Shown in pieces: positions 1-64,000 of a DNA stretch of 64,000 bases. Location of the stretch: assembly GCA_963693285.1 (NCBI GenBank), contig OY848917.1, positions 19,387,745-19,451,744 of the forward strand. The letters run 5' to 3'. The notes under the pieces were generated by a model. The model saw only the letters and a program-made list of their open reading frames with translations. It ran no database searches and was not told where the DNA came from. Positions within the stretch are counted from its first letter, which is position 1. Each line of letters begins with the position of its first letter. The translations under genes and the position numbers were made by a program. This stretch comes from Xestospongia muta (taxonomy: Eukaryota > Porifera > Demospongiae > Haplosclerida > Petrosiidae).

Positions 1-475
1 AAGATTACTTTTTGGCTTCTTGACTGGCTTTAATGTATTGGATTATACTAGTTTTGTTTGTGCATTCTATTGATGAATCTATGGTAACCAAGACTTGGTT
101 GAAATGACATAATGCTTGATGTATATTATTAAATAAAATAAATGAAAATGTTTATATTAACATGACTATCAGTAGCAAACCTCAGGTTAATATCATATCA
201 AAGTTTATTTCATGAAGAAGATTAGTTATAATCCTAAAAATGACTTCTTTCTTCAGGTAATATGAAACTAAAAATAGATTGGTTGATTCAACCACGTCAC
301 ATGCTACATGCTGATAAATAAACGATACAAATTAAGTAAAAAATGAGTTAACAGACTATACATGTCCATTACATTGTCTTACAAATACACAATGTACCCA
401 ATCTAATAAACCCTATAAGTTAAAGTTAATGCTCTATATAGTACTTATATTCAATATATCAATCTTATTACTCAC
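1..475 (-). other. Part of intron 3 of receptor gene A
   Basis: No coding sequence is seen. The stretch is closely similar to 19640-20460, the end of intron 3 of gene C, but lacks the pogo/Tigger insertion found there. It therefore preserves the empty site of that insertion, around positions 113-135. It shows that gene A's exon 3 is followed by a long intron and that exons 4-16 should lie left of the window. Confidence 0.75.
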
Positions 476-1610
476 TGATACATGGTATTCATCCTCTACT
501 GAAAATATGCCCACTCTTCTCCAACCAAAGTGTTCTAACAAGTCTTGTCTCATTTTATTTACAAAGTGATCATCAGGTACTGTAGTATAGAAATAAGGAT
601 ATCTACTGGTGTCTTCAAGTGATGGATCAGTCACTGAATATGATATCTAATAAAATAAATATTTACTCATAATAATAGATAGTGCTTATTTATAATGAGA
701 ACCATTAATGCTATTTATAGCACTATATCTTCATATATAAAACTGCCATGTGTGTTTAATGATAATAAGTATATAGTTGTTGTCACTTCTAATTCTTGTA
801 CATGAATACAAAAACTAAATTATAATAGCTACACATAATAATTATTATTCAAAACAATTTTTACAACTGCATACATGTGTGGAATACATCACATGAGAAT
901 GGTTAAATAGCAATGTATCTTAACATGATAAAACCCAAACAAGAATAATATCATTAATACATTAACATACCTGTATTATATTGAATCTTCCACACACATA
1001 ACCAATATTTTTGGCAACATTAGTGTCATAAGGACCAACAACTCCATGAATAGGATGTTGATTATATCTGCTTACTAGTATCTGATATGGTTCAGTTAGA
1101 CCCTATAGTAAGTTATGATCAAATCAAAACAATGAAACTTAAGTCTATTATTGCTATTTAAATTGTTTACAAATAAAGCTACATTAGAAACTCAGCAATT
1201 TAATAAAGTCTATTATTGTATTATAGCTAATTAATTCAATAACATACTAGGGTATTTTCAAATGTTGAACATTAATAATATACACAGTTAACACTAGAAA
1301 ACATTCCTGACATTCACAACTACTTGTAACTGAGGAAAATGATTAAGAAGAACCAAAAGCTTTGACATAATTGTTCACGGGCCTAAACGCATCATTAAGT
1401 GTGCACTTAACCACAACACTCAATCTTGGTACTATGTCCAATAACTTACAAATACTACCTGTCAGTGTTTTAAGAAATGTGAGTCTGACTATTCCACAAC
1501 AATTTATATATTGTATATATACCTGTATTAGCTCACATAAGACCTAGGCTTTAAATGCTTCATATAAGCATATATCATTAATCATACAATATACATATAT
1601 ACCTATAATA

Positions 1611-1675
<65 letters not shown>

Positions 1676-1978
1676 TATTTATATATAATGTTATCTAACC
1701 TGTACAAGATTATTAGTAAATACAGGCAATAGCTCCAGTTTAAAACAGCTCAGTATGTTAGGTGCCTGGTTGATCTTGTCTATAGCTAACTCCACTGCAC
1801 TCATAGTTAACATATCACACTCATTGAGGTCTCTCTTTGAGTCTGGAGAACAAGGAAAGAACCCGAGGAAACGAAGAGGATGTTTAACATCTTCTAAAGT
1901 ACAGTTATACAGAACAGGTCCAGCAATACTGTCTCTTAAAAGGTTCAGCAGGATACAAAACAGAAAAAGCATCTTCAT
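476..1978 (-). CDS. GABA-B-like class C GPCR, gene A (exons 1-3 only; rest lies left of the window)
   Basis: N-terminal part of a Venus-flytrap receptor predicted to act at the plasma membrane. Exons: 1978-1700 (93 codons), 1102-971 (44) and 646-476 (57), all phase 0 with GT/AG borders. The start is the ATG at 1978 (MKMLFLF), aligned with the same ATG in the paralogues; an upstream in-frame TTG is not needed. Exon 1 encodes a hydrophobic signal peptide, then VLYNCT and FFPCSPDS with conserved cysteines. Exon 2 carries GVVGPYDTNVAK, the first-lobe loop typical of class C flytraps. Exon 3 carries TDPSLEDTSRYPYFYTTVPDD and HFGWRRVGIFS, equivalent to the well-known SxxLSDKxRYPYFFRTxPSD and HFGW motifs of GABA-B and mGlu receptors. 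No stops or frameshifts are seen. It differs from its paralogues in a few residues, such as FVNKMRQ for FLNKVRQ. Whether the 3' half is intact cannot be known from the window. Confidence 0.88.
1617..1671. repeat. (TA)n microsatellite in intron 1 of gene A
   Basis: About 25 TA units begin roughly 30 bp downstream of the exon 1 donor (minus strand). Genes C-F have comparable simple repeats in the same intron position, with different motifs and lengths. Confidence 0.95.
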
Positions 1979-2105
1979 AAGCCTCAACTAACCGGATATA
2001 AACCTTACCTAACTGGATGTAAATGGCTTCTGTCTACTGACACGCCCACGAGCCGTGTCAGCTCTTAACAGCCTCTCCCTCTACTCCAGTCGGTATCAAC
2101 AAGAA
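1979..2105 (-). promoter_or_regulatory. Conserved 5' leader/promoter-proximal block of gene A
   Basis: This block directly upstream of the ATG is shared with genes C, D, E and F. It holds two copies of a ~22 bp direct repeat built on AACTAACCGGATATAAACC, then a more GC-rich stretch containing GAGCCGTGTCA and CCTCTCCCTCTACTC. Its conservation and position suggest 5' UTR and core promoter, but no TATA box is obvious and the role is inferred. It is absent from gene B. Confidence 0.5.
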
Positions 2106-2833
2106 TAAATTATCGGTAATCAGTGAAAAAGACTAAGAACTGAAGTAGTTCCTAACTTGTGTTTGTTGGTACGAAAATCGCATGTGTGCAATCAAAAACG
2201 GTATTAACTGATATCAGTAAATAATAATATTCATTTTCACACACACACACATATATAATTTTATTATTATTATTATTGTTTTACAGAACAAGAATGGAAT
2301 TATAAAAATGAGATGAATGGCAAGTGATAGAAGTAAGAAGGCTATTGAACTGAGGGCCTATTAGTAAGTCCTACTAATCGACTAAGTGATGAGGTTGATT
2401 AAAGTGATTTAGTGAATTGTGATGGAAGGGAACAAAGAGAACATTTGATGCATGGGCAAACAAAATGGAATGAGCAGGGGTTAGAGGGATCAAACCTGCT
2501 GGTAAAATAGGACCAAAAGAATTTTGTTAGCTATTTCTTAATAGTGTTAATAGACAAGTCTAGATTGGGAGAACGGCATTCCACAGTCTTGGAATTCGAT
2601 TGAATAAGAATTGGTGGGAGTGATTAGTAGAAGAAATGAAATGAATCATTTTATGGGAACTAGCAGATCTAGTGTCAGAGGAGCTAAAAGAAATAAGACT
2701 ATGAATATCAATACAGCAATGAGAAACTGGAGATATCTAACCATAAAGATTATGTCATTTAGTTCCATGGAGAGCATGAGAGGCAGTATGTGAAGAGAAG
2801 TGAGGTGAGACTTGTAGTCGGAGAGGAAGTCAT

Positions 2834-3999
2834 TTAAGATAAATTTAGAAGCACGCCTTTGAATATTCTCAATTTTGGTAATGCCTTTATCAGATTGGGA
2901 CGCCAGATTTGAGAGCCATAGAGAATCTGTGATCTAATAATAGACATATAAAGAGCCCTTTTGTTAGGGATAGAGCTGGTATGATGAAATGAACGATGGA
3001 TGAGGCCAAGGGTCTTATATGCTTTGGCAGATATGTAGTCATAGTGGTTACTCCAGGACAGATCCTTGGACATTATAACACCTAGATCACGATAACATAA
3101 CATGTCAGAAATTGAATCACCATTCAAATAATAGGAAGAAGGTGGAGAATGAGAAAAGTGGAGAGCAGCACATTTAGTGGAGTTAAAGGACAAATTCCAT
3201 GCTACACACCACTTTGAGATGTAGTCAAGGTCTTGCTGAAGAAGCAAGCAGTCATTTGGGCAACTGATAGGTCTGTAACATTTTGTGTCATCAGCAAACA
3301 TAAGAATAATTGAAGAGGAGACAGTATATGGCAAGTCATTAATGTAAATGATGAATAGGATGGGACCTAAGATGCTGCCCTGAGGAACTCCAGAGGTAAC
3401 AGGAAGTTTGCCAGAATAGCTGTTGTTGATAGAAACACACTGAGAGTGAGACAACAGGTATGATTGAAAAAGTTCCCAGAGGCTACCTGTAATGCTGATG
3501 GACCAGAGTTTGAATAAAAGCTCATTATGAGGAACACTATCAAAAGCCTTTCATAGGTCAAGCTAGATACAGTCCGTTTGGGATCTCTGATCAAAGGAGT
3601 TGAAAATCGTACTCAGGAATAGAAGTAACTGGTGAATAGTGGAACGATGGAGAAAACCAAACTGAAAATTGAAATGGAGGAGAAGACATGTTCGATAATG
3701 TTGTTATAGATTAGTCTCTCCAGGAAAAGAGAGATAGGTCTATAGTTTTGGATTAGAGATTTGTCCCCCTGATTAAAAAATAGAGATGATGCAGTGTAGA
3801 TGCTATTCAGCAGGGATAGAGTGAAGATGAACACAGAGAGAGAAGAGGTGATGAATAGGACCACATAGTGAAAGAGCACAATACTTAAGAACATTAGGGC
3901 CAATACCACCAATACCCATAGCTTTGTTAGGGTCGAGGACAGCAAGGACTTCATAAACATCACTTTCTGAGAAAGTAATCTCACTAATAGAGACATCAT
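2834..3999 (-). pseudogene. LINE reverse transcriptase, frame-broken
   Basis: The main frame (3454-2834) has SGVPQGSILGPILFIIYINDLP-type motif B' followed by MFADDTK, the FADD catalytic box of non-LTR reverse transcriptases, then thumb-like sequence ending near IFKGVLLNLS. Upstream, in other frames, are NYRPISL...LERLIYNNI (3999-3613) and an intermediate piece (3594-3367), the fingers and palm lead-in. At least two frame changes separate the pieces, so no single protein spans the domain. The FADD aspartates themselves are intact. Confidence 0.85.
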
Positions 4000-4358
4000 T
4001 TACTGGAAGATCTTGCAGGGAGGGTAAAGAGTAGTTGCTTCTGGTAAAAACAGTGAAAGTATTGATTTAAAAAATTGGCTTTGTCCACGTCAGAACTTGC
4101 TTCTGAGGAGTCTGAACAAATAGTAGCTGGCAGGGAGTTATGTGTGCTTAGACAACGCATGTAGTTGAAGATTTTGTAGTTTTAGTTTGCAGCAAATGTA
4201 GAGACAAGGTGTGATTCATAGTTTAATTTTGCCTCAGCTATATCAGCTTGAAGGAGAGATTCAGATGAGGCTAGATTAGATAAAGGAGAAGGAATTGATC
4301 TACCTTTCTTACGAAGTGAATGAACTTTATTCAAATGATTTTGTATGTTTGCAGTAAA

Positions 4359-5176
4359 CTACTTGGGACATTGGTGTGCCCGGAGTTTGACCTTAGGAAC
4401 AAACAAACTCATAGCAGTTAAAAGTGATTGTTTGAGAGACATCCAACAGGTTTCAACATCATTGAGATTAAAAATGAAATTAAAATCGTAATCAAGAAGA
4501 TAAAAAGAAAGACCATCCCAGTCAGCTTTGGAATAATCATATACATATCGGGGAGATATCAGGTTAAGACTAGGTCTTGATTTGGCAAAAGAAAATGATA
4601 GTATAAAATAATCAGATTGAATACTTAGTCCTTGGTGAGGATGAATGGTGAGGTTGTTGATATAATTGTCGCATTTAGTCAAAATTAGGTCAAGTATATT
4701 CCCTTTGACATGTGTAGGGGCTGACACCAGTTGCTCCAGATTGAGATCAAATGCAAAATTGCAAATCATGGTAGATGTGGAGGAGGAGCTAGACATTGTA
4801 TCCCAGTCTATGTCTGGGAAATTGAAATCTCCTGTAATGATAATGTGATGATTTGTAGAAGAGAGAGTAGACAGATAAGATAATAAGTTCTGGAAGTAGA
4901 CTTGACTAGGGTTGGGTGAGGAGTAAACAACACAGAGGATAAGAGGTAGAGGAAGGATATTTTTGGTTTCAACAGTAATGACTTCTATGTTTGAAGGAGA
5001 GGAAAGGAGAATACATTGAATATTGTGATGTACAGCCAGAAGAACCCCATCACCCCTGGTATTCCTATCTTTACGATAAAGAATAAAGTTGTTGGGCAGA
5101 ATTTCATTGTGATATATGTAACTTGACAGCCAGGTTTCAGTGATGGCATAGATATCAAAAGGGGATGAGTAGACAA
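4359..5176 (-). pseudogene. LINE endonuclease region, frame-broken
   Basis: Between the zinc-finger ORF and the reverse transcriptase lie minus-strand fragments. One (4796-4359) contains LEQLVSAPTHVKGNILDLILT, typical of the C-terminal part of the apurinic-like endonuclease of CR1/jockey elements (the LDLILT motif), then sequence ending KLRAHQCPK. Further upstream, around 5030-5080 on the minus strand, the sequence reads like the RGDGVLLAV motif of the same domain. Assignment is by order and motif; the frames are interrupted. Confidence 0.7.
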
Positions 5177-5621
5177 ATGATTGGAATTGGAGAAGTTTGC
5201 TTACTAGGCTACGTGAATTCCAGAGACAAATTTTAAGATTGTCAGTTAGTCAGTCCTCGAAGGTACTAACCCTCGTGGAAGAAGCCACTGGATTAGAAGG
5301 AGGGGAAGACTTTGATCAAGAACTGAAGTTGGGGGAGGCGTTAGATCTTCTAAGACTGGAGCATGTTCTTCTGTGTCAGAGGAGGTCCTCAGATTAGGAA
5401 CATCACCTCCAGGCTGAGGATAGTGCTGAAACATGAGATTGATAACTTGACCATGCAACTTCTTATTGATGAAAATCCAAGAGCCTCGGATTTTTACTTC
5501 GCTTTTGCTGTGCCCTGACTGGATTAATGATTAGCGTTCCTTCAGAAGGAGAGCTTCTTGTGCTCTATCAGTAGGTGACAGATCTGGCTTGATAATGAAA
5601 GATTTGTCCAGTCTGTTTCTT

Positions 5622-6313
5622 TTAGAAAGGACCTTGGAGACGTCTGCAGCTCTGTTGAATTTTACCAGGAGTGGACGTGGACGTTCGGCTTTCTCTTGGT
5701 ATCTTCCAAGCGGGAGAGTCGCTAATTAAGTATTCATTAAAAGATCTGTCTAGTTTGGATATGATGGAGGTGACACCTTTAAGATCAACCATAGCCCTGT
5801 TGAATTTGTAAGTGCCTTTTGGGCATTCCTTTACTCCATATATTACAATGTTGAGATTTCTATCTACATCAGCAATCTTAATCAGCTTGTTGGCTGAGGT
5901 AGGATTGGTTGAGATCAGTGGGACTTGCAAAATGGGAAGCTGAGTAGTCTTGGAAATATTAGAACTGAGTTTAACTGAGATTTCAGAAAGAGAATCATTA
6001 ATGCACTGAATTTCAGACTGAACAGGAGGAGAGACATCACAGTTAATGGACGACTCAAGGGAAGAAAGTTGGCACCAAAGATCAGAGACTTCAGTCCTAA
6101 TTTTTGAGAGAATACAGATTTTATACAGAATGGGCAGACATAAGTATAGGTTGGAGCCAGAGAAGGAATGATGCTAACACATTTGCTGTGAGACCATTGA
6201 GAACAAGCCTCACACTCAACCATGTGACCGGAGTCTTCTGATGAGGAACAGACAATGAACAGAAGAGGATGGGTTTGAAGGTTAAGATTCTTATTAGCTA
6301 GTTTATCCTTCAT
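5622..6313 (-). pseudogene. LINE 5' ORF with PHD-finger-like zinc motif
   Basis: Translation from the ATG at 6313 gives CSSSEDSGHMVECEACSQWSH followed by SKC and YVCPFC. This C-x-C-H-x-C-CxxC arrangement resembles the PHD finger found in ORF1 proteins of some CR1 elements. The first cysteine pair looks incomplete. The frame closes at 5915; a second frame (5930-5622) continues with sequence of unknown role. The product would bind RNA or chromatin in an intact element; here it is a remnant. Confidence 0.6.
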
Positions 6314-6323
6314 TCTCTGTTTA

Positions 6324-7327
6324 TTTACATCAATATCTGTGTGGTATTCTTTTTCCGACTAAATCTGTCTAACTAGTATAGCTGTGATGTAAACAAGATT
6401 TAATTTTACATACCATAATATAATGATCACTTATACTAATTTAATGATTTTCCTCTAACTATATAATATTATATACAATGTATATCAACTGCACTAAGTT
6501 ATATTTCCCAGTATGTTATGACACTACTATAGTAATGGACAGTAACTTGATGTATTGGTACATTGATCAATTCATTAAAAATTTACTTGATTAATGAACT
6601 ATGGTGTCATAATTTTTACTGGCCCTTAAATTAACATTGTATTTGAGATAGAAATCTTGATCCTGTATTATATATTATGTGTAACATTAGATACATCAGT
6701 CCTTTGATACTAAACACTAAACAGATAATTAAGTAATTAATTCTACTTGAGGTTATTAAATACATTTTCTGCATACTTAAATATACATATAAACCACATT
6801 TAAATATATATAATTATATATATATATATATATGAAACAAACATTGTAACATAGTTATTCTATAATATAGAAATATTTTCAAAAAAGAATCTTAATTACT
6901 AAGACATAGAACAGCTATACTTACATACAATCTTAACTACAGTCACAAAAATTCACCTGAAAAGCAAAGCAAGAATAATCACCAAGTTTTGCCAATATAA
7001 ACTAATCACTGATGTTTTAAATGAATAAGTATGTCAAATACCTGCAAATGAATTTTAACAAACCACTGTTATATTCTTTAGAAAATCCTTAGTTTAGTAT
7101 ACTCCATCTATTGGTTTTGTTAGTAGGAAGATGTCAGTTGTGATTAGACATAGGTTGATATGGTATCCCATTGACACAACTGTCAAAATTTATAACATTT
7201 TAGAATTTAAACAAAAAAATTTCTAAACAAAATTGATAGGATTACAAAGAATAAGTCAATATACATAGTACTATATAGACTATTGTTCTGGTATATAACA
7301 ATGAGTATTATATACACCATTAACAAA
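6324..7327. other. Intergenic block between genes A and B
   Basis: No gene is seen. The first ~600 bp (6324-6960) is closely similar to 39845-40620 and 48735-49510, so it is ancestral spacer duplicated with the receptor genes. The remainder is the 3' flank of gene B, of which a diverged copy sits at 30601-30770. A short TA microsatellite lies near 6810-6832. Confidence 0.7.
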
Positions 7328-10300
7328 CTAAATATTTAATTCATCCTCTGAATTACCAGAGAGTCTAGCTAAGGCTGCTTCAATCTGGAAATAAATAACA
7401 TCATTAGAAATTTCCTAAACATAGTAGAGCTCACTTTCAATATTGATGACTTTAATTGAATTATTTCATTACATTTTTGTAAGTATATTTCCTTTGTATA
7501 TAACATTATTTGTCCACCTGATGTTGCTTTTTCAGCTTTCTTGTCTCTTACCATTTCTATAAACTAAAAGAGAAATTATGTAATATTTGTGACTTATTAT
7601 GTCATTATACCTTTGGCAAGTTCAAACCAACTAGTAAAACTGTAGCAGACAAAGCTACAGGGCATACAAGAAATAAAATGTAGTATTCAAGACTTAATGA
7701 TGAAGGAAAAGCTTTTATAATGAATGAAACCAGGAGGAGAAGAAATAATTGTATAACAGTTATCAAACTAGACTGTTCTCCCTCTCTCTTGAAGTAAGAA
7801 TTGATTTTACTGTTTTTCAGTGCCAATACTAGTATTATAATGAACAATAATACTATATATGTATCTAATGTAAGAAACCATAATTTCCATAATTGAATTG
7901 TACAATAATATTCAATCTTCCTTGAGTCCTGGACATTCTACAAGCAACAAGAAAGTAAAATATTTTAGTATTAAAACTCACTGTATCTGGACAACTGTAC
8001 TCAGTATCAAAAGATATGACATAATATGGTCTATAAATCAACTTTGTAATAATAACTATGATCACAGGAGATGTAATAATGACTATTGCCAACAACAACA
8101 TCTGGTTTGAGAGATATTTCTATTAAAAACAAAAGAAATGTAATAACTACTATTAACATCATATAAGTTGTAAATAATAACAATGTACAATTTCATCAGT
8201 CATATTCTTACCCTCCTTTTATTTCTGGAATTATGAAAAATACGATATAATCGCCAATTTTTTACCAGCAATGTAGAAAAAAACAACGTAAGAGATACAA
8301 ACCATACAGTATAAGCTAGCTGTGTGGCATAAAAGACAATTTGTAAACAATAGAAAAACATTTAGTGTGTAATTCTTACATCACAAAGAGGACCCATGGT
8401 CTTTATATAATTTCCTTTGACTCCTAAATAGTAAAGTACCACAATAAGCAAGCCATTTATAAACATCCCACAACATGACAAATTAAGAATAAGATTAAAT
8501 TTTGGAGAGGTAGCTTTGATGTGCCTGCAGATATAAATGAATTAAAATATAGCTTCATAAGTTAACTAACTTATTCTCTCTCCATATAAATATAATAATT
8601 AACAGAACAAGACTAACAATAATACCAACAATACACCATATAGCCAATATGACCACTATCACCACAAAACCAGTTGTTACAAATGAACAAGTGTAAGGGC
8701 TACCATCAGTAGGTAAATATCCACCTATATAGAATGAAAATTATGAAATAATATTAAATGTACTTGTAGTCAATGCTACATTCAGTAATTAATAGAATAA
8801 GATAGGTCTATGACTGAAAAATGAAACATACAAACAAATTTAAGTTCAAAAATAATAAAGTTTAAAGTTTCTTGAGCAAATATAACATTATATAGTTTGT
8901 TAGCTTGTGCATACCTAACATAAAGTGAGTTATTAATAATATAAATAATTAAAGAAAACATTAATAAACGTTAATGGAACATACCAAACAGTACAAAAAA
9001 ATAAAATTCATGAATTGTAGTGGTGGTAGTCTGAAACAAGCCCAAAGCATTAATGATATCCCTACTTAATAGGTAAATTATCAAGGTCATAATGCTAAAT
9101 TGTACTTGTAGCTGAATGTTGAGGCAAACTATTACTACATTTAATGTCTTTTCAAAATTTTGATTTGCTTGTTTACATATAATCAAGCCAGAAATAGCTA
9201 ATTCAACTGAAGAAATGGTTGTTCAAGAAGGAACAGGACTTTAGAACAGACCTTGTGGTAGAATGGAATACTGTCCTCCCTTTATTTCTAGATATCTGAT
9301 TTATTTCATTTTATTATCTTATTAAAATATAATTATAGATTTGTTTAAAGGACAAACATAATAAGAACAGTTCCTACATAGGAAATAATACCTAGTTAAA
9401 TAGGAAGTGCTGTATAGTTACATAGGAAGTATACTGCATGGTTATGTACATAGGAATAATATACTATATAATATATAAGAAGTACTACATAGTTATAATA
9501 GACTCTGTACGAGTACACTTTATATTTCATGATTACAACACACCTTTCCATAAAACATTACCGCAGTGACAAATATTGTAGACTATTCCAGACTCTTGTA
9601 ATAATTGGAAACTTTCCAAAATACATTCTTTCTTTCCTTTGACAAAAAATAACTTTATAATGCTAAAAATGAACAATTTACCAGTCAATTGTGTTATTAA
9701 ACCTTGACTAAAATTAACTCTGCTATCAGAATGAAGAAACATTTTCAAACCCTATAATGTAAAGAGAGTAAATTATTGTCAAATAAAACTAAATGATAAA
9801 AGTCAGACTACAAGATTCCATAAATATATATATTAAACTATAAAGACTTTAGTACTTACTGATAGTCCATTATAAGGACTAACTGAATTCTCTAGACTAT
9901 CTTGAAGAATTTGACCAAGACGTGGATGATACTGTGGATTATCAATAACTGAGAAGATGTCATCATTCAAAAATTCATTCTCAATTTTAGTAAGACTAGC
10001 ATTCCATGTCAGAGCTAAAGCAGTAGTAGCATCATATGCATTTAATAACTTAGAATGAATAATAAGAGATGAATACTCCTCCATTGTCATATTAGCTGAG
10101 ATATTTACTACCACATTATAGAATATTTCACTCAGAACATCATCTACCTCCTGTAGATATTAAATGTCAATAAAGTAAATGAACAGATAGTGAACTAACA
10201 GTTTTCATATTAATGTTAAAAGGAAAGGTATCCACAAATAGTGTAGAGTTAATAGCTTCCAATATCTGTTCATTAGTACAGTTTGAGGTAGTGTCATTCC

Positions 10301-12621
10301 CTTCCAAGTACCACCATTTAGTGTTATATATACCAGGTAGTATCCAAACATGATCAGCAGTAGTCAGCTTGAGATGATATGCCTACAATGAAACAACATG
10401 TGGTCAACCTTTAATTTTAATGATCACTCATGCAATTTTTTTGATTTTCTACTTACAACACAAAATGTAGCTCTAGCATGTGACTCTGCTAGAATAGGTA
10501 CAAATATTCGGACATCACTGTGCTTAAAAATTATAGAAATTGAAAGATATTATTGTATATTATAATAAATCACATACTATTGCATTATTCAGTACTTTCT
10601 CAGGTGAAGTTTTAAAAGAGCCTAGATCAAACACTGTTATGTTATTACTTTGTAAGAAAGTTGATAAAAACTCGGCAACCTATACAATGTTACAAAAGAT
10701 TACTTGATGATCACATCACTGTATATTAATGAGAATTAACTGAGAATGTATAATATGCATAAAATCTCCATTAAACTCTTAATTATTACCCTATATAGTA
10801 CTTACTGATACATGGTATTCATCCTCTACTGAAAATATGCCCACTCTTTTCCAACCAAAGTGTTCTAACAAGTCTTGTCTCACTTTATTTATAAAGTGAT
10901 CATCAGGTACTGTAGTATAGAAATAAGGATATCTACTAGTGTCTTCAAGTGATGGATCACTCACTGAATATGATATCTACATGTGTAAATAAGATATTTA
11001 ATTTAAAGATAATAATTGTAGACATGTATTTGTAAATATATCCTTATGATTATTTAAATATTAATTTAAAGTAAACAGGAGGTCATTTATGTAGCATGTT
11101 AGTAAAATCAATAAAATTAGTTGATACATTGTAGAAAAAAATGTGTTGTTTTAATTATTAATTTATATTTTTATAGAATTGACAGTTCATGTAACCAATT
11201 GTGCAATCTATGAAGACAAACTAAGATGATGATCATGTATACAATTTGTCAATCAATATATTTATATAATAAGACAGCTTTTATATATCATGTCACATTG
11301 TATCAATCAACAGAAGCCACTTGTTGAGCCACCCACATGAGTTGTTTATACATGCTTTTTATGAAAATATATATGTTTTTCAATAACTATAATTGTAAAC
11401 TGTCAATGTATAAACATGGCCTTATAATCGTAATTAGTTAGTGTTATATACCTGTAAAATGTTTAGTTTTCTACACAAATAACTAACACTTTTAGCAACA
11501 CTAGTGTAATATGATCCAATAAGTCCATGAACAGGATGTTTAGTGTACAGTTTCTTTAGTATTATTTGATATGGTTCAACTTGATCCTATAGAGATAAAT
11601 ACACAAATTGTCAAATAGTATATAACAATTCAATGTATTATGTATACAGACTGAAGGTGCTTATTAAAATGCTCTCATCGCTTCAATCAATCCTCACTTT
11701 TTCCAAAAGAGAAAAGCTTATACCTTAGAAGTATATCTGTTCATTTCTGTAGCAAGTACCACTTTTTTATAAAAACACAAACAATTGTAGTATTCAACAT
11801 ATATTAAAAGATTGCATATTAATTTTTACTTTCTCTTCAAAAGATTCAATGTTTATGTTATATATATTGAAAAATAAAAATTGTATCATTACAACTCATA
11901 TATTACTATACATTTATATTACTGTATACAGTCCAATATAGACAGTATACTTGATAAGGTAGACAGTACTACTAAACTTTGCAATAACATTGATCATATC
12001 TATGTATATTCTTTGCTTAGATGATTTTTAATCAACACTTTTGATGTTAAATATATACCATAAACATTGAAAGAGAAAATGATAATTAATATACAATATG
12101 TTCATGTATAATAAAAGAAGAAATAACTAAAAGTATAATTCATGCAGTTGAAATATTTTTGTTAATCAATTACAATTTAATATTTGACAAAACCTTAGAC
12201 AAACAAATAGGCAGTGAATAGTTACTTCATCTGTAGACTCCTGTGTGGCCATGATTAATAATCAATTTACTTGACCTGCTTATATTGTACATGTATTAAT
12301 ATGTTTACTTTGTTAAAACTAATAATGTAATCTAACCTGTACAGGATCACTTAAGAATACAGGCAATAGTTCCAGTTTAAAACAGCTCAGTATGTTAGGA
12401 TCCTGGTTGATCTTTTCTATAGCTAATTCCACTGCACTCATAGTTAACATATCACACTCATTGAGATCTCTGTTTGATTCTGGAGAACAAGGAAAGAACC
12501 CAAAGAAATAAAGAGAATGTTTGACATCTTCTGAAGTACAGTTATACAGAACACGTTGAAATATGCAGGCCTTAAATTGTACTAACAGTACACACAGAGC
12601 AAAAAACTTCTTCATTTTCAT
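7328..12621 (-). CDS. GABA-B-like class C GPCR, gene B (complete, 16 exons, 817 aa)
   Basis: Predicted plasma-membrane receptor for a small ligand, coupling through G proteins. Exons: 12621-12337, 11586-11452, 10976-10806, 10679-10578, 10522-10457, 10382-10200, 10150-9860, 9751-9682, 9636-9544, 8724-8571, 8524-8380, 8319-8212, 8119-7982, 7937-7611, 7563-7435, 7384-7328 (TAG). The phases join without a break. Residues ~1-18 are a signal peptide; ~20-455 a flytrap with WILPGIYNTKWW and AYDATTALALTWN; exon 10 holds TM1, exon 11 TM2 (IKATSPKFN), exon 12 TM3 with KNWRLYRIF, exon 13 TM4, exon 14 TM5-TM7 ending LNLPK. Exon 15 and the last exon form a short coiled coil. There is no cysteine-rich linker, which favours GABA-B over mGlu type. 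Relative to E and F, exon 9 lacks 12 nt including an NSS sequon. Exon 1 is the most divergent of the array. Ligand unknown. Confidence 0.9.
9370..9500. repeat. Degenerate short tandem motif in intron 9 of gene B
   Basis: Repeated ACATAGGAAGTA-like motifs with spacers such as CTGCATGGTTA. Longer versions occupy the same intron in E (43690-44010) and F (52520-52830), so the array predates the duplications and has changed length. Confidence 0.7.
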
Positions 12622-13994
12622 CCGTGCTAAAGTATCTTACAGGGAGGAGCCTTTAAACATCGGTATTAAATTGATATTTTGTCATATATCGATATCGTCC
12701 CGTTCTAAGTTGGTCTGTATTGCCAAATCGTACTGTATAACAATGTAGCCTATCGCAGGATTGTCCTGTAGCGAATGGCAAATTGTCCAACAGTCTAGTG
12801 CCAATCATTGTAAAAGTGATCTGTAGCAATGTGGCCATATCATGGGCTAATTATCCTTTAGTGTCCAGGTTGTTGTAGAGGATCAACCTAAGGGTGTTTA
12901 TATAAAAGTTAATACAAAAATGGACATTTGTAATTTTTATGTATCAATTTTTTAAGAAGTGGTGGCATAATTTTAAGCTTTTGAAAAAAGTGAAATGTAA
13001 AACTATAGTACATCAAGAAAAGCCAGATATATAATAAGTTATAAGCACAAAGTTAAAGATACCAGTTAAACAGGTTTTGGATGTAATAAATCAATATTAT
13101 CAGCCACAACAAGGGACAGAGATCAACATCTTTCTGGAAGATAAGGAAAGAGGTGAGGCTTCATTGTATTTTTCTTCAATAGGTGCAAGATCTTCAGGTA
13201 CTCTAATGTTAACTTCTCAATTGTACACTGATCTTGTAAAGGGATAATGTCCTGTTCATTGGTAGTTTGTTAATGCCTTTACCGTTATGATGTCCATATA
13301 TACTTGAATGTGCTGAAATCATTTTCTTCAGACTGACCATATAGTATATACATAGTATAAATTCATAGCATGGATGTTTGCTGATTGATTGCAGAAATTC
13401 TTATAAAGTAGGATGACTCACCAGACACTGGAGGATACTGCTAATATAGCAATTCCTAGCTGTGTTGGTGGTACCAAGAGGCTGTAATACTATGTAAAAC
13501 AGCATGGCTATAATTATTTTATTCCAATGAATACACGTGTATAGTTTGCACATGTGTGGACCAGTATAAAACAAAGAGTTAAAATTGAACGATAACCTTA
13601 TCCGACTAATGGCACTCCAACAACCAGTGTAAACCACCAATTTTTCAAAAGTCGTAAATAACTTTCTTCTCTGAGAATATACTTATTATTTATACTATAT
13701 AGGCCACTTTATTGATAAAAGAAATCGAGTTTACTCAAGAAATAGAGTTTGTGAAAATTATTATAACTGAGTAATTTGAATTTGACTCAAATTAATAAAT
13801 GAAAAAAATTCTTTAACAATTTTTAGCCAACATTTGTTTCTTTACTAAATTAGACCTTATTTAATGTTACTATTTTTAAAGCATTCATAAATATAACATT
13901 TTCGCAGAATAATAGAATTGTGGCAATTGTATATCACCACTATAATAATAGCTGTAACTATGTATTGCACAATAATATATCTAACTTTAAAAAA
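12622..13994. other. Intergenic region between genes B and C
   Basis: It holds the upstream region of gene B, unlike the leader block of the other genes, and the 3' flank of gene C. The last ~300 bp (13690-13994) is repeated at 32690-33031 behind gene D. Several short ORFs occur here (for example 13640-13401), but none shows a recognisable domain or conservation. Confidence 0.6.
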
Positions 13995-16900
13995 TTAATT
14001 TAATATGTCTGGATTCTCTCTTATATGACAGTCAGTGATATCTATCACTGACGTAATGTTTTTGTTATCTGCATTACCAGAAAGTATAGACAACTTTGCC
14101 TCAATCTATATGACATAAATTTACCATTGTTAGACCATGAGTTAAACAGTAACTTCAATTATCACATTTTTGTTCTTTACATAATAAGAGACTCACTTTT
14201 AATATTGATGATTTCAACTCATTTATTTCATTACATTGTTGTATGTAATTATCATGTGTTATAGGTTCTCCAGAATTTACTTTTTTATCTTTTGCCATAA
14301 TTCTAAACTGTAAAGAAAATGATTTATCACACTACATACATGTGATTGTATATTATTACCTTTGGCACATACAAAGCAGTTAATAAGAATGTTGGAGTAA
14401 AAGCAACAGAGGATGCATAAGCAATAAATATATATTCAAGACTTAGTGAAGAATTAGAGAACATGTTCAACATGTATGCACACAGTAGAAGCAAAAATGA
14501 GATAAAAACAATTATCAAACTGGACAGTTCTCCTTCTTTCTTGATATGAGAAATGATTTTACGGTTGTGCAGTGCCAATACAAGTATTGCAATGAACAGT
14601 GTTAGTAGATATGTATCCAGTGTCAGTACCCACAACATCTTAAATTCATTAGTACAATAATATTCTATCTTCATTGAATTCTTGACATTCTACAAAAAAG
14701 TATTATATATCATGCTTTTCAGGTTGCTCGACTAGATACAATGCTGTCATTGAGTAAGAAAGTGCCCAATGAATTATACTTATTAAAATAGCTGATTGGC
14801 CATGTCATATTGATTGTGTGCAATGAATATTATAAAATGTTGTGTGTGTATCTAATTAGATTGGTAATATAAACATAATATAATACTCGCTTGTAGTGTT
14901 AAAGTGCAAGATTAATATTGTCACATTTTTCAATGTTCAATACACACAATTGAGTGTACCAGTCAGTATATTACTTATGTTGACTTTTTAGTAACTTCCC
15001 AAGCAATGATTCCCATTATAAGTGTATTGAAAAAGGTAAGCAGAGGTTATTTAAACAAAAAAGGTGTACAACTGATATCATTTGATTTATTTTGGACTCA
15101 TTGCTTATCCACTCATATGACAGCAAAGCAAATTGCATTATTTGAGAAGACCAACCCAAAAAGCATGGTATTACAGATGATTATATTTGACAGAGAGATC
15201 ATGCATATTTTTGTGATAATGTAGAAAGAATTACATTACCAATACTCACTGTATTTGGACAACTATCTTCAAAATAAAAAAGTTGGATATAAAATGGTCT
15301 ATAAATCAACTTTGTGATAAGAACTAGAATTACAGGAGATGTAATGACAACTATCCCTAACAACAAGATCCAATCTGAAAGATATTTCTATAATGAAATA
15401 GATATAACATCAAAATTATTTTCAAAAACTCCACAACTAAAAGAATTCATATTTACCCTGTTTCTGATTCTTGGATTATAAAAAATACGATATATTCTCC
15501 AATTTTTTACTAACAAAGTAGTAAAGAATAATACAAGGGATCCATACCATATGGTATGAGATATCTGTCAAAGAGAGGCAAGTTGCACACAACAAAAAAC
15601 CATTTGAACAATACTTACATCACAAAGACGAGCTATAGGTTTTTCATAATTTCCCTTGACTCCCAAATAAAAAAAGGTCATTATTAATAAACCACTTATG
15701 AACATGCCACAGCATGACAAGTGAAGAAGAATGTTCAATTTTGGAGATGTAGCTTTAATGTGCCTGCAAATAAATATATAAGTTACCATATAATCCTACA
15801 TGGGATTTTAAGCAGGAATAAAAGTTCACATTTATTAGTTATACATCTATTAGTTTGCAGGTTTTCTAGTTCATAATACACTACCATAGTATCTAATTAC
15901 ACATTTTTATAACTGGATAATTTGTCTTAGTGATATACAGTCTTCAAGTTAACAACATTAACATAAACACCTTATTTTATGATTTGTAGAATTTATTTAA
16001 TGAACTAACTTGTTCTCTTTCCACATAAATGTAACTACTAACAGAACAACATCAGCAATAATACCAACTATATACCATATACCCATTATGACCATAGTCA
16101 CCACAAAACCAGGTGTTACAAATGAGCAGTTATAAGGGCTACCATCAGTAGGTAAATATCCACCTATATAGTACAATATAATTGTAGTAATTTATAATGA
16201 CATGTTTCATTGAGAAATGATAAAAATAATATGAGTATTACACTTTTGTATGATTTATGAACCTATATTGTCAGTAAATCTATTTTTTGTGTAAGCATTA
16301 AGAAAAAATAAAGCACTCTAACTGGCCATTTTAAGATCATTCAAGCTTTAGTTTTAGCAATGAAAAAAACTTTTCTTGATTTGTCCATCCTAATAACTAT
16401 TAGCTATGTATTAATTCTACCATATCTACGTACTCACCTTTCCATGAAATATCACAGCATTCAGTGATGTTTCTACAAATATTGTAGACTACTTCTGGCT
16501 CTCTTAATGATTGAAACTTCTCCAAAACACATTCTTCTTTTCCTTAAATAAATTTGTCAATATATGTTATTGACACTAAATAATTTACTTGATAATTGTG
16601 TCACTAAATATAGACTGTGATTACTTCTATCAGAATGATGAAACTTATGTATTCCCTAACACAAAAAGAGTCAATTATAATCTATTGAAAAAAGACTATA
16701 TCAAGTCAAATGACAGCACTTACTGATAGTCCATTATAAGGACTAACTGAATTCTCTAGACTATCTTGAAGAATTTGACCAAGACGTGGACGGTGCCGTG
16801 GACTATTAATAACTGAGAAGATGTCATCATTCAAAAATTCATTCTCAATTTTAGTAAGACTAGCATTCCATGTCAGTGCTAAAGCAGTAGTAGCATCATA

Positions 16901-19900
16901 TGCATTTAATAACTTAGAATGAATAATAAGAGATGAATACTCCTCCATTGTCATACTAGCTGAGATATTTAGTACCACATTATAGAATATTTTAGTCAGA
17001 ACATCATCTACCTCCTGTAGATATTAAATGTCAATAAAGTAAATGAACAGATAGTGAACTAACAGTTTTCATATTAATGTTAAAAGGAGAGGTATCCACA
17101 AATAGTGTAGAGTTAATAGCTTCTAATATCTGTTCATTAGTACAGTTTGAGGTAGTGTCATTCCCTTCCAAGTACCACCATTTAGTGTTATATATACCAG
17201 GTAGTATCCAAACATGATCAGCAGTAGTTAGCTTCAGATGGTATGCCTACACAAGTAAATTACATTAATCTTATATTTAATTACTTGTACTAGTAATAAA
17301 AATAGAAATTACTAAAATCAGATCATGTTAAAATCACATAACACATAATACTGTTAGACATAATTTTACATGTATTAACTTACAACACAAAAAACAGTTC
17401 TAGCATGTGACTCTCCAAAAATAGGTAAAAACACTCGAACATCATTTAACTAAATGTACTGAAAATGGTAAATTGTAACAATAAATCACACACTTTTGCA
17501 TCTTCCAAAACTTCTTCAGGTGATATTTTAAAAGAACCAAGATCAAATACTGTCATGTTGCTGTTGTTACTTATCAATAAATTTGACAAATGTTCAGCTA
17601 CCTATATTATAAAATGACAGAAATAATGGACTATGTACATGTATGGTTATACATGTACATAGTACATTAATCAACCTTTCTATTTTCTTTCCTTATGCAT
17701 ATCCCCTTTTATTAGTTTTAAAGCAATTTAAGCTTTATAATTTGACATCATGAATCTTTAATTTTTTTCTGCCTTCTTTTCTCTTGCTTGTAGGTTATAG
17801 ATATGCTTATAATTATTCTTTGTTAAAGCATTTATCTTGTTATATAGGAATAATAATTAGTAGTCATCACAGCATTTACTACAATATACTTTCCATGTAA
17901 AGGAATTAAGTATTTAATACTCACTAATTATGTTACATCACTTTCGGGTAGATTCCTGTACTATCTTGTCATACTTTACTATATAAGTCAATGTTATTCT
18001 TCCTGTAACCATAGCTCTTATATTATATTACCGTTTGTTCTTTTTATGCATATACCAATTGAAAATTTGAAGTGTGAACAGTGTTAACTAGAGTTCAAAT
18101 ATCTACTTGTTTCCAAAAAACGGTCACAAAAATAAGTTCTTTCTGTTAACGAAAGACCACAAAGGTTAATTGTACATCTTTGAGAGCCTATTGCTTTATT
18201 ATTAGTTTGTAACTATAAATAGTATTATTGTAGCTTAACTCTGCACTAATTGAATGAGTTTATAATGTGCCACTATAATGAAAAATAGATGACACACTAG
18301 TTAAAACATTAATCATAAACCCATAGTCTTGAGAGCCTATTACTTTATAATTAGTTTGTAAGTAGTGATTATTCTATTTATCATCAAATGGAACTGATCG
18401 AGAAGGACATTCCTGATGCTGTAATAAAAAATATTATTGTAGCTTATCTCTGCACTAATTGAAAGAGTTTATAATGTACCACTATAATGAAAAATAGATG
18501 ACACACTAGTGATAACATAATCATAAAGCAATAATCTCTCAAAAGATACTGCAAGTCTACAACTAACCTTTGTGGTTTGTTATTAACAGAAATGACATAT
18601 TTTTATGACCGAAAGCAAGTAGGTGCTTGAGCTCCAGTTAATTGTTATGTACTTCAAAATTTTGATTGATATATGCCTAAAAAGAATAAAAGGTACTGTT
18701 TATGATTGAGCTTTTCCTAATTGACTCAATAGTAAAGTATGGCAAAATGGTGCCCCGGAAGTGACGTCACGTTTAATAATTATTAGTGAGTATTAAATAC
18801 TTAGTTATTTAAATGAAGAGGCATTTAGAAGGCAAATAGTGCAAACATTGGGAATAATTAATTTATCAGAAATTTTAATGTACACATATGACAAAATGTT
18901 AACAGAATTGACATTAAACGACCATGTGTCAGATATAATGCACTCTACGCGGATTCTCACTGACTATAAAAGGAGGGTGGGCTGCCTGGAAGGATATGAC
19001 ACCTATCAAAGAATCAGATGGATGCAATATTCAAACCTAGATGTCGTTCTAGATAGTAGCCATACCAATTTGAACAACCTACGCAAAACATCTATAATGG
19101 TTGTAATAGTTAGCTCTAGGTACCTTCTCTTGAACACCTTCTTCCCCTCTAGACTGTCAAAGTTGATCACAAGAGAAAGTCTTACACGTTTTCTACTGCT
19201 CGCCATTTCACTACAGAAACTTACACACTTACACGTATCCAAAAAACCGGGAATATCTGCACTAAACATACACATAATATTAATTAAGCAGTTGTTGCAA
19301 CAGCTACAGAAGTGCATATGTATGATGTAAACAGGAAAAGAAACAGTTTCCATTTTTAAATATTGAAAAGTTTTGCGTGTGGCATTTTGTGGGCAACCTA
19401 GCCCCCTTTTATACTGTGCATGCTCGTTTAAAATCTGTTAACTCAATGTTATTATAATAATTGGTAATTATTGCAACTTGTTGATCACTATTTAGATTAC
19501 TTATTTATTTTATGAGATGAATATGCACTTTTGATATTATATTAATACAGTCAATTGTATGATGACCTTAATATTATATTACTACCGGTGAGTTACAAAT
19601 TCTTTGTTCATAAATATGGCTTCAATTGTAGTGACAAGATTACTTTTTGGCTTCTTGACTGGCTTTAATATATTGGATTAAACTAGTTTTAGTTCTACAT
19701 TCTATTGATGAATCTATGGTAAACAAGACTTGGTTGAAATGACATAATGCTTGATATATATTGTACATTCTCGATTATCCGAATACCGATTATCCAAATT
19801 GCATTTTTAATAATTAATATACTCATGTGATAATATTAGTACAGCATGGCTGTTGAAAGTGTCACACGTGTGGAGAAGGTCAGTTCAAAAAGAAAGAAAG

Positions 19901-21930
19901 TTGTATTATCTATAAAAGAAAAACTAGATATTTTGGAATTAATAGAGAAAGGAACTTCCTACGCTATTATAACAGAGAAATATGGAATTGGAAAATCTAC
20001 TGTGACCGACATCAAAAAAATAAACACAAACTAGAAGCAATCCAGAAAAAAACTGTGGATATGGGGCAGCTTAAAGCAACAAATGCAATGGTGCGTAAAG
20101 GTGTTCAGATAATTAAGGATGTACTGTATTATTAAATAAAGTATTTGAAAATGATGTCTATTCTAACATTACTATATCAGTAGCAAATCATAGTCTATTT
20201 CATGAAGAAAATTTGATATAATAAAATTTCTTTCTTTCTTGAGATAATATGAAACTAAAAAATTGATTGGTTGATTCAACCACGTCACATGATACATTCT
20301 CATAATTAAATGATACAAATTAAATAAAAAATGAGTTAACAAACTATATATGTCCATTGCCATTGTCTTAGAAATACACAATGTACCCAATCTAATGAAA
20401 CCCTATAAGTTAAACTTCATACTCTATACAGTACTATTCAATAAATCAATCTTATTACTCACTGATACATGGTATTCATCCTCTACTGAAAATATGCCCA
20501 CTCTTTTCCAACCAAAGTGTTCTAACAAGTCTTGTCTCACGTTATTTAAAAAGTGATCATCTGGTACTGTAGTATAGAAATAAGGATATCTACTGGTGTC
20601 TTCAAGTGATGGATCAGTCACTGAATACGATATCTAATAAAATAATTATTTACTCATAGTATAGATAGTGGTTATTTATAATGAGATCATGATCATAAAT
20701 GCTTAAAATCATCCTATAATTGTTTTAAGTTTTATAACTTGAAGCTATCTTCATATATAAAACTGTGTGTTTAATGATAATAAGTATATAGTTGTTGTCA
20801 CTTCCAATTCTTGTATATGCATACGAAAACAAAGTTATTATAGCTACACATAATAATTATTATTCAAAATATTGTTTTACAACTGCATACATGTGTGGAA
20901 TACATCACATGAGAATGGTTAAATAGCAATGTATCTTAACATGATAAAAACTAAACAATAATAATATCATTCATTCATTAACATACCTCTATTATATTGA
21001 ATCTTCCACACACATAACCAATACTTTTGGCAACATTAGTGTCATAAGGACCAACAACTCCATGAAAAGGATGTTGAGTATATCTGCTTACTAGTATCTG
21101 ATATGGCTTGGTTGGATCCTATAGTAAGTTATGATCAAATCAAAACAATGAACCTTGAGTCTATTACTGCTATTTAAATTGTTTATATATAATATTAGTT
21201 AAGCTATGTTAGAAATTTAATGAAGTCTATCTTTGTATTATAGCTAATTTATTTCAATAACATACTAGGTTATTTTAAATTGTTAAACATTAATATCATC
21301 CACAGCTAACACTAGAAAACATTCCTGAGGAAAATGATTAAGAAGACCCAAAAGCTTTGATATAATTATTCATATACATTAACACATTATTAAGTGTGTG
21401 CTTAATTAACCACAAACACTCAATCTTGGTAATATTGTCCAATAAGATACTAATACTACCTGTCACTGGTTTAAGAAATGTGACTCTGTCTATCCTACAT
21501 CAATTTATATACAGTATATGTACCTGTATTAGCTCACATAAGAAGTAGGCTTTAAATGCTTCATATAAGCATATATCATTTATCATACAATATAGATAAT
21601 ATAATTATACATACATATATATACATATATATACATATAATGTTATCTAACCTGTACAAGATCATTAGTGAATACAGGCAATAGTTCCAGTTTAAAACAG
21701 CTCAGTATATTGGGGTCCTGGTTGATCTTGTCTATAGCTAACTCCACTGCACTCATAGTTAACATATCACACTCATCGAGATCTCTCTTTGAGTCTGGAG
21801 AACAAGGAAAGAACCCGAGGAAACGAAGAGGATGTTTAACATCTTCTGAAGTACAGTTATACAGAACAGGTCCAGGAACACCGTCTGTTAAAAGACTTAG
21901 CAATATACAAAACAGAAAAAGCATCTTCAT
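13995..21930 (-). CDS. GABA-B-like class C GPCR, gene C (complete, 16 exons, 832 aa)
   Basis: Exons: 21930-21652, 21118-20987, 20633-20463, 17601-17494, 17449-17384, 17246-17064, 17014-16724, 16655-16589, 16542-16438, 16163-16010, 15763-15619, 15564-15457, 15387-15250, 14689-14360, 14307-14197, 14105-13995 (TAA). All borders are GT/AG and phases are consistent. Start MKMLFLF with a signal peptide; flytrap with the same motifs as gene B; seven membrane segments in exons 10-14, TM7 ending ALYVPK. It is of the second type: exon 4 is 108 nt (SNNSNMTVFDLGSF), exon 5 has GESHARTVFCV, exon 8 is 67 nt and exon 15 is 111 nt with MAKDKKVNSGEP. Exon 9 has RNITECCD, an N-glycosylation sequon just before TM1. 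Intron 3 is 2.86 kb and carries a palindromic element and a Tigger relic. The longer C-tail (exon 16, 36 residues) distinguishes it from D. Confidence 0.9.
17905..18806. repeat. Long palindromic foldback element in intron 3 of gene C
   Basis: The left half (from AAGTATTTAATACTCACTAAT) reappears inverted in the right half (ending ATTAGTGAGTATTAAATACTT). Matching inverted segments include GACCACAAAGGTTA with AACCTTTGTGGT, the AGTATGAC/GTCATACT neighbourhood, and AAAAATAGATGACACACTAG, which is also directly repeated at ~18280 and ~18490. Arms are ~430 bp around a centre near 18370. This fits a foldback MITE; no ORF is present. Related palindromes occupy intron 3 of D and E. Confidence 0.75.
18839..19353. 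other. Unassigned overlapping ORFs in intron 3 of gene C
   Basis: An open frame of 163 codons (plus, 18839-19330, no ATG at its start) overlaps one of 115 codons (minus, 19353-19006). The minus frame contains an internal MASSRKRVRLSL, which recalls the start of Tigger-type transposases, but the rest does not follow that family. The stretch is more GC-rich than its surroundings, suggesting inserted material. No function can be assigned and neither frame may be expressed. Confidence 0.3.
19761..20126 (+). mobile_element. pogo/Tigger-like deletion derivative with transposase N-terminus
   Basis: A 366 bp insertion flanked by TA on both sides (19759-19760, 20127-20128); the empty site is preserved in gene A's intron 3 near 113-135. 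The left end contains ACATTCTCGATTATCCGAA, the CTCGATTATCCGAA terminal repeat typical of pogo/Tigger. The right end stops at GTACTG, the complement of the usual CAGTAC start. Inside, an ATG at 19846 opens the transposase helix-turn-helix (KRKKVVLSIKEKLDILELIEKG, then YGIGKSTVTDIKK), the CENP-B-type DNA-binding fold. The frame breaks after KKINTN; the next frame continues with KHKLEAIQKKTVDMGQL. The catalytic domain is deleted. Confidence 0.85.
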
Positions 21931-22054
21931 AGGCCGTAACTAACCGGATATAAACCTTAGCTAACCGGATGTAATTGGCTTCTGTCCACTGACACGCCCA
22001 CGAGCCGTGTCAGCTCTTAACAGCCTCTCCTTCTACTCCAGTCGGTATCAACAA
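21931..22054 (-). promoter_or_regulatory. Conserved leader block of gene C, cut by the TIR element
   Basis: Same arrangement as upstream of gene A: two AACTAACCGGAT repeats, then GACACGCCCACGAGCCGTGTCA (an imperfect GACACG...CGTGTC palindrome, ~21992-22013) and CCTCTCCTTCTACTCC. The 8.2 kb element inserted at 22055-22063, separating this block from sequence that continues at 30300. The distal promoter of gene C, if any, has therefore been displaced. Confidence 0.5.
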
Positions 22055-22063
22055 GAATAAGTT

Positions 22064-22103
22064 ACTCTGTTGAAGTTAGCAGCACATTCGTGCAGCAGCA
22101 CAT
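22064..22103 (+). repeat. Left terminal inverted repeat of the 8.2 kb element
   Basis: Starts ACTCTGTTGAAG. It holds two copies of AGCAGCACATTC, which could be repeated protein-binding sites. It is preceded by the target duplication at 22055-22063. Confidence 0.88.
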
Positions 22104-22639
22104 TCCTCAGGTACTAGATAACCACGCCTTATTAAATATTTGTGGTTTCAAGTATTTTTGATAGGGTGGAGCTGCAGTTGTTGTTTTGCTGTATACTGAA
22201 AATTTACAGCAACAATCACATTGTGTGTAAGATAAAACATTCCATCCGTTTAGTTAATATATTATAAATGATAGCCAATTAATTCCTTTCAAAATACTTT
22301 GTTTAATAAATTGTAATAAATTACTTTTTATATTTTAAGAACAAAATTTTTAGCATGAAATTGTTAGCATGAATAATCAATAAAACTAGCACCACAGTCA
22401 CTGGCCTCCAGCAAAACTTGTCCTTAATTCCTTATACTAGATTGTTTTGCATACAAGTCTAAAAAAGTTAGGTTATTATAAATATTTACATGAATTTATT
22501 ACTGAATTGAAACAGGTAGTTTAAGTTCACCTCACAGTGATAAGTTTAACACTCTTGCATGCGAATATAAAATGATGATGGTTTGTCATATACAAAGATG
22601 ACACCATCATTCAATATGATTTCTTAATATACATCATTA

Positions 22640-22915
22640 CAACAGTTTACATTCGAAGTCATAATAACCAGCAATAAGAGGAAATGTACTAAAAAAAATG
22701 AACAAATGGTCTTATTGCTGGGCGAGGAAGAGACACCCACATCAAAACAATTGACAATACTATTTCTACTAACTTGACACACTTGAATATCATATTGTCA
22801 TTTACATCTGAAATCTCTATAGCCAGCAATAAGAGGAAATGTACTAAAAAAGAACAAATGCTCTTATTGCTGGGCGAGGAAGACACACCCACATCAAAAC
22901 AACTGACGATAGCAT
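22640..22915. repeat. Short array of the ~153 bp repeat (about 1.7 copies)
   Basis: Copies of the unit found in the main array at 24487-25303, here spaced 155 bp apart (AAGAGGAAATGTAC at 22676 and 22831). Confidence 0.85.
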
Positions 22916-24486
22916 AGGCGGGTGAGGTACGTATATTTAGGGGGGTTCACACCATAACTATGTGATGAATATGCAAACATGAATGTACCTATAAGGCAGA
23001 AACTATGTTTGATATAATCACAATCAGCGAAAATGGTCAAATTTGCTATTAGCATCAAAAATAGAGTAGTTATTAATGGATTAGGCAAACTATGTTATTA
23101 TCATACTAATTAAGGATTAAAGTAGTGAATAGATGGACTAACAAAGAATGAATTTGATTAACCAATAGCTTAGCTAAGTATGAATTATTATTGTTAATGT
23201 TGTTGTCAATTCATCAACATTTGAGTTATGTGTGTTATATGTGTATTAAGTGATGATAATAATTATGCTTAAAGTATGTTACACCTAATACTTAAAATAC
23301 AGTAATTGTAGCAGTGGAAATTAAATTTACTAATTACACTTTAAATGCAGATAGAAGCAAATATTTATTAAATGTGCTTACACAAGAACATATTACAGAT
23401 CAGTAACCAAATGCTACACTCAATACTGTCAATAGAAAAAAGAAATAAATAACAACAGAACAAAACAAAACAATTATTAAGAAATGAGTAAAACCACACT
23501 CTATATGAAATGGCCTGACTAAATATGTTTGCTCAGTGAATTGGAATCTTTTGAGTCATATTATATCTATATAATACTAGTAACAACTGTATAAAAGACA
23601 CCAAATCTGGTGTGAGAGAGAGACATAGAAAGATAGAGATGCAGAGAGAGACATGACATAATATATAACAAAACTGGGGATTACCAAATATGGCAGTGTT
23701 TACATAGATGTATTAGTAAGACACTCTCATAATGTAATAATCACTACATCTATATAATTATATTATATGTACTACATGAATTGAATATTGACAAACTATA
23801 AAAATAAACTTTCCCCTATTATTAACATATTGTGTTGTAATTGCTAAAATGATTTTACTAAAATTAACCAATAACGTATGCTAGGTATGCATACATATTA
23901 CAATCATCATAACAGCTGATTAGTGAATTAAATTATGATAATAAACAAATCAACACTATGAACAGTATGGATAGTGTATCCTCCTTCATAGATTAGAGTA
24001 TATGATGTTTACATCTAAATAAATTGAGTCTGTTTTTATATATACAATATAGAAATCAACTGAAGTTAATGTAAGGCTAAAATAATACATTAATACATTA
24101 TTATATACTAGTGTATATGTGAGAGGGAGTGTACACATGTAACAACATTACTTTGTCTATTATCATAACTACACTCATAGCAGCTATGACAGGACATTTT
24201 TCAAAACTATAGCAAAACAATCAATGACTGATGCATGTAGTGTCAGATTTCTAATGATTAACTGATTTTACACTGATTTTCCAATAAATATACAAAGGTA
24301 TTGTATCATGCAATTTGAAGAATTATAATAACACTAGTGTGATCAAGGATTTCAAATCTATGGTTATTGTGAATTCAAAGAAACCAGTATAAGATATTTT
24401 TTTCACTTTAATTTAGTTTAAAATAAAGAAAATACATAGGACAGGAAATTAGGCATGTTTAGAAAATTGATGGTGGCCTACATCAA
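22916..24486. other. Non-coding interior of the 8.2 kb element
   Basis: AT-rich sequence with no recognisable protein or RNA. A GA-rich stretch lies near 23617-23655. It could hold diverged exons that I cannot detect. Confidence 0.5.
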
Positions 24487-25303
24487 AAATGAACAAATGG
24501 TCTTATTTCTGGTCAAGGAAGATACACCCACATCAAAACAACTGACAATAGTATTTGTACTAAATTGACACACTTGAATATCATATTGTCATTTACATCT
24601 GACGTCTCCATAGCCAACAATAAGAGGAAATGTACTAAAAAATTAAGAAATGGTCTTATGGCTAGGCGATGAAGACACGCCCACATCAAAACAACTGACA
24701 ATAGTATTTGTACTAAATTGACACACTTGAATATCATATTGTCATTTACATCTGAAGTCTCCATAGCCAGCAATAAGAGGAAATGTACTAAAAAATTAAG
24801 AAATGCTTTTATTGCTGGGCAAGAAAGACACACCCACATCAAAACAACTGACGATAGTAATTGTACTAACTTGAGACACTTGAATATCATATTGTCATTT
24901 ACATCTGAAGTCTCTATAGCCAGCAATAAGAGGAAATGTACTAAAAAATGAACAAATGGTCTTATTGGTGGGCGATGAAGACACACCCACATAAAAACAA
25001 CTGACAATAGTATTTGTACTAAATTGACACACTTGAAAATCATGTTAATGTTTACATAAGAAGTCTTCATAGCCAGCAATAAGAGGAAATGTACTAAAAA
25101 ATAAACAAATGCTTTTATTGCTGGGCAAGGAAGACACACCCACAACAAAACAACTGACGATAGTATTTTTATTAACTTGACACACTTGAAGAACATATTG
25201 TCATGTACATCTGAAGTCTCAATAGCCAGCAACAAGAGGAAATGTACTAAAAAATGAACAAATGGTCTTATTGCTGGGCAAGGAAGACACACCCACATCA
25301 AAA
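24487..25303 (-). repeat. 153 bp tandem repeat array, open in one minus-strand frame
   Basis: About 5.3 copies with an exact 153 bp period: AAGAGGAAATGTACT recurs at 24622, 24775, 24928, 25081 and 25234. Since 153 is 51 codons, a minus-strand frame stays open for 274 codons (25337-24513), giving a 51-residue repeat with hydrophobic segments such as LVHFLLLLA and ILLSVVLMWVCL. Each unit also contains a 12 bp inverted repeat, CCAGCAATAAGA / TCTTATTGCTGG, around ~28 bp. The open frame may be a by-product of the period; a membrane protein is possible but unsupported. Confidence 0.85.
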
Positions 25304-25426
25304 TTATTATAATAGGTATACCAAGTGGAATTAACACCAGTCCAAAAAGGAATACTTGAACATTGAGTGCACAGTAGAAGATAACGTTGCTAATTCACAG
25401 ATGATAACAGTATTCATTTATTTCAG

Positions 25427-26465
25427 GCAATTTTATATGATTTATGTAATTTAATAGGCATTGATGACATCAACACACATAGATTTTGGTGGCCAGAATG
25501 TGTAATAGAAGGAATAGAATTACTTATTGATGCTGTTAATGTTCAATTGATGCAGGTAATGGAGATTTAAGCAATGTACAACTGTAATCTACTAAGAATG
25601 TTTGTCTAATAAACAGAAACTGTTTAACATACATACAATCACTGAGAAACAATGTCCTATCTGCAAGGAGGTCTGTTATTGTGATGATGACAGTGTTGTT
25701 TATATTAACAATTAGATATATGTTGGAGAAGAGTACACAAAAATATTATTAATTTCAGTAGTTGGACAAAAAGAAGACCGTATATCAGAATTGTGGCGGA
25801 AGAAAATATCTTGCTACTCAGATGAAACATCCCATCATTTCTAAGCTATATATTGTGGACAATAATGCCATAATAAAGCCTACAGATGCATAGCTTGCAA
25901 TGAACGTCTAATGACTGTTAGCACAAATGTTGCTTCACTACCAGATGTACAGATACTAGGCATTTCTCGAAACACATATTCAAGTAAAAAATCAAACCAG
26001 CCATTGTTGCTACAAGAGTAAGTTATAAGCAATGTAATCAATCTGACATTATATCTAATAGGACAATTACAACTGAAAATACTACCAAACATGATTACAC
26101 CTCAAGAACTTACAGATTACTTGGAATAGCTGTTAGTACTGATTACAATGAAAGTTTCCATTTAATCCTGTCGCTGCGTAGGTTCATCATGGACATCCAA
26201 CATCTGTAGATACAGGTCACTGTAAGTTATTATAAAGCTATAAGTTACCTATATTAAAACAAAAACAATAGACACAGCATGTATTAGTGAAAACACCTGG
26301 TGGAGAGTGGATTGAATATGATGACAATAACATAATTACTAACTATGATTACAACAGAAATATAGACTATATTTCTGTGAGTAAAGCTAATGAAAACAAT
26401 ACATCATTATGATTGCCTCTTAGAGAAATGTATGTCTAGCTATATACAAGTCGGATGAGTCGGAG
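25427..26465 (+). pseudogene. Ubiquitin-specific-protease-like (C19) exons, 5' part of a fused peptidase gene
   Basis: Consecutive plus-strand exons separated by ~50-90 bp introns: 25427-25555 (NLIGIDDINTHRFWWPEC), 25617-25670 (HTITEKQCPICKE, a CxxC as in USP zinc ribbons), a region to ~26010 (RCIACNERLMTVSTNVASLP then LPDVQILGISRN), then TYRLLGIAVSTDYNE, a GHY box near 26213-26223, HVLVKTPGGEWIEYDDN (from 26278) and RNVCLAIYKSDESE ending 26465. The order LLGIxVS - GHY - VKxxxGxWxEYDD matches the C-terminal half of USP catalytic domains, including the catalytic histidine box. No cysteine box is seen upstream. Stops or frame changes near 25817-25880 and 26189-26280 suggest decay, unless introns are misplaced. 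The last splice joins in phase to the Ulp1-like part. Confidence 0.55.
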
Positions 26466-26534
26466 GTTAGTATGACATTATTTCATATCACATAATACAT
26501 ATTGTAATTAATTATACTAACTAAACTTGTATAG

Positions 26535-27675
26535 ACCGTATTGAAAGTGATTGATGATTGTCCACCAATTTTATCATGGAGAGAAGTCAGTCTGTTGTTA
26601 AAATGTGCATGCTTTACTGTTACAATATATTTCTATCAGAGTCCATTAGTTGTTAATGAGGACAAGGAAATAGTAAGTGCATTGCTAGCAAAGAATTTAT
26701 TCTATATATATATGATAAACAACTGGAAAGAGATCAAAGCACCGTACAACACCTTACAGCCAGGAGTGTGGCTAACTGCAGAAGTAAACTATATATATAT
26801 ATTCATAAATTATTATATATACATACACACATATAAGTATACATATACATATACATATATAATCATTGTATATATTATATAATAGTATCTACTTGTGTAG
26901 GTAATAATGAATTACTTAAAATTGTTAGCAAAGGATGTAAGTCAAATAATTTTACATGCATGTCACAGAAATTGTTAAAACTAGAGGAATATTGCTGTTG
27001 TCGACTCCATATTCCTTTCATTATTAAAAGCAAGAGGCTTTAGTGGTGTCACAAAATATGTAAGGATTTTATAACTTTAAAATTAAACAAAAAGTAATAA
27101 ATTCTAGGGCAAAAATCTGTTAGAGAAAGACATGATCATATTTCCAGTTCATCGTCCACAACATTGGATTCTCATTGTCAGTGCCTTAATCAACATAATA
27201 TATGTTTGGGATACATTAATTACACGGGTTGTTGATGTAAATGATAAGATCATATATGAAGTTGATTCATATCATAATAGTTGGCCTCATTTAATTAATA
27301 GCATATGGTAAGGAATTATTGCATAAGATAACTTTTGAAAAAAGCAGGCTATATTTGTGTAGACTGTCAAAATTTAAACTATCCATTCGTGAGTGGAGAT
27401 ACTGTGATTCCAAAGTATGTTACACTAATTCATTTTTATAGTACTTGTACATCCATAGATGTGCAACAGTCCAACACAGAGTAATGCCTGTGATTGTGGG
27501 GTATTTGTCTGCATGGTAAGACTTCATTAACTTGTATAATGTTCATTTACGTTTACAGGCAACAAAGTGTTTCATCGAGAAGAGAAAACTAAATTTTAAA
27601 GAAGTAAATGTAAAAAAAATGCCTACTTGCATAGGAAGGTTACATAAATCACAGAGTGAAGCTCGAATAGCTTGA
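26535..27675 (+). CDS. Ulp1-like cysteine peptidase (C48), 3' part of the fused peptidase gene
   Basis: Enzyme that would cleave SUMO or another ubiquitin-like protein. Exons in consistent phase: 26535-26783, 26901-26936, 26985-27059, 27108-27307, 27348-27414, 27459-27515, 27559-27675 (TGA), with introns of 40-117 bp. Visible Ulp1 landmarks in order: GVWLTAEVIMNYLKLL (the WLxDxxIxxYLxLL entry motif), NIAVVDSIFLSLL, then catalytic H in PVHRPQHW, catalytic D in IYEVDSYH, and Q and C in TQSNACDCGVFVC. All four active-site residues are present and no stop interrupts these exons. The 5' neighbour exon (SDESE) joins in frame, suggesting one protein with a USP-like N-terminal region. A start codon for a separate Ulp1 protein is not evident; the ATG at 26541 is possible. 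Within a transposon, the peptidase may counter host modification or process transposon proteins; that role is inference. Confidence 0.78.
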
Positions 27676-27781
27676 ACAATGATCTTGTTGGAGCTAAATA
27701 ATCTTCATAAGTAAGAAAGTTAGTGATTCACACAAAATGCTTAGATAAGTCATTTCTTATTGATAACCAGTCTTGTACACT

Positions 27782-28134
27782 ATGTCTGAAAGCAACAGCG
27801 ATGATGATAATGAATTTCCACCAGTACACTTTAACTCTAATTGTGAGTTGTTAAACACAAAACATTCCATTCCAGTTTGTTCTATTTAGTAGTTAACACC
27901 AAAACAGAGATAAGTGAAACAATGCAATCAGAAATGTCAGTTATTAATGCCCACAAAATCCCACTGAATAAGAGCAATGGTTTGGCACTTAAAACAATAT
28001 TATCTATTGATGATAGTTTGAATGTGTTGTCATTGGATGACGTAAACCTCAATTTAAAAGACATAAAAGAATTAACAAACAGTGAAAATTTATTTCATCT
28101 AATGTACAGTCCATCTCAAATGTCTAATCATTAA
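27782..28134 (+). CDS. Small two-exon ORF of unknown function, 101 aa
   Basis: ATG at 27782 opens MSESNSDDDNEFPPVHF. A donor after 27842 and an acceptor before 27890 join in phase to VNTKTEISETMQ and run to a TAA at 28134. The protein is acidic at its N-terminus, with no membrane segment or recognised domain. It lies ~105 bp after the Ulp1-like stop on the same strand inside the 8.2 kb element. It could instead be the first exons of a longer gene that includes the following fragments. Confidence 0.45.
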
Positions 28135-28205
28135 TAATACACTCAAATAAATGTAGACAGTATACTTTTTTATAAATGTTTTGAAGACAATTAGTAACAA
28201 TAAAT

Positions 28206-29760
28206 TTGAAACCTTTTATAGAGTCAGTAATTGAAATAATCAAATATATCATGTTTGAACAATACTCTATTATAAAGGATTTGGGCTATGTTGAAGTCAT
28301 AAACAGTGCTGACTTACAAATTTGTATGACAAGAAAATCCATGTCAGAATTTGATAGAGTGAATCCATGTTTTTACATGAAAGTAAGTTATAATGAAGAC
28401 GTCTTGAGTATGTACCATATATACAACAGATGTCTAGTGGAGACCAACGATATGGAGAGATATTCCTGATAATCTGTCCTATTTTGGAAGAGGACATGGT
28501 ACTAGTGAGTGAAAACTAATAAAACACATGCACTATCATCACTTTATCTATTACAGTTCAGCCAACATGAGAATAAGGATGTATTGGTATATACTATTCA
28601 TGACAAAATAAGTGATAAAGCAAATGAACTCATTGAAACTTTCAGGTATATTCACATGTGATATTGCACATGATTGAGACAAACTTACAGGAAAGCAGTT
28701 GCTACGTGGAGGGCAACAGTAATGAAGGAAGCAAGAAGATATAACAATTGGAAAATTAAGGTGGTGAAGGTTGGTAAACGATTTAATTAAAAATGGGTAC
28801 CCTGACATATTTAATCATAAGGACACATGCCCCGACATGTACAGAAATGTATATATATGTAAGGTATGTGAAAAGTATAGCTAAGATTTAAAATTTACAT
28901 CAGATAATTAAATTTAACAGTATGTGGCAAGTTATCTCAGAATACCATATGATAATTTTGAGGTAGAGACTGTTTATTACATGTTGACATTATCTATAAA
29001 AATAGCTGACAGCTTATAAGAAACGGATCCTTAAAATAAGGTATGTTATCCATGAAATAATGTATATTAATACATTATCTGTTAATTCCTAGCTGTTCAG
29101 TAGCAGAAGTGCATATGGAAAATGTTCCTCCAGATTACGTAGAAACCATTAAAACTTATGTCAACTCAGGTACATTATAAACTACATGATTACTGAATGA
29201 TTGTAATTCCAATCTTTGTTAACATTAGGCTGTGATAGAGACAATGAAGTTATTTATATAATGGATCTATGTTTATGATATTTAGAAGAAGATTTAGAGG
29301 ACAATGACATACTACTTCCATCATTTACATCTAAACCAGTAATAGATAAGGATGGCATCTTTTGTACTAAACATAAATGGGGCAAGGAGTTTTACCTTAA
29401 AAGTTATCCAAATTTTAGATGTGACAAATCAGATCAGTATGTTATTCATATATGTGAATACTATATCTAATACTCTATCGTTGTATGCTGTCACTGATAT
29501 CAGTGACAGCATATTTACAAGAAGGTTCATTAGAACAACAATCAAAGCAAATGAAGTATGTTTACAAGTATCATTTAAAATTAAAAAAATCATGTGTTTA
29601 TGATATACAAACAGCACACAATCAGACAACTATTAAATGGAGAATGTTGCAGTGATTTTGGTAAAGTGAAGTATTTAGATGATGGCTGGCCAATTGACCT
29701 TGATGATATGGTGAGAATATCAGTCTAACAAACAATTATTTCATACAAGTTTCATGTAGC
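28206..29760 (+). pseudogene. Unrecognised multi-exon coding fragments in the 8.2 kb element
   Basis: A series of protein-like segments with plausible short introns: VIEIIKYIMFEQYSII (from ~28222), SSGDQRYGEIFLIICPILEEDM (28431-28497), NKDVLVYTIHDKISDKANE (from ~28560), ATWRATVMKEARRYNNWKIK (to ~28758), NGYPDIFNHKDTCPDMY (~28788), SYLRIPYDNFEVETVYYML (~28930), AEVHMENVPPDYVETIKTYV (~29100), DILLPSFTSKPVIDKDG (~29310) and LDDGWPIDLDDM (~29680). In-frame stops occur, for example after KIADSL near 29018. No family is recognised. This is where a transposase might be sought. Confidence 0.4.
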
Positions 29761-30259
29761 TAATGGAAATTTATTACTATTTACTTGCTTTAGTGAGTGA
29801 TTGTCTAAAAAAACCTGCATTCTATTTAAGTGATTTTATGAAATCAATCATCTGGCCAGAGGTAATTCCAGATAATAATTACAAGACATAACCTCATTGA
29901 ATTATACTTATAGGTTCTCACTTTGTTAATAATGGAGAAATTTCACTTTTCATACGAAATGGCTGTTAAGTGCCTTCTACAAAGACAACTTCCCTCTATA
30001 TAAACATAAAATTCTTAATTTTAGATTAAGCAACTTATTGAAAAATAGTTCATTTGTAAATTATATACTTCTAAATCTTCTTACGTGTTCTAACAAAAAC
30101 ACTGACCTTCAGACGTCTTTTCAAAATAACACAAGTTTCCTTGTTGCAGTGTCATGTGGTGACGTGACATTAATTAGGCTTCTGCAGCAGCACATTCAAA
30201 TGAGGAATGTACATTATGTGCAGCAACACATACCGCGGTTTTAAGATCCGCCTACAAAT
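29761..30259. other. Right subterminal part of the 8.2 kb element
   Basis: No gene recognised; one 68-codon open frame (30038-30244) lacks support. Extra copies of GCAGCACATTC-like motifs occur near 30183-30230, close to the terminal repeat, as expected of subterminal binding sites. Confidence 0.5.
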
Positions 30260-30299
30260 ATGTGCTGCTGTACGAATGTGCTGCTAACTTCAACAGAGT
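30260..30299 (-). repeat. Right terminal inverted repeat of the 8.2 kb element
   Basis: The reverse complement starts ACTCTGTTGAAG and matches the left repeat over 40 bp with one difference (GTACAG for GTGCAG). The target duplication follows at 30300-30308. Confidence 0.88.
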
Positions 30300-30600
30300 G
30301 AATAAGTTATCGGTAATTAGTGAAAAGGACTAAGAAGTATTTCCTAACTTGTGTGTGTTAGTATGAAAATAGCATGTGTGCAATCAAAATCTTGTGTAAT
30401 GGAATTCACAAGCATCAATAAAATAATTTCACACACTTATATATAATTTCATATTTTCTTTTTCGACAAAATCTATGGAACTAGTACAACTGTGATGTAA
30501 ACAAGCCCGGCGTTTACACGTCACAACACATTGTATGCAGTATGAAATATCTATTAAAGTAGTATCACTGCTGAACATTAATATATTAGAAAGACTCTTA
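30300..30600. other. Displaced upstream spacer of gene C
   Basis: Continues the sequence interrupted at 22063 and resembles 2105-2260 joined to 6324-6390, and 39690-40020. No coding sequence. Confidence 0.7.
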
Positions 30601-31480
30601 GCATAGGTTGATATGGTATTCCATTGGCAAAATTTATAACATTTTAGAATTAAACATATACATAAGATTTTCTAAACAAAATTGATGAGATTGCAAAGAG
30701 TATACGTAAGTCAATATACATAAGTCTAGACTATAGCTCTGGTATATAACAATCAGTATTATATATAATAATATTTCTGGAATTATGAAAAATATGATAT
30801 AATCGCCAACGTTTTACCAACACCGTAGAAAAAAACAATGTAAAAGATACAAACAAATCAAAATTTTGAAAAGACATTAAATGTAGTAATAGTTTGCTTC
30901 AACATTCAGCTACAAGTGCAATTTAGCATTGTGACCTTGATTATTTATCTATTAAGTCGGGATATCATTAATGCTTTGGGGTTGTTTCAGACTACCACCA
31001 CTACAATTCATGAATTTTATTTTTTTGTACTGTTTGGTATGCTCCATTAACGTTTATTAATGTTTTCTTTAATTATTTATATTATCAATAACTCACTTAA
31101 TGTTAAGTATGCACAAGCTAACAAATTATATAATGTTATATTTGCTCAAGGAACTTTAAACTTTCTTTATTATTTTTGAACTTAAATTTGCTTGTATGTT
31201 TCATTTTTAAGTCATAGATCTATCTTATTCTATTAATTACTGGATGTAGCATTGACTACAAGTACATTTAATATTATTTCATAATTTTCATTCTATATAG
31301 GTGGATATTTACATACTGATGGTAGCCCTTACACTTGTTCATTTGTATCAACTGGTTTTGTGGTGACAGTGGTCATATTGGCTTATATGGTGTATTGTTG
31401 GTATTATTTATTAGTCTTGTTCTGTTAATTATTATATTTATATGGAGAGAGAATAAGTTAGTTAACTTATGAAGCTATAT
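30601..31480. pseudogene. Rearranged remnant of a B-type receptor gene
   Basis: Three joined pieces. 30601-30770 matches the 3' flank of gene B (7148-7320). 30774-30860 is most of exon 12 in minus orientation (encoding the KNWRLYRIFHNSRN region). 30861-31480 is then in the opposite orientation and matches the reverse complement of 9160-8560, that is intron 9, exon 10 and a little of intron 10. Exon 10 (31301-31456) still reads GYLHTDGSPYTCSF and FVVTVVILA, but GGCTTATATGG at 31380-31390 has one extra base relative to functional copies, shifting the frame. Exons 1-9 and 13-16 are missing. This is a dead gene reshaped by deletion and inversion. Confidence 0.85.
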
Positions 31481-31486
31481 TTTATT

Positions 31487-31785
31487 TAAGAGTATCCGAA
31501 AGGCGGACTAGGATACGGCTGGTAGTCTCCCTTTAAACGTGACGAGTCTGGCGTATTGTGGGCCCGCTTTCAACTTACAAGGACTGCTTAGACATCCTGC
31601 AGAGCTCGAATCCCGTACGGCTGGTTTGAAGTGAGGGCGAAGTTCCAGCCAGGATTACCTCGTCTTTGGACGAGGGTTACCAAGCCAGGTGGCGGTCCTA
31701 GCTAGCAATAGCAGGGAATCCTGGAGCCTAGTGGAAGCCCCAGTGGGTGAGTGAGGAATCGTTTGGGCAACACAACATGTTTTTT
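31487..31785. other. GC-rich island of unknown origin, possibly SINE-like
   Basis: About 300 bp that is clearly more GC-rich than everything around it, abutting the broken end of the receptor remnant. It contains GCTCGAATCCC, close to the RNA polymerase III B-box consensus GGTTCGAATCC; ACGGCTGGT twice (31513 and 31617 areas); and a perfect stem CCTCGTC-TTTG-GACGAGG near 31657-31674. No convincing A box, poly-A tail or target duplication was found. An inserted retroposed small RNA is one reading; horizontally acquired or unrelated genomic sequence is another. Confidence 0.4.
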
Positions 31786-32459
31786 TGTAAATTTTAAATC
31801 AATTTTAAAGTGCTGGGAGGAGTGTCAGTAGAACGTAAGTCTGTCACAGAGAACATTACATGAAGTTTTTGTATATATGGTATATACAAAATATGTAATT
31901 GGTATTACAAACATAAAACAGACAAAGAAAATTTCATAAAATATTATTAGCATAAATTTTTTCATAATCATAATTTTCATTGTTTTAATTTGATTGGTTT
32001 AATAGATACGTTGAAATCCTGAAATTGAGAATCTAATAAAAAATTAAAGACATGATATTTAAGATACGTCAAACATGATACATCATTATGATTGAAGTCA
32101 TCATACCTGCATGACCACTAATATAGATTTTATTTTATCTTTAGGAGCATTTAATATTTACATTATATAGTATAGTTGTCTGCTTATGTCAAAATATTTG
32201 TTTTATTGCGTTCATTTTATATTACTAAAGTAAAATGTCATTGACTCTTTTTAATGTTACAACAAATAAAAATCCTTACCTAAACACTCTATCAATTCAC
32301 AACATGTAGCTTCTGCTCACATGAGAGAAAGAAATAAAAATTAAAGGTTAAGACAGGAAAATATCATCAAGCACACACTTAGCAAGGAACAACACACACG
32401 TAACCATTATAATTATGGCGGGAAAAGACTATCAGCACAGTTTACAGTTCATTGCTGAT

Positions 32460-32496
<37 letters not shown>

Positions 32497-32640
32497 TTAT
32501 AACACACACACACATATATATATTTATATTATAATATATTCAGCACACACCTAAAACGAACTGTAAACGCAATAAACTAAATATATCAACATCAATATAA
32601 ATAATAAGTATATATAATATAAATAATACATACATACACG

Positions 32641-32685
<45 letters not shown>

Positions 32686-33031
32686 CTATATTGCCACTTT
32701 ATTGATAAAGATAGTGTTTAGTCAAGAAATAGAGTTTGTGAAAAATTATTACAACAGAGTAAAATAAATTTGACTCAAATTAATAAATGAAAAAATTCAT
32801 TAACAATTTTTTAGCCAACATTTGCTCTTTACTAAATTAGAACTTTTTCAATGTTACTATTTTTAAAGCATTAATAAATATAACATTTTCACAGAATAAT
32901 AGAATTGTGGCAATTGTATATCACCACTATAATAATAGCTGTAACTATGTATTGCACAATAATATATCTAACTTTTAAAAATTAATTTAATATGTCTGGA
33001 TTCTCTCTTATATAACAGTCAGTGATATCTA
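31786..33031. other. Intergenic region upstream of the gene D stop, with microsatellites
   Basis: No gene recognised. TA microsatellites lie at about 32463-32490 and 32643-32681, with CA/TA mixtures near 32500-32530. From ~32690 on the sequence is the 3' flank of gene D, similar to that of gene C. Confidence 0.6.
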
Positions 33032-36000
33032 TCACTGATGTAAAGTTTTGTTATCTGCATTACCAGAGAGTATAGACAACTTTGCCTCAATCTATATGAC
33101 ATAAATATACCATTGTTAGACCATGAGCTAAACAGTAACTTCAATTATCATGTTTTGTTCTTTACATAATAAGAGACTCACTTTTAATAATGATGATTTC
33201 AACTCATTTATTTCATTACATTGTTGTATGTAATTATCATGTGTTATAGGTTCTCCAGAATTTACTTTTTTGTCTTTTGACATAGCTACAAACTGTAAAG
33301 AAAATGATTTATCACACTACATACATCTGACTGTATATTATTACCTTTGGCACATACAAAGCAGTTAATAAGAATGTTGGAGTAAAAGCAACAGAGGATG
33401 CATAGAAAATATAAGTATATTCAATACTTAGTGAAGAATTATAGAATATGTTCATCAAATATGTACACAGTAGAAGCAAAAATGTGCCAAAAACAATTAT
33501 CAAACTGGACAGTTCTCCTTCTTTCTTGATATGAGAAATGATTTTATGGTTGTGCATTGCCAATACAAGTATTGCAATGAACAGTGTTAGCAGATATGTA
33601 TCCACTGGCAGTACCCACAATATCCTAAATTCATTAGCACAATAATATTCTATCTTCATTGAATTCTTGACATTCTATAAAAGAGAATAAACAGTTACAA
33701 GATTTTGTTTGTAAGAAATTAATCTTTTGTGTTCTTTATTTTCAATTTTAACATATTTCCTTTGGTGAATTGATGGACTAACAGACATAATTAGTTTGGG
33801 TTACTTCCACCTGTACAAATGACTGACTTTATTAAGATAGCTAAGTGGCCATGACATATTGATTGTGTGCAATTATTATAAAATGTTGTGTGTGTATCTA
33901 ATTAGATTGTTAATATAATATATATTTGCTTGTAGTGTTAATGTGCAGGATTCTATTGTCACATTTTTCAATGTTCAATACATACAGTTGAGTGTACCAT
34001 TGCTTATGTTGACTTTTTAGTAACTTCCCAAGCAATGATTTTTCATTATAAATGTATTTAAAAGGTCAGCTGAGGCTGTTTTAATAAAAAAGGTATACAA
34101 CTCCTACCATTTGATTTCTTTTGGAATCATTGGTTATCCTCTCATATGACAGCAAAGCAAATTGCATTCTTTGAGAAAAGCAAGCCAAAAAGCATGGTAT
34201 TACAGTTGATTGGGTTAGACAGACAGAGATCATACCTTAGTGATAATGTAGACAAAATTACATTACCAAAACTCACTGTATTTGGACATCTGTCTTCAAA
34301 ATAAAGAGGTTGGACATAAAATGGTCTATAAGTCAACTTTGTGATAATAACTACAATTACAGGAGATGTAATGACAACTATCCCTAACAACAAGATCCAA
34401 TCTGAAAGATATTTCTATAATGAAATAGATATAACATCAAAATTATTCTTGTAAATTCTACATTAAAAAAATTTATGCTTACCCTGTTTCTGTTTCTTGG
34501 ATTATAAAAAATACGATATATTCTCCAATTTTTTACTAACAAAGTAGAAAAGAATAATACAAGGGATCCATACCATATGGTATAAAATATCTGTCAAAGA
34601 GAGGCAAGTTGCACACAACAGAAAACCATTTGAACAATACTTACATCACAAAGACGAGCTATAGGCTTTTCATAATTTCCCTTGACTCCCAAATAAAAAA
34701 AGCCCAGCATTAGTAAACCAGTTAAGAATATGCCACAACATGACAAGTGAAGAAGAATGTTGAATTTTGGAGATGTAGCTTTGATGTGCCTACAAATAAA
34801 TAGTTATAATATAATCCTACATGGGATTTTACGCAGGAGTAAGAGTTCAAATTCATTAGTTATATGTCTATTAGTTTGCAGGTTTTCTAGTTCATAATAG
34901 ACTACCATAATAATCTAACTACACATTTTTATAACTAGATAATTTGTCTTAGTGATACACAGTCTTCAAGTTAACAACAGTAACATAAACAGCAAATTTT
35001 ATGATTTATAGAAGAAAAGTCATTTAATTAATGAACTAACTTGTTCTCTTTCCACATAAATGTAACTACTAACAGAACAAAATCAGCAATAATACCAACT
35101 ATATACCATATACCCATTATGACCATAGTCACCATAAAACCAGCTGTTACAAATGAGCAGTTATAAGGGCTACCATCAGTAGGTAAATATCCACCTATAT
35201 AGTACAATATAATTTTAGTAATTTATAATGACATGTTTCATTGAGAAATGATAAAAAATAATAAACGTCTTGTGTAAGTATTACACTTTTATATAATTTA
35301 TTAACCTATATTGTCAATAAATCAATTGTTTGTGTAAGTGTTAACAAAAAAAAGCACTCTAAGTGATCACTTTAAGATCATTCAAGGATTAGTTTTAGCA
35401 ATGAAAAAAACGTTTTGGGATTTGTCCATCCTAAGAACTATATATATGTATCAATTCTACCATATCTACATACTCACCTTTCCATGAAACATCACAGCAT
35501 TTAGTGATGTTTCTACAAATATTGTAGACTACGTCTGGCTCTCTTAATGATTGAAACTTCTCCAAAACACATTCTTCTTTTCCTTAAATAAATTTGTCAA
35601 TATATGTTATTGACACTAAATAATTTACTTGATAATTGTGTCACTAAATATGGACTGTGATTACTTCTATCAGAATGATGAAAATTATGCATTCCCTAAC
35701 ACAAAAAGAGTCAATTATACTTAATTGAAAAAAGATTATATCAAGTCAAATGACAGCACTTACTGCAAGTCCATTATAAGGACTAACTGAATTCTCTAGA
35801 CTATCTTGAAGAATTTGACCAAGATGTGGATGGTGCTGTGGATTATCAATAACTGAGAAGATGTCATCACTTAAAAATTCATTCTCAATTTTAGTAAGAC
35901 TAGCATTCCATGTCAGAGCTAAAGCAGTAGTAGCATCATATGCATTTAATAACTTAGAATGAATAATAAGAGATGAATACTCCTCCATTGTCATATTAGC

Positions 36001-39000
36001 TGAAATATTTACTACCATATTATAGAATATTTCAGTCAGAACATCATCTACCTCCTGTAGATATTAAATGTCAATAAAGTAAATGAACAGATAGTGAACT
36101 AACAGTTTTCATATTAATGTTAAAAGGAAAGGTATCCACAAATAGTGTAGAGTTAATAGCTTCTAATATCTGTTCATTAGTACAGTTTGAGGTAGTGTCA
36201 TTCCCTTCCAAGTACCACCATTTAGTGTTATATATACCAGGTAGTATCCAAACATGATCAGCAGTAGTTAGCTTCAAATGGTATGCCTACACAAGTAAAT
36301 TATCCAAACTTTACATTCAATTTTCTTTTACTTGTAATAAAATAGAAATTGCTAAAATTATAAAATCAAATCATATTAAAATCACATAACATATAATAGT
36401 TAAAATGAATTTACATGTATTAACTTACAACACAAAAAACAGTTCTAGCATGTGACTCTCCAAAAATAGGTAAAAACACTCGAACATCATTTAACTAAAT
36501 GTACTGAAAATGGTAAATTGTAACATTAAATCACACACTTTTGCATCTTCCAAAACTTTTTCAGGCGATATTTTAAAAGAACCAAGATCAAATACTGTCA
36601 TGTTGCTGTTGTTACTTATCAATAAATTTGACAAATGTTCAGCTACCTATATTATAAAATGACAGAAATAATGGACTATGTACATGTATGGTTATGCCTA
36701 AACATCTGTAATTATCTAATAGTGCTTTAGATATAATGCTCAAACAATACATTTAATGACTAAGATAAGAGAAGAGTAATAATCAACCTTTCTACTTTTT
36801 TCTTGTGCCTATTTTTTTATTAGGTTTAAAACAATTTAGGTTTTATAATTTGACACCATGAATCTTACATTTAATTTTTTTGCCTTCTTTTCTCTTGTTT
36901 GTATATAGGTTATATATATACTCATAATTATTCTTTGTTAAAACATTATCTTGTTATATAGGAATATTAACTAGTAGCCATCATAACACTTACTACAATG
37001 TACTCTTTCTGTTACTATAACTCTTATATAGTACCATTTTTTCTTTCTATCCATATACCAAATTACAATTTTGAAGTGTGAACAGTGTTAACTAGAGGTC
37101 AATATCTACTTGTTTCCAAAGAAATGGTCATAAAAATAGGTCATTTCTGTTAACAAAAGACCACAAAGGTTAATTGTACATCTTTTGAGAGCCTATTGCT
37201 TTATAATTAGTTTGTAACTATTGAGTCATCTTGTTCTTCATTAGATGAAACTGATTGAGAAGGATATTCCAGGTGGTTCTTGGTGTAACTTGAGTATGAT
37301 GACATCATAATGAAGTGACACATAGATTGGTATTTACATAAAAAGAATAATTGGTACTGTTTATGACTTCTAATAACAGAAACTTGAGATTTTCCCAATT
37401 CACTCTATAATAAACTATGACAAGATGGCACAGGAATGTACCCTGAAAGTGACGTCTGCCTAATAATTATTATTATAGTGAGTAATAGCTTACTCTTTTA
37501 AATGAAATGGCCATTAAGAAACCAAATAATGCAAACATTGGGAATAATTAATTTATCAGAATTTATTTCATGATGCAAATTAGTTATAATCCTAAAAATG
37601 ATTTCTTCAAGAGATAATATGAAACTAAAAAATAAATTGGTTGATTCAACCATGTCACATGCTACATGCTGATGATTAAATGATACAAATTAATAAGATG
37701 ACAGACTATACAAGTGCATTAGAAGGAAATTGTTTATTCAACAGGATCTGCTGTTAAAGAAATGCTTTCAATATTTAGGCATAGATACAACCAAAATAAT
37801 GCTTGATTTCTATATTAATAAATCATAAATATTTTGTATAATTGTCTTACAAATACATAATGTACCCAATCTAATAAAACCCTATAAGTTAAACTTTACA
37901 CTCCATACAGTACTTATATTCAATATATCAATATTATTATTATTACTCACTGATACATGGTATTCATCATCTACTGAAAATATGCCCACTCTTTTCCAAT
38001 TAAACTGTTCTAACAAGTCTTGTCTCACTTTATTTAAAAAGTGATCATCAGGTACTGTAGTATAGAAATAAGGATATCTACTAGTGTCTTCAAGTGATGG
38101 ATCAGTCACTGAATAAGATATCTAATAAAATAAATATTTACTCATAATATAGATAGTGCTTATTTATGATGAGATCATTAATGCTTATAATCATCCTATA
38201 ATTGTTTTAAGATATATAACTTGAAGCTATCTTCATATATAAAACTGCCATGTGTGTTTAATGATAATAAGTATATAGTTGTTGTCACTTCTAATTCTTG
38301 TACATGAATACAAAAACTAAATTATTATAGCTACTCATAATAATAATTATTCAAAATAATTTTTACAACTGTATTCACGTCTGGAATACATCACATGAGA
38401 ATGGTTAAATAGCAATGTATCTTAACATGATAAAAAATAAACAAGAATAATGTCATTAATACATTAACATACCTGTATTATATTGAATCTTCCACACACA
38501 TAACCAATACTTTTGGCAACATTAGTGTCATAAGGACCAACAACTCCATGAATAGGATGTTGAGTATATCTGCTTACTAGTATCTGATATGGTTCAGTTA
38601 GACCCTATAGTAAGTTATGATCAAATCAAAACAATGAAACTTAAATCTATTATTGCTATTTAAATTGTTTATAAATAAAGCTACATTAGAAACTCAGCAA
38701 TTCCATAAAGTCGATCATTGTATTATAGCTAATTTCTTTTTTTCAAAATGTCGAACATTAATGATATTCACAGCTAACACTAGAACACATCACTGACATT
38801 CATAATTTCTTGTAACTAATTAAATGAATAAGAAGCTTTGACATAATTATTCACAACATTAAGGGTACATGGGGTTAACCACAAGCACTCAATCTTGGCA
38901 CTGTGTACAAAAACATACAAATTTTATGCGTGAACAATTGTGAGTCTGACTATCCCACAACAATCTATATATAATATATATACCTGTATTAGCTCACATA

Positions 39001-39103
39001 AGACCTAGGATTTAAATGATTCACATAACAACCGTCATGTAACTCTTACATCATACTATATATATATACCTATAATATATATATATATAATATTATATAT
39101 ATG

Positions 39104-39185
<82 letters not shown>

Positions 39186-39537
39186 CGTACATACATGCAA
39201 ACATACATACATATATATATATATATTATAATTATATATGTACATAATGTTATCTAACCTGTGTAAGATCATTAGTGAATACAGACAATAGTTCCAGTTT
39301 AAAACAGCTCAGTATATTAGGATCCTGGTTGATCTTGTCTATAGCTAACTCCACTGCACTTATAGTTAACATATCACACTCATTGAGATCTCTGCTTGAG
39401 TCTGGAGAACAAGGAAAGAACCCGAGGAAGCGAAGAGGATGTTTAACATCTTCTGAAGTACAGTTATACAGAACAGGTCCAGGAACACCGTTTTTTAAAA
39501 GACTCAGCAGTATACACAACAACAAATGCATCTTCAT
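33032..39537 (-). CDS. GABA-B-like class C GPCR, gene D (complete, 16 exons, 815 aa)
   Basis: Exons: 39537-39259, 38604-38473, 38121-37951, 36646-36539, 36494-36429, 36286-36104, 36054-35764, 35695-35629, 35582-35478, 35194-35041, 34789-34645, 34590-34483, 34414-34277, 33674-33345, 33292-33182, 33091-33032 (TGA). Starts MKMHLLLC with a signal peptide. Ectodomain and membrane domain follow gene C closely (exon 4 of 108 nt, exon 8 of 67 nt, exon 15 of 111 nt; TM7 ends ALYVPK). In the last exon a small net deletion relative to gene C (AACAAAACTTTAC for AACAAAAACATTAC) shifts the frame, so the tail ends at HQ, 17 residues earlier than in C. The receptor should still be functional, as the lost part lies beyond the coiled coil. 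Intron 3 carries a partly deleted palindromic element. Confidence 0.9.
36990..37520. repeat. Deleted foldback element in intron 3 of gene D
   Basis: The left arm is as in gene E (through GACCACAAAGGTTAATTGTAC and CCAGGTGGTTCTTGGTGTAAC). It passes at ~37322 straight into the outer part of the right arm (ATTGGTATTTACATAAAAAGAATAATTGG). The inner half of the right arm, present in E, is missing, leaving an asymmetric palindrome. Confidence 0.7.
39060..39240. repeat. (AC)n/(TA)n microsatellite in intron 1 of gene D
   Basis: An uninterrupted AC run of about 33 units (39105-39170) lies between TA-rich runs, ending about 20 bp before the exon 1 donor. The paralogous position in gene E has only about 16 AC units. 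Confidence 0.95.
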
Positions 39538-39680
39538 AAGATTCAACTAACCGGATATTAACCTTAACTAACTGGATATAAACGTTAACTAACAGGATGC
39601 AAATGGCTTCTGCTATTGATCCGCCCCCGAGCTGTGTCACCTTTATACAGCCTCTCCCTCTACTCGAGTCAGTATCAAGA
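39538..39680 (-). promoter_or_regulatory. Conserved leader block of gene D
   Basis: Three rather than two copies of the AACTAACCGGATATTAACC-type repeat precede the ATG, followed by CCCCCGAGCTGTGTCA and CCTCTCCCTCTACTC. It probably holds the 5' UTR and core promoter; the role is inferred from position and conservation. Confidence 0.5.
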
Positions 39681-41345
39681 AGGATAGGTTACCAGTAACC
39701 ATGGGAAAAGACAAAGAAGTATTCCCCAACTTGTGTGTGTTGGTATGAAAATTGCATATGTGCAATCAAAAATGGTGTTCACTTGTACTGACATCAGTAA
39801 ATAATAATAAAATTTATTTTCCCACACACACTCACACACATATATAATTTTACATCAGTATCTGTGGGGTATTCTTTTTCCGACTAAATCTGTCTAACTA
39901 GTATAGCTGTGATGTAAACAAGCCTGAAGCTTAAATGTCACATCACATTGTATACAGTATGAAGTATCTGATAAAGTGGTATCACTGCAGAACATTTATT
40001 ATATTAGTAAGGGTCTTTGTGATTGGAAAATTTTACCGTTCATAAAATTTAATTTTGCATTCTGTAGTATAATGTCACTTATACTAATTTTATGATTTTC
40101 CTCTAACTATATAATACTATATATAATGTATATCATGCAACTGCACTAAGTTATATTTCCCAGTATGTTATAACATTACAATAGTAATGGACAGTAACTT
40201 GATATATTTGTACATTGACCAATTCTGTACAAATTACTTGATTAATTAGTTATATCACCATTATTTTTACTGGCCCTTAAATTAACATTGTATTTGAGAT
40301 AGAAATTTTGATCCTGCATTATATATTATGTGTAACATTAGATACATCAGTCCTTTGATCTTATATAAGGTTCATTTGACAGTGCTTATTAATACTAAAT
40401 ACTAAATAGATAATTATGTAATTAACTTTACTTGTGGTCAATTAAGTACATTTTCTCTATACTTCAACTATATATATAAACTACAGCCAAATATATATGT
40501 ATAAAACAAACTTTGAAACGTAGTTATTCTATAATAGAGAAATATTTTTAAAACATAATCTTAATTACTAAGACATAGAACAGCTATACTTACATACAAT
40601 CTTAGCTACATTCACACTGAACAGAAATTCACTTAATCCGTGGTTAATTTGACTTACAGAGAGGAGCTTTTAAACAATGGCACTAAATTAATAGATATAT
40701 TAAAGCAAAATCATAAATAGTGATTTTGTTCTAATAAATAAAATTCATGAACAATTTTATAATGATTTTCCAACAAATTGACATGGATATGGCTCAATGT
40801 AAACTGAATATTTAGAATTTTCCCTGTATGTGGTGAAACATGCCTTAAAGGTTCCCCAATACCTATATTTTTAAGATTATAATTCCAGTTCATCCATCAA
40901 CTGATATTATAGAGTTCATCAATAGACATCATAGACATTGTGATTTGATTGAAGGGAGACAAACCGTTGATGGAATATAAAACATATTATGAAATTTCTG
41001 GACTATTATTACAGTAGGTGGAGGGGGTGGGTTTGTCATATCTATATCTGAGCTTAATAATTCCAAGTACAAATGTATTTTTGTACACAAAGACCAAACC
41101 ATTTACATAAAAAAAGTAATCCATATAAGTCAAAGATAAAGAAATAAATGTAACATGTGAAACGTATGTTACTATTGTTACTGGGATTGAAGCCCAAACG
41201 TTTTTGAGATAGTAATAATGTGAGGCTTAAATTATATAACATTTTGAATTGTGTAATTTTCAAGGTTCTGTGTAGTATAATAGGAAATAATATTGCATAT
41301 ATGCAAAATACACATCCTCCTGTCATCAGTGATCAAACTAAATAA
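39681..41345. other. Intergenic block between genes D and E
   Basis: Nearly identical to 48562-50233 between E and F (offset ~8,888 bp). Two short minus-strand ORFs (40893-40711, 41326-41054) are identical in both copies but match nothing recognisable and simply reflect the recent duplication. No gene is called. Confidence 0.7.
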
Positions 41346-44300
41346 TTAATAGTTAGTACCAGTAATATCTAGTGATGAAACTATATTTTTATTATCTGTA
41401 TTATCAGAAAGTATAGCCAAGGTTGTCTCAATCTATAAAATAAAATAAAATAAAATATCATGAGAAAATTACTTATTTAAGTTCTTATCTTAAATCTGTG
41501 TGTAATAAAAACCTCACTTTCAATATTGATGACTTCAGTTGGATTATTTCATCACATTTTTGTAAGTATGTTTCCTGTGTACATAATACTATCTGTCCAC
41601 ATGATGTTGTTTCTTCAGCTTTCTTGTCTCTTACCATTTCTATAAACTAAAAGTGAAATTATGTAATATTTTATGTGACTATCTCATTATACCTTTGGCA
41701 AGTTCAAACCAACTAGTAAAACTGTAGCAGTCAAAGCCACAGGGCATGCAATGAAGAAAATTCTATATTCAAGACTTATTGATGAAGTACCAAAAACATT
41801 TATAATGAATGAAAACACAAGAAGAAGTAATATGAGCATCACAATTATCAAACTAGACTGTTCTCCCTCTCTCTTGAAGTACAAAATGATTTTGCGCTTG
41901 TTCTTTGCCAATACTAATATTATAATGAACAATAATACTATATATGATTCTATTGCAAGAAACCATAAGCTCCTCAATTGATTTGTACAATAATATTCAA
42001 TCTTCCTTGAGTCCTGGACATTCTACAAGCAACAAGTAAGACAAATATTTAAGTAATAAAACTCACTGCATCTGGACAACCATCTTCAGTATAAAAAGAT
42101 TCAGCATAAAATGGTCTATAAGTCAACTTTGTGATAATAACTATGATCACAGGAGATGTAATAATGATTATTGCTAACAACAACATTCGGTCTGAGAGAT
42201 ATTTCTACAGAAGACAAAAATAAATGTAATAATTATTATTAATATCACATGAGTTTACAAATAATAACAATGAGCAATTTCATCAGTTCTATTCTTACCC
42301 TGTTTTTATTTCTGGAATTATGAAAAATGCGATATAATCGCCAATTTTTTACCAGCATTGTAGAAAAAAACAATGAAAGAGATACATACCATATGGTATA
42401 AGCTACCTGCATGGAATGCAAACAATTTTTAAACAATAGAACAACATTTAGTGTGTAATCCTTACATCACAAAGAGGACCTATAGACATTATGTAATGTC
42501 CTTTGACTCCTAAATAGTAAAATACTAGTATAAGCAAGCCATTTATATACATCCCACAACATGATGAGTTAAGAATAACATTAAATTTTGGAGAGGTAGC
42601 TTTGATATGCCTGCAGATATAAATAAATAAATCTAATATCTTATTGCTTCGTAAATTAACTAACTTATTCTCTCTCCATATTAATATAATAATTAACAGA
42701 ACAAGACTAACAATAATACCAACAATACACCATATAGCCAATATGACCACTGTCACCACAAAACCAGTTGTTACAAATGAACAAGTGTAAGGGCTACCAT
42801 CAGTAGGTAAATATCCACCTAGATAGAATGGAATAATATATGCATGAATTATGCTAATAACAATGGAGTAATTAATAGAGTGATAGGTTTATGATTAAAA
42901 TGATACAAATAAATTTAAGTTCAAAAAATAATAAAGAAATTTTAAAGCTCTTGGAGCAAATCTAATAATAAATAATTAGCTATGCTTAGTGCATACCTAG
43001 AATACAAGCAGGGTATTGTTGACATAAATAATTTAAGAAAACATTAAGGAACTTTAAAAGAACATACCAAACTGTACAAGTAAATAAATTTCTAAAATGA
43101 CTCGTTACTTGTAGGGATGGTAGTCTTAAACAAGCCCAAAGTATTAATAGCAGTATGGACATCCCCACTTAATAGATATGAACGTTGACCTTCCTTTATT
43201 TTCATGATATTTGTTTTATTTTATTTTATTACGTCATCAATATATAATAGGTAAATTATCTAGATCATAATTAATTGTTGCAATACACTTGAATGGTGAG
43301 GCAAACTATTACTACATTTAGTTACTTTTTAAAATTTTGATTTGTTTGTTTACATGTAATCAAGCCAGAAATAGCTAATTCAACTGATGAAATGGTTGTT
43401 CAAGAAGGAACAGGACTTTAGAACAGGACTCTTGGTAGAATAGAATGTTGACCTCCCTTTATTTTTATGATATTTGTTTTATTTTATTTTATTACGTCAT
43501 CAATATATAATTACAACACATAATTTTATAACAAACAAAACAATAAAGGCTACATGCAAAGTCTGTGAGATCACTACTTTTATTTGTTAAAGCACTCAAT
43601 CTAAAAATGGATACTTTATCATATGTTTATGTACAAAATGAAGTTTAAACACCTTATAAAATTTGATTTGTCTAAGAGACAAACATAATAAGAACATTCC
43701 CTGCATAGTTAACATAGGACGTATACTACTGCATGGTTACATATACATAGGAAGTAAATAGCATGGTACATAGATATGAATTATACCACAAAGTATGTAG
43801 GAATTGCTACATAGTAAGATGGGAAATATATACATATAATATAGGAATTACTGCATAGTTAACATAGGAAGTATACTGCATGGTTACATACATAGGAAGT
43901 ATATAGCATGGTTACAGATATGAATTATACCACATAGTATATAGGAAATGCTGCATAGTGAGATAGGAAGTATATACATACATATTAACTACTGCATAAT
44001 ATATAGGAAGTACTGCATAGTTATATTTTGCACTGTATTATGAGTAGCTATAAATTTTATGATTACAACAAACCTTTCCATAAAACATTACAGCAGTGAC
44101 TGCTGTTTCTACAAATATTGTAGACTATTCCAGACTCTTGGAATAATTGGAAACTTTCCAAAATACATTCTTTCTTTCCTTTAACAAAAATATTTTTACA
44201 ATGCTAAAAATGAACATTTTACCAGTCAATTGTGTTATTAAGCCTTGACTAAAATTAACTCTGCTATCAGAATTAAGAAATGTTTTCAAACCCTATAATG

Positions 44301-47300
44301 TAAAGAGAGTAAATTATTGTCAAATAAAAATAAATGATAAAAGTCAGACTATAAAGACTTTAGTACTTACTGCAAGTCCATTATAAGGACTAACTGAATT
44401 CTCTAGACTATCTTGAAGAATTTGACCAAGATGTGGATGATACAGTGGATTATCAATAACTGAGAAGATATCATCATTCAAAAATTCATTCTCAATTTTA
44501 GTAAGACTAGCATTCCATGTCAGAGCTAAAGCAGTAGTAGCATCATATGCATTTAATAACTTAGAATGAATAATAAGAGATGAATACTCCTCCATTGTCA
44601 TATTAGGTGAGATATTTACTACCACATTATAGAATATTTCAGTCAGAACATCATCTACCTCCTGTAGATATTAAATGTCAATAAAGTAAATGAACAGATA
44701 GTGAACTAACAGTTTTCATATTAATGTTAAAAGGAAAGGTATCCACAAATAGTGTAGAGTTAATAGCTTCTAATATCTGTTCATTAGTACAGTTTGAGGT
44801 AGTGTCATTCTCTTCCAAGTACCACCATTTAGTGTTATATATACCAGGTAGTATCCAAACATGATCAGCAGTGGTTAGCTTCAGATGGTACGCCTACACA
44901 AGTAAATTATCCTAACCTTATATTCAATTTTCTATTACTTGTAATAAAATAGAAATTGCTAAAATTATAAAATCAAATCATATTAAAATCACATAGCATA
45001 TAATAGTTAGACATAATTTTACATGTATTAACTTACAACACAAAAAACAGTTCTAGCATGTGACTCTCCAATAATAGGTAAAAACACTCGAACATCATTT
45101 AACTAAATGTACTGAAAATGGTAAATTGTAACAATAAATCACACACTTTTGCATCTTCCAAAACTTCTTCAGGTAATATATTAAAAGAACCAAGATCAAA
45201 TACTGTCATGTTGCTGTTGTTACTTATCAATAAACTTGACAAACGTTCAGCTACCTATATTATATAATGGCAGAAATAATGGACTATGTACATGTATGGT
45301 TATGCCTAAACATCCGTAATTATCTAATGGTGCTTTAGATATAATGCTCAAACAATACATTTAATGACTAAGATAAGAGAAGAGTAATAATCAACCTTTC
45401 TACTTTTTTCCTCGTGCCTATTTTTTTTATTAGGTTTAAAACAATTTAGGCTTTACAATTTGACAGCATGAATCTTACATTTTAATTTTTTGCATTCTTT
45501 TCTCTTGTTTGTATATAGGTTATATATATATTCATAATTATTCTTTGTTAAAACATTACCTTGTTATATAGGAATATTAACTAGTAGCCATCATAACACT
45601 TACTACAATGTACTCTTTCTGTTACTATAACTCTTATATAGTACCATTTTTTCTTTCTATCCATATACCAAATTACAATTTTGAAGTGTGAACAGTGTTA
45701 ACTAGAGTTCAAATATCTACTTGTTTTCAGAAAAAATAGGTCATTTCTGTCAACAAAAGACCACAAAGGTTAATTGTACATCTTTTTATAATTAGTTTGT
45801 AACTATTGAGTCATCTTGTTCTTCATTAAATGAAACTGATTGAGAAGGATATTCCAGGTGGTTCTTGGTGTAACATGACTATGATGACATCATAATGAAA
45901 TGACACATAGTGATGTCATCATAGAACATGTTGTTACATCATCAGTCAAGTTACACCAAGAATCACCCAATATTCCTGATGCTGTAATAAATAATATCAT
46001 TGTAGCTTATCTCTGCACTAATAAAAAAGAGTTTATAATGTACCGCTATCATGAAAAATAGATGATTCACTAGTTAAAACGTTAATCATCAACCAATAGT
46101 CTCTCAGAAGATACTATACAACTAACCTTTGTGGTCTGTTATTAACAGAAACAACATGTTTTTGTGACCGCAAACATAGGTGCTTGAACAGTTGAAACTT
46201 GTTGTGTACTTCAAAATTTCGATTGGTATTTACATAAAAAGAATAATTGGTACTATTTATGACTTCTAATAACAGAAACGTGAGATTTTCCCAATTCACG
46301 TTATAATAAACTACGACAAGATGGCACAGGAATGTACCCTGAAAGTGACGTCTGCTTAATAATTATTATTATAGTGAGTAATAGCTTACTCCTTTAAATG
46401 AAATGGCCATTAAAAAACCAAATAGTGCAAACATTGGGAATAATTAATTTATCAGAATTTATTTCTTGATGCAAATTAGTTATAATCCTAAAAATGATTT
46501 CTTCAAGAGATAATATGAAACTAAAAAATAAATTGGTTGATTCAACCATGTCACATGCTACATGCTAATGATTAAATGATGCTAATTAATAAGATGACAG
46601 ACTATACATGTCCATTAGAAGGAAATTGTTTATTCAACAGCTAGCATCTGCTGTTAAAGAAATGCTTCAATATTTAGGCATAGATACAACCAAAATAATG
46701 CTTGATTTCTATATTAATAAATCATAAATATTTTGTATAATTGTCTTACAAATACATAATGTACCCAATCTAATAAAACCCTATAAGTTAAACTTTACAC
46801 TCCATACAGTACTTATATTCAATATATCAATATTATTATTAATACTCACTGATACATGGTATTCATCATCTACTGAAAATATGCCCACTCTTTTCCAACC
46901 AAAGTGTTTTAACAAGTCTTGTCTCACTTTATTTATAAAGTGATCATCAGGTACTGTAGTATAGAAATAAGGATATCTACTGGTGTCTTCAAGTGATGGA
47001 TCAGTCACTGAATAAGATATCTAATAAAATAAATATTTACTCATAATATAGATAGTGCTTATTTATGATGAGATCACTAATACTTAATTTAAATCATCCT
47101 ATAATTGTTTTAAGTTATATAATTTGAAGCTATCAGGTTATTTATAGCACTATATCTTCATATATAAAACTGCCATGTATGTTTAATGATAATAAGTATA
47201 TAGTTGTTGTCACTTCTAATTCTTGTACATGAATACAAAAACTAAATTATTATAGCTACTCGTAATAATAATTATTCAAAATAATTTTTACAACTGCATT

Positions 47301-47981
47301 CATGTGTGGAATACATCACATGAGAATGGTTAAATAGCAATGTATCTTAACATGATAAAAAATAAACAAGAATAATATTATTAATACATTAACATACCTG
47401 TATTATATTGAATCTTCCACATACATAACCAATATTTTTGGCAACATTAGTGTCATAAGGACCAACAACTCCATGAATAGGATGTTGAGTATATCTGCTT
47501 ACTAGTATCTGATATGGTTCAGTTAGATCCTATAGTAAGTTATGATCAAATCAAAACAATGAAACTTAAGTCTATTACTGCTATTTAAATTGTTTATAAA
47601 TAAAGCTACATTAGAAACTCAGCAATTCCATAAAGTCGATCATTGTATTATAGCTAATTTCTTTTTTCAAAATGTCGAACATTAATGATATTCACAGCTA
47701 ACACTAGAACACATCACTGACATTCATAATTACTTGTAACTAATTAAATAATAAGAAGCTTTGACATAATTATTCACAACATTAAGGGTACATGGGGTTA
47801 ACCACAAGCACTCATTCTTGGCACTGTGTACAAAAACATACAATCTATATATAATATATACCTGTATTAGCTCACATAAGACCTAGCTTTAAATGATTCA
47901 TATAAACAACCGTCATGTAACTCTTACATCATACTATATATATATACCTATAATATATATATATATAATATTATATATATG

Positions 47982-48019
<38 letters not shown>

Positions 48020-48026
48020 TATATAC

Positions 48027-48069
<43 letters not shown>

Positions 48070-48417
48070 CATACATGCAAACATACATACATATATATAT
48101 ATATATTATAATTATATATATACATAATGTTATCTAACCTGTGTAAGATCATTAGTGAATACAGACAATAGTTCCAGTTTAAAACAGCTCAGTATATTGG
48201 GATCCTGGTTGATCTTGTCTATAGCTAACTCCACTGCACTTATAGTTAACATATCACACTCATTGAGATCTCTGCTTGAGTCTGGAGAACAAGGAAAGAA
48301 TCCGAGGAAGCGAAGAGGATGTTTAACATCTTCTGAAGTACAGTTATACAGAACAGGTCCAGGAACACCGTTTTTTAAAAGACTCAGCAGTATACACAAC
48401 AACAAATGCATCTTCAT
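41346..48417 (-). CDS. GABA-B-like class C GPCR, gene E (complete, 16 exons, 831 aa; chimeric)
   Basis: Exons: 48417-48139, 47529-47398, 47020-46850, 45254-45147, 45102-45037, 44893-44711, 44661-44371, 44292-44223, 44178-44074, 42818-42665, 42610-42466, 42406-42299, 42204-42067, 42022-41693, 41646-41518, 41432-41346 (TAA). Starts MKMHLLLC; exon 1 protein is identical to that of D. The 5' half is D-type (exon 4 of 108 nt, IGESHARTVFCV, long intron 3 with palindrome). From intron 7 on it is B/F-type (exon 8 of 70 nt with QGLITQLT, exon 9 with RNSSHCCN, TM7 ending LNLPK, exon 15 of 129 nt with MVRDKKAEE-like start). The reading frame is fully open. It is best explained as the product of unequal crossing-over that joined a D-like front to an F-like back; it probably combines one ligand-binding type with the other's signalling domain. 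Confidence 0.9.
43690..44010. repeat. Degenerate minisatellite in intron 9 of gene E
   Basis: Repeated CATAGGAAGTATA and CTGCATGGTTACATA motifs alternate with ATGAATTATACCACA. The same array is in F at 52520-52830. Just upstream, a ~260 bp direct duplication (43190-43250 versus 43455-43510, sharing TTTATTACGTCATCAATATA) is found in E but not in F. Confidence 0.75.
45595..46400. repeat. Palindromic foldback element in intron 3 of gene E
   Basis: Arms of about 390 bp meet near 45907. Close to the centre, GGTGGTTCTTGGTGTAAC is mirrored by GTTACACCAAGAATCACC, and ATGATGACATCA by TGATGTCATCAT. Outer pairs include GACCACAAAGGTTA with TAACCTTTGTGGTC and GTACCATTTTTTCTTT with AAAAGAATAATTGGTAC. No ORF. 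This is the most complete copy among the three introns. Confidence 0.75.
47935..48122. repeat. (AC)n/(TA)n microsatellite in intron 1 of gene E
   Basis: Mixed TA, about 16 AC units (47985-48016), then TACA and TATA runs. It is paralogous to 39060-39240 but with a shorter AC tract and an expanded second TA tract. Confidence 0.95.
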
Positions 48418-48562
48418 AAGGTTCAACTAACCGGATATTAACCTTAACTAACTGGATATAAACGTTAACTAACAGGATGCAAATGGCTTCTGCCATTGAC
48501 CTGCCCCCGAGCCGTGTCACCTTTAACTATAACAGCCTCTCCCTCTACTCGAGTCAGTATCA
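48418..48562 (-). promoter_or_regulatory. Conserved leader block of gene E
   Basis: Three CTAACCGGATAT-type direct repeats, then CCCCGAGCCGTGTCA and CCTCTCCCTCTACTC, almost identical to the block of gene D. Confidence 0.5.
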
Positions 48563-50233
48563 AGAAGGATAGGTTACCACTAACCAGGGGAAAAGACAAA
48601 GAAGTATTCCCCAACTTGTGTGTGTTGGTATGAAAATTGCATATGTGCAATCAAAAACGGTGTTAACTAGTAATGATATCAGTAAATAATAATATTCATT
48701 TTCCCACACACACACACACACACACACATATATAATTTTACATCAATATCTGTGTGGTATTCTTTTTCTGACTAAATCTGTCTAACTAGTATAGCTGTGA
48801 TATAAACAAGCCTGAAGCTTAAACATCACATCACATTGTATACAGTATGAAGTATCTGATAAAGTGGTATCACTGCAGAACATTTATTATATTAGTAAGG
48901 GTCTTTATGATTGGAAAATTTTCCCATTCATAAAATTTAATTTTGCATTCTGTAGTATAATGTCACTTATACTAATTTTATGATTTTCCTCTAACTATAT
49001 AATACTATATATAATGTATATCATGCAACTGCACTAAGTTATATTTCCCAGTATGTTATAACATTACAATAGTAATGGACAGTAACTTGATATATTTGTA
49101 CATTGACCAATTCTGTACAAATTACTTGATTAATTAGTTATATCACCATTATTTTTACTGGCCCTTAAATTAACATTGTATTTGAGATAGAAATTTTGAT
49201 CCTGCATTATATATTATGTGTAACATTAGATACATCAGTCCTTTGATCTTATATAAGGTTCATTTGACAGTGCTTATTAATACTAAATACTAAATAGATA
49301 ATTATGTAATTAACTTTACTTGTGGTCAATTAAGTACATTTTCTCTATACTTCAACTATATATATAAACTACAGCCAAATATATATGTATAAAACAAACT
49401 TTGAAACGTAGTTATTCTATAATAGAGAAATATTTTTAAAACATAATCTTAATTACTAAGACATAGAACAGCTATACTTACATACAATCTTAGCTACATT
49501 CACACTGAACAGAAATTCACTTAATCCGTGGTTAATTTGACTTACAGAGAGGAGCTTTTAAACAATGGCACTAAATTAATAGATATATTAAAGCAAAATC
49601 ATAAATAGTGATTTTGTTCTAATAAATAAAATTCATGAACAATTTTATAATGATTTTCCAACAAATTGACATGGATATGGCTCAATGTAAACTGAATATT
49701 TAGAATTTTCCCTGTATGTGGTGAAACATGCCTTAAAGGTTCCCCAATACCTATATTTTTAAGATTATAATTCCAGTTCATCCATCAACTGATATTATAG
49801 AGTTCATCAATAGACATCATAGACATTGTGATTTGATTGAAGGGAGACAAACCGTTGATGGAATATAAAACATATTATGAAATTTCTGGACTATTATTAC
49901 AGTAGGTGGAGGGGGTGGGTTTGTCATATCTATATCTGAGCTTAATAATTCCAAGTACAAATGTATTTTTGTACACAAAGACCAAACCATTTACATAAAA
50001 AAAGTAATCCATATAAGTCAAAGATAAAGAAATAAATGTAACATGTGAAACGTATGTTACTATTGTTACTGGGATTGAAGCCCAAACGTTTTTGAGATAG
50101 TAATAATGTGAGGCTTAAATTATACAACATTTTGAATTGTGTAATTTTCAAGGTTCTGTGTAGTATAATAGGAAATAATATTGCATATATGCAAAATACA
50201 CATCCTCCTGTCATGAGTGATCAAACTAAATAA
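48563..50233. other. Intergenic block between genes E and F
   Basis: Second copy of the duplicated spacer (see 39681-41345). It also shows the LINE-free version of the sequence that the LINE interrupts at 2264 (around 48730). No gene recognised. Confidence 0.7.
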
Positions 50234-53200
50234 TTAATAGTTAGTACCAGTAATATCTAGTGATGAAACTATATTTTTATTATCTGTATTATCAGAAAGT
50301 ATAGCCAAGGTTGTCTCAATCTATAAAATAAAATAAAATAAAATATCATGAGAAAATTACTTATTTAAGTTCTTATCTTAAATCTGTGTGTAATAAAAAC
50401 CTCACTTTCAATATTGATGACTTCAATTGGATTATTTCATCACATTTTTGTAAGTATGTTTCCTGTGTACATAATACTATCTGTCCACATGATGTTGTTT
50501 CTTCAGCTTTCTTGTCTCTTACCATTTCTATAAACTAAAAGTGAAATTATGTAATATTTTATGTGACTATCTCATTATACCTTTGGCAAGTTCAAACCAA
50601 CTAGTAAAACTGTAGCAGTCAAAGCTACAGGGCATGCAAAGAAGAAAATGCTATATTGAAGACTTAATGATGAAGTACCAAAAGCATTTATAATGAATGA
50701 AAACACAAGAAGAAGGAATATGAGCATCACAATTATCAAACTAGACTGTTCTCCCTCTCTCTTGAAGTACATAATGATTTTGCGGTTGTTTAGTGCCAAT
50801 ACTAGTACTATTAAGAACAATAATACTATATATGAATCTATTGCAAGAAACCATAATCTCTTGAATTGATTCGCACAATAATATTCAATCTTCCTTGAGT
50901 CCTGGACATTCTATAAGCAACATATAAGACAAATATTTTAGTAATAAAACTCACTGCATTTGGACAATCATCTTCAGTATAAAAAGATTCAACATAAGAT
51001 GGTCTATAAGTCAACTTTGTGATTATAACTATGATCACAGGAGATGTAATAATGATTATTGCTAACAACAACATTCGGTCTGAGAGATATTTCTACAGAA
51101 GACAAAAATAAATGTAATAATTATTATTAATATCACATGAGTTTACAAATAATAACAATGAGCAATTTCATCAGTTCTATTCTTACCCTGTTTTTATTTC
51201 TGGAATTATGAAAAATGCGATATAATCGCCAATTTTTTACCAGCATTGTAGAAAAAAACAATGCAAGAGATACATACCATATGGTATAACCTACCTGCAT
51301 GGAATACAAATATAATTTGTAAACAGTAGAACAATATTTAGTGGTAATTCTTACATCACAGAGAGGACCTATAGCCATTATGTAATGTCCTTTGACTCCT
51401 AAATAATAAAGTACCACAATAAGCAAGCCATTTATATACATCCCACAACATGATAAGTTAAGAATAACATTAAATTTTGGAGAGGTAGCTTTGATATGCC
51501 TGCAGATATAAATAAATAAATCTAATATCTTATAGCTTCATAAATTAACTAACTTATTCTCTCTCCATATTAATATAATAATTAACAGAACAAGACTAAC
51601 AATAGTACCAACAATACACCATATAGCCAATATGACCACTGTCACCACAAAACCAGTTGTTACAAATGAACAAGTGTAAGGGCTACCATCAGTAGGCAAA
51701 TATCCACCTATACAGAATGGAATAATATATGCATGAATTATGATAATAACATTGGAGTAATTAATAGAATGATAGGTTTATGATTGAAATGATACAAATA
51801 AATTTAAATTCAAAAAATAATAAAGAAATTTAAAGGCTCTTGGAGCAAATCTAATAATATATAATTAGTTATGCTTAGTGCATACCTAGAATACAAGCAG
51901 GGTATTGTTGACATAAATAATTTAAGAAAACATTAAGATACTTTAAAAGAACATACCAAACTGTACAAGTAAATAAATTTCTAAAATGACTTGTTACTTG
52001 TAGGGATGGTAGTCTTAAACAATTCCAAATTATTAATGGCAGTATGGATTATCCCCACTTAATAGGTAAATTATCTAGGTCATAATTAATTGTTGCAATA
52101 CATTTGAATGGTGAGGCAAACTATTACTACATTTAATGACTTTTAAAATTTTGATTTGTTTGTTTACATGTAATCAAGCCAGAAATACCTAATTCAACTG
52201 ATGAAATGGTTGTTCAAGAAGAAACAGGACTTTAGAACAGACCTTGTGGTAGAATGGAATACTGTCCTCCCTTTATTTTCATGATATTTGTTTTATTTTG
52301 TTTTATTACGTCATCAATATATAATTACAACACATAATTTTAAAACAAACAAAACAATAGAGGCTACATGCAAACTCTGTAAGATCACTACTTTTATTTG
52401 TTAAAGCACTCAATCTAAAAATGGATACTTTATCATATGTTTATGTACAAAATGAAGTTTAAACACCTTATAAAATTAGATTTGTCTAAGAGACAAACAT
52501 AATAAGAACATTCCCTGCACATTTAACATAGGACGTATACTACTGTATGGTTACATATACATAGGAAGTAAATAGCATGGTACATAGATATGAATTATAC
52601 CACAAAGTATGTAGGAAGTGCTACATAGTAAGATAGGAAGTATATACATATAATATAGGAAGTACTGCATAGTTAACATAGGAATTATACTGCATGGTTA
52701 CATACATAGGAAGTATATAGCATGGTTACAGATATGAATTATACCACATAGTATATAGGAAATGCTGCATAGTGAGATAGGAAGTATATACATACATATT
52801 AACTACTGCATAATATATAGGAAGTACTGCATAGTTATATTTTGCATTGTGCTATGAGTAGCCTATAAATTTTATGATTACAACAAACCTTTCCATAAAA
52901 CATTACAGCAGTGACTGCTGTTTCTACAAATATTGTAGACTATTCCAGACTCTTGTAATAATTGGAAACTTTCCAAAATACATTCTTTCTTTCCTTTGAC
53001 AAAAATAAGTTTATAATGCTAAAAATGAACAATTTACCAGTCAATTGTGTTATTAAGCCTTGACTAAAATTAACTCTGCTATCAGAATGAAGAAATGTTT
53101 TCAAACCCTATAATGTAAACAGAGTAAATTATTATCAAATAAAACTAAATGATAAAAGTCAGACTATAAGACTTTAGTAGATATTAGTACTTACTGAAAG

Positions 53201-55654
53201 TCCATTATAAGGACTAACTGAATTCTCTAGACTGTCTTGAAGAATTTGACCAAGACATGGATGATACTGTGGATTATCAATAACTGAGAAGATGTCATCA
53301 TTCAAAAATTCATTCTCAATTTTAGTAAGACTAGCATTCCATGTCAGAGCTAAAGCAGTAGTAGCATCATATGCATTTAATAACTTAGAATGAATGATAA
53401 GAGATAAATACTCCTCCATTGTCATATTAGCTGAGATATTTACTACCACATTATAGAATATTTCACTCAGAACATCATCTACCTCCTGTAGATATTAAAT
53501 GTCAATAAAGTAAATGAACAGATAGTGAACTAACAGTTTTCATATTAATGTTAAAAGGAAAGGTATCCATAAATAGTGTAGAGTTAATAGCTTCCAATAT
53601 CTGTTTATTAGTACAGTTTGAGGTAGTGTCATTCCCTTCCAAGTACCACCATTTAGTGTTATATATACCAGGTAGTATCCAAACATGATCAGCAGTAGTT
53701 AGCTTGAGATGATATGCCTACAATGAAACAACATGCGGTCACCTTTTATTTTAATGATTGTTCGTGCAAATATTTAGATTTTACTACTTACAACACAAAA
53801 TGTAGCTCTAGCATGTGACTCTGCTAGAATAGGTACAAATACTCGGACATCATTGTGCTTAAAAATTGTAGAAATTAAAAGATATTATTGTATATTATAA
53901 TAAATCACATACTATTGCATTATTCAGTACTTTCTCAGGTGAAGTTTTAAAAGAGCCTAGATCAAACACTGTTATGTCATTTCTTTGCAAGAAATTTGAT
54001 AAAAACTCAGCAACCTATACAATGTTACAAAAAATGAATTGATGATCACATCATTATATATTAATTAGATTTAACTAAGAATGTATATTTTATGCATAAA
54101 ATCTCCATTGAACACTTTAACAATAATTACTATCCTATATAGTACTCACTGATACATGGTATTCATCCTCTACTGAAAATATGCCCACTCTTTTCCAACT
54201 AAAATGTTCTAACAAGTCTTGTCTCACTTTATTTAAAAAGTGATCATTAGGTATTGTAGTATAGAAATAAGGATATCTACTGGTGTCTTCAAGTGATGGA
54301 TCAGTCACTGAATATGATATCTAATAAAATAAATATTTACTCATAATATAGATAGTGCTTATTTATAACGAGATCACTAATGCTTAATTAAAATCATTGT
54401 ATCATTGTTTTAAGTTATATAACTTGAAGGTATCATACTATTTGTAGCACTGTCTTCATATAAACTGCCATGTGTGTTTAATGATAATAAGTATATAGTT
54501 GTTGTCACTTCTAATTCTTGTAATGAATACAAAAACAAAAGTATAATAGCTACACATAATAATTATTATTCAAAACAATTTTTACGATTGCATACATGTG
54601 TGGAATACATCACATGAGAATAGCAATGTATCTTAACATGATAAAAACTAAACAATAATAAAATCATATATATATTAATATCATACCTGTATTATATTTA
54701 ATCTTCCACATACATAAGCAATACTTTTGGCAACATTAGTTACATAAGGACCAACAACTCCATGAATAGGATGTTGAGTATATCTGCTTAGTATCTGATA
54801 TGGTTCAGTTAGACCCTATAGTAAGTTATGATCAAATCAAAACAATGAACTTTGAGTCTATTACTGCAATTAAAATAGTTTATAAATAAAGCTACATTAG
54901 AAACTTAGCAATTCCATAAAGTCGATCATTGTATTATAGCTAATTAATTTCAATAACATACTAGAGTTCTTTCTAAATGTTGAACATTAATAACTTTCAC
55001 AGCTAACACTAGAAAACATTCCTGACATTCACAACTACTTGTAACTAAGGAAAATGATGAAGAAGAACCAAAAGCTTTGACATAATTATTCACACTATCA
55101 AAGGTGTGCTTAACAGCAATCACTCAATTTTGGCATTGGCATCCAAAAACATACAAATAGTATCATACAATAATTTATATATAATATATATACCTGTATT
55201 AGCTCACATAAGACCTAGGCTTTAAATGCTTCATATAAACAACAGTCATGCAACTCTTGCATCATAGAATATAAACCTATATTATATCTATATCTATATA
55301 TAATATTATATATATATATATATATATATAAACATATATATACATTATAATTATATATACATAATGTTATCTAACCTGTATAGAATCATTAGTGAATACA
55401 GGCAATAGCTCCAGTTTAAAACAGCTCAGTATGTTAGGATCCTGGTTGATTTTGTCTATAGCTAACTCCACTGCACTCATAGTTAACATATCACACTCGT
55501 TGAGATATCTGTTCGAGTCTGGAGAACAAGGAAAGAACCCGAGGAAACGAAGAGGATGTTTAACATCTTCTGAAGTACAGTTATACAGAACAGGTCCAGG
55601 AACACTGTCTTTTAAAAGACTTAGCAGCACACACAATAACAAAAGCATCTTCAT
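50234..55654 (-). CDS. GABA-B-like class C GPCR, gene F (complete, 16 exons, 828 aa)
   Basis: Exons: 55654-55376, 54815-54687, 54320-54150, 54014-53913, 53857-53792, 53717-53535, 53485-53195, 53107-53038, 52993-52889, 51707-51554, 51499-51355, 51294-51187, 51092-50955, 50910-50581, 50534-50406, 50320-50234 (TAA). Starts MKMLLLLC with a signal peptide. It is of the B type throughout exons 3-16: intron 3 is only 135 bp, exon 4 is 102 nt, exon 5 has AESHARATFCV, and exon 8 is 70 nt. Exon 2 is one codon shorter (129 nt, a CTA missing in the SR-Y-Q segment), and exon 3 reads VPNDHFLN-like owing to a CATTAGG change. Its 3' half is nearly identical to that of gene E, about 8.89 kb away. F is head-to-head with G across a 4.1 kb interval filled with transposon debris. 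Confidence 0.9.
52520..52830. repeat. Degenerate minisatellite in intron 9 of gene F
   Basis: ATAGGAAGTA and GCATGGTTACATA motifs, almost identical to the array in gene E. Confidence 0.75.
55265..55365. repeat. TA-rich microsatellite in intron 1 of gene F
   Basis: TATATC and TA runs directly downstream of the exon 1 donor, at the position where A and C-E also carry simple repeats. Confidence 0.9.
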
Positions 55655-55740
55655 AAGCCTCAACTAACACAGTATAAACCTTAACTAACCGGATGCAAAT
55701 AGCTTCCGTCCATTGACAAGCCCCCGAGCCGTGTCAACTT
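55655..55740 (-). promoter_or_regulatory. Truncated leader block of gene F
   Basis: Contains the ACTAACCGGATGCAAA repeat and CCCCGAGCCGTGTCA, but stops at about 55742, where unrelated AT-rich sequence begins. The CCTCTCCCTCTACTC part present in A, C, D and E is lost, so upstream control of F may differ. Confidence 0.5.
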
Positions 55741-55789
55741 TAAATTATAAATTATAATGTTTATTAAATATAATTATTTTAATTTAGTG

Positions 55790-56160
55790 AAGTATGACAA
55801 GTGGTGCAGGAATATACCCGGAAGTGACGTCTCGTTAATTAGTGACTATTTAATACCTACTAAGGTTCATTGTAGTAAATGCTGTGATGGCTACTAGTTA
55901 TTATTCCTATATAACAAGATAATGTTTTAACAAAGAATAATTATGAGCATATCTATAACCTACAAACAAGAGAAAAAAGGTAGACAAATTAAATATAAGA
56001 TTTGTGATGTGAAATTATAAAGCTTTAAATCTAATGAAAAGGGGAAGACACAAGCAAAGAAAGTAGAAAGGTTGATTATTAATCTTTTCTTATCTTAGTT
56101 ATTAAATTTATTGTTTGAACATCATAGCTAAGCATTTTTATTGCTTGTCTTGTTAGGTGA
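55790..56160. repeat. Inverted copy of an intron-3 segment with one foldback arm end
   Basis: The reverse complement matches the left part of intron 3 in D and E (for example 36720-37010, including TAGTAGCCATCATAACACTTAC and TTATCTTGTTATATAGGAATA) and the arm end with GACGTC. A piece of receptor intron has thus been moved to the far side of gene F in opposite orientation, or an inversion breakpoint lies here. Confidence 0.7.
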
Positions 56161-56546
56161 GTGATCATTAGATCTACTTATTATAACTTGTTAAAATATA
56201 TGGCTACTGAACAAGAATCAGTGATTGGTTAAACTAATTACTGTTAACATATGCCTATTTGTACTTACATAGGTTGTACATCCTGTGTGTAAAAGAGTTG
56301 TTACTTATGGATGGTGGGATAGTTTCAGGAAGAGGCATCTTGATATAGTTCTTCGACAGCTAGAGCCTTTGTCTTGAGTATGTTATTTTTCAGCTCAGTC
56401 AGAGATACTAGAGAAGTACTTTCAAGAACTAGAATGCACTCTTTTAGACAATGATATTATCGATCAACCATCCCAAGTGCTTTATATTTTCACTTCAGTC
56501 AGAGATACTAGAGAAGAACTTTCAAGAACTAAAATGCACTCTTTAC
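56150..56546 (+). pseudogene. Tigger-like transposase fragment, plus-strand copy
   Basis: Reads VCKRVVTYGWWDSFRKRHLDIVLR (in two parts around 56280-56360) and SAQSEILEKYFQELECTLLDNDII, matching the region between the DNA-binding domain and the DDE core of Tigger/jerky-type transposases. A stop follows EPLS near 56378. A second, partial direct copy of the CAGTCAGAGATACTAGAGAAG segment follows at 56495-56546. This is an inverted counterpart of 58725-59030, and it keeps 20-odd bases (near 56322-56347) that the other copy lacks. Confidence 0.75.
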
Positions 56547-56959
56547 GGTATAAATGGAATATAAAGAATATAATAATGTCAAACAAATTTTAAGTCAAAA
56601 TTCACTGAGCATTCTCATCACATGACTTCGAACTAAACCAGGTTCCTTTGTGTTAATGCTTGAGTCCCACAGTCTTGAAGTGGAACCATTCTTTGTCACA
56701 CCAATGATTGTCATATGCAATCATCCTTCATCTTCTCCACCACACCACCAGTAGCCACGAGTATCTACAAATTAGAATTTTATTATGATGAATTAAGTCA
56801 TCGTAAAAAATACATTATTTTGGGAGTGGGTGTGGCAAAACAATTGTCCCTGTAATGCACATACAACATACTTTCAAGGTTGTGCAGCTATTACTTACCA
56901 CATATACGATTGTCGTCAATGCAATTAAGTTCTGAAGTGTCCAAATTCGACTCAGAAAA

Positions 56960-57207
56960 ACATTGAAAAGCCTGAGAGAGAGGACTTACCTACACCATTT
57001 ACCAATCATAACCACACATAAAAGCATTCTTAACCTTCACTGGTACTACCTACTCTTGATCTAGTCCTGGTTGCCTTAGAAACACCCTGAGAGAGAGAGA
57101 GTTACCTACACCATTTACCTCACCAATGACACACACACATAAAGTACTCTTTACCTTCGCTGGTATTACCTACTCTTGATTTAGTCCTGGTTGCCTTAGA
57201 AACACCC

Positions 57208-57242
<35 letters not shown>

Positions 57243-57395
57243 ATGAGAGAGAGAGAGAGAGAGAGAGAGCTACCTACATCAATTACCTCACTAATCACAC
57301 ACACACGTAAAGCATTGTTTACCATCACTGGTACTACAGTACCTACCTGTTGATTTAGTCCTGGTTGCCTTAGAAACAGGATGGCTTGAACTATC
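56960..57395. repeat. Tandem ~115 bp repeats with (GA)n tract
   Basis: Three imperfect copies of a unit containing TTTAGTCCTGGTTGCCTTAG preceded by ACACACATAAAG-like sequence start near 56985, 57115 and 57290. A GA-rich microsatellite lies at 57208-57270. The unit falls inside the Tigger-like region, but its own coding status is unclear. Confidence 0.75.
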
Positions 57396-57504
57396 TGTGA
57401 TTTATATCAGTACAAAACATGTGAGAATACACCAACCTTCACTCAACTCGACATCTGATTCAGCAAAGGTCACAGACTTAGTAGGAGATCCTACATGCAA
57501 TTAA

Positions 57505-59030
57505 CTATTTCAATATTGTGTTTTTAATACTTACTGGCTGCCTTTTTTTGAATTTTTTCTGTTGTTTCTGTTGTATTTCTAATGCACTAGCAACCTTTTC
57601 TCTGAGCTTCTGTTGCCTTTCCAATTGTCTTTGCTCTTTAAGTAAGATTTCTGCTTCTTTTTTCTTCTCCATCATCTTCAAATTTTGGACACTCGTAAGA
57701 ACTTGACCAGATGTATTCTCATTAATTTTAGGAACTTTGATCTCTGGGGCTTTTTGAGATAATAGCAATGACATTAATGGTATGTATGACAGATGCAGTG
57801 TGTACTACCAAGATCTTGATAATCACTGGCACGTGTAGATTCTCGAGGCTGGGTACGATAAAATTTTAGCCATTGCTCATATCTCTCATCAGGGATATTG
57901 TAGCCCTCCTCATATCAACGTTCATAACGACACACTTCTTCAGAAAAGGTCACATTGGCAGAATGTTGTATTGAATGCTGAAACTTTGGAAGAGGGCTGT
58001 ACAAGGGAATGTATTTGATGCCTGTCTTCTCACAAAGTGATGAGGGGTTAAATGACATTGGTTCACTCTCTCCTGAAATAAAGACCCTAGGGTTAAAAGG
58101 AAAGACACCAGTTGTTTTGAAGCCACTGATAACACTTCTCATTGACATTCCTCTCATCCATGCTTTTGAAAATATTTCATTAAACTGAAATCTTGTAATT
58201 ACTTTGTTTGGATTGTTACATAGTAACCATGACATTCTTGCCTCCAGTATGTTTTAAATGGAGAAAAACACCCTTTATCAAGTGGTTCCGTTTTGCGAGT
58301 AGTATTGGTGGCAGGCAAATATAATTACCTTTTCTTCAGCTACATTTCTAATTGTAGTTGGATTAAAATGAGATAAATGTCCATCTAATAAGAGAAGTGG
58401 ACGCGAACCATGAGGATGTGAAAGAAAATGATTCTGAAACCACCCATCAAATATCTCCCTGTCAACTCATCCAGATTTGGACAAACAATACATAGTTCCT
58501 GGCATGTCCCCTTGAGTCAACTCCTGTTTCAAAATCTTCCTATCAAAAATCACTAGCAATGGAATAGAATACCCAGCAGCACTATAACAGGTGAGAACAG
58601 TAATTTGTGTTTTGCCACCTGAGGTGAAGGCTGGATGACGAACCCCTTTCTTACATGCAATGAATGGCAACTTGGGATCTAAGAGAAAGCCACTTTCATT
58701 CATATTAAATACTTGGGACAGTTGATCAATAATATCGTTGTCTAAAAGAGTGCATTCTAGTTCTTGAAAGTACTTCTCTAGTATCTCTGACTGAGCTGAA
58801 AAATAACGTACTCAAGACAAAGGCTCTAGCTGTCGAAGAACTATCCCACCATCCATAAGTAACAACTCTTTTACACACAGGATTTACAATCTATGTAAGT
58901 ACAAATAAGCATATGTTAACAGTAATAGTTTAACCAAGCACTGACTCTTGTTCAGTAGCCATATATATTAATAAGTTACTAGTAAGTAGATCTAATGATC
59001 ACTCACCTAACAAGACAAACAATTGCAAAG
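57505..59030 (-). pseudogene. Tigger/jerky-like DDE transposase, broken
   Basis: Minus-strand order: GWWDSS (near 58840), SAQSEILEKYFQELECTLL (58800-58745), then 58703-58467 with NMNESGFLLDPK, GGKTQITVLTCYSAAGY and TMYCLSKSG. A TGA at 58467 interrupts the frame, which continues IFDGWFQNHFLSHPHGSRP and LLLLDGHLSHF (second catalytic Asp). EPLDKGCFSPFK (third Asp) lies near 58255-58290 in a shifted frame, then FSKAWMRGMSMRSVISGFKTTG (58235-57915) and a basic coiled-coil tail (57774-57505). The first catalytic Asp of the usual DExGF motif appears as Asn. With nonsense, frameshift and catalytic changes, this copy is inactive. Terminal repeats were not found. Confidence 0.8.
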
Positions 59031-59768
59031 AGTGCTAATCAGAGTCAAGATGTCATAAGACATACCTAAAATGAATTCAAATGAAAGATAAGATTAACAA
59101 CTGTCACTTACAAGCTACAGTCGCACCAAGTTGTCACAAACAAGAGGTGAAAACTCGAGGATAGCAATGATGTCACTGATGTGGGCGTGTTCGATAGTTA
59201 ATCACTGAGCTGACTAGTTTTATTGCTCCGTGCTACATTCACAGCAGGGCGCAGAGCTTGTCCACGTGTTGCTACTTATGCAGCAAGGGTAGAAGCTTGT
59301 ACCCATAGTATGCAAACTTGGAGCAACTGTTGCTTCTCGCTACAAAATGATGAGTATATAAAATCATGTGCAAGTCACGATTAAGCATGTGTTCGAATTT
59401 TAACTTTCTCAGTGCACAGCAAAGCGAAAGAAGTTGAAAGACTTTCAGTATATCAAAGTCTTGAACAACTACCTATGCACTTCACAACAGCACCATAGTC
59501 TTAGCTGCAAATAGTCCAGAAACGATGCAATAGCGTTCGAAATTTGATGGTGACCAGAAGTGAGATTGTTACTCTAGTGATGTTTAGGTGTATCCATACA
59601 TATACACCACACCCTTATTAATAAACTTTAGAAATTTACTAGGGTAGTTTATTGTTATTTTAATGGAAGTGAAGAGGCTGGCGTATTAATAGTACACTAT
59701 GGAGGTGGGTGGGTTAGTTAGTTTTCTTAAATACACTGACGTGGCGTGTTTTACTTACATTCAGGTAG
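59031..59768 (+). promoter_or_regulatory. Upstream region of gene G with TATA-like box
   Basis: More GC-rich than average. A TATATAAAAT at 59355-59364 is a candidate TATA box on the plus strand, but it lies ~400 bp from the ATG, so a longer 5' UTR or an upstream exon would be needed. A CAG|GTAGATG immediately before the ATG (59763-59771) looks like a splice-site context. Unlike the other genes, no CTAACCGGAT leader repeats are seen. Confidence 0.35.
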
Positions 59769-62700
59769 ATGTCGACGATGAGGATGGTTGTGTTGTTGTG
59801 TATACTGCTGAGTATTTTAAAAGACAGTGTTCCTGGACCTGTTCTGTATAACTGTACTTCAGAAGATGTTAAACATTCTCTTCGTTTCCTCGGGTTCTTT
59901 CCTTGTTCTCCAGACTCAAACAGATATCTCAATGAGTGTGATATGTTAACACTGAGTGCAGTGGAGTTAGCTATAGACAAGATCAACCAGGATCCTAACA
60001 TACTGAGCTGTTTTAAACTGGAGCTATTGCCTGTATTCACTAACAATCTCATGCAGGTTAATTATATAACATTACAAGTATATATACTATACATTAGTTG
60101 CTGATTGAAGTTCAGTAGGATTCATATTCCCAAAACCTAATAGTAACTATATATACATACAAAATTAGTTGATGCAATTTGAAAGTAAACATGATGCTAT
60201 TTCATTACTACCATTGACTATGGATTTAACTCTTTATCTTAATAGTAATCCCTAGTTATAACAATGTCATTATTATTAAGATACTATAAACAGCTGTAAT
60301 ACAATAATATTAGTAATAAAAACAGTATTATGTTTATGTTTAATTTCAAATTGCATCAACTGATTTTGTTACTTGCAACCTATATATCACATGTTGGCAA
60401 AGTCAACCAATTATTTTATACAGTGATATATATGTGATTATGACATCTCTGACCTTTGCCAAATTATCTGTTTGACATTTTTTTCTATTCTACCTATTTC
60501 AGATGAGATGATGAATTTTGTTATTTGTTTATATGGTGACTTTGATTTTATCCATAAATTTGATATACCACTAGTACAAACATAATTTTGATACTTGAAA
60601 TTCTTATATGATGTATTCATGAAGTGTTTGGTAGTGTTCTTATAATAACATTGATGAAGTAATTGATAGTATTCTTATGATAATATTCACTAAGTAATCT
60701 GTATTTCTCCTGATTTCTCTCTGCATATAAATCCATGTGTTAAATCTCCTGTTGGGAATCACTTCAATCTGCATAGTCAATAAACAGAGTATAGTGCTAA
60801 GAGTATTCATTTCCATTGATTTGTTTTGAATATCCTTTTCCATGTTGTTGAAAAATGACTTTCTATAATGTAGCTTTATTTATAAACAATTTAAATAGCA
60901 GTAATAGACTTAAGTTTCATTGTTTTGATTTGATCATAACTTACTATAGGATCTAACTGAACTATATCAGATACTAGTAAGCAGATATACTCAACATCCT
61001 ATTCATGGAGTTGTTGGTCCTTATGACACTAATGTTGCCAAAAGTATTGGTTATGTATGTGGAAGATTCAATATAATACAGGTATGATATTAATATAGGT
61101 TTGCTTAATAAACTTCTTACTTGTGTAGGTATTAGAAATTTGACATATCTATTCAAATTTTTGATATGATATACATTTGGAGCTCTGTTTTTTTTCATTT
61201 GACCACCAATTTGTTAACTCACTTAGTTAGTGTTTTCAGAATTGCCATCTTTTACTTGTGTAAAAATATTATTATAATAAAAATTATACTGAATAAGTTA
61301 TTTAATTTTTAGGTCTATCCCTATATACTAAATACTATTATGCTATAATGAAACATGTAGTTATGTCCATTGTATTTAAAGGTAAAATAAATGAATCTAC
61401 TTGCATATTTAATCAAATATGACAACTAGTTAGCATCTAGGTCAGTTCAATGATATGCTTCAAGTTTACTTAATATCATGTTCTATATAACTGCTTTATT
61501 TATTTATAGTTTATTAGACACATCAATAATTGTCTTTATATGTTTGTAATTTTATAATTATTACTATATACATCAGTAAAAGTTTACATTTATTTATTTT
61601 ATTAGATATCATATTCAGTGACTGATCCATCACTTGAAGACACCAGTAGATATCCTTATTTCTATACTACAGTACCTGATGATCGCATTTTAAATAAAGT
61701 GAGACAAGACTTATTAGAACACTTTGGTTGGAGAAGAGTGGGCATATTTTCAGTAGATGATGAATACCATGTATCAGTAAGTAATAAGATTGATATATTG
61801 AATGTATATACTGGAATGTTACATCCTATTAACATGGTTTTTTTGGAATGTGTCAATTTGATTAATAATAACTATGAAATTAATATAATCATACTAAGTA
61901 TTTAGAGGAACAGCAACCAATCAAGAAGTCAAAGCTACTCAAAATTGAACTCATAAAACATATAGTCTCTTCAAGTGTGCAATAAGAAGGTGACGAAAAT
62001 TAGAATAGATGGTATTAGTATGATGACCACATGATGAAATGGAATTGACAATTTGTTTTTGGGCTAGATTTATTGATAAGTGTAGTGTGGTCTTTCTGAA
62101 TGCATTTGTATTATAATTTCTTTATACATTCTACCTAGCTTCTGACTTAGTTTTTGTTCTGTTTGTTTGTTAGAAAATAAGGTGAAATCTGCTGTCCTAT
62201 TTGGATTAGTTGCCTACTGATAAAGCATATGAGAATTATTATTTGAAAGTTAAGATATCATCAGTTGTTTTTAGCATACAACCTGCATGAATGACTATGA
62301 GATGATTTAATAAAAACATCAATTTTTGTAGGGGCCTATCCCATGCATGACATAAAGGAATAAGCTGTATTTAGGATTATAATTAAATGGTCTTAGAGAA
62401 ACAGATTTCAATAAAACAACACAATATTATAATTCAAAATATCATCCTATACATACATACATATATATATATATAAGCTATATAATATTAGTAATATAGA
62501 AGAGCGCAATGTCAGTTGCACACATCATTGTACACACCATGGTTAGGGTTAATTAATTTTTTGGTTGCTATACATGTTAGCATTTAAAGGATATGGCTTA
62601 AAATCATTTGTCGTTTTTGAAAGCAGCATACAACATAATTATATTAAAACAATGAAAATAATCATATCCACATGTATAGTTAACATGTGGTCAAAATCAT

Positions 62701-63694
62701 TGTAAGACTACCTGCTAAACACAGTGTGCCAGACAAAGACACCCATAAGTATTTTAGATGTATACATTAATGAAATGTGATATTGAATTCACAAAAAGCT
62801 GTAAACAATCTGTCCTCATGCTCTTTGATGATATGCCTTTAATAATTATTGTTTCCACATGCAAGATAATTTAATGGGTATTACATAATTAATATCATAG
62901 GAGTATAAAAATCCTAACAAAATGATTATTGATGATAATAAAAATGGGTAATAGTTATATATCAATGTACAAGGTTTGTAACATTGTACAACTGTATTTT
63001 TAGACTTACTTAAAAGAGAATTTTGTTAATTCATCAAATTTAATTTTAACATTTATAAACACTAGGTGCTGTAGGTAGATGCTGGAAAAACATATAAGAA
63101 TGATTACTTTGTAAGATGTACTTTTTAGTAGAAGCATGTTGTGAGGTGTGTATTTATTGTTTGTAAACTATTGAATAGACAATAGGAAGATGTAATGCAC
63201 GATAATCATGTTGTGTTACAATTCAATTGTTCAAAAACTATACATAAAATAGAAGGTTAAATACATGGGAGATATACATAATATAATTATAATTATTTTA
63301 TTTTTCTCTTAGTCATTACATAGTTTTAGTATTTATATTTGAGTAGATAATTACATAATGAGTGCATAGTCATGTACATTATCCATTACTATTGTCGTTT
63401 GTATATAGGTAGCTGAACTTTTATCAAGTCTTTTGAGAAGTAACAAGAACATAACTGTTGTTAATCTTGGCTCTTTTAAAGCATCACCTGAAAACATTTT
63501 GAATTATGCAAAAGTGTGTAATTGTGTAATATAGTTCATTCTCTCTATAAAAATATTTTATAACTACTACTTTCCTTTCACACATACACCAAATAACTTA
63601 CAAATCACACTATCATTTTCATATTTAGGTTAATGATGTTCGGATATTTTTACCTATTTTTGGAGAGTCACATGCTAGAACTGTATTTTGTGTT
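59769..63694 (+). CDS. GABA-B-like class C GPCR, gene G (exons 1-5; 3' end outside the window)
   Basis: The only plus-strand receptor. Exons: 59769-60056 (or from the ATG at 59778, which gives the same 93 codons as the paralogues), 60950-61081, 61606-61776, 63409-63513 (35 codons) and 63629-63694. Each has GT/AG borders and phase 0. The signal peptide (MVVLLCILLSIL) is followed by VLYNCTSED, FFPCSPDSN and the same flytrap motifs; exon 3 has DDRILNKVRQ. Exon 4 reads SLLRSNKNITVVNLGSF and is a distinct 105 nt version; exon 5 has FGESHARTVFCV as in C-E. Exon 6 should lie within or past the last 300 bases; I could not identify it with confidence before 64000 (a GTAG acceptor at ~63979 does not lead into the expected sequence). 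Open throughout, so probably functional. Confidence 0.87.
61777..63408 (+). other. Intron 3 of gene G
   Basis: About 1.6 kb with no recognised gene or element. It does not share the foldback sequence of C, D and E, so that insertion occurred in the other lineage or was lost here. Confidence 0.6.
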
Positions 63695-64000
63695 GTAAGT
63701 TAATACATACAAAGTGGAATTCTAATAGTTTATTTGATTAACTTTAATTATATTTAGCAATTTCTGATTTTATGTGTGTTAATTTTTCCATCTGGTAATT
63801 AACACAGTGTTCCAAGTGGAACTAAGATTGTTTTGGACCGTGTCTTATGTAACAGTTATGTTTATTTTACAAATTAAATCTATTCTTGTATATTTACTAT
63901 TCATGTAGACAATTCTTAAAACTATGATAATAACACATTGAACCAGACCTGTTACCATAAAACTCTTGTATGTTGTAGGATGCATGCAAGCAAAGTGTAA

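What the first reader, a model, noticed from the sequence alone, without database searches (positions are those of the whole stretch)
22064..30299. An 8.2 kb TIR element carrying a USP-like/Ulp1-like peptidase gene
Direct sequence: 40 bp inverted ends with one mismatch, a perfect 9 bp target duplication (GAATAAGTT) and a matching empty site upstream of gene A. The cargo includes Ulp1-like exons with catalytic H, D, Q and C and no recognisable transposase. Family knowledge: 9 bp duplications fit MULEs, and Ulp1 peptidases occur in plant MULEs and KDZ elements. A metazoan element of this kind with deubiquitinase-like sequence could be a new family.
Basis: partly seen in the sequence, partly recalled or inferred. 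Interest (0 to 1): 0.9.

Follow-up and report, generated by a model that had tools for sequence, protein, structure and literature searches.

The report
Jumping gene carrying two modifier-stripping proteases
The stretch is a crippled copy of a recently active animal jumping gene whose longer relatives encode their own cutting enzyme plus a predicted protein with both a ubiquitin-removing and a SUMO-removing protease domain, which makes the role of these tags in DNA jumping testable.

Summary
Window 22064-30299 is a mobile element: 40-nt TIRs (one mismatch), a perfect 9-bp duplication, unfilled paralogous sites, and at least 20 other copies of its peptidase region (88% identity or more). Of 12 readable end pairs, 7 have exact 9-bp duplications, 5 have none. 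'No transposase' is true of this deleted copy only. Longer copies (11.6-18.8 kb) carry a 153-bp minisatellite and, in the best-preserved ones, a transposase (PHD finger, WRKY-like domain, IS256-like RNase H core), then a 19-exon gene modelled as a 561-aa protein with USP (UCH, E 3e-16) and Ulp1 (Peptidase_C48, E 7e-15) domains, then a third conserved region. A second family (transposase about 50% identical) has all four, with Ulp1 reversed. A USP Cys-box exon lies 1.0-1.5 kb downstream, same strand, of 15 of 34 transposase loci. The anatomy resembles published Rehavkus; homology to it could not be tested. The transposase matches neither the Pfam MULE nor KDZ profile. Ulp1 in animal Mutators was already reported; the USP-Ulp1 pair did not appear in my searches. 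In the window copy the protease gene is a pseudogene.

The parts
22055..22063 (.). left target-site duplication GAATAAGTT
22064..22103 (+). left terminal inverted repeat (40 nt)
   Evidence: 10 places in the genome, this one included, identical over the first 100 nt of the element
22064..22915 (+). 5' segment shared with longer copies E2-E5 at 92%
22916..24485 (+). 1.57-kb segment absent from E2-E5 but found, whole or in part, in 12 other end loci: a structural variant of the family, not an insertion into this copy alone (two of the 12, L005 and L030, lie in front of transposase remnants)
   Evidence: positions
24485..25303 (+). minisatellite, 153-bp unit, 5.4 copies (52 in copy E3, at least 45 in E5)
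25303..25304 (+). deletion junction: array joined to the intron before peptidase exon 3; transposase gene and peptidase exons 1-2 (USP Cys box) are missing. 2 of the 7 other peptidase loci cut out (L064, C1:3482707; L066, C8:1382993) have the same junction
25316..26465 (+). remnant of the USP (deubiquitinase) domain, exons 3-11: one base short in exons 3 and 4, donor lost after exon 6, four bases extra in exon 10
   Evidence: window positions counted by hand
26535..27610 (+). Ulp1 (Peptidase_C48) domain, exons 12-19; acceptor lost at exon 13 and exon 19 altered, catalytic exons 27108-27307 (His, Asp) and 27459-27515 (Gln, Cys) still open
   Evidence: window positions counted by hand
27783..30000 (+). 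third conserved coding region (small exons, function unknown, exon model not made); pieces match second-family copies L077 and L078 at 32-64% identity
30186..30194 (+). subterminal AGCAGCACA motif; also 22078, 22094 (+) and 30261, 30277 (-): 5 of the 7 exact matches in the window lie at the element's ends (0.28 expected in the whole window, at most 3 in 100 shuffles)
30260..30299 (-). right terminal inverted repeat
30300..30308 (.). right target-site duplication GAATAAGTT
1912..2197 (+). unfilled paralogous target site (89.5% to the joined flanks)

Best explanation
The interval is a non-autonomous, internally deleted copy of a young cut-and-paste DNA transposon family of Rehavkus-like build. 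Shown: the ends, 9-bp duplications, empty sites, many near-identical copies; longer copies with a transposase gene (PHD finger, WRKY-like domain, RNase H core), a gene modelled as a USP deubiquitinase joined to a Ulp1 SUMO protease, a third conserved region and a large minisatellite; linkage of USP and transposase across diverged families of the genome. Inferred: the transposase of other copies binds the TIRs through the repeated AGCAGCACA motif, cuts the element out and inserts it with a 9-bp stagger, moving the window copy in trans. The proteases most likely act for the element by stripping ubiquitin and SUMO from its transposase or from host factors of silencing or repair at the transposition site.
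Confidence: 0.85

Rival explanations
1. Gene capture: the peptidases are host genes picked up by chance as passengers by a MULE-like element and are of no use to it.
For: MULEs tend to acquire host gene fragments (PMC6446971, abstract in the listing); dN about equal to dS among the three open copies; the window copy, L064 and L066 lack the USP Cys box yet sit at different places.
Against: Both peptidases recur in a second family with a transposase about 50% identical; a USP exon lies at a similar distance (1.0-1.5 kb), same strand, from 15 transposase loci, four of them with Cys boxes only 44-47% identical; the gene is open in 3 of the 4 longer copies examined.
Confidence: 0.15
2. The element is a MULE in the strict sense (Phantom or a plant-like Ulp1 MULE), not Rehavkus-like.
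For: 9-bp TSD, IS256-like core fold, Ulp1 cargo reported in Mutators of hydra and lancelet, and a figure legend that aligns Ulp1 and PHD domains of Mutator transposases (PMC2836005 passages).
Against: 0 of 72 homologues match the MULE profile PF10551 at E <= 0.01, while that profile has 150 matches (of 258 candidates) elsewhere in this genome, none overlapping the 68 transposase matches when the two lists are compared by eye; PHD finger plus minisatellite is listed for Rehavkus (PMC6446971; that table also gives a minisatellite for aphid Phantoms).
Confidence: 0.2
3. The interval is an ordinary host gene region with an accidental inverted repeat.
For: Small exons and introns in the interior, as expected of a host gene too.
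Against: Exact 9-bp TSD, empty sites, dispersed copies with different flanks.
Confidence: 0.01

Closest known systems
Rehavkus DNA transposons (Repbase; e.g. Rehavkus-1_TC of the flour beetle)
   Same: 9-bp TSD, TIR within the 26-400 bp range, PHD finger in the transposase, minisatellite inside the element (164-bp unit in the 9.5-kb Rehavkus-1_TC; 153 and 142 bp here) (PMC6446971 passages and section 8, PMC10218199 passages)
   Different: Hosts named there are arthropods and annelids only, and no peptidase is mentioned in the passages read. Here the array is on the 5' side in family 1 and on the 3' side in family 2, and there are USP, Ulp1 and a third coding region
Ulp1-bearing Mutator elements (hydra, lancelet, Arabidopsis, maize, rice, melon; the plant name Kaonashi is recalled)
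   Same: Ulp1 peptidase in a Mutator-type transposon (PMC2836005, passages read)
   Different: No USP partner mentioned there; the transposase here lacks the Pfam MULE profile
Ginger1 transposons
   Same: Ulp1 or OTU domain, PHD finger in one family (PMC2836005, passages read)
   Different: Gypsy-integrase-like transposase; either OTU or Ulp1, not both; the protease is part of the transposase
Transposase_11-C19 protein of Trichomonas vaginalis; VTD deubiquitinases of Helitrons
   Same: Deubiquitinase-type domains carried by transposons (PMC2836005 and PMC9741609, passages read)
   Different: Other transposon classes and, for VTD, another protease family

Membership tests
Rehavkus | 9-bp target-site duplication | tested here: met
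   7 of 12 readable pairs exact 9 bp; the other 5 have no match of 4 bases or more
Rehavkus | TIR of 26-400 bp | tested here: met
   40 nt
Rehavkus | PHD finger in the transposase | tested here: met
   PHD E 3.9e-8 on the exon, 5.3e-6 in the spliced model; PHD exon upstream of 14 of 34 transposase loci. That it is spliced to the transposase exon is modelled, not shown
Rehavkus | minisatellite just before the 3' TIR | tested here: inconclusive
   Present, but beside the 5' end in family 1; after the last coding exon, on the 3' side, in family 2, whose TIRs were not reached
Rehavkus | transposase groups with Rehavkus transposases | not testable with these tools
   No Repbase sequence at hand
MULE / Mutator (Pfam PF10551) | transposase matches the MULE profile | tested here: not met
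   0 of 72 rows at E <= 0.01 (only RT_RNaseH_2 and DUF3772 matched, one row each); 150 other matches in the genome
MULE / Mutator | IS256/MULE-type RNase H core with a C..H insertion after the second Asp | tested here: inconclusive
KDZ (PF18758) | KDZ transposase profile | tested here: not met
   No hit in hmmscan of the transposase pieces and of 72 rows; genome search also empty but its controls were silent
Ulp1 / Peptidase_C48 | C48 profile and catalytic H, D, Q, C | tested here: met
   E 6.8e-15, SENP2 alignment, on the E5 model; E3 has the glycine after the catalytic Cys changed
USP / UCH (PF00443) | UCH profile, Cys box and His box | tested here: met
   E 3.2e-16 over profile positions 5-235 of 254; NLCWINSVLQLL and GHYTALVK...WIEYDDN in E5, E4, E3; Cys box absent from the window copy

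The most novel reading that the evidence does not exclude
A lineage of Rehavkus-like transposons carries a paired deubiquitinase and SUMO protease as conserved, functional transposition or anti-silencing enzymes, in family 1 fused into one protein; to my knowledge no DNA transposon has been shown to carry both together.
Probability: 0.45. Interest if true: 0.78.

Novelty: new variant of a known kind. Interest (0 to 1): 0.66.

Why it matters
Proteases of the ubiquitin/SUMO system turn up in unrelated eukaryotic transposons and why is unknown (PMC2836005 only suggests a link to repair). Here both kinds sit in one young family with open, near-identical copies, natural derivatives that have lost the USP Cys box, and a second family with the parts rearranged, so the question can be put to experiment. 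It also adds a transposase family without Pfam annotation (71 homologues found) and would widen the host range of Rehavkus-like elements if the placement holds.

Tried and rejected
KDZ: genome search empty but uninformative because controls were silent. Viral contigs: 23 pattern matches, none a relative. Protein search with the 561-aa peptidase: 7777 candidates, none at E <= 0.001; relatives split by introns may be missed there. Foldseek: no PDB match at E <= 0.001; in BFVD one match, O92526 of a bracovirus (E 2e-6), not followed. dN/dS within family 1: uninformative. First exon boundaries for peptidase exons 4, 6, 8 and 18 gave stops and were redrawn, also with the second family as a guide; the final model was chosen because all introns are GT-AG and three copies stay open, so it is fitted, not independent. 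Idea that 22916-24485 is an insertion into this copy: rejected, 12 other end loci share it. Idea that family 2 lacks Ulp1: rejected, it is on the minus strand. In one search I dropped, as second pieces of a listed locus, 3 of 26 Cys-box matches and 1 of 23 PHD matches, and merged the 68 transposase matches into 34 loci. Paper searches; no listed title or abstract start told of a USP-Ulp1 transposon, but Repbase reports and most subscription papers are not in that library. Passages of PMC13359780 and PMC3169594 were also read; neither holds the word Ulp1.
Full report
Observation. The 40-nt TIRs (22064-22103, 30260-30299, one mismatch) and the 9-bp duplication are there. Joining the flanks with one copy of the duplication gives a match to window 1912-2197 at 89.5%, and weaker ones at 39471-39771 and 48351-48656: the element sits in one of several repeated host units. 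The genome searched (158 Mb, 28 contigs, unnamed) is animal: 9 wnt-family matches, all over the curated cut-off (that wnt genes mark animals is recalled).

Copies. The first 100 nt has 51 matches (40 of 109 candidates scored), 10 identical; the last 120 nt has 51; the peptidase DNA 26535-27311 has 21 matches of at least 88% over at least 400 nt, the window included (counted by hand, where 40 of 291 candidates were scored). Of 14 end pairs among the matches with loci, 12 were readable and 7 have exact 9-bp duplications: GAATAAGTT, GAATAATTA, ATAGTAAAT, CACACAATG, CACCCAACT, TATACTTTG, TAGCGTTGC. One pair is nested in another of the same family (C1:23529407-23556938). Five pairs lack a TSD: three on C8, E2 and E3 among them, share a right flank, so the host segment there seems multiplied; C1:3479702-3488338 shares its right flank with the copy at C1:3557098; the fifth is C1:15838123-15848820.

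Longer copies. E2-E5 share the first 850 nt (92%) and the last 5 kb (95-96%) with the window copy. Between these they have a 153-bp array (52 units in E3, at least 45 in E5) and a further stretch of 2.3 to 5.2 kb that the window copy lacks. That stretch carries transposase sequence and the first two peptidase exons. The stretches of E3 and E4 are 99.2 and 99.6% identical in two blocks: recent activity. Not all are whole: E4's transposase lacks residues 214-332, E2's lacks its first part and has a stop. The window copy has a 1.57-kb segment (22916-24485) shared with 12 other end loci and a junction at about 25303 shared with L064 and L066, 2 of the 7 other peptidase loci cut out. The deletion is thus older than this insertion, and a transposase acting in trans is inferred; neither L064 nor L066 lies in a copy with a TSD.

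Peptidases. The gene after the transposase has 19 small exons; the model gives 561 aa, open in E5, E4 and E3, broken in E2 and in the window copy; its first exon starts at an ATG that I chose. Pfam finds UCH (residues 63-293, E 3.2e-16) and Peptidase_C48 (384-546, E 6.8e-15). The Ulp1 part is nearest to SENP2 and SENP1 among solved structures.

Second family. L078 (C2:6527500-6537499) has PHD, transposase (49-51% identical), USP Cys box, zinc and His-box exons (E 4e-11 and 4e-13), then Ulp1 on the minus strand (E 2e-18; PVHLPQHWILIV, GTDCGVF; frame shifted once by my reading) and pieces of the third region at 32-64%; after it a 142-bp minisatellite with a different unit. L077 is the same element with L078's 4251-8195 deleted, which removes both peptidases and the start of the third region, and with at least 27 array units. 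So array, peptidases and deletion habit recur.

Linkage. Clustering the hits (lower bounds): 34 transposase loci; 15 have a USP Cys-box exon 1.0-1.5 kb downstream on the same strand, 14 have a PHD exon just upstream; 8 of 23 Cys-box loci have no transposase hit nearby. Four of the 15 are diverged (Cys box 44-47% identical), so the association is older than family 1.

Mechanism. Shown by sequence: insertion with a 9-bp duplication, deleted derivatives, linked genes. Inferred: cutting by the PHD-DDE protein; recognition through AGCAGCACA repeats (5 of 7 window matches at the element's ends); the PHD finger as a chromatin reader; the proteases removing ubiquitin and SUMO from transposase or host factors. 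Bao and colleagues proposed a link to repair (PMC2836005, passages); defence against SUMO-dependent silencing is an alternative I add from general knowledge. I put the helper role at roughly 0.6 and passenger status at 0.15, the rest undecided.

Known kinds. Dupeyron and colleagues list Rehavkus with 9-bp TSD, 26-400-bp TIR, PHD finger and minisatellite, in arthropods and annelids only, and note that very few are known (PMC6446971, passages and section 8 read; the author name is recalled). Rehavkus-1_TC is 9.5 kb with a 164-bp repeat in its termini (PMC10218199, passages). The anatomy fits, except that the array lies on the 5' side in family 1; homology to its transposase could not be tested, so I call this Rehavkus-like, not Rehavkus. 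It is not a MULE by the Pfam profile. Ulp1 in animal Mutators and Ginger1, and a C19 domain joined to a transposase in Trichomonas, are in print (PMC2836005). The pair USP plus Ulp1 in one transposon did not appear in the listings of searches, which cover open-licence papers only.

Noticed in passing
window 2834-6358 (-): Non-LTR retrotransposon remains: RVT_1 (E 3.5e-20), endonuclease (E 1.5e-10) and a PHD-bearing ORF (E 1.4e-8)
   Followed up: no
G000 contig C8, about 1.37-2.66 Mb: Several left ends share one flank (CTTCTCTA) and three right ends another (GCAGCACCATCTATAAAG): the host segment holding the element looks multiplied
   Followed up: no
G000:C1:23529407-23556938: A copy nested in a copy of the same family, each with its own 9-bp duplication
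   Followed up: partly
G000:C1:19757387-19870024: Five diverged peptidase copies (77-84%) within 113 kb, about 0.3 Mb from the window
   Followed up: no
BFVD O92526 (Bracoviriform inaniti): Uncharacterised bracovirus protein is the only viral structure matching the transposase at E <= 0.001 (E 2e-6); possibly a transposon carried by the virus
   Followed up: no
window 27783-30000; L078:7600-9548: Third coding region, pieces conserved at 32-64% between families, no Pfam match in the pieces scanned
   Followed up: partly
whole genome G000: 150 matches to the Pfam MULE profile (258 candidates), several with long open frames: a genome rich in other MULEs
   Followed up: no
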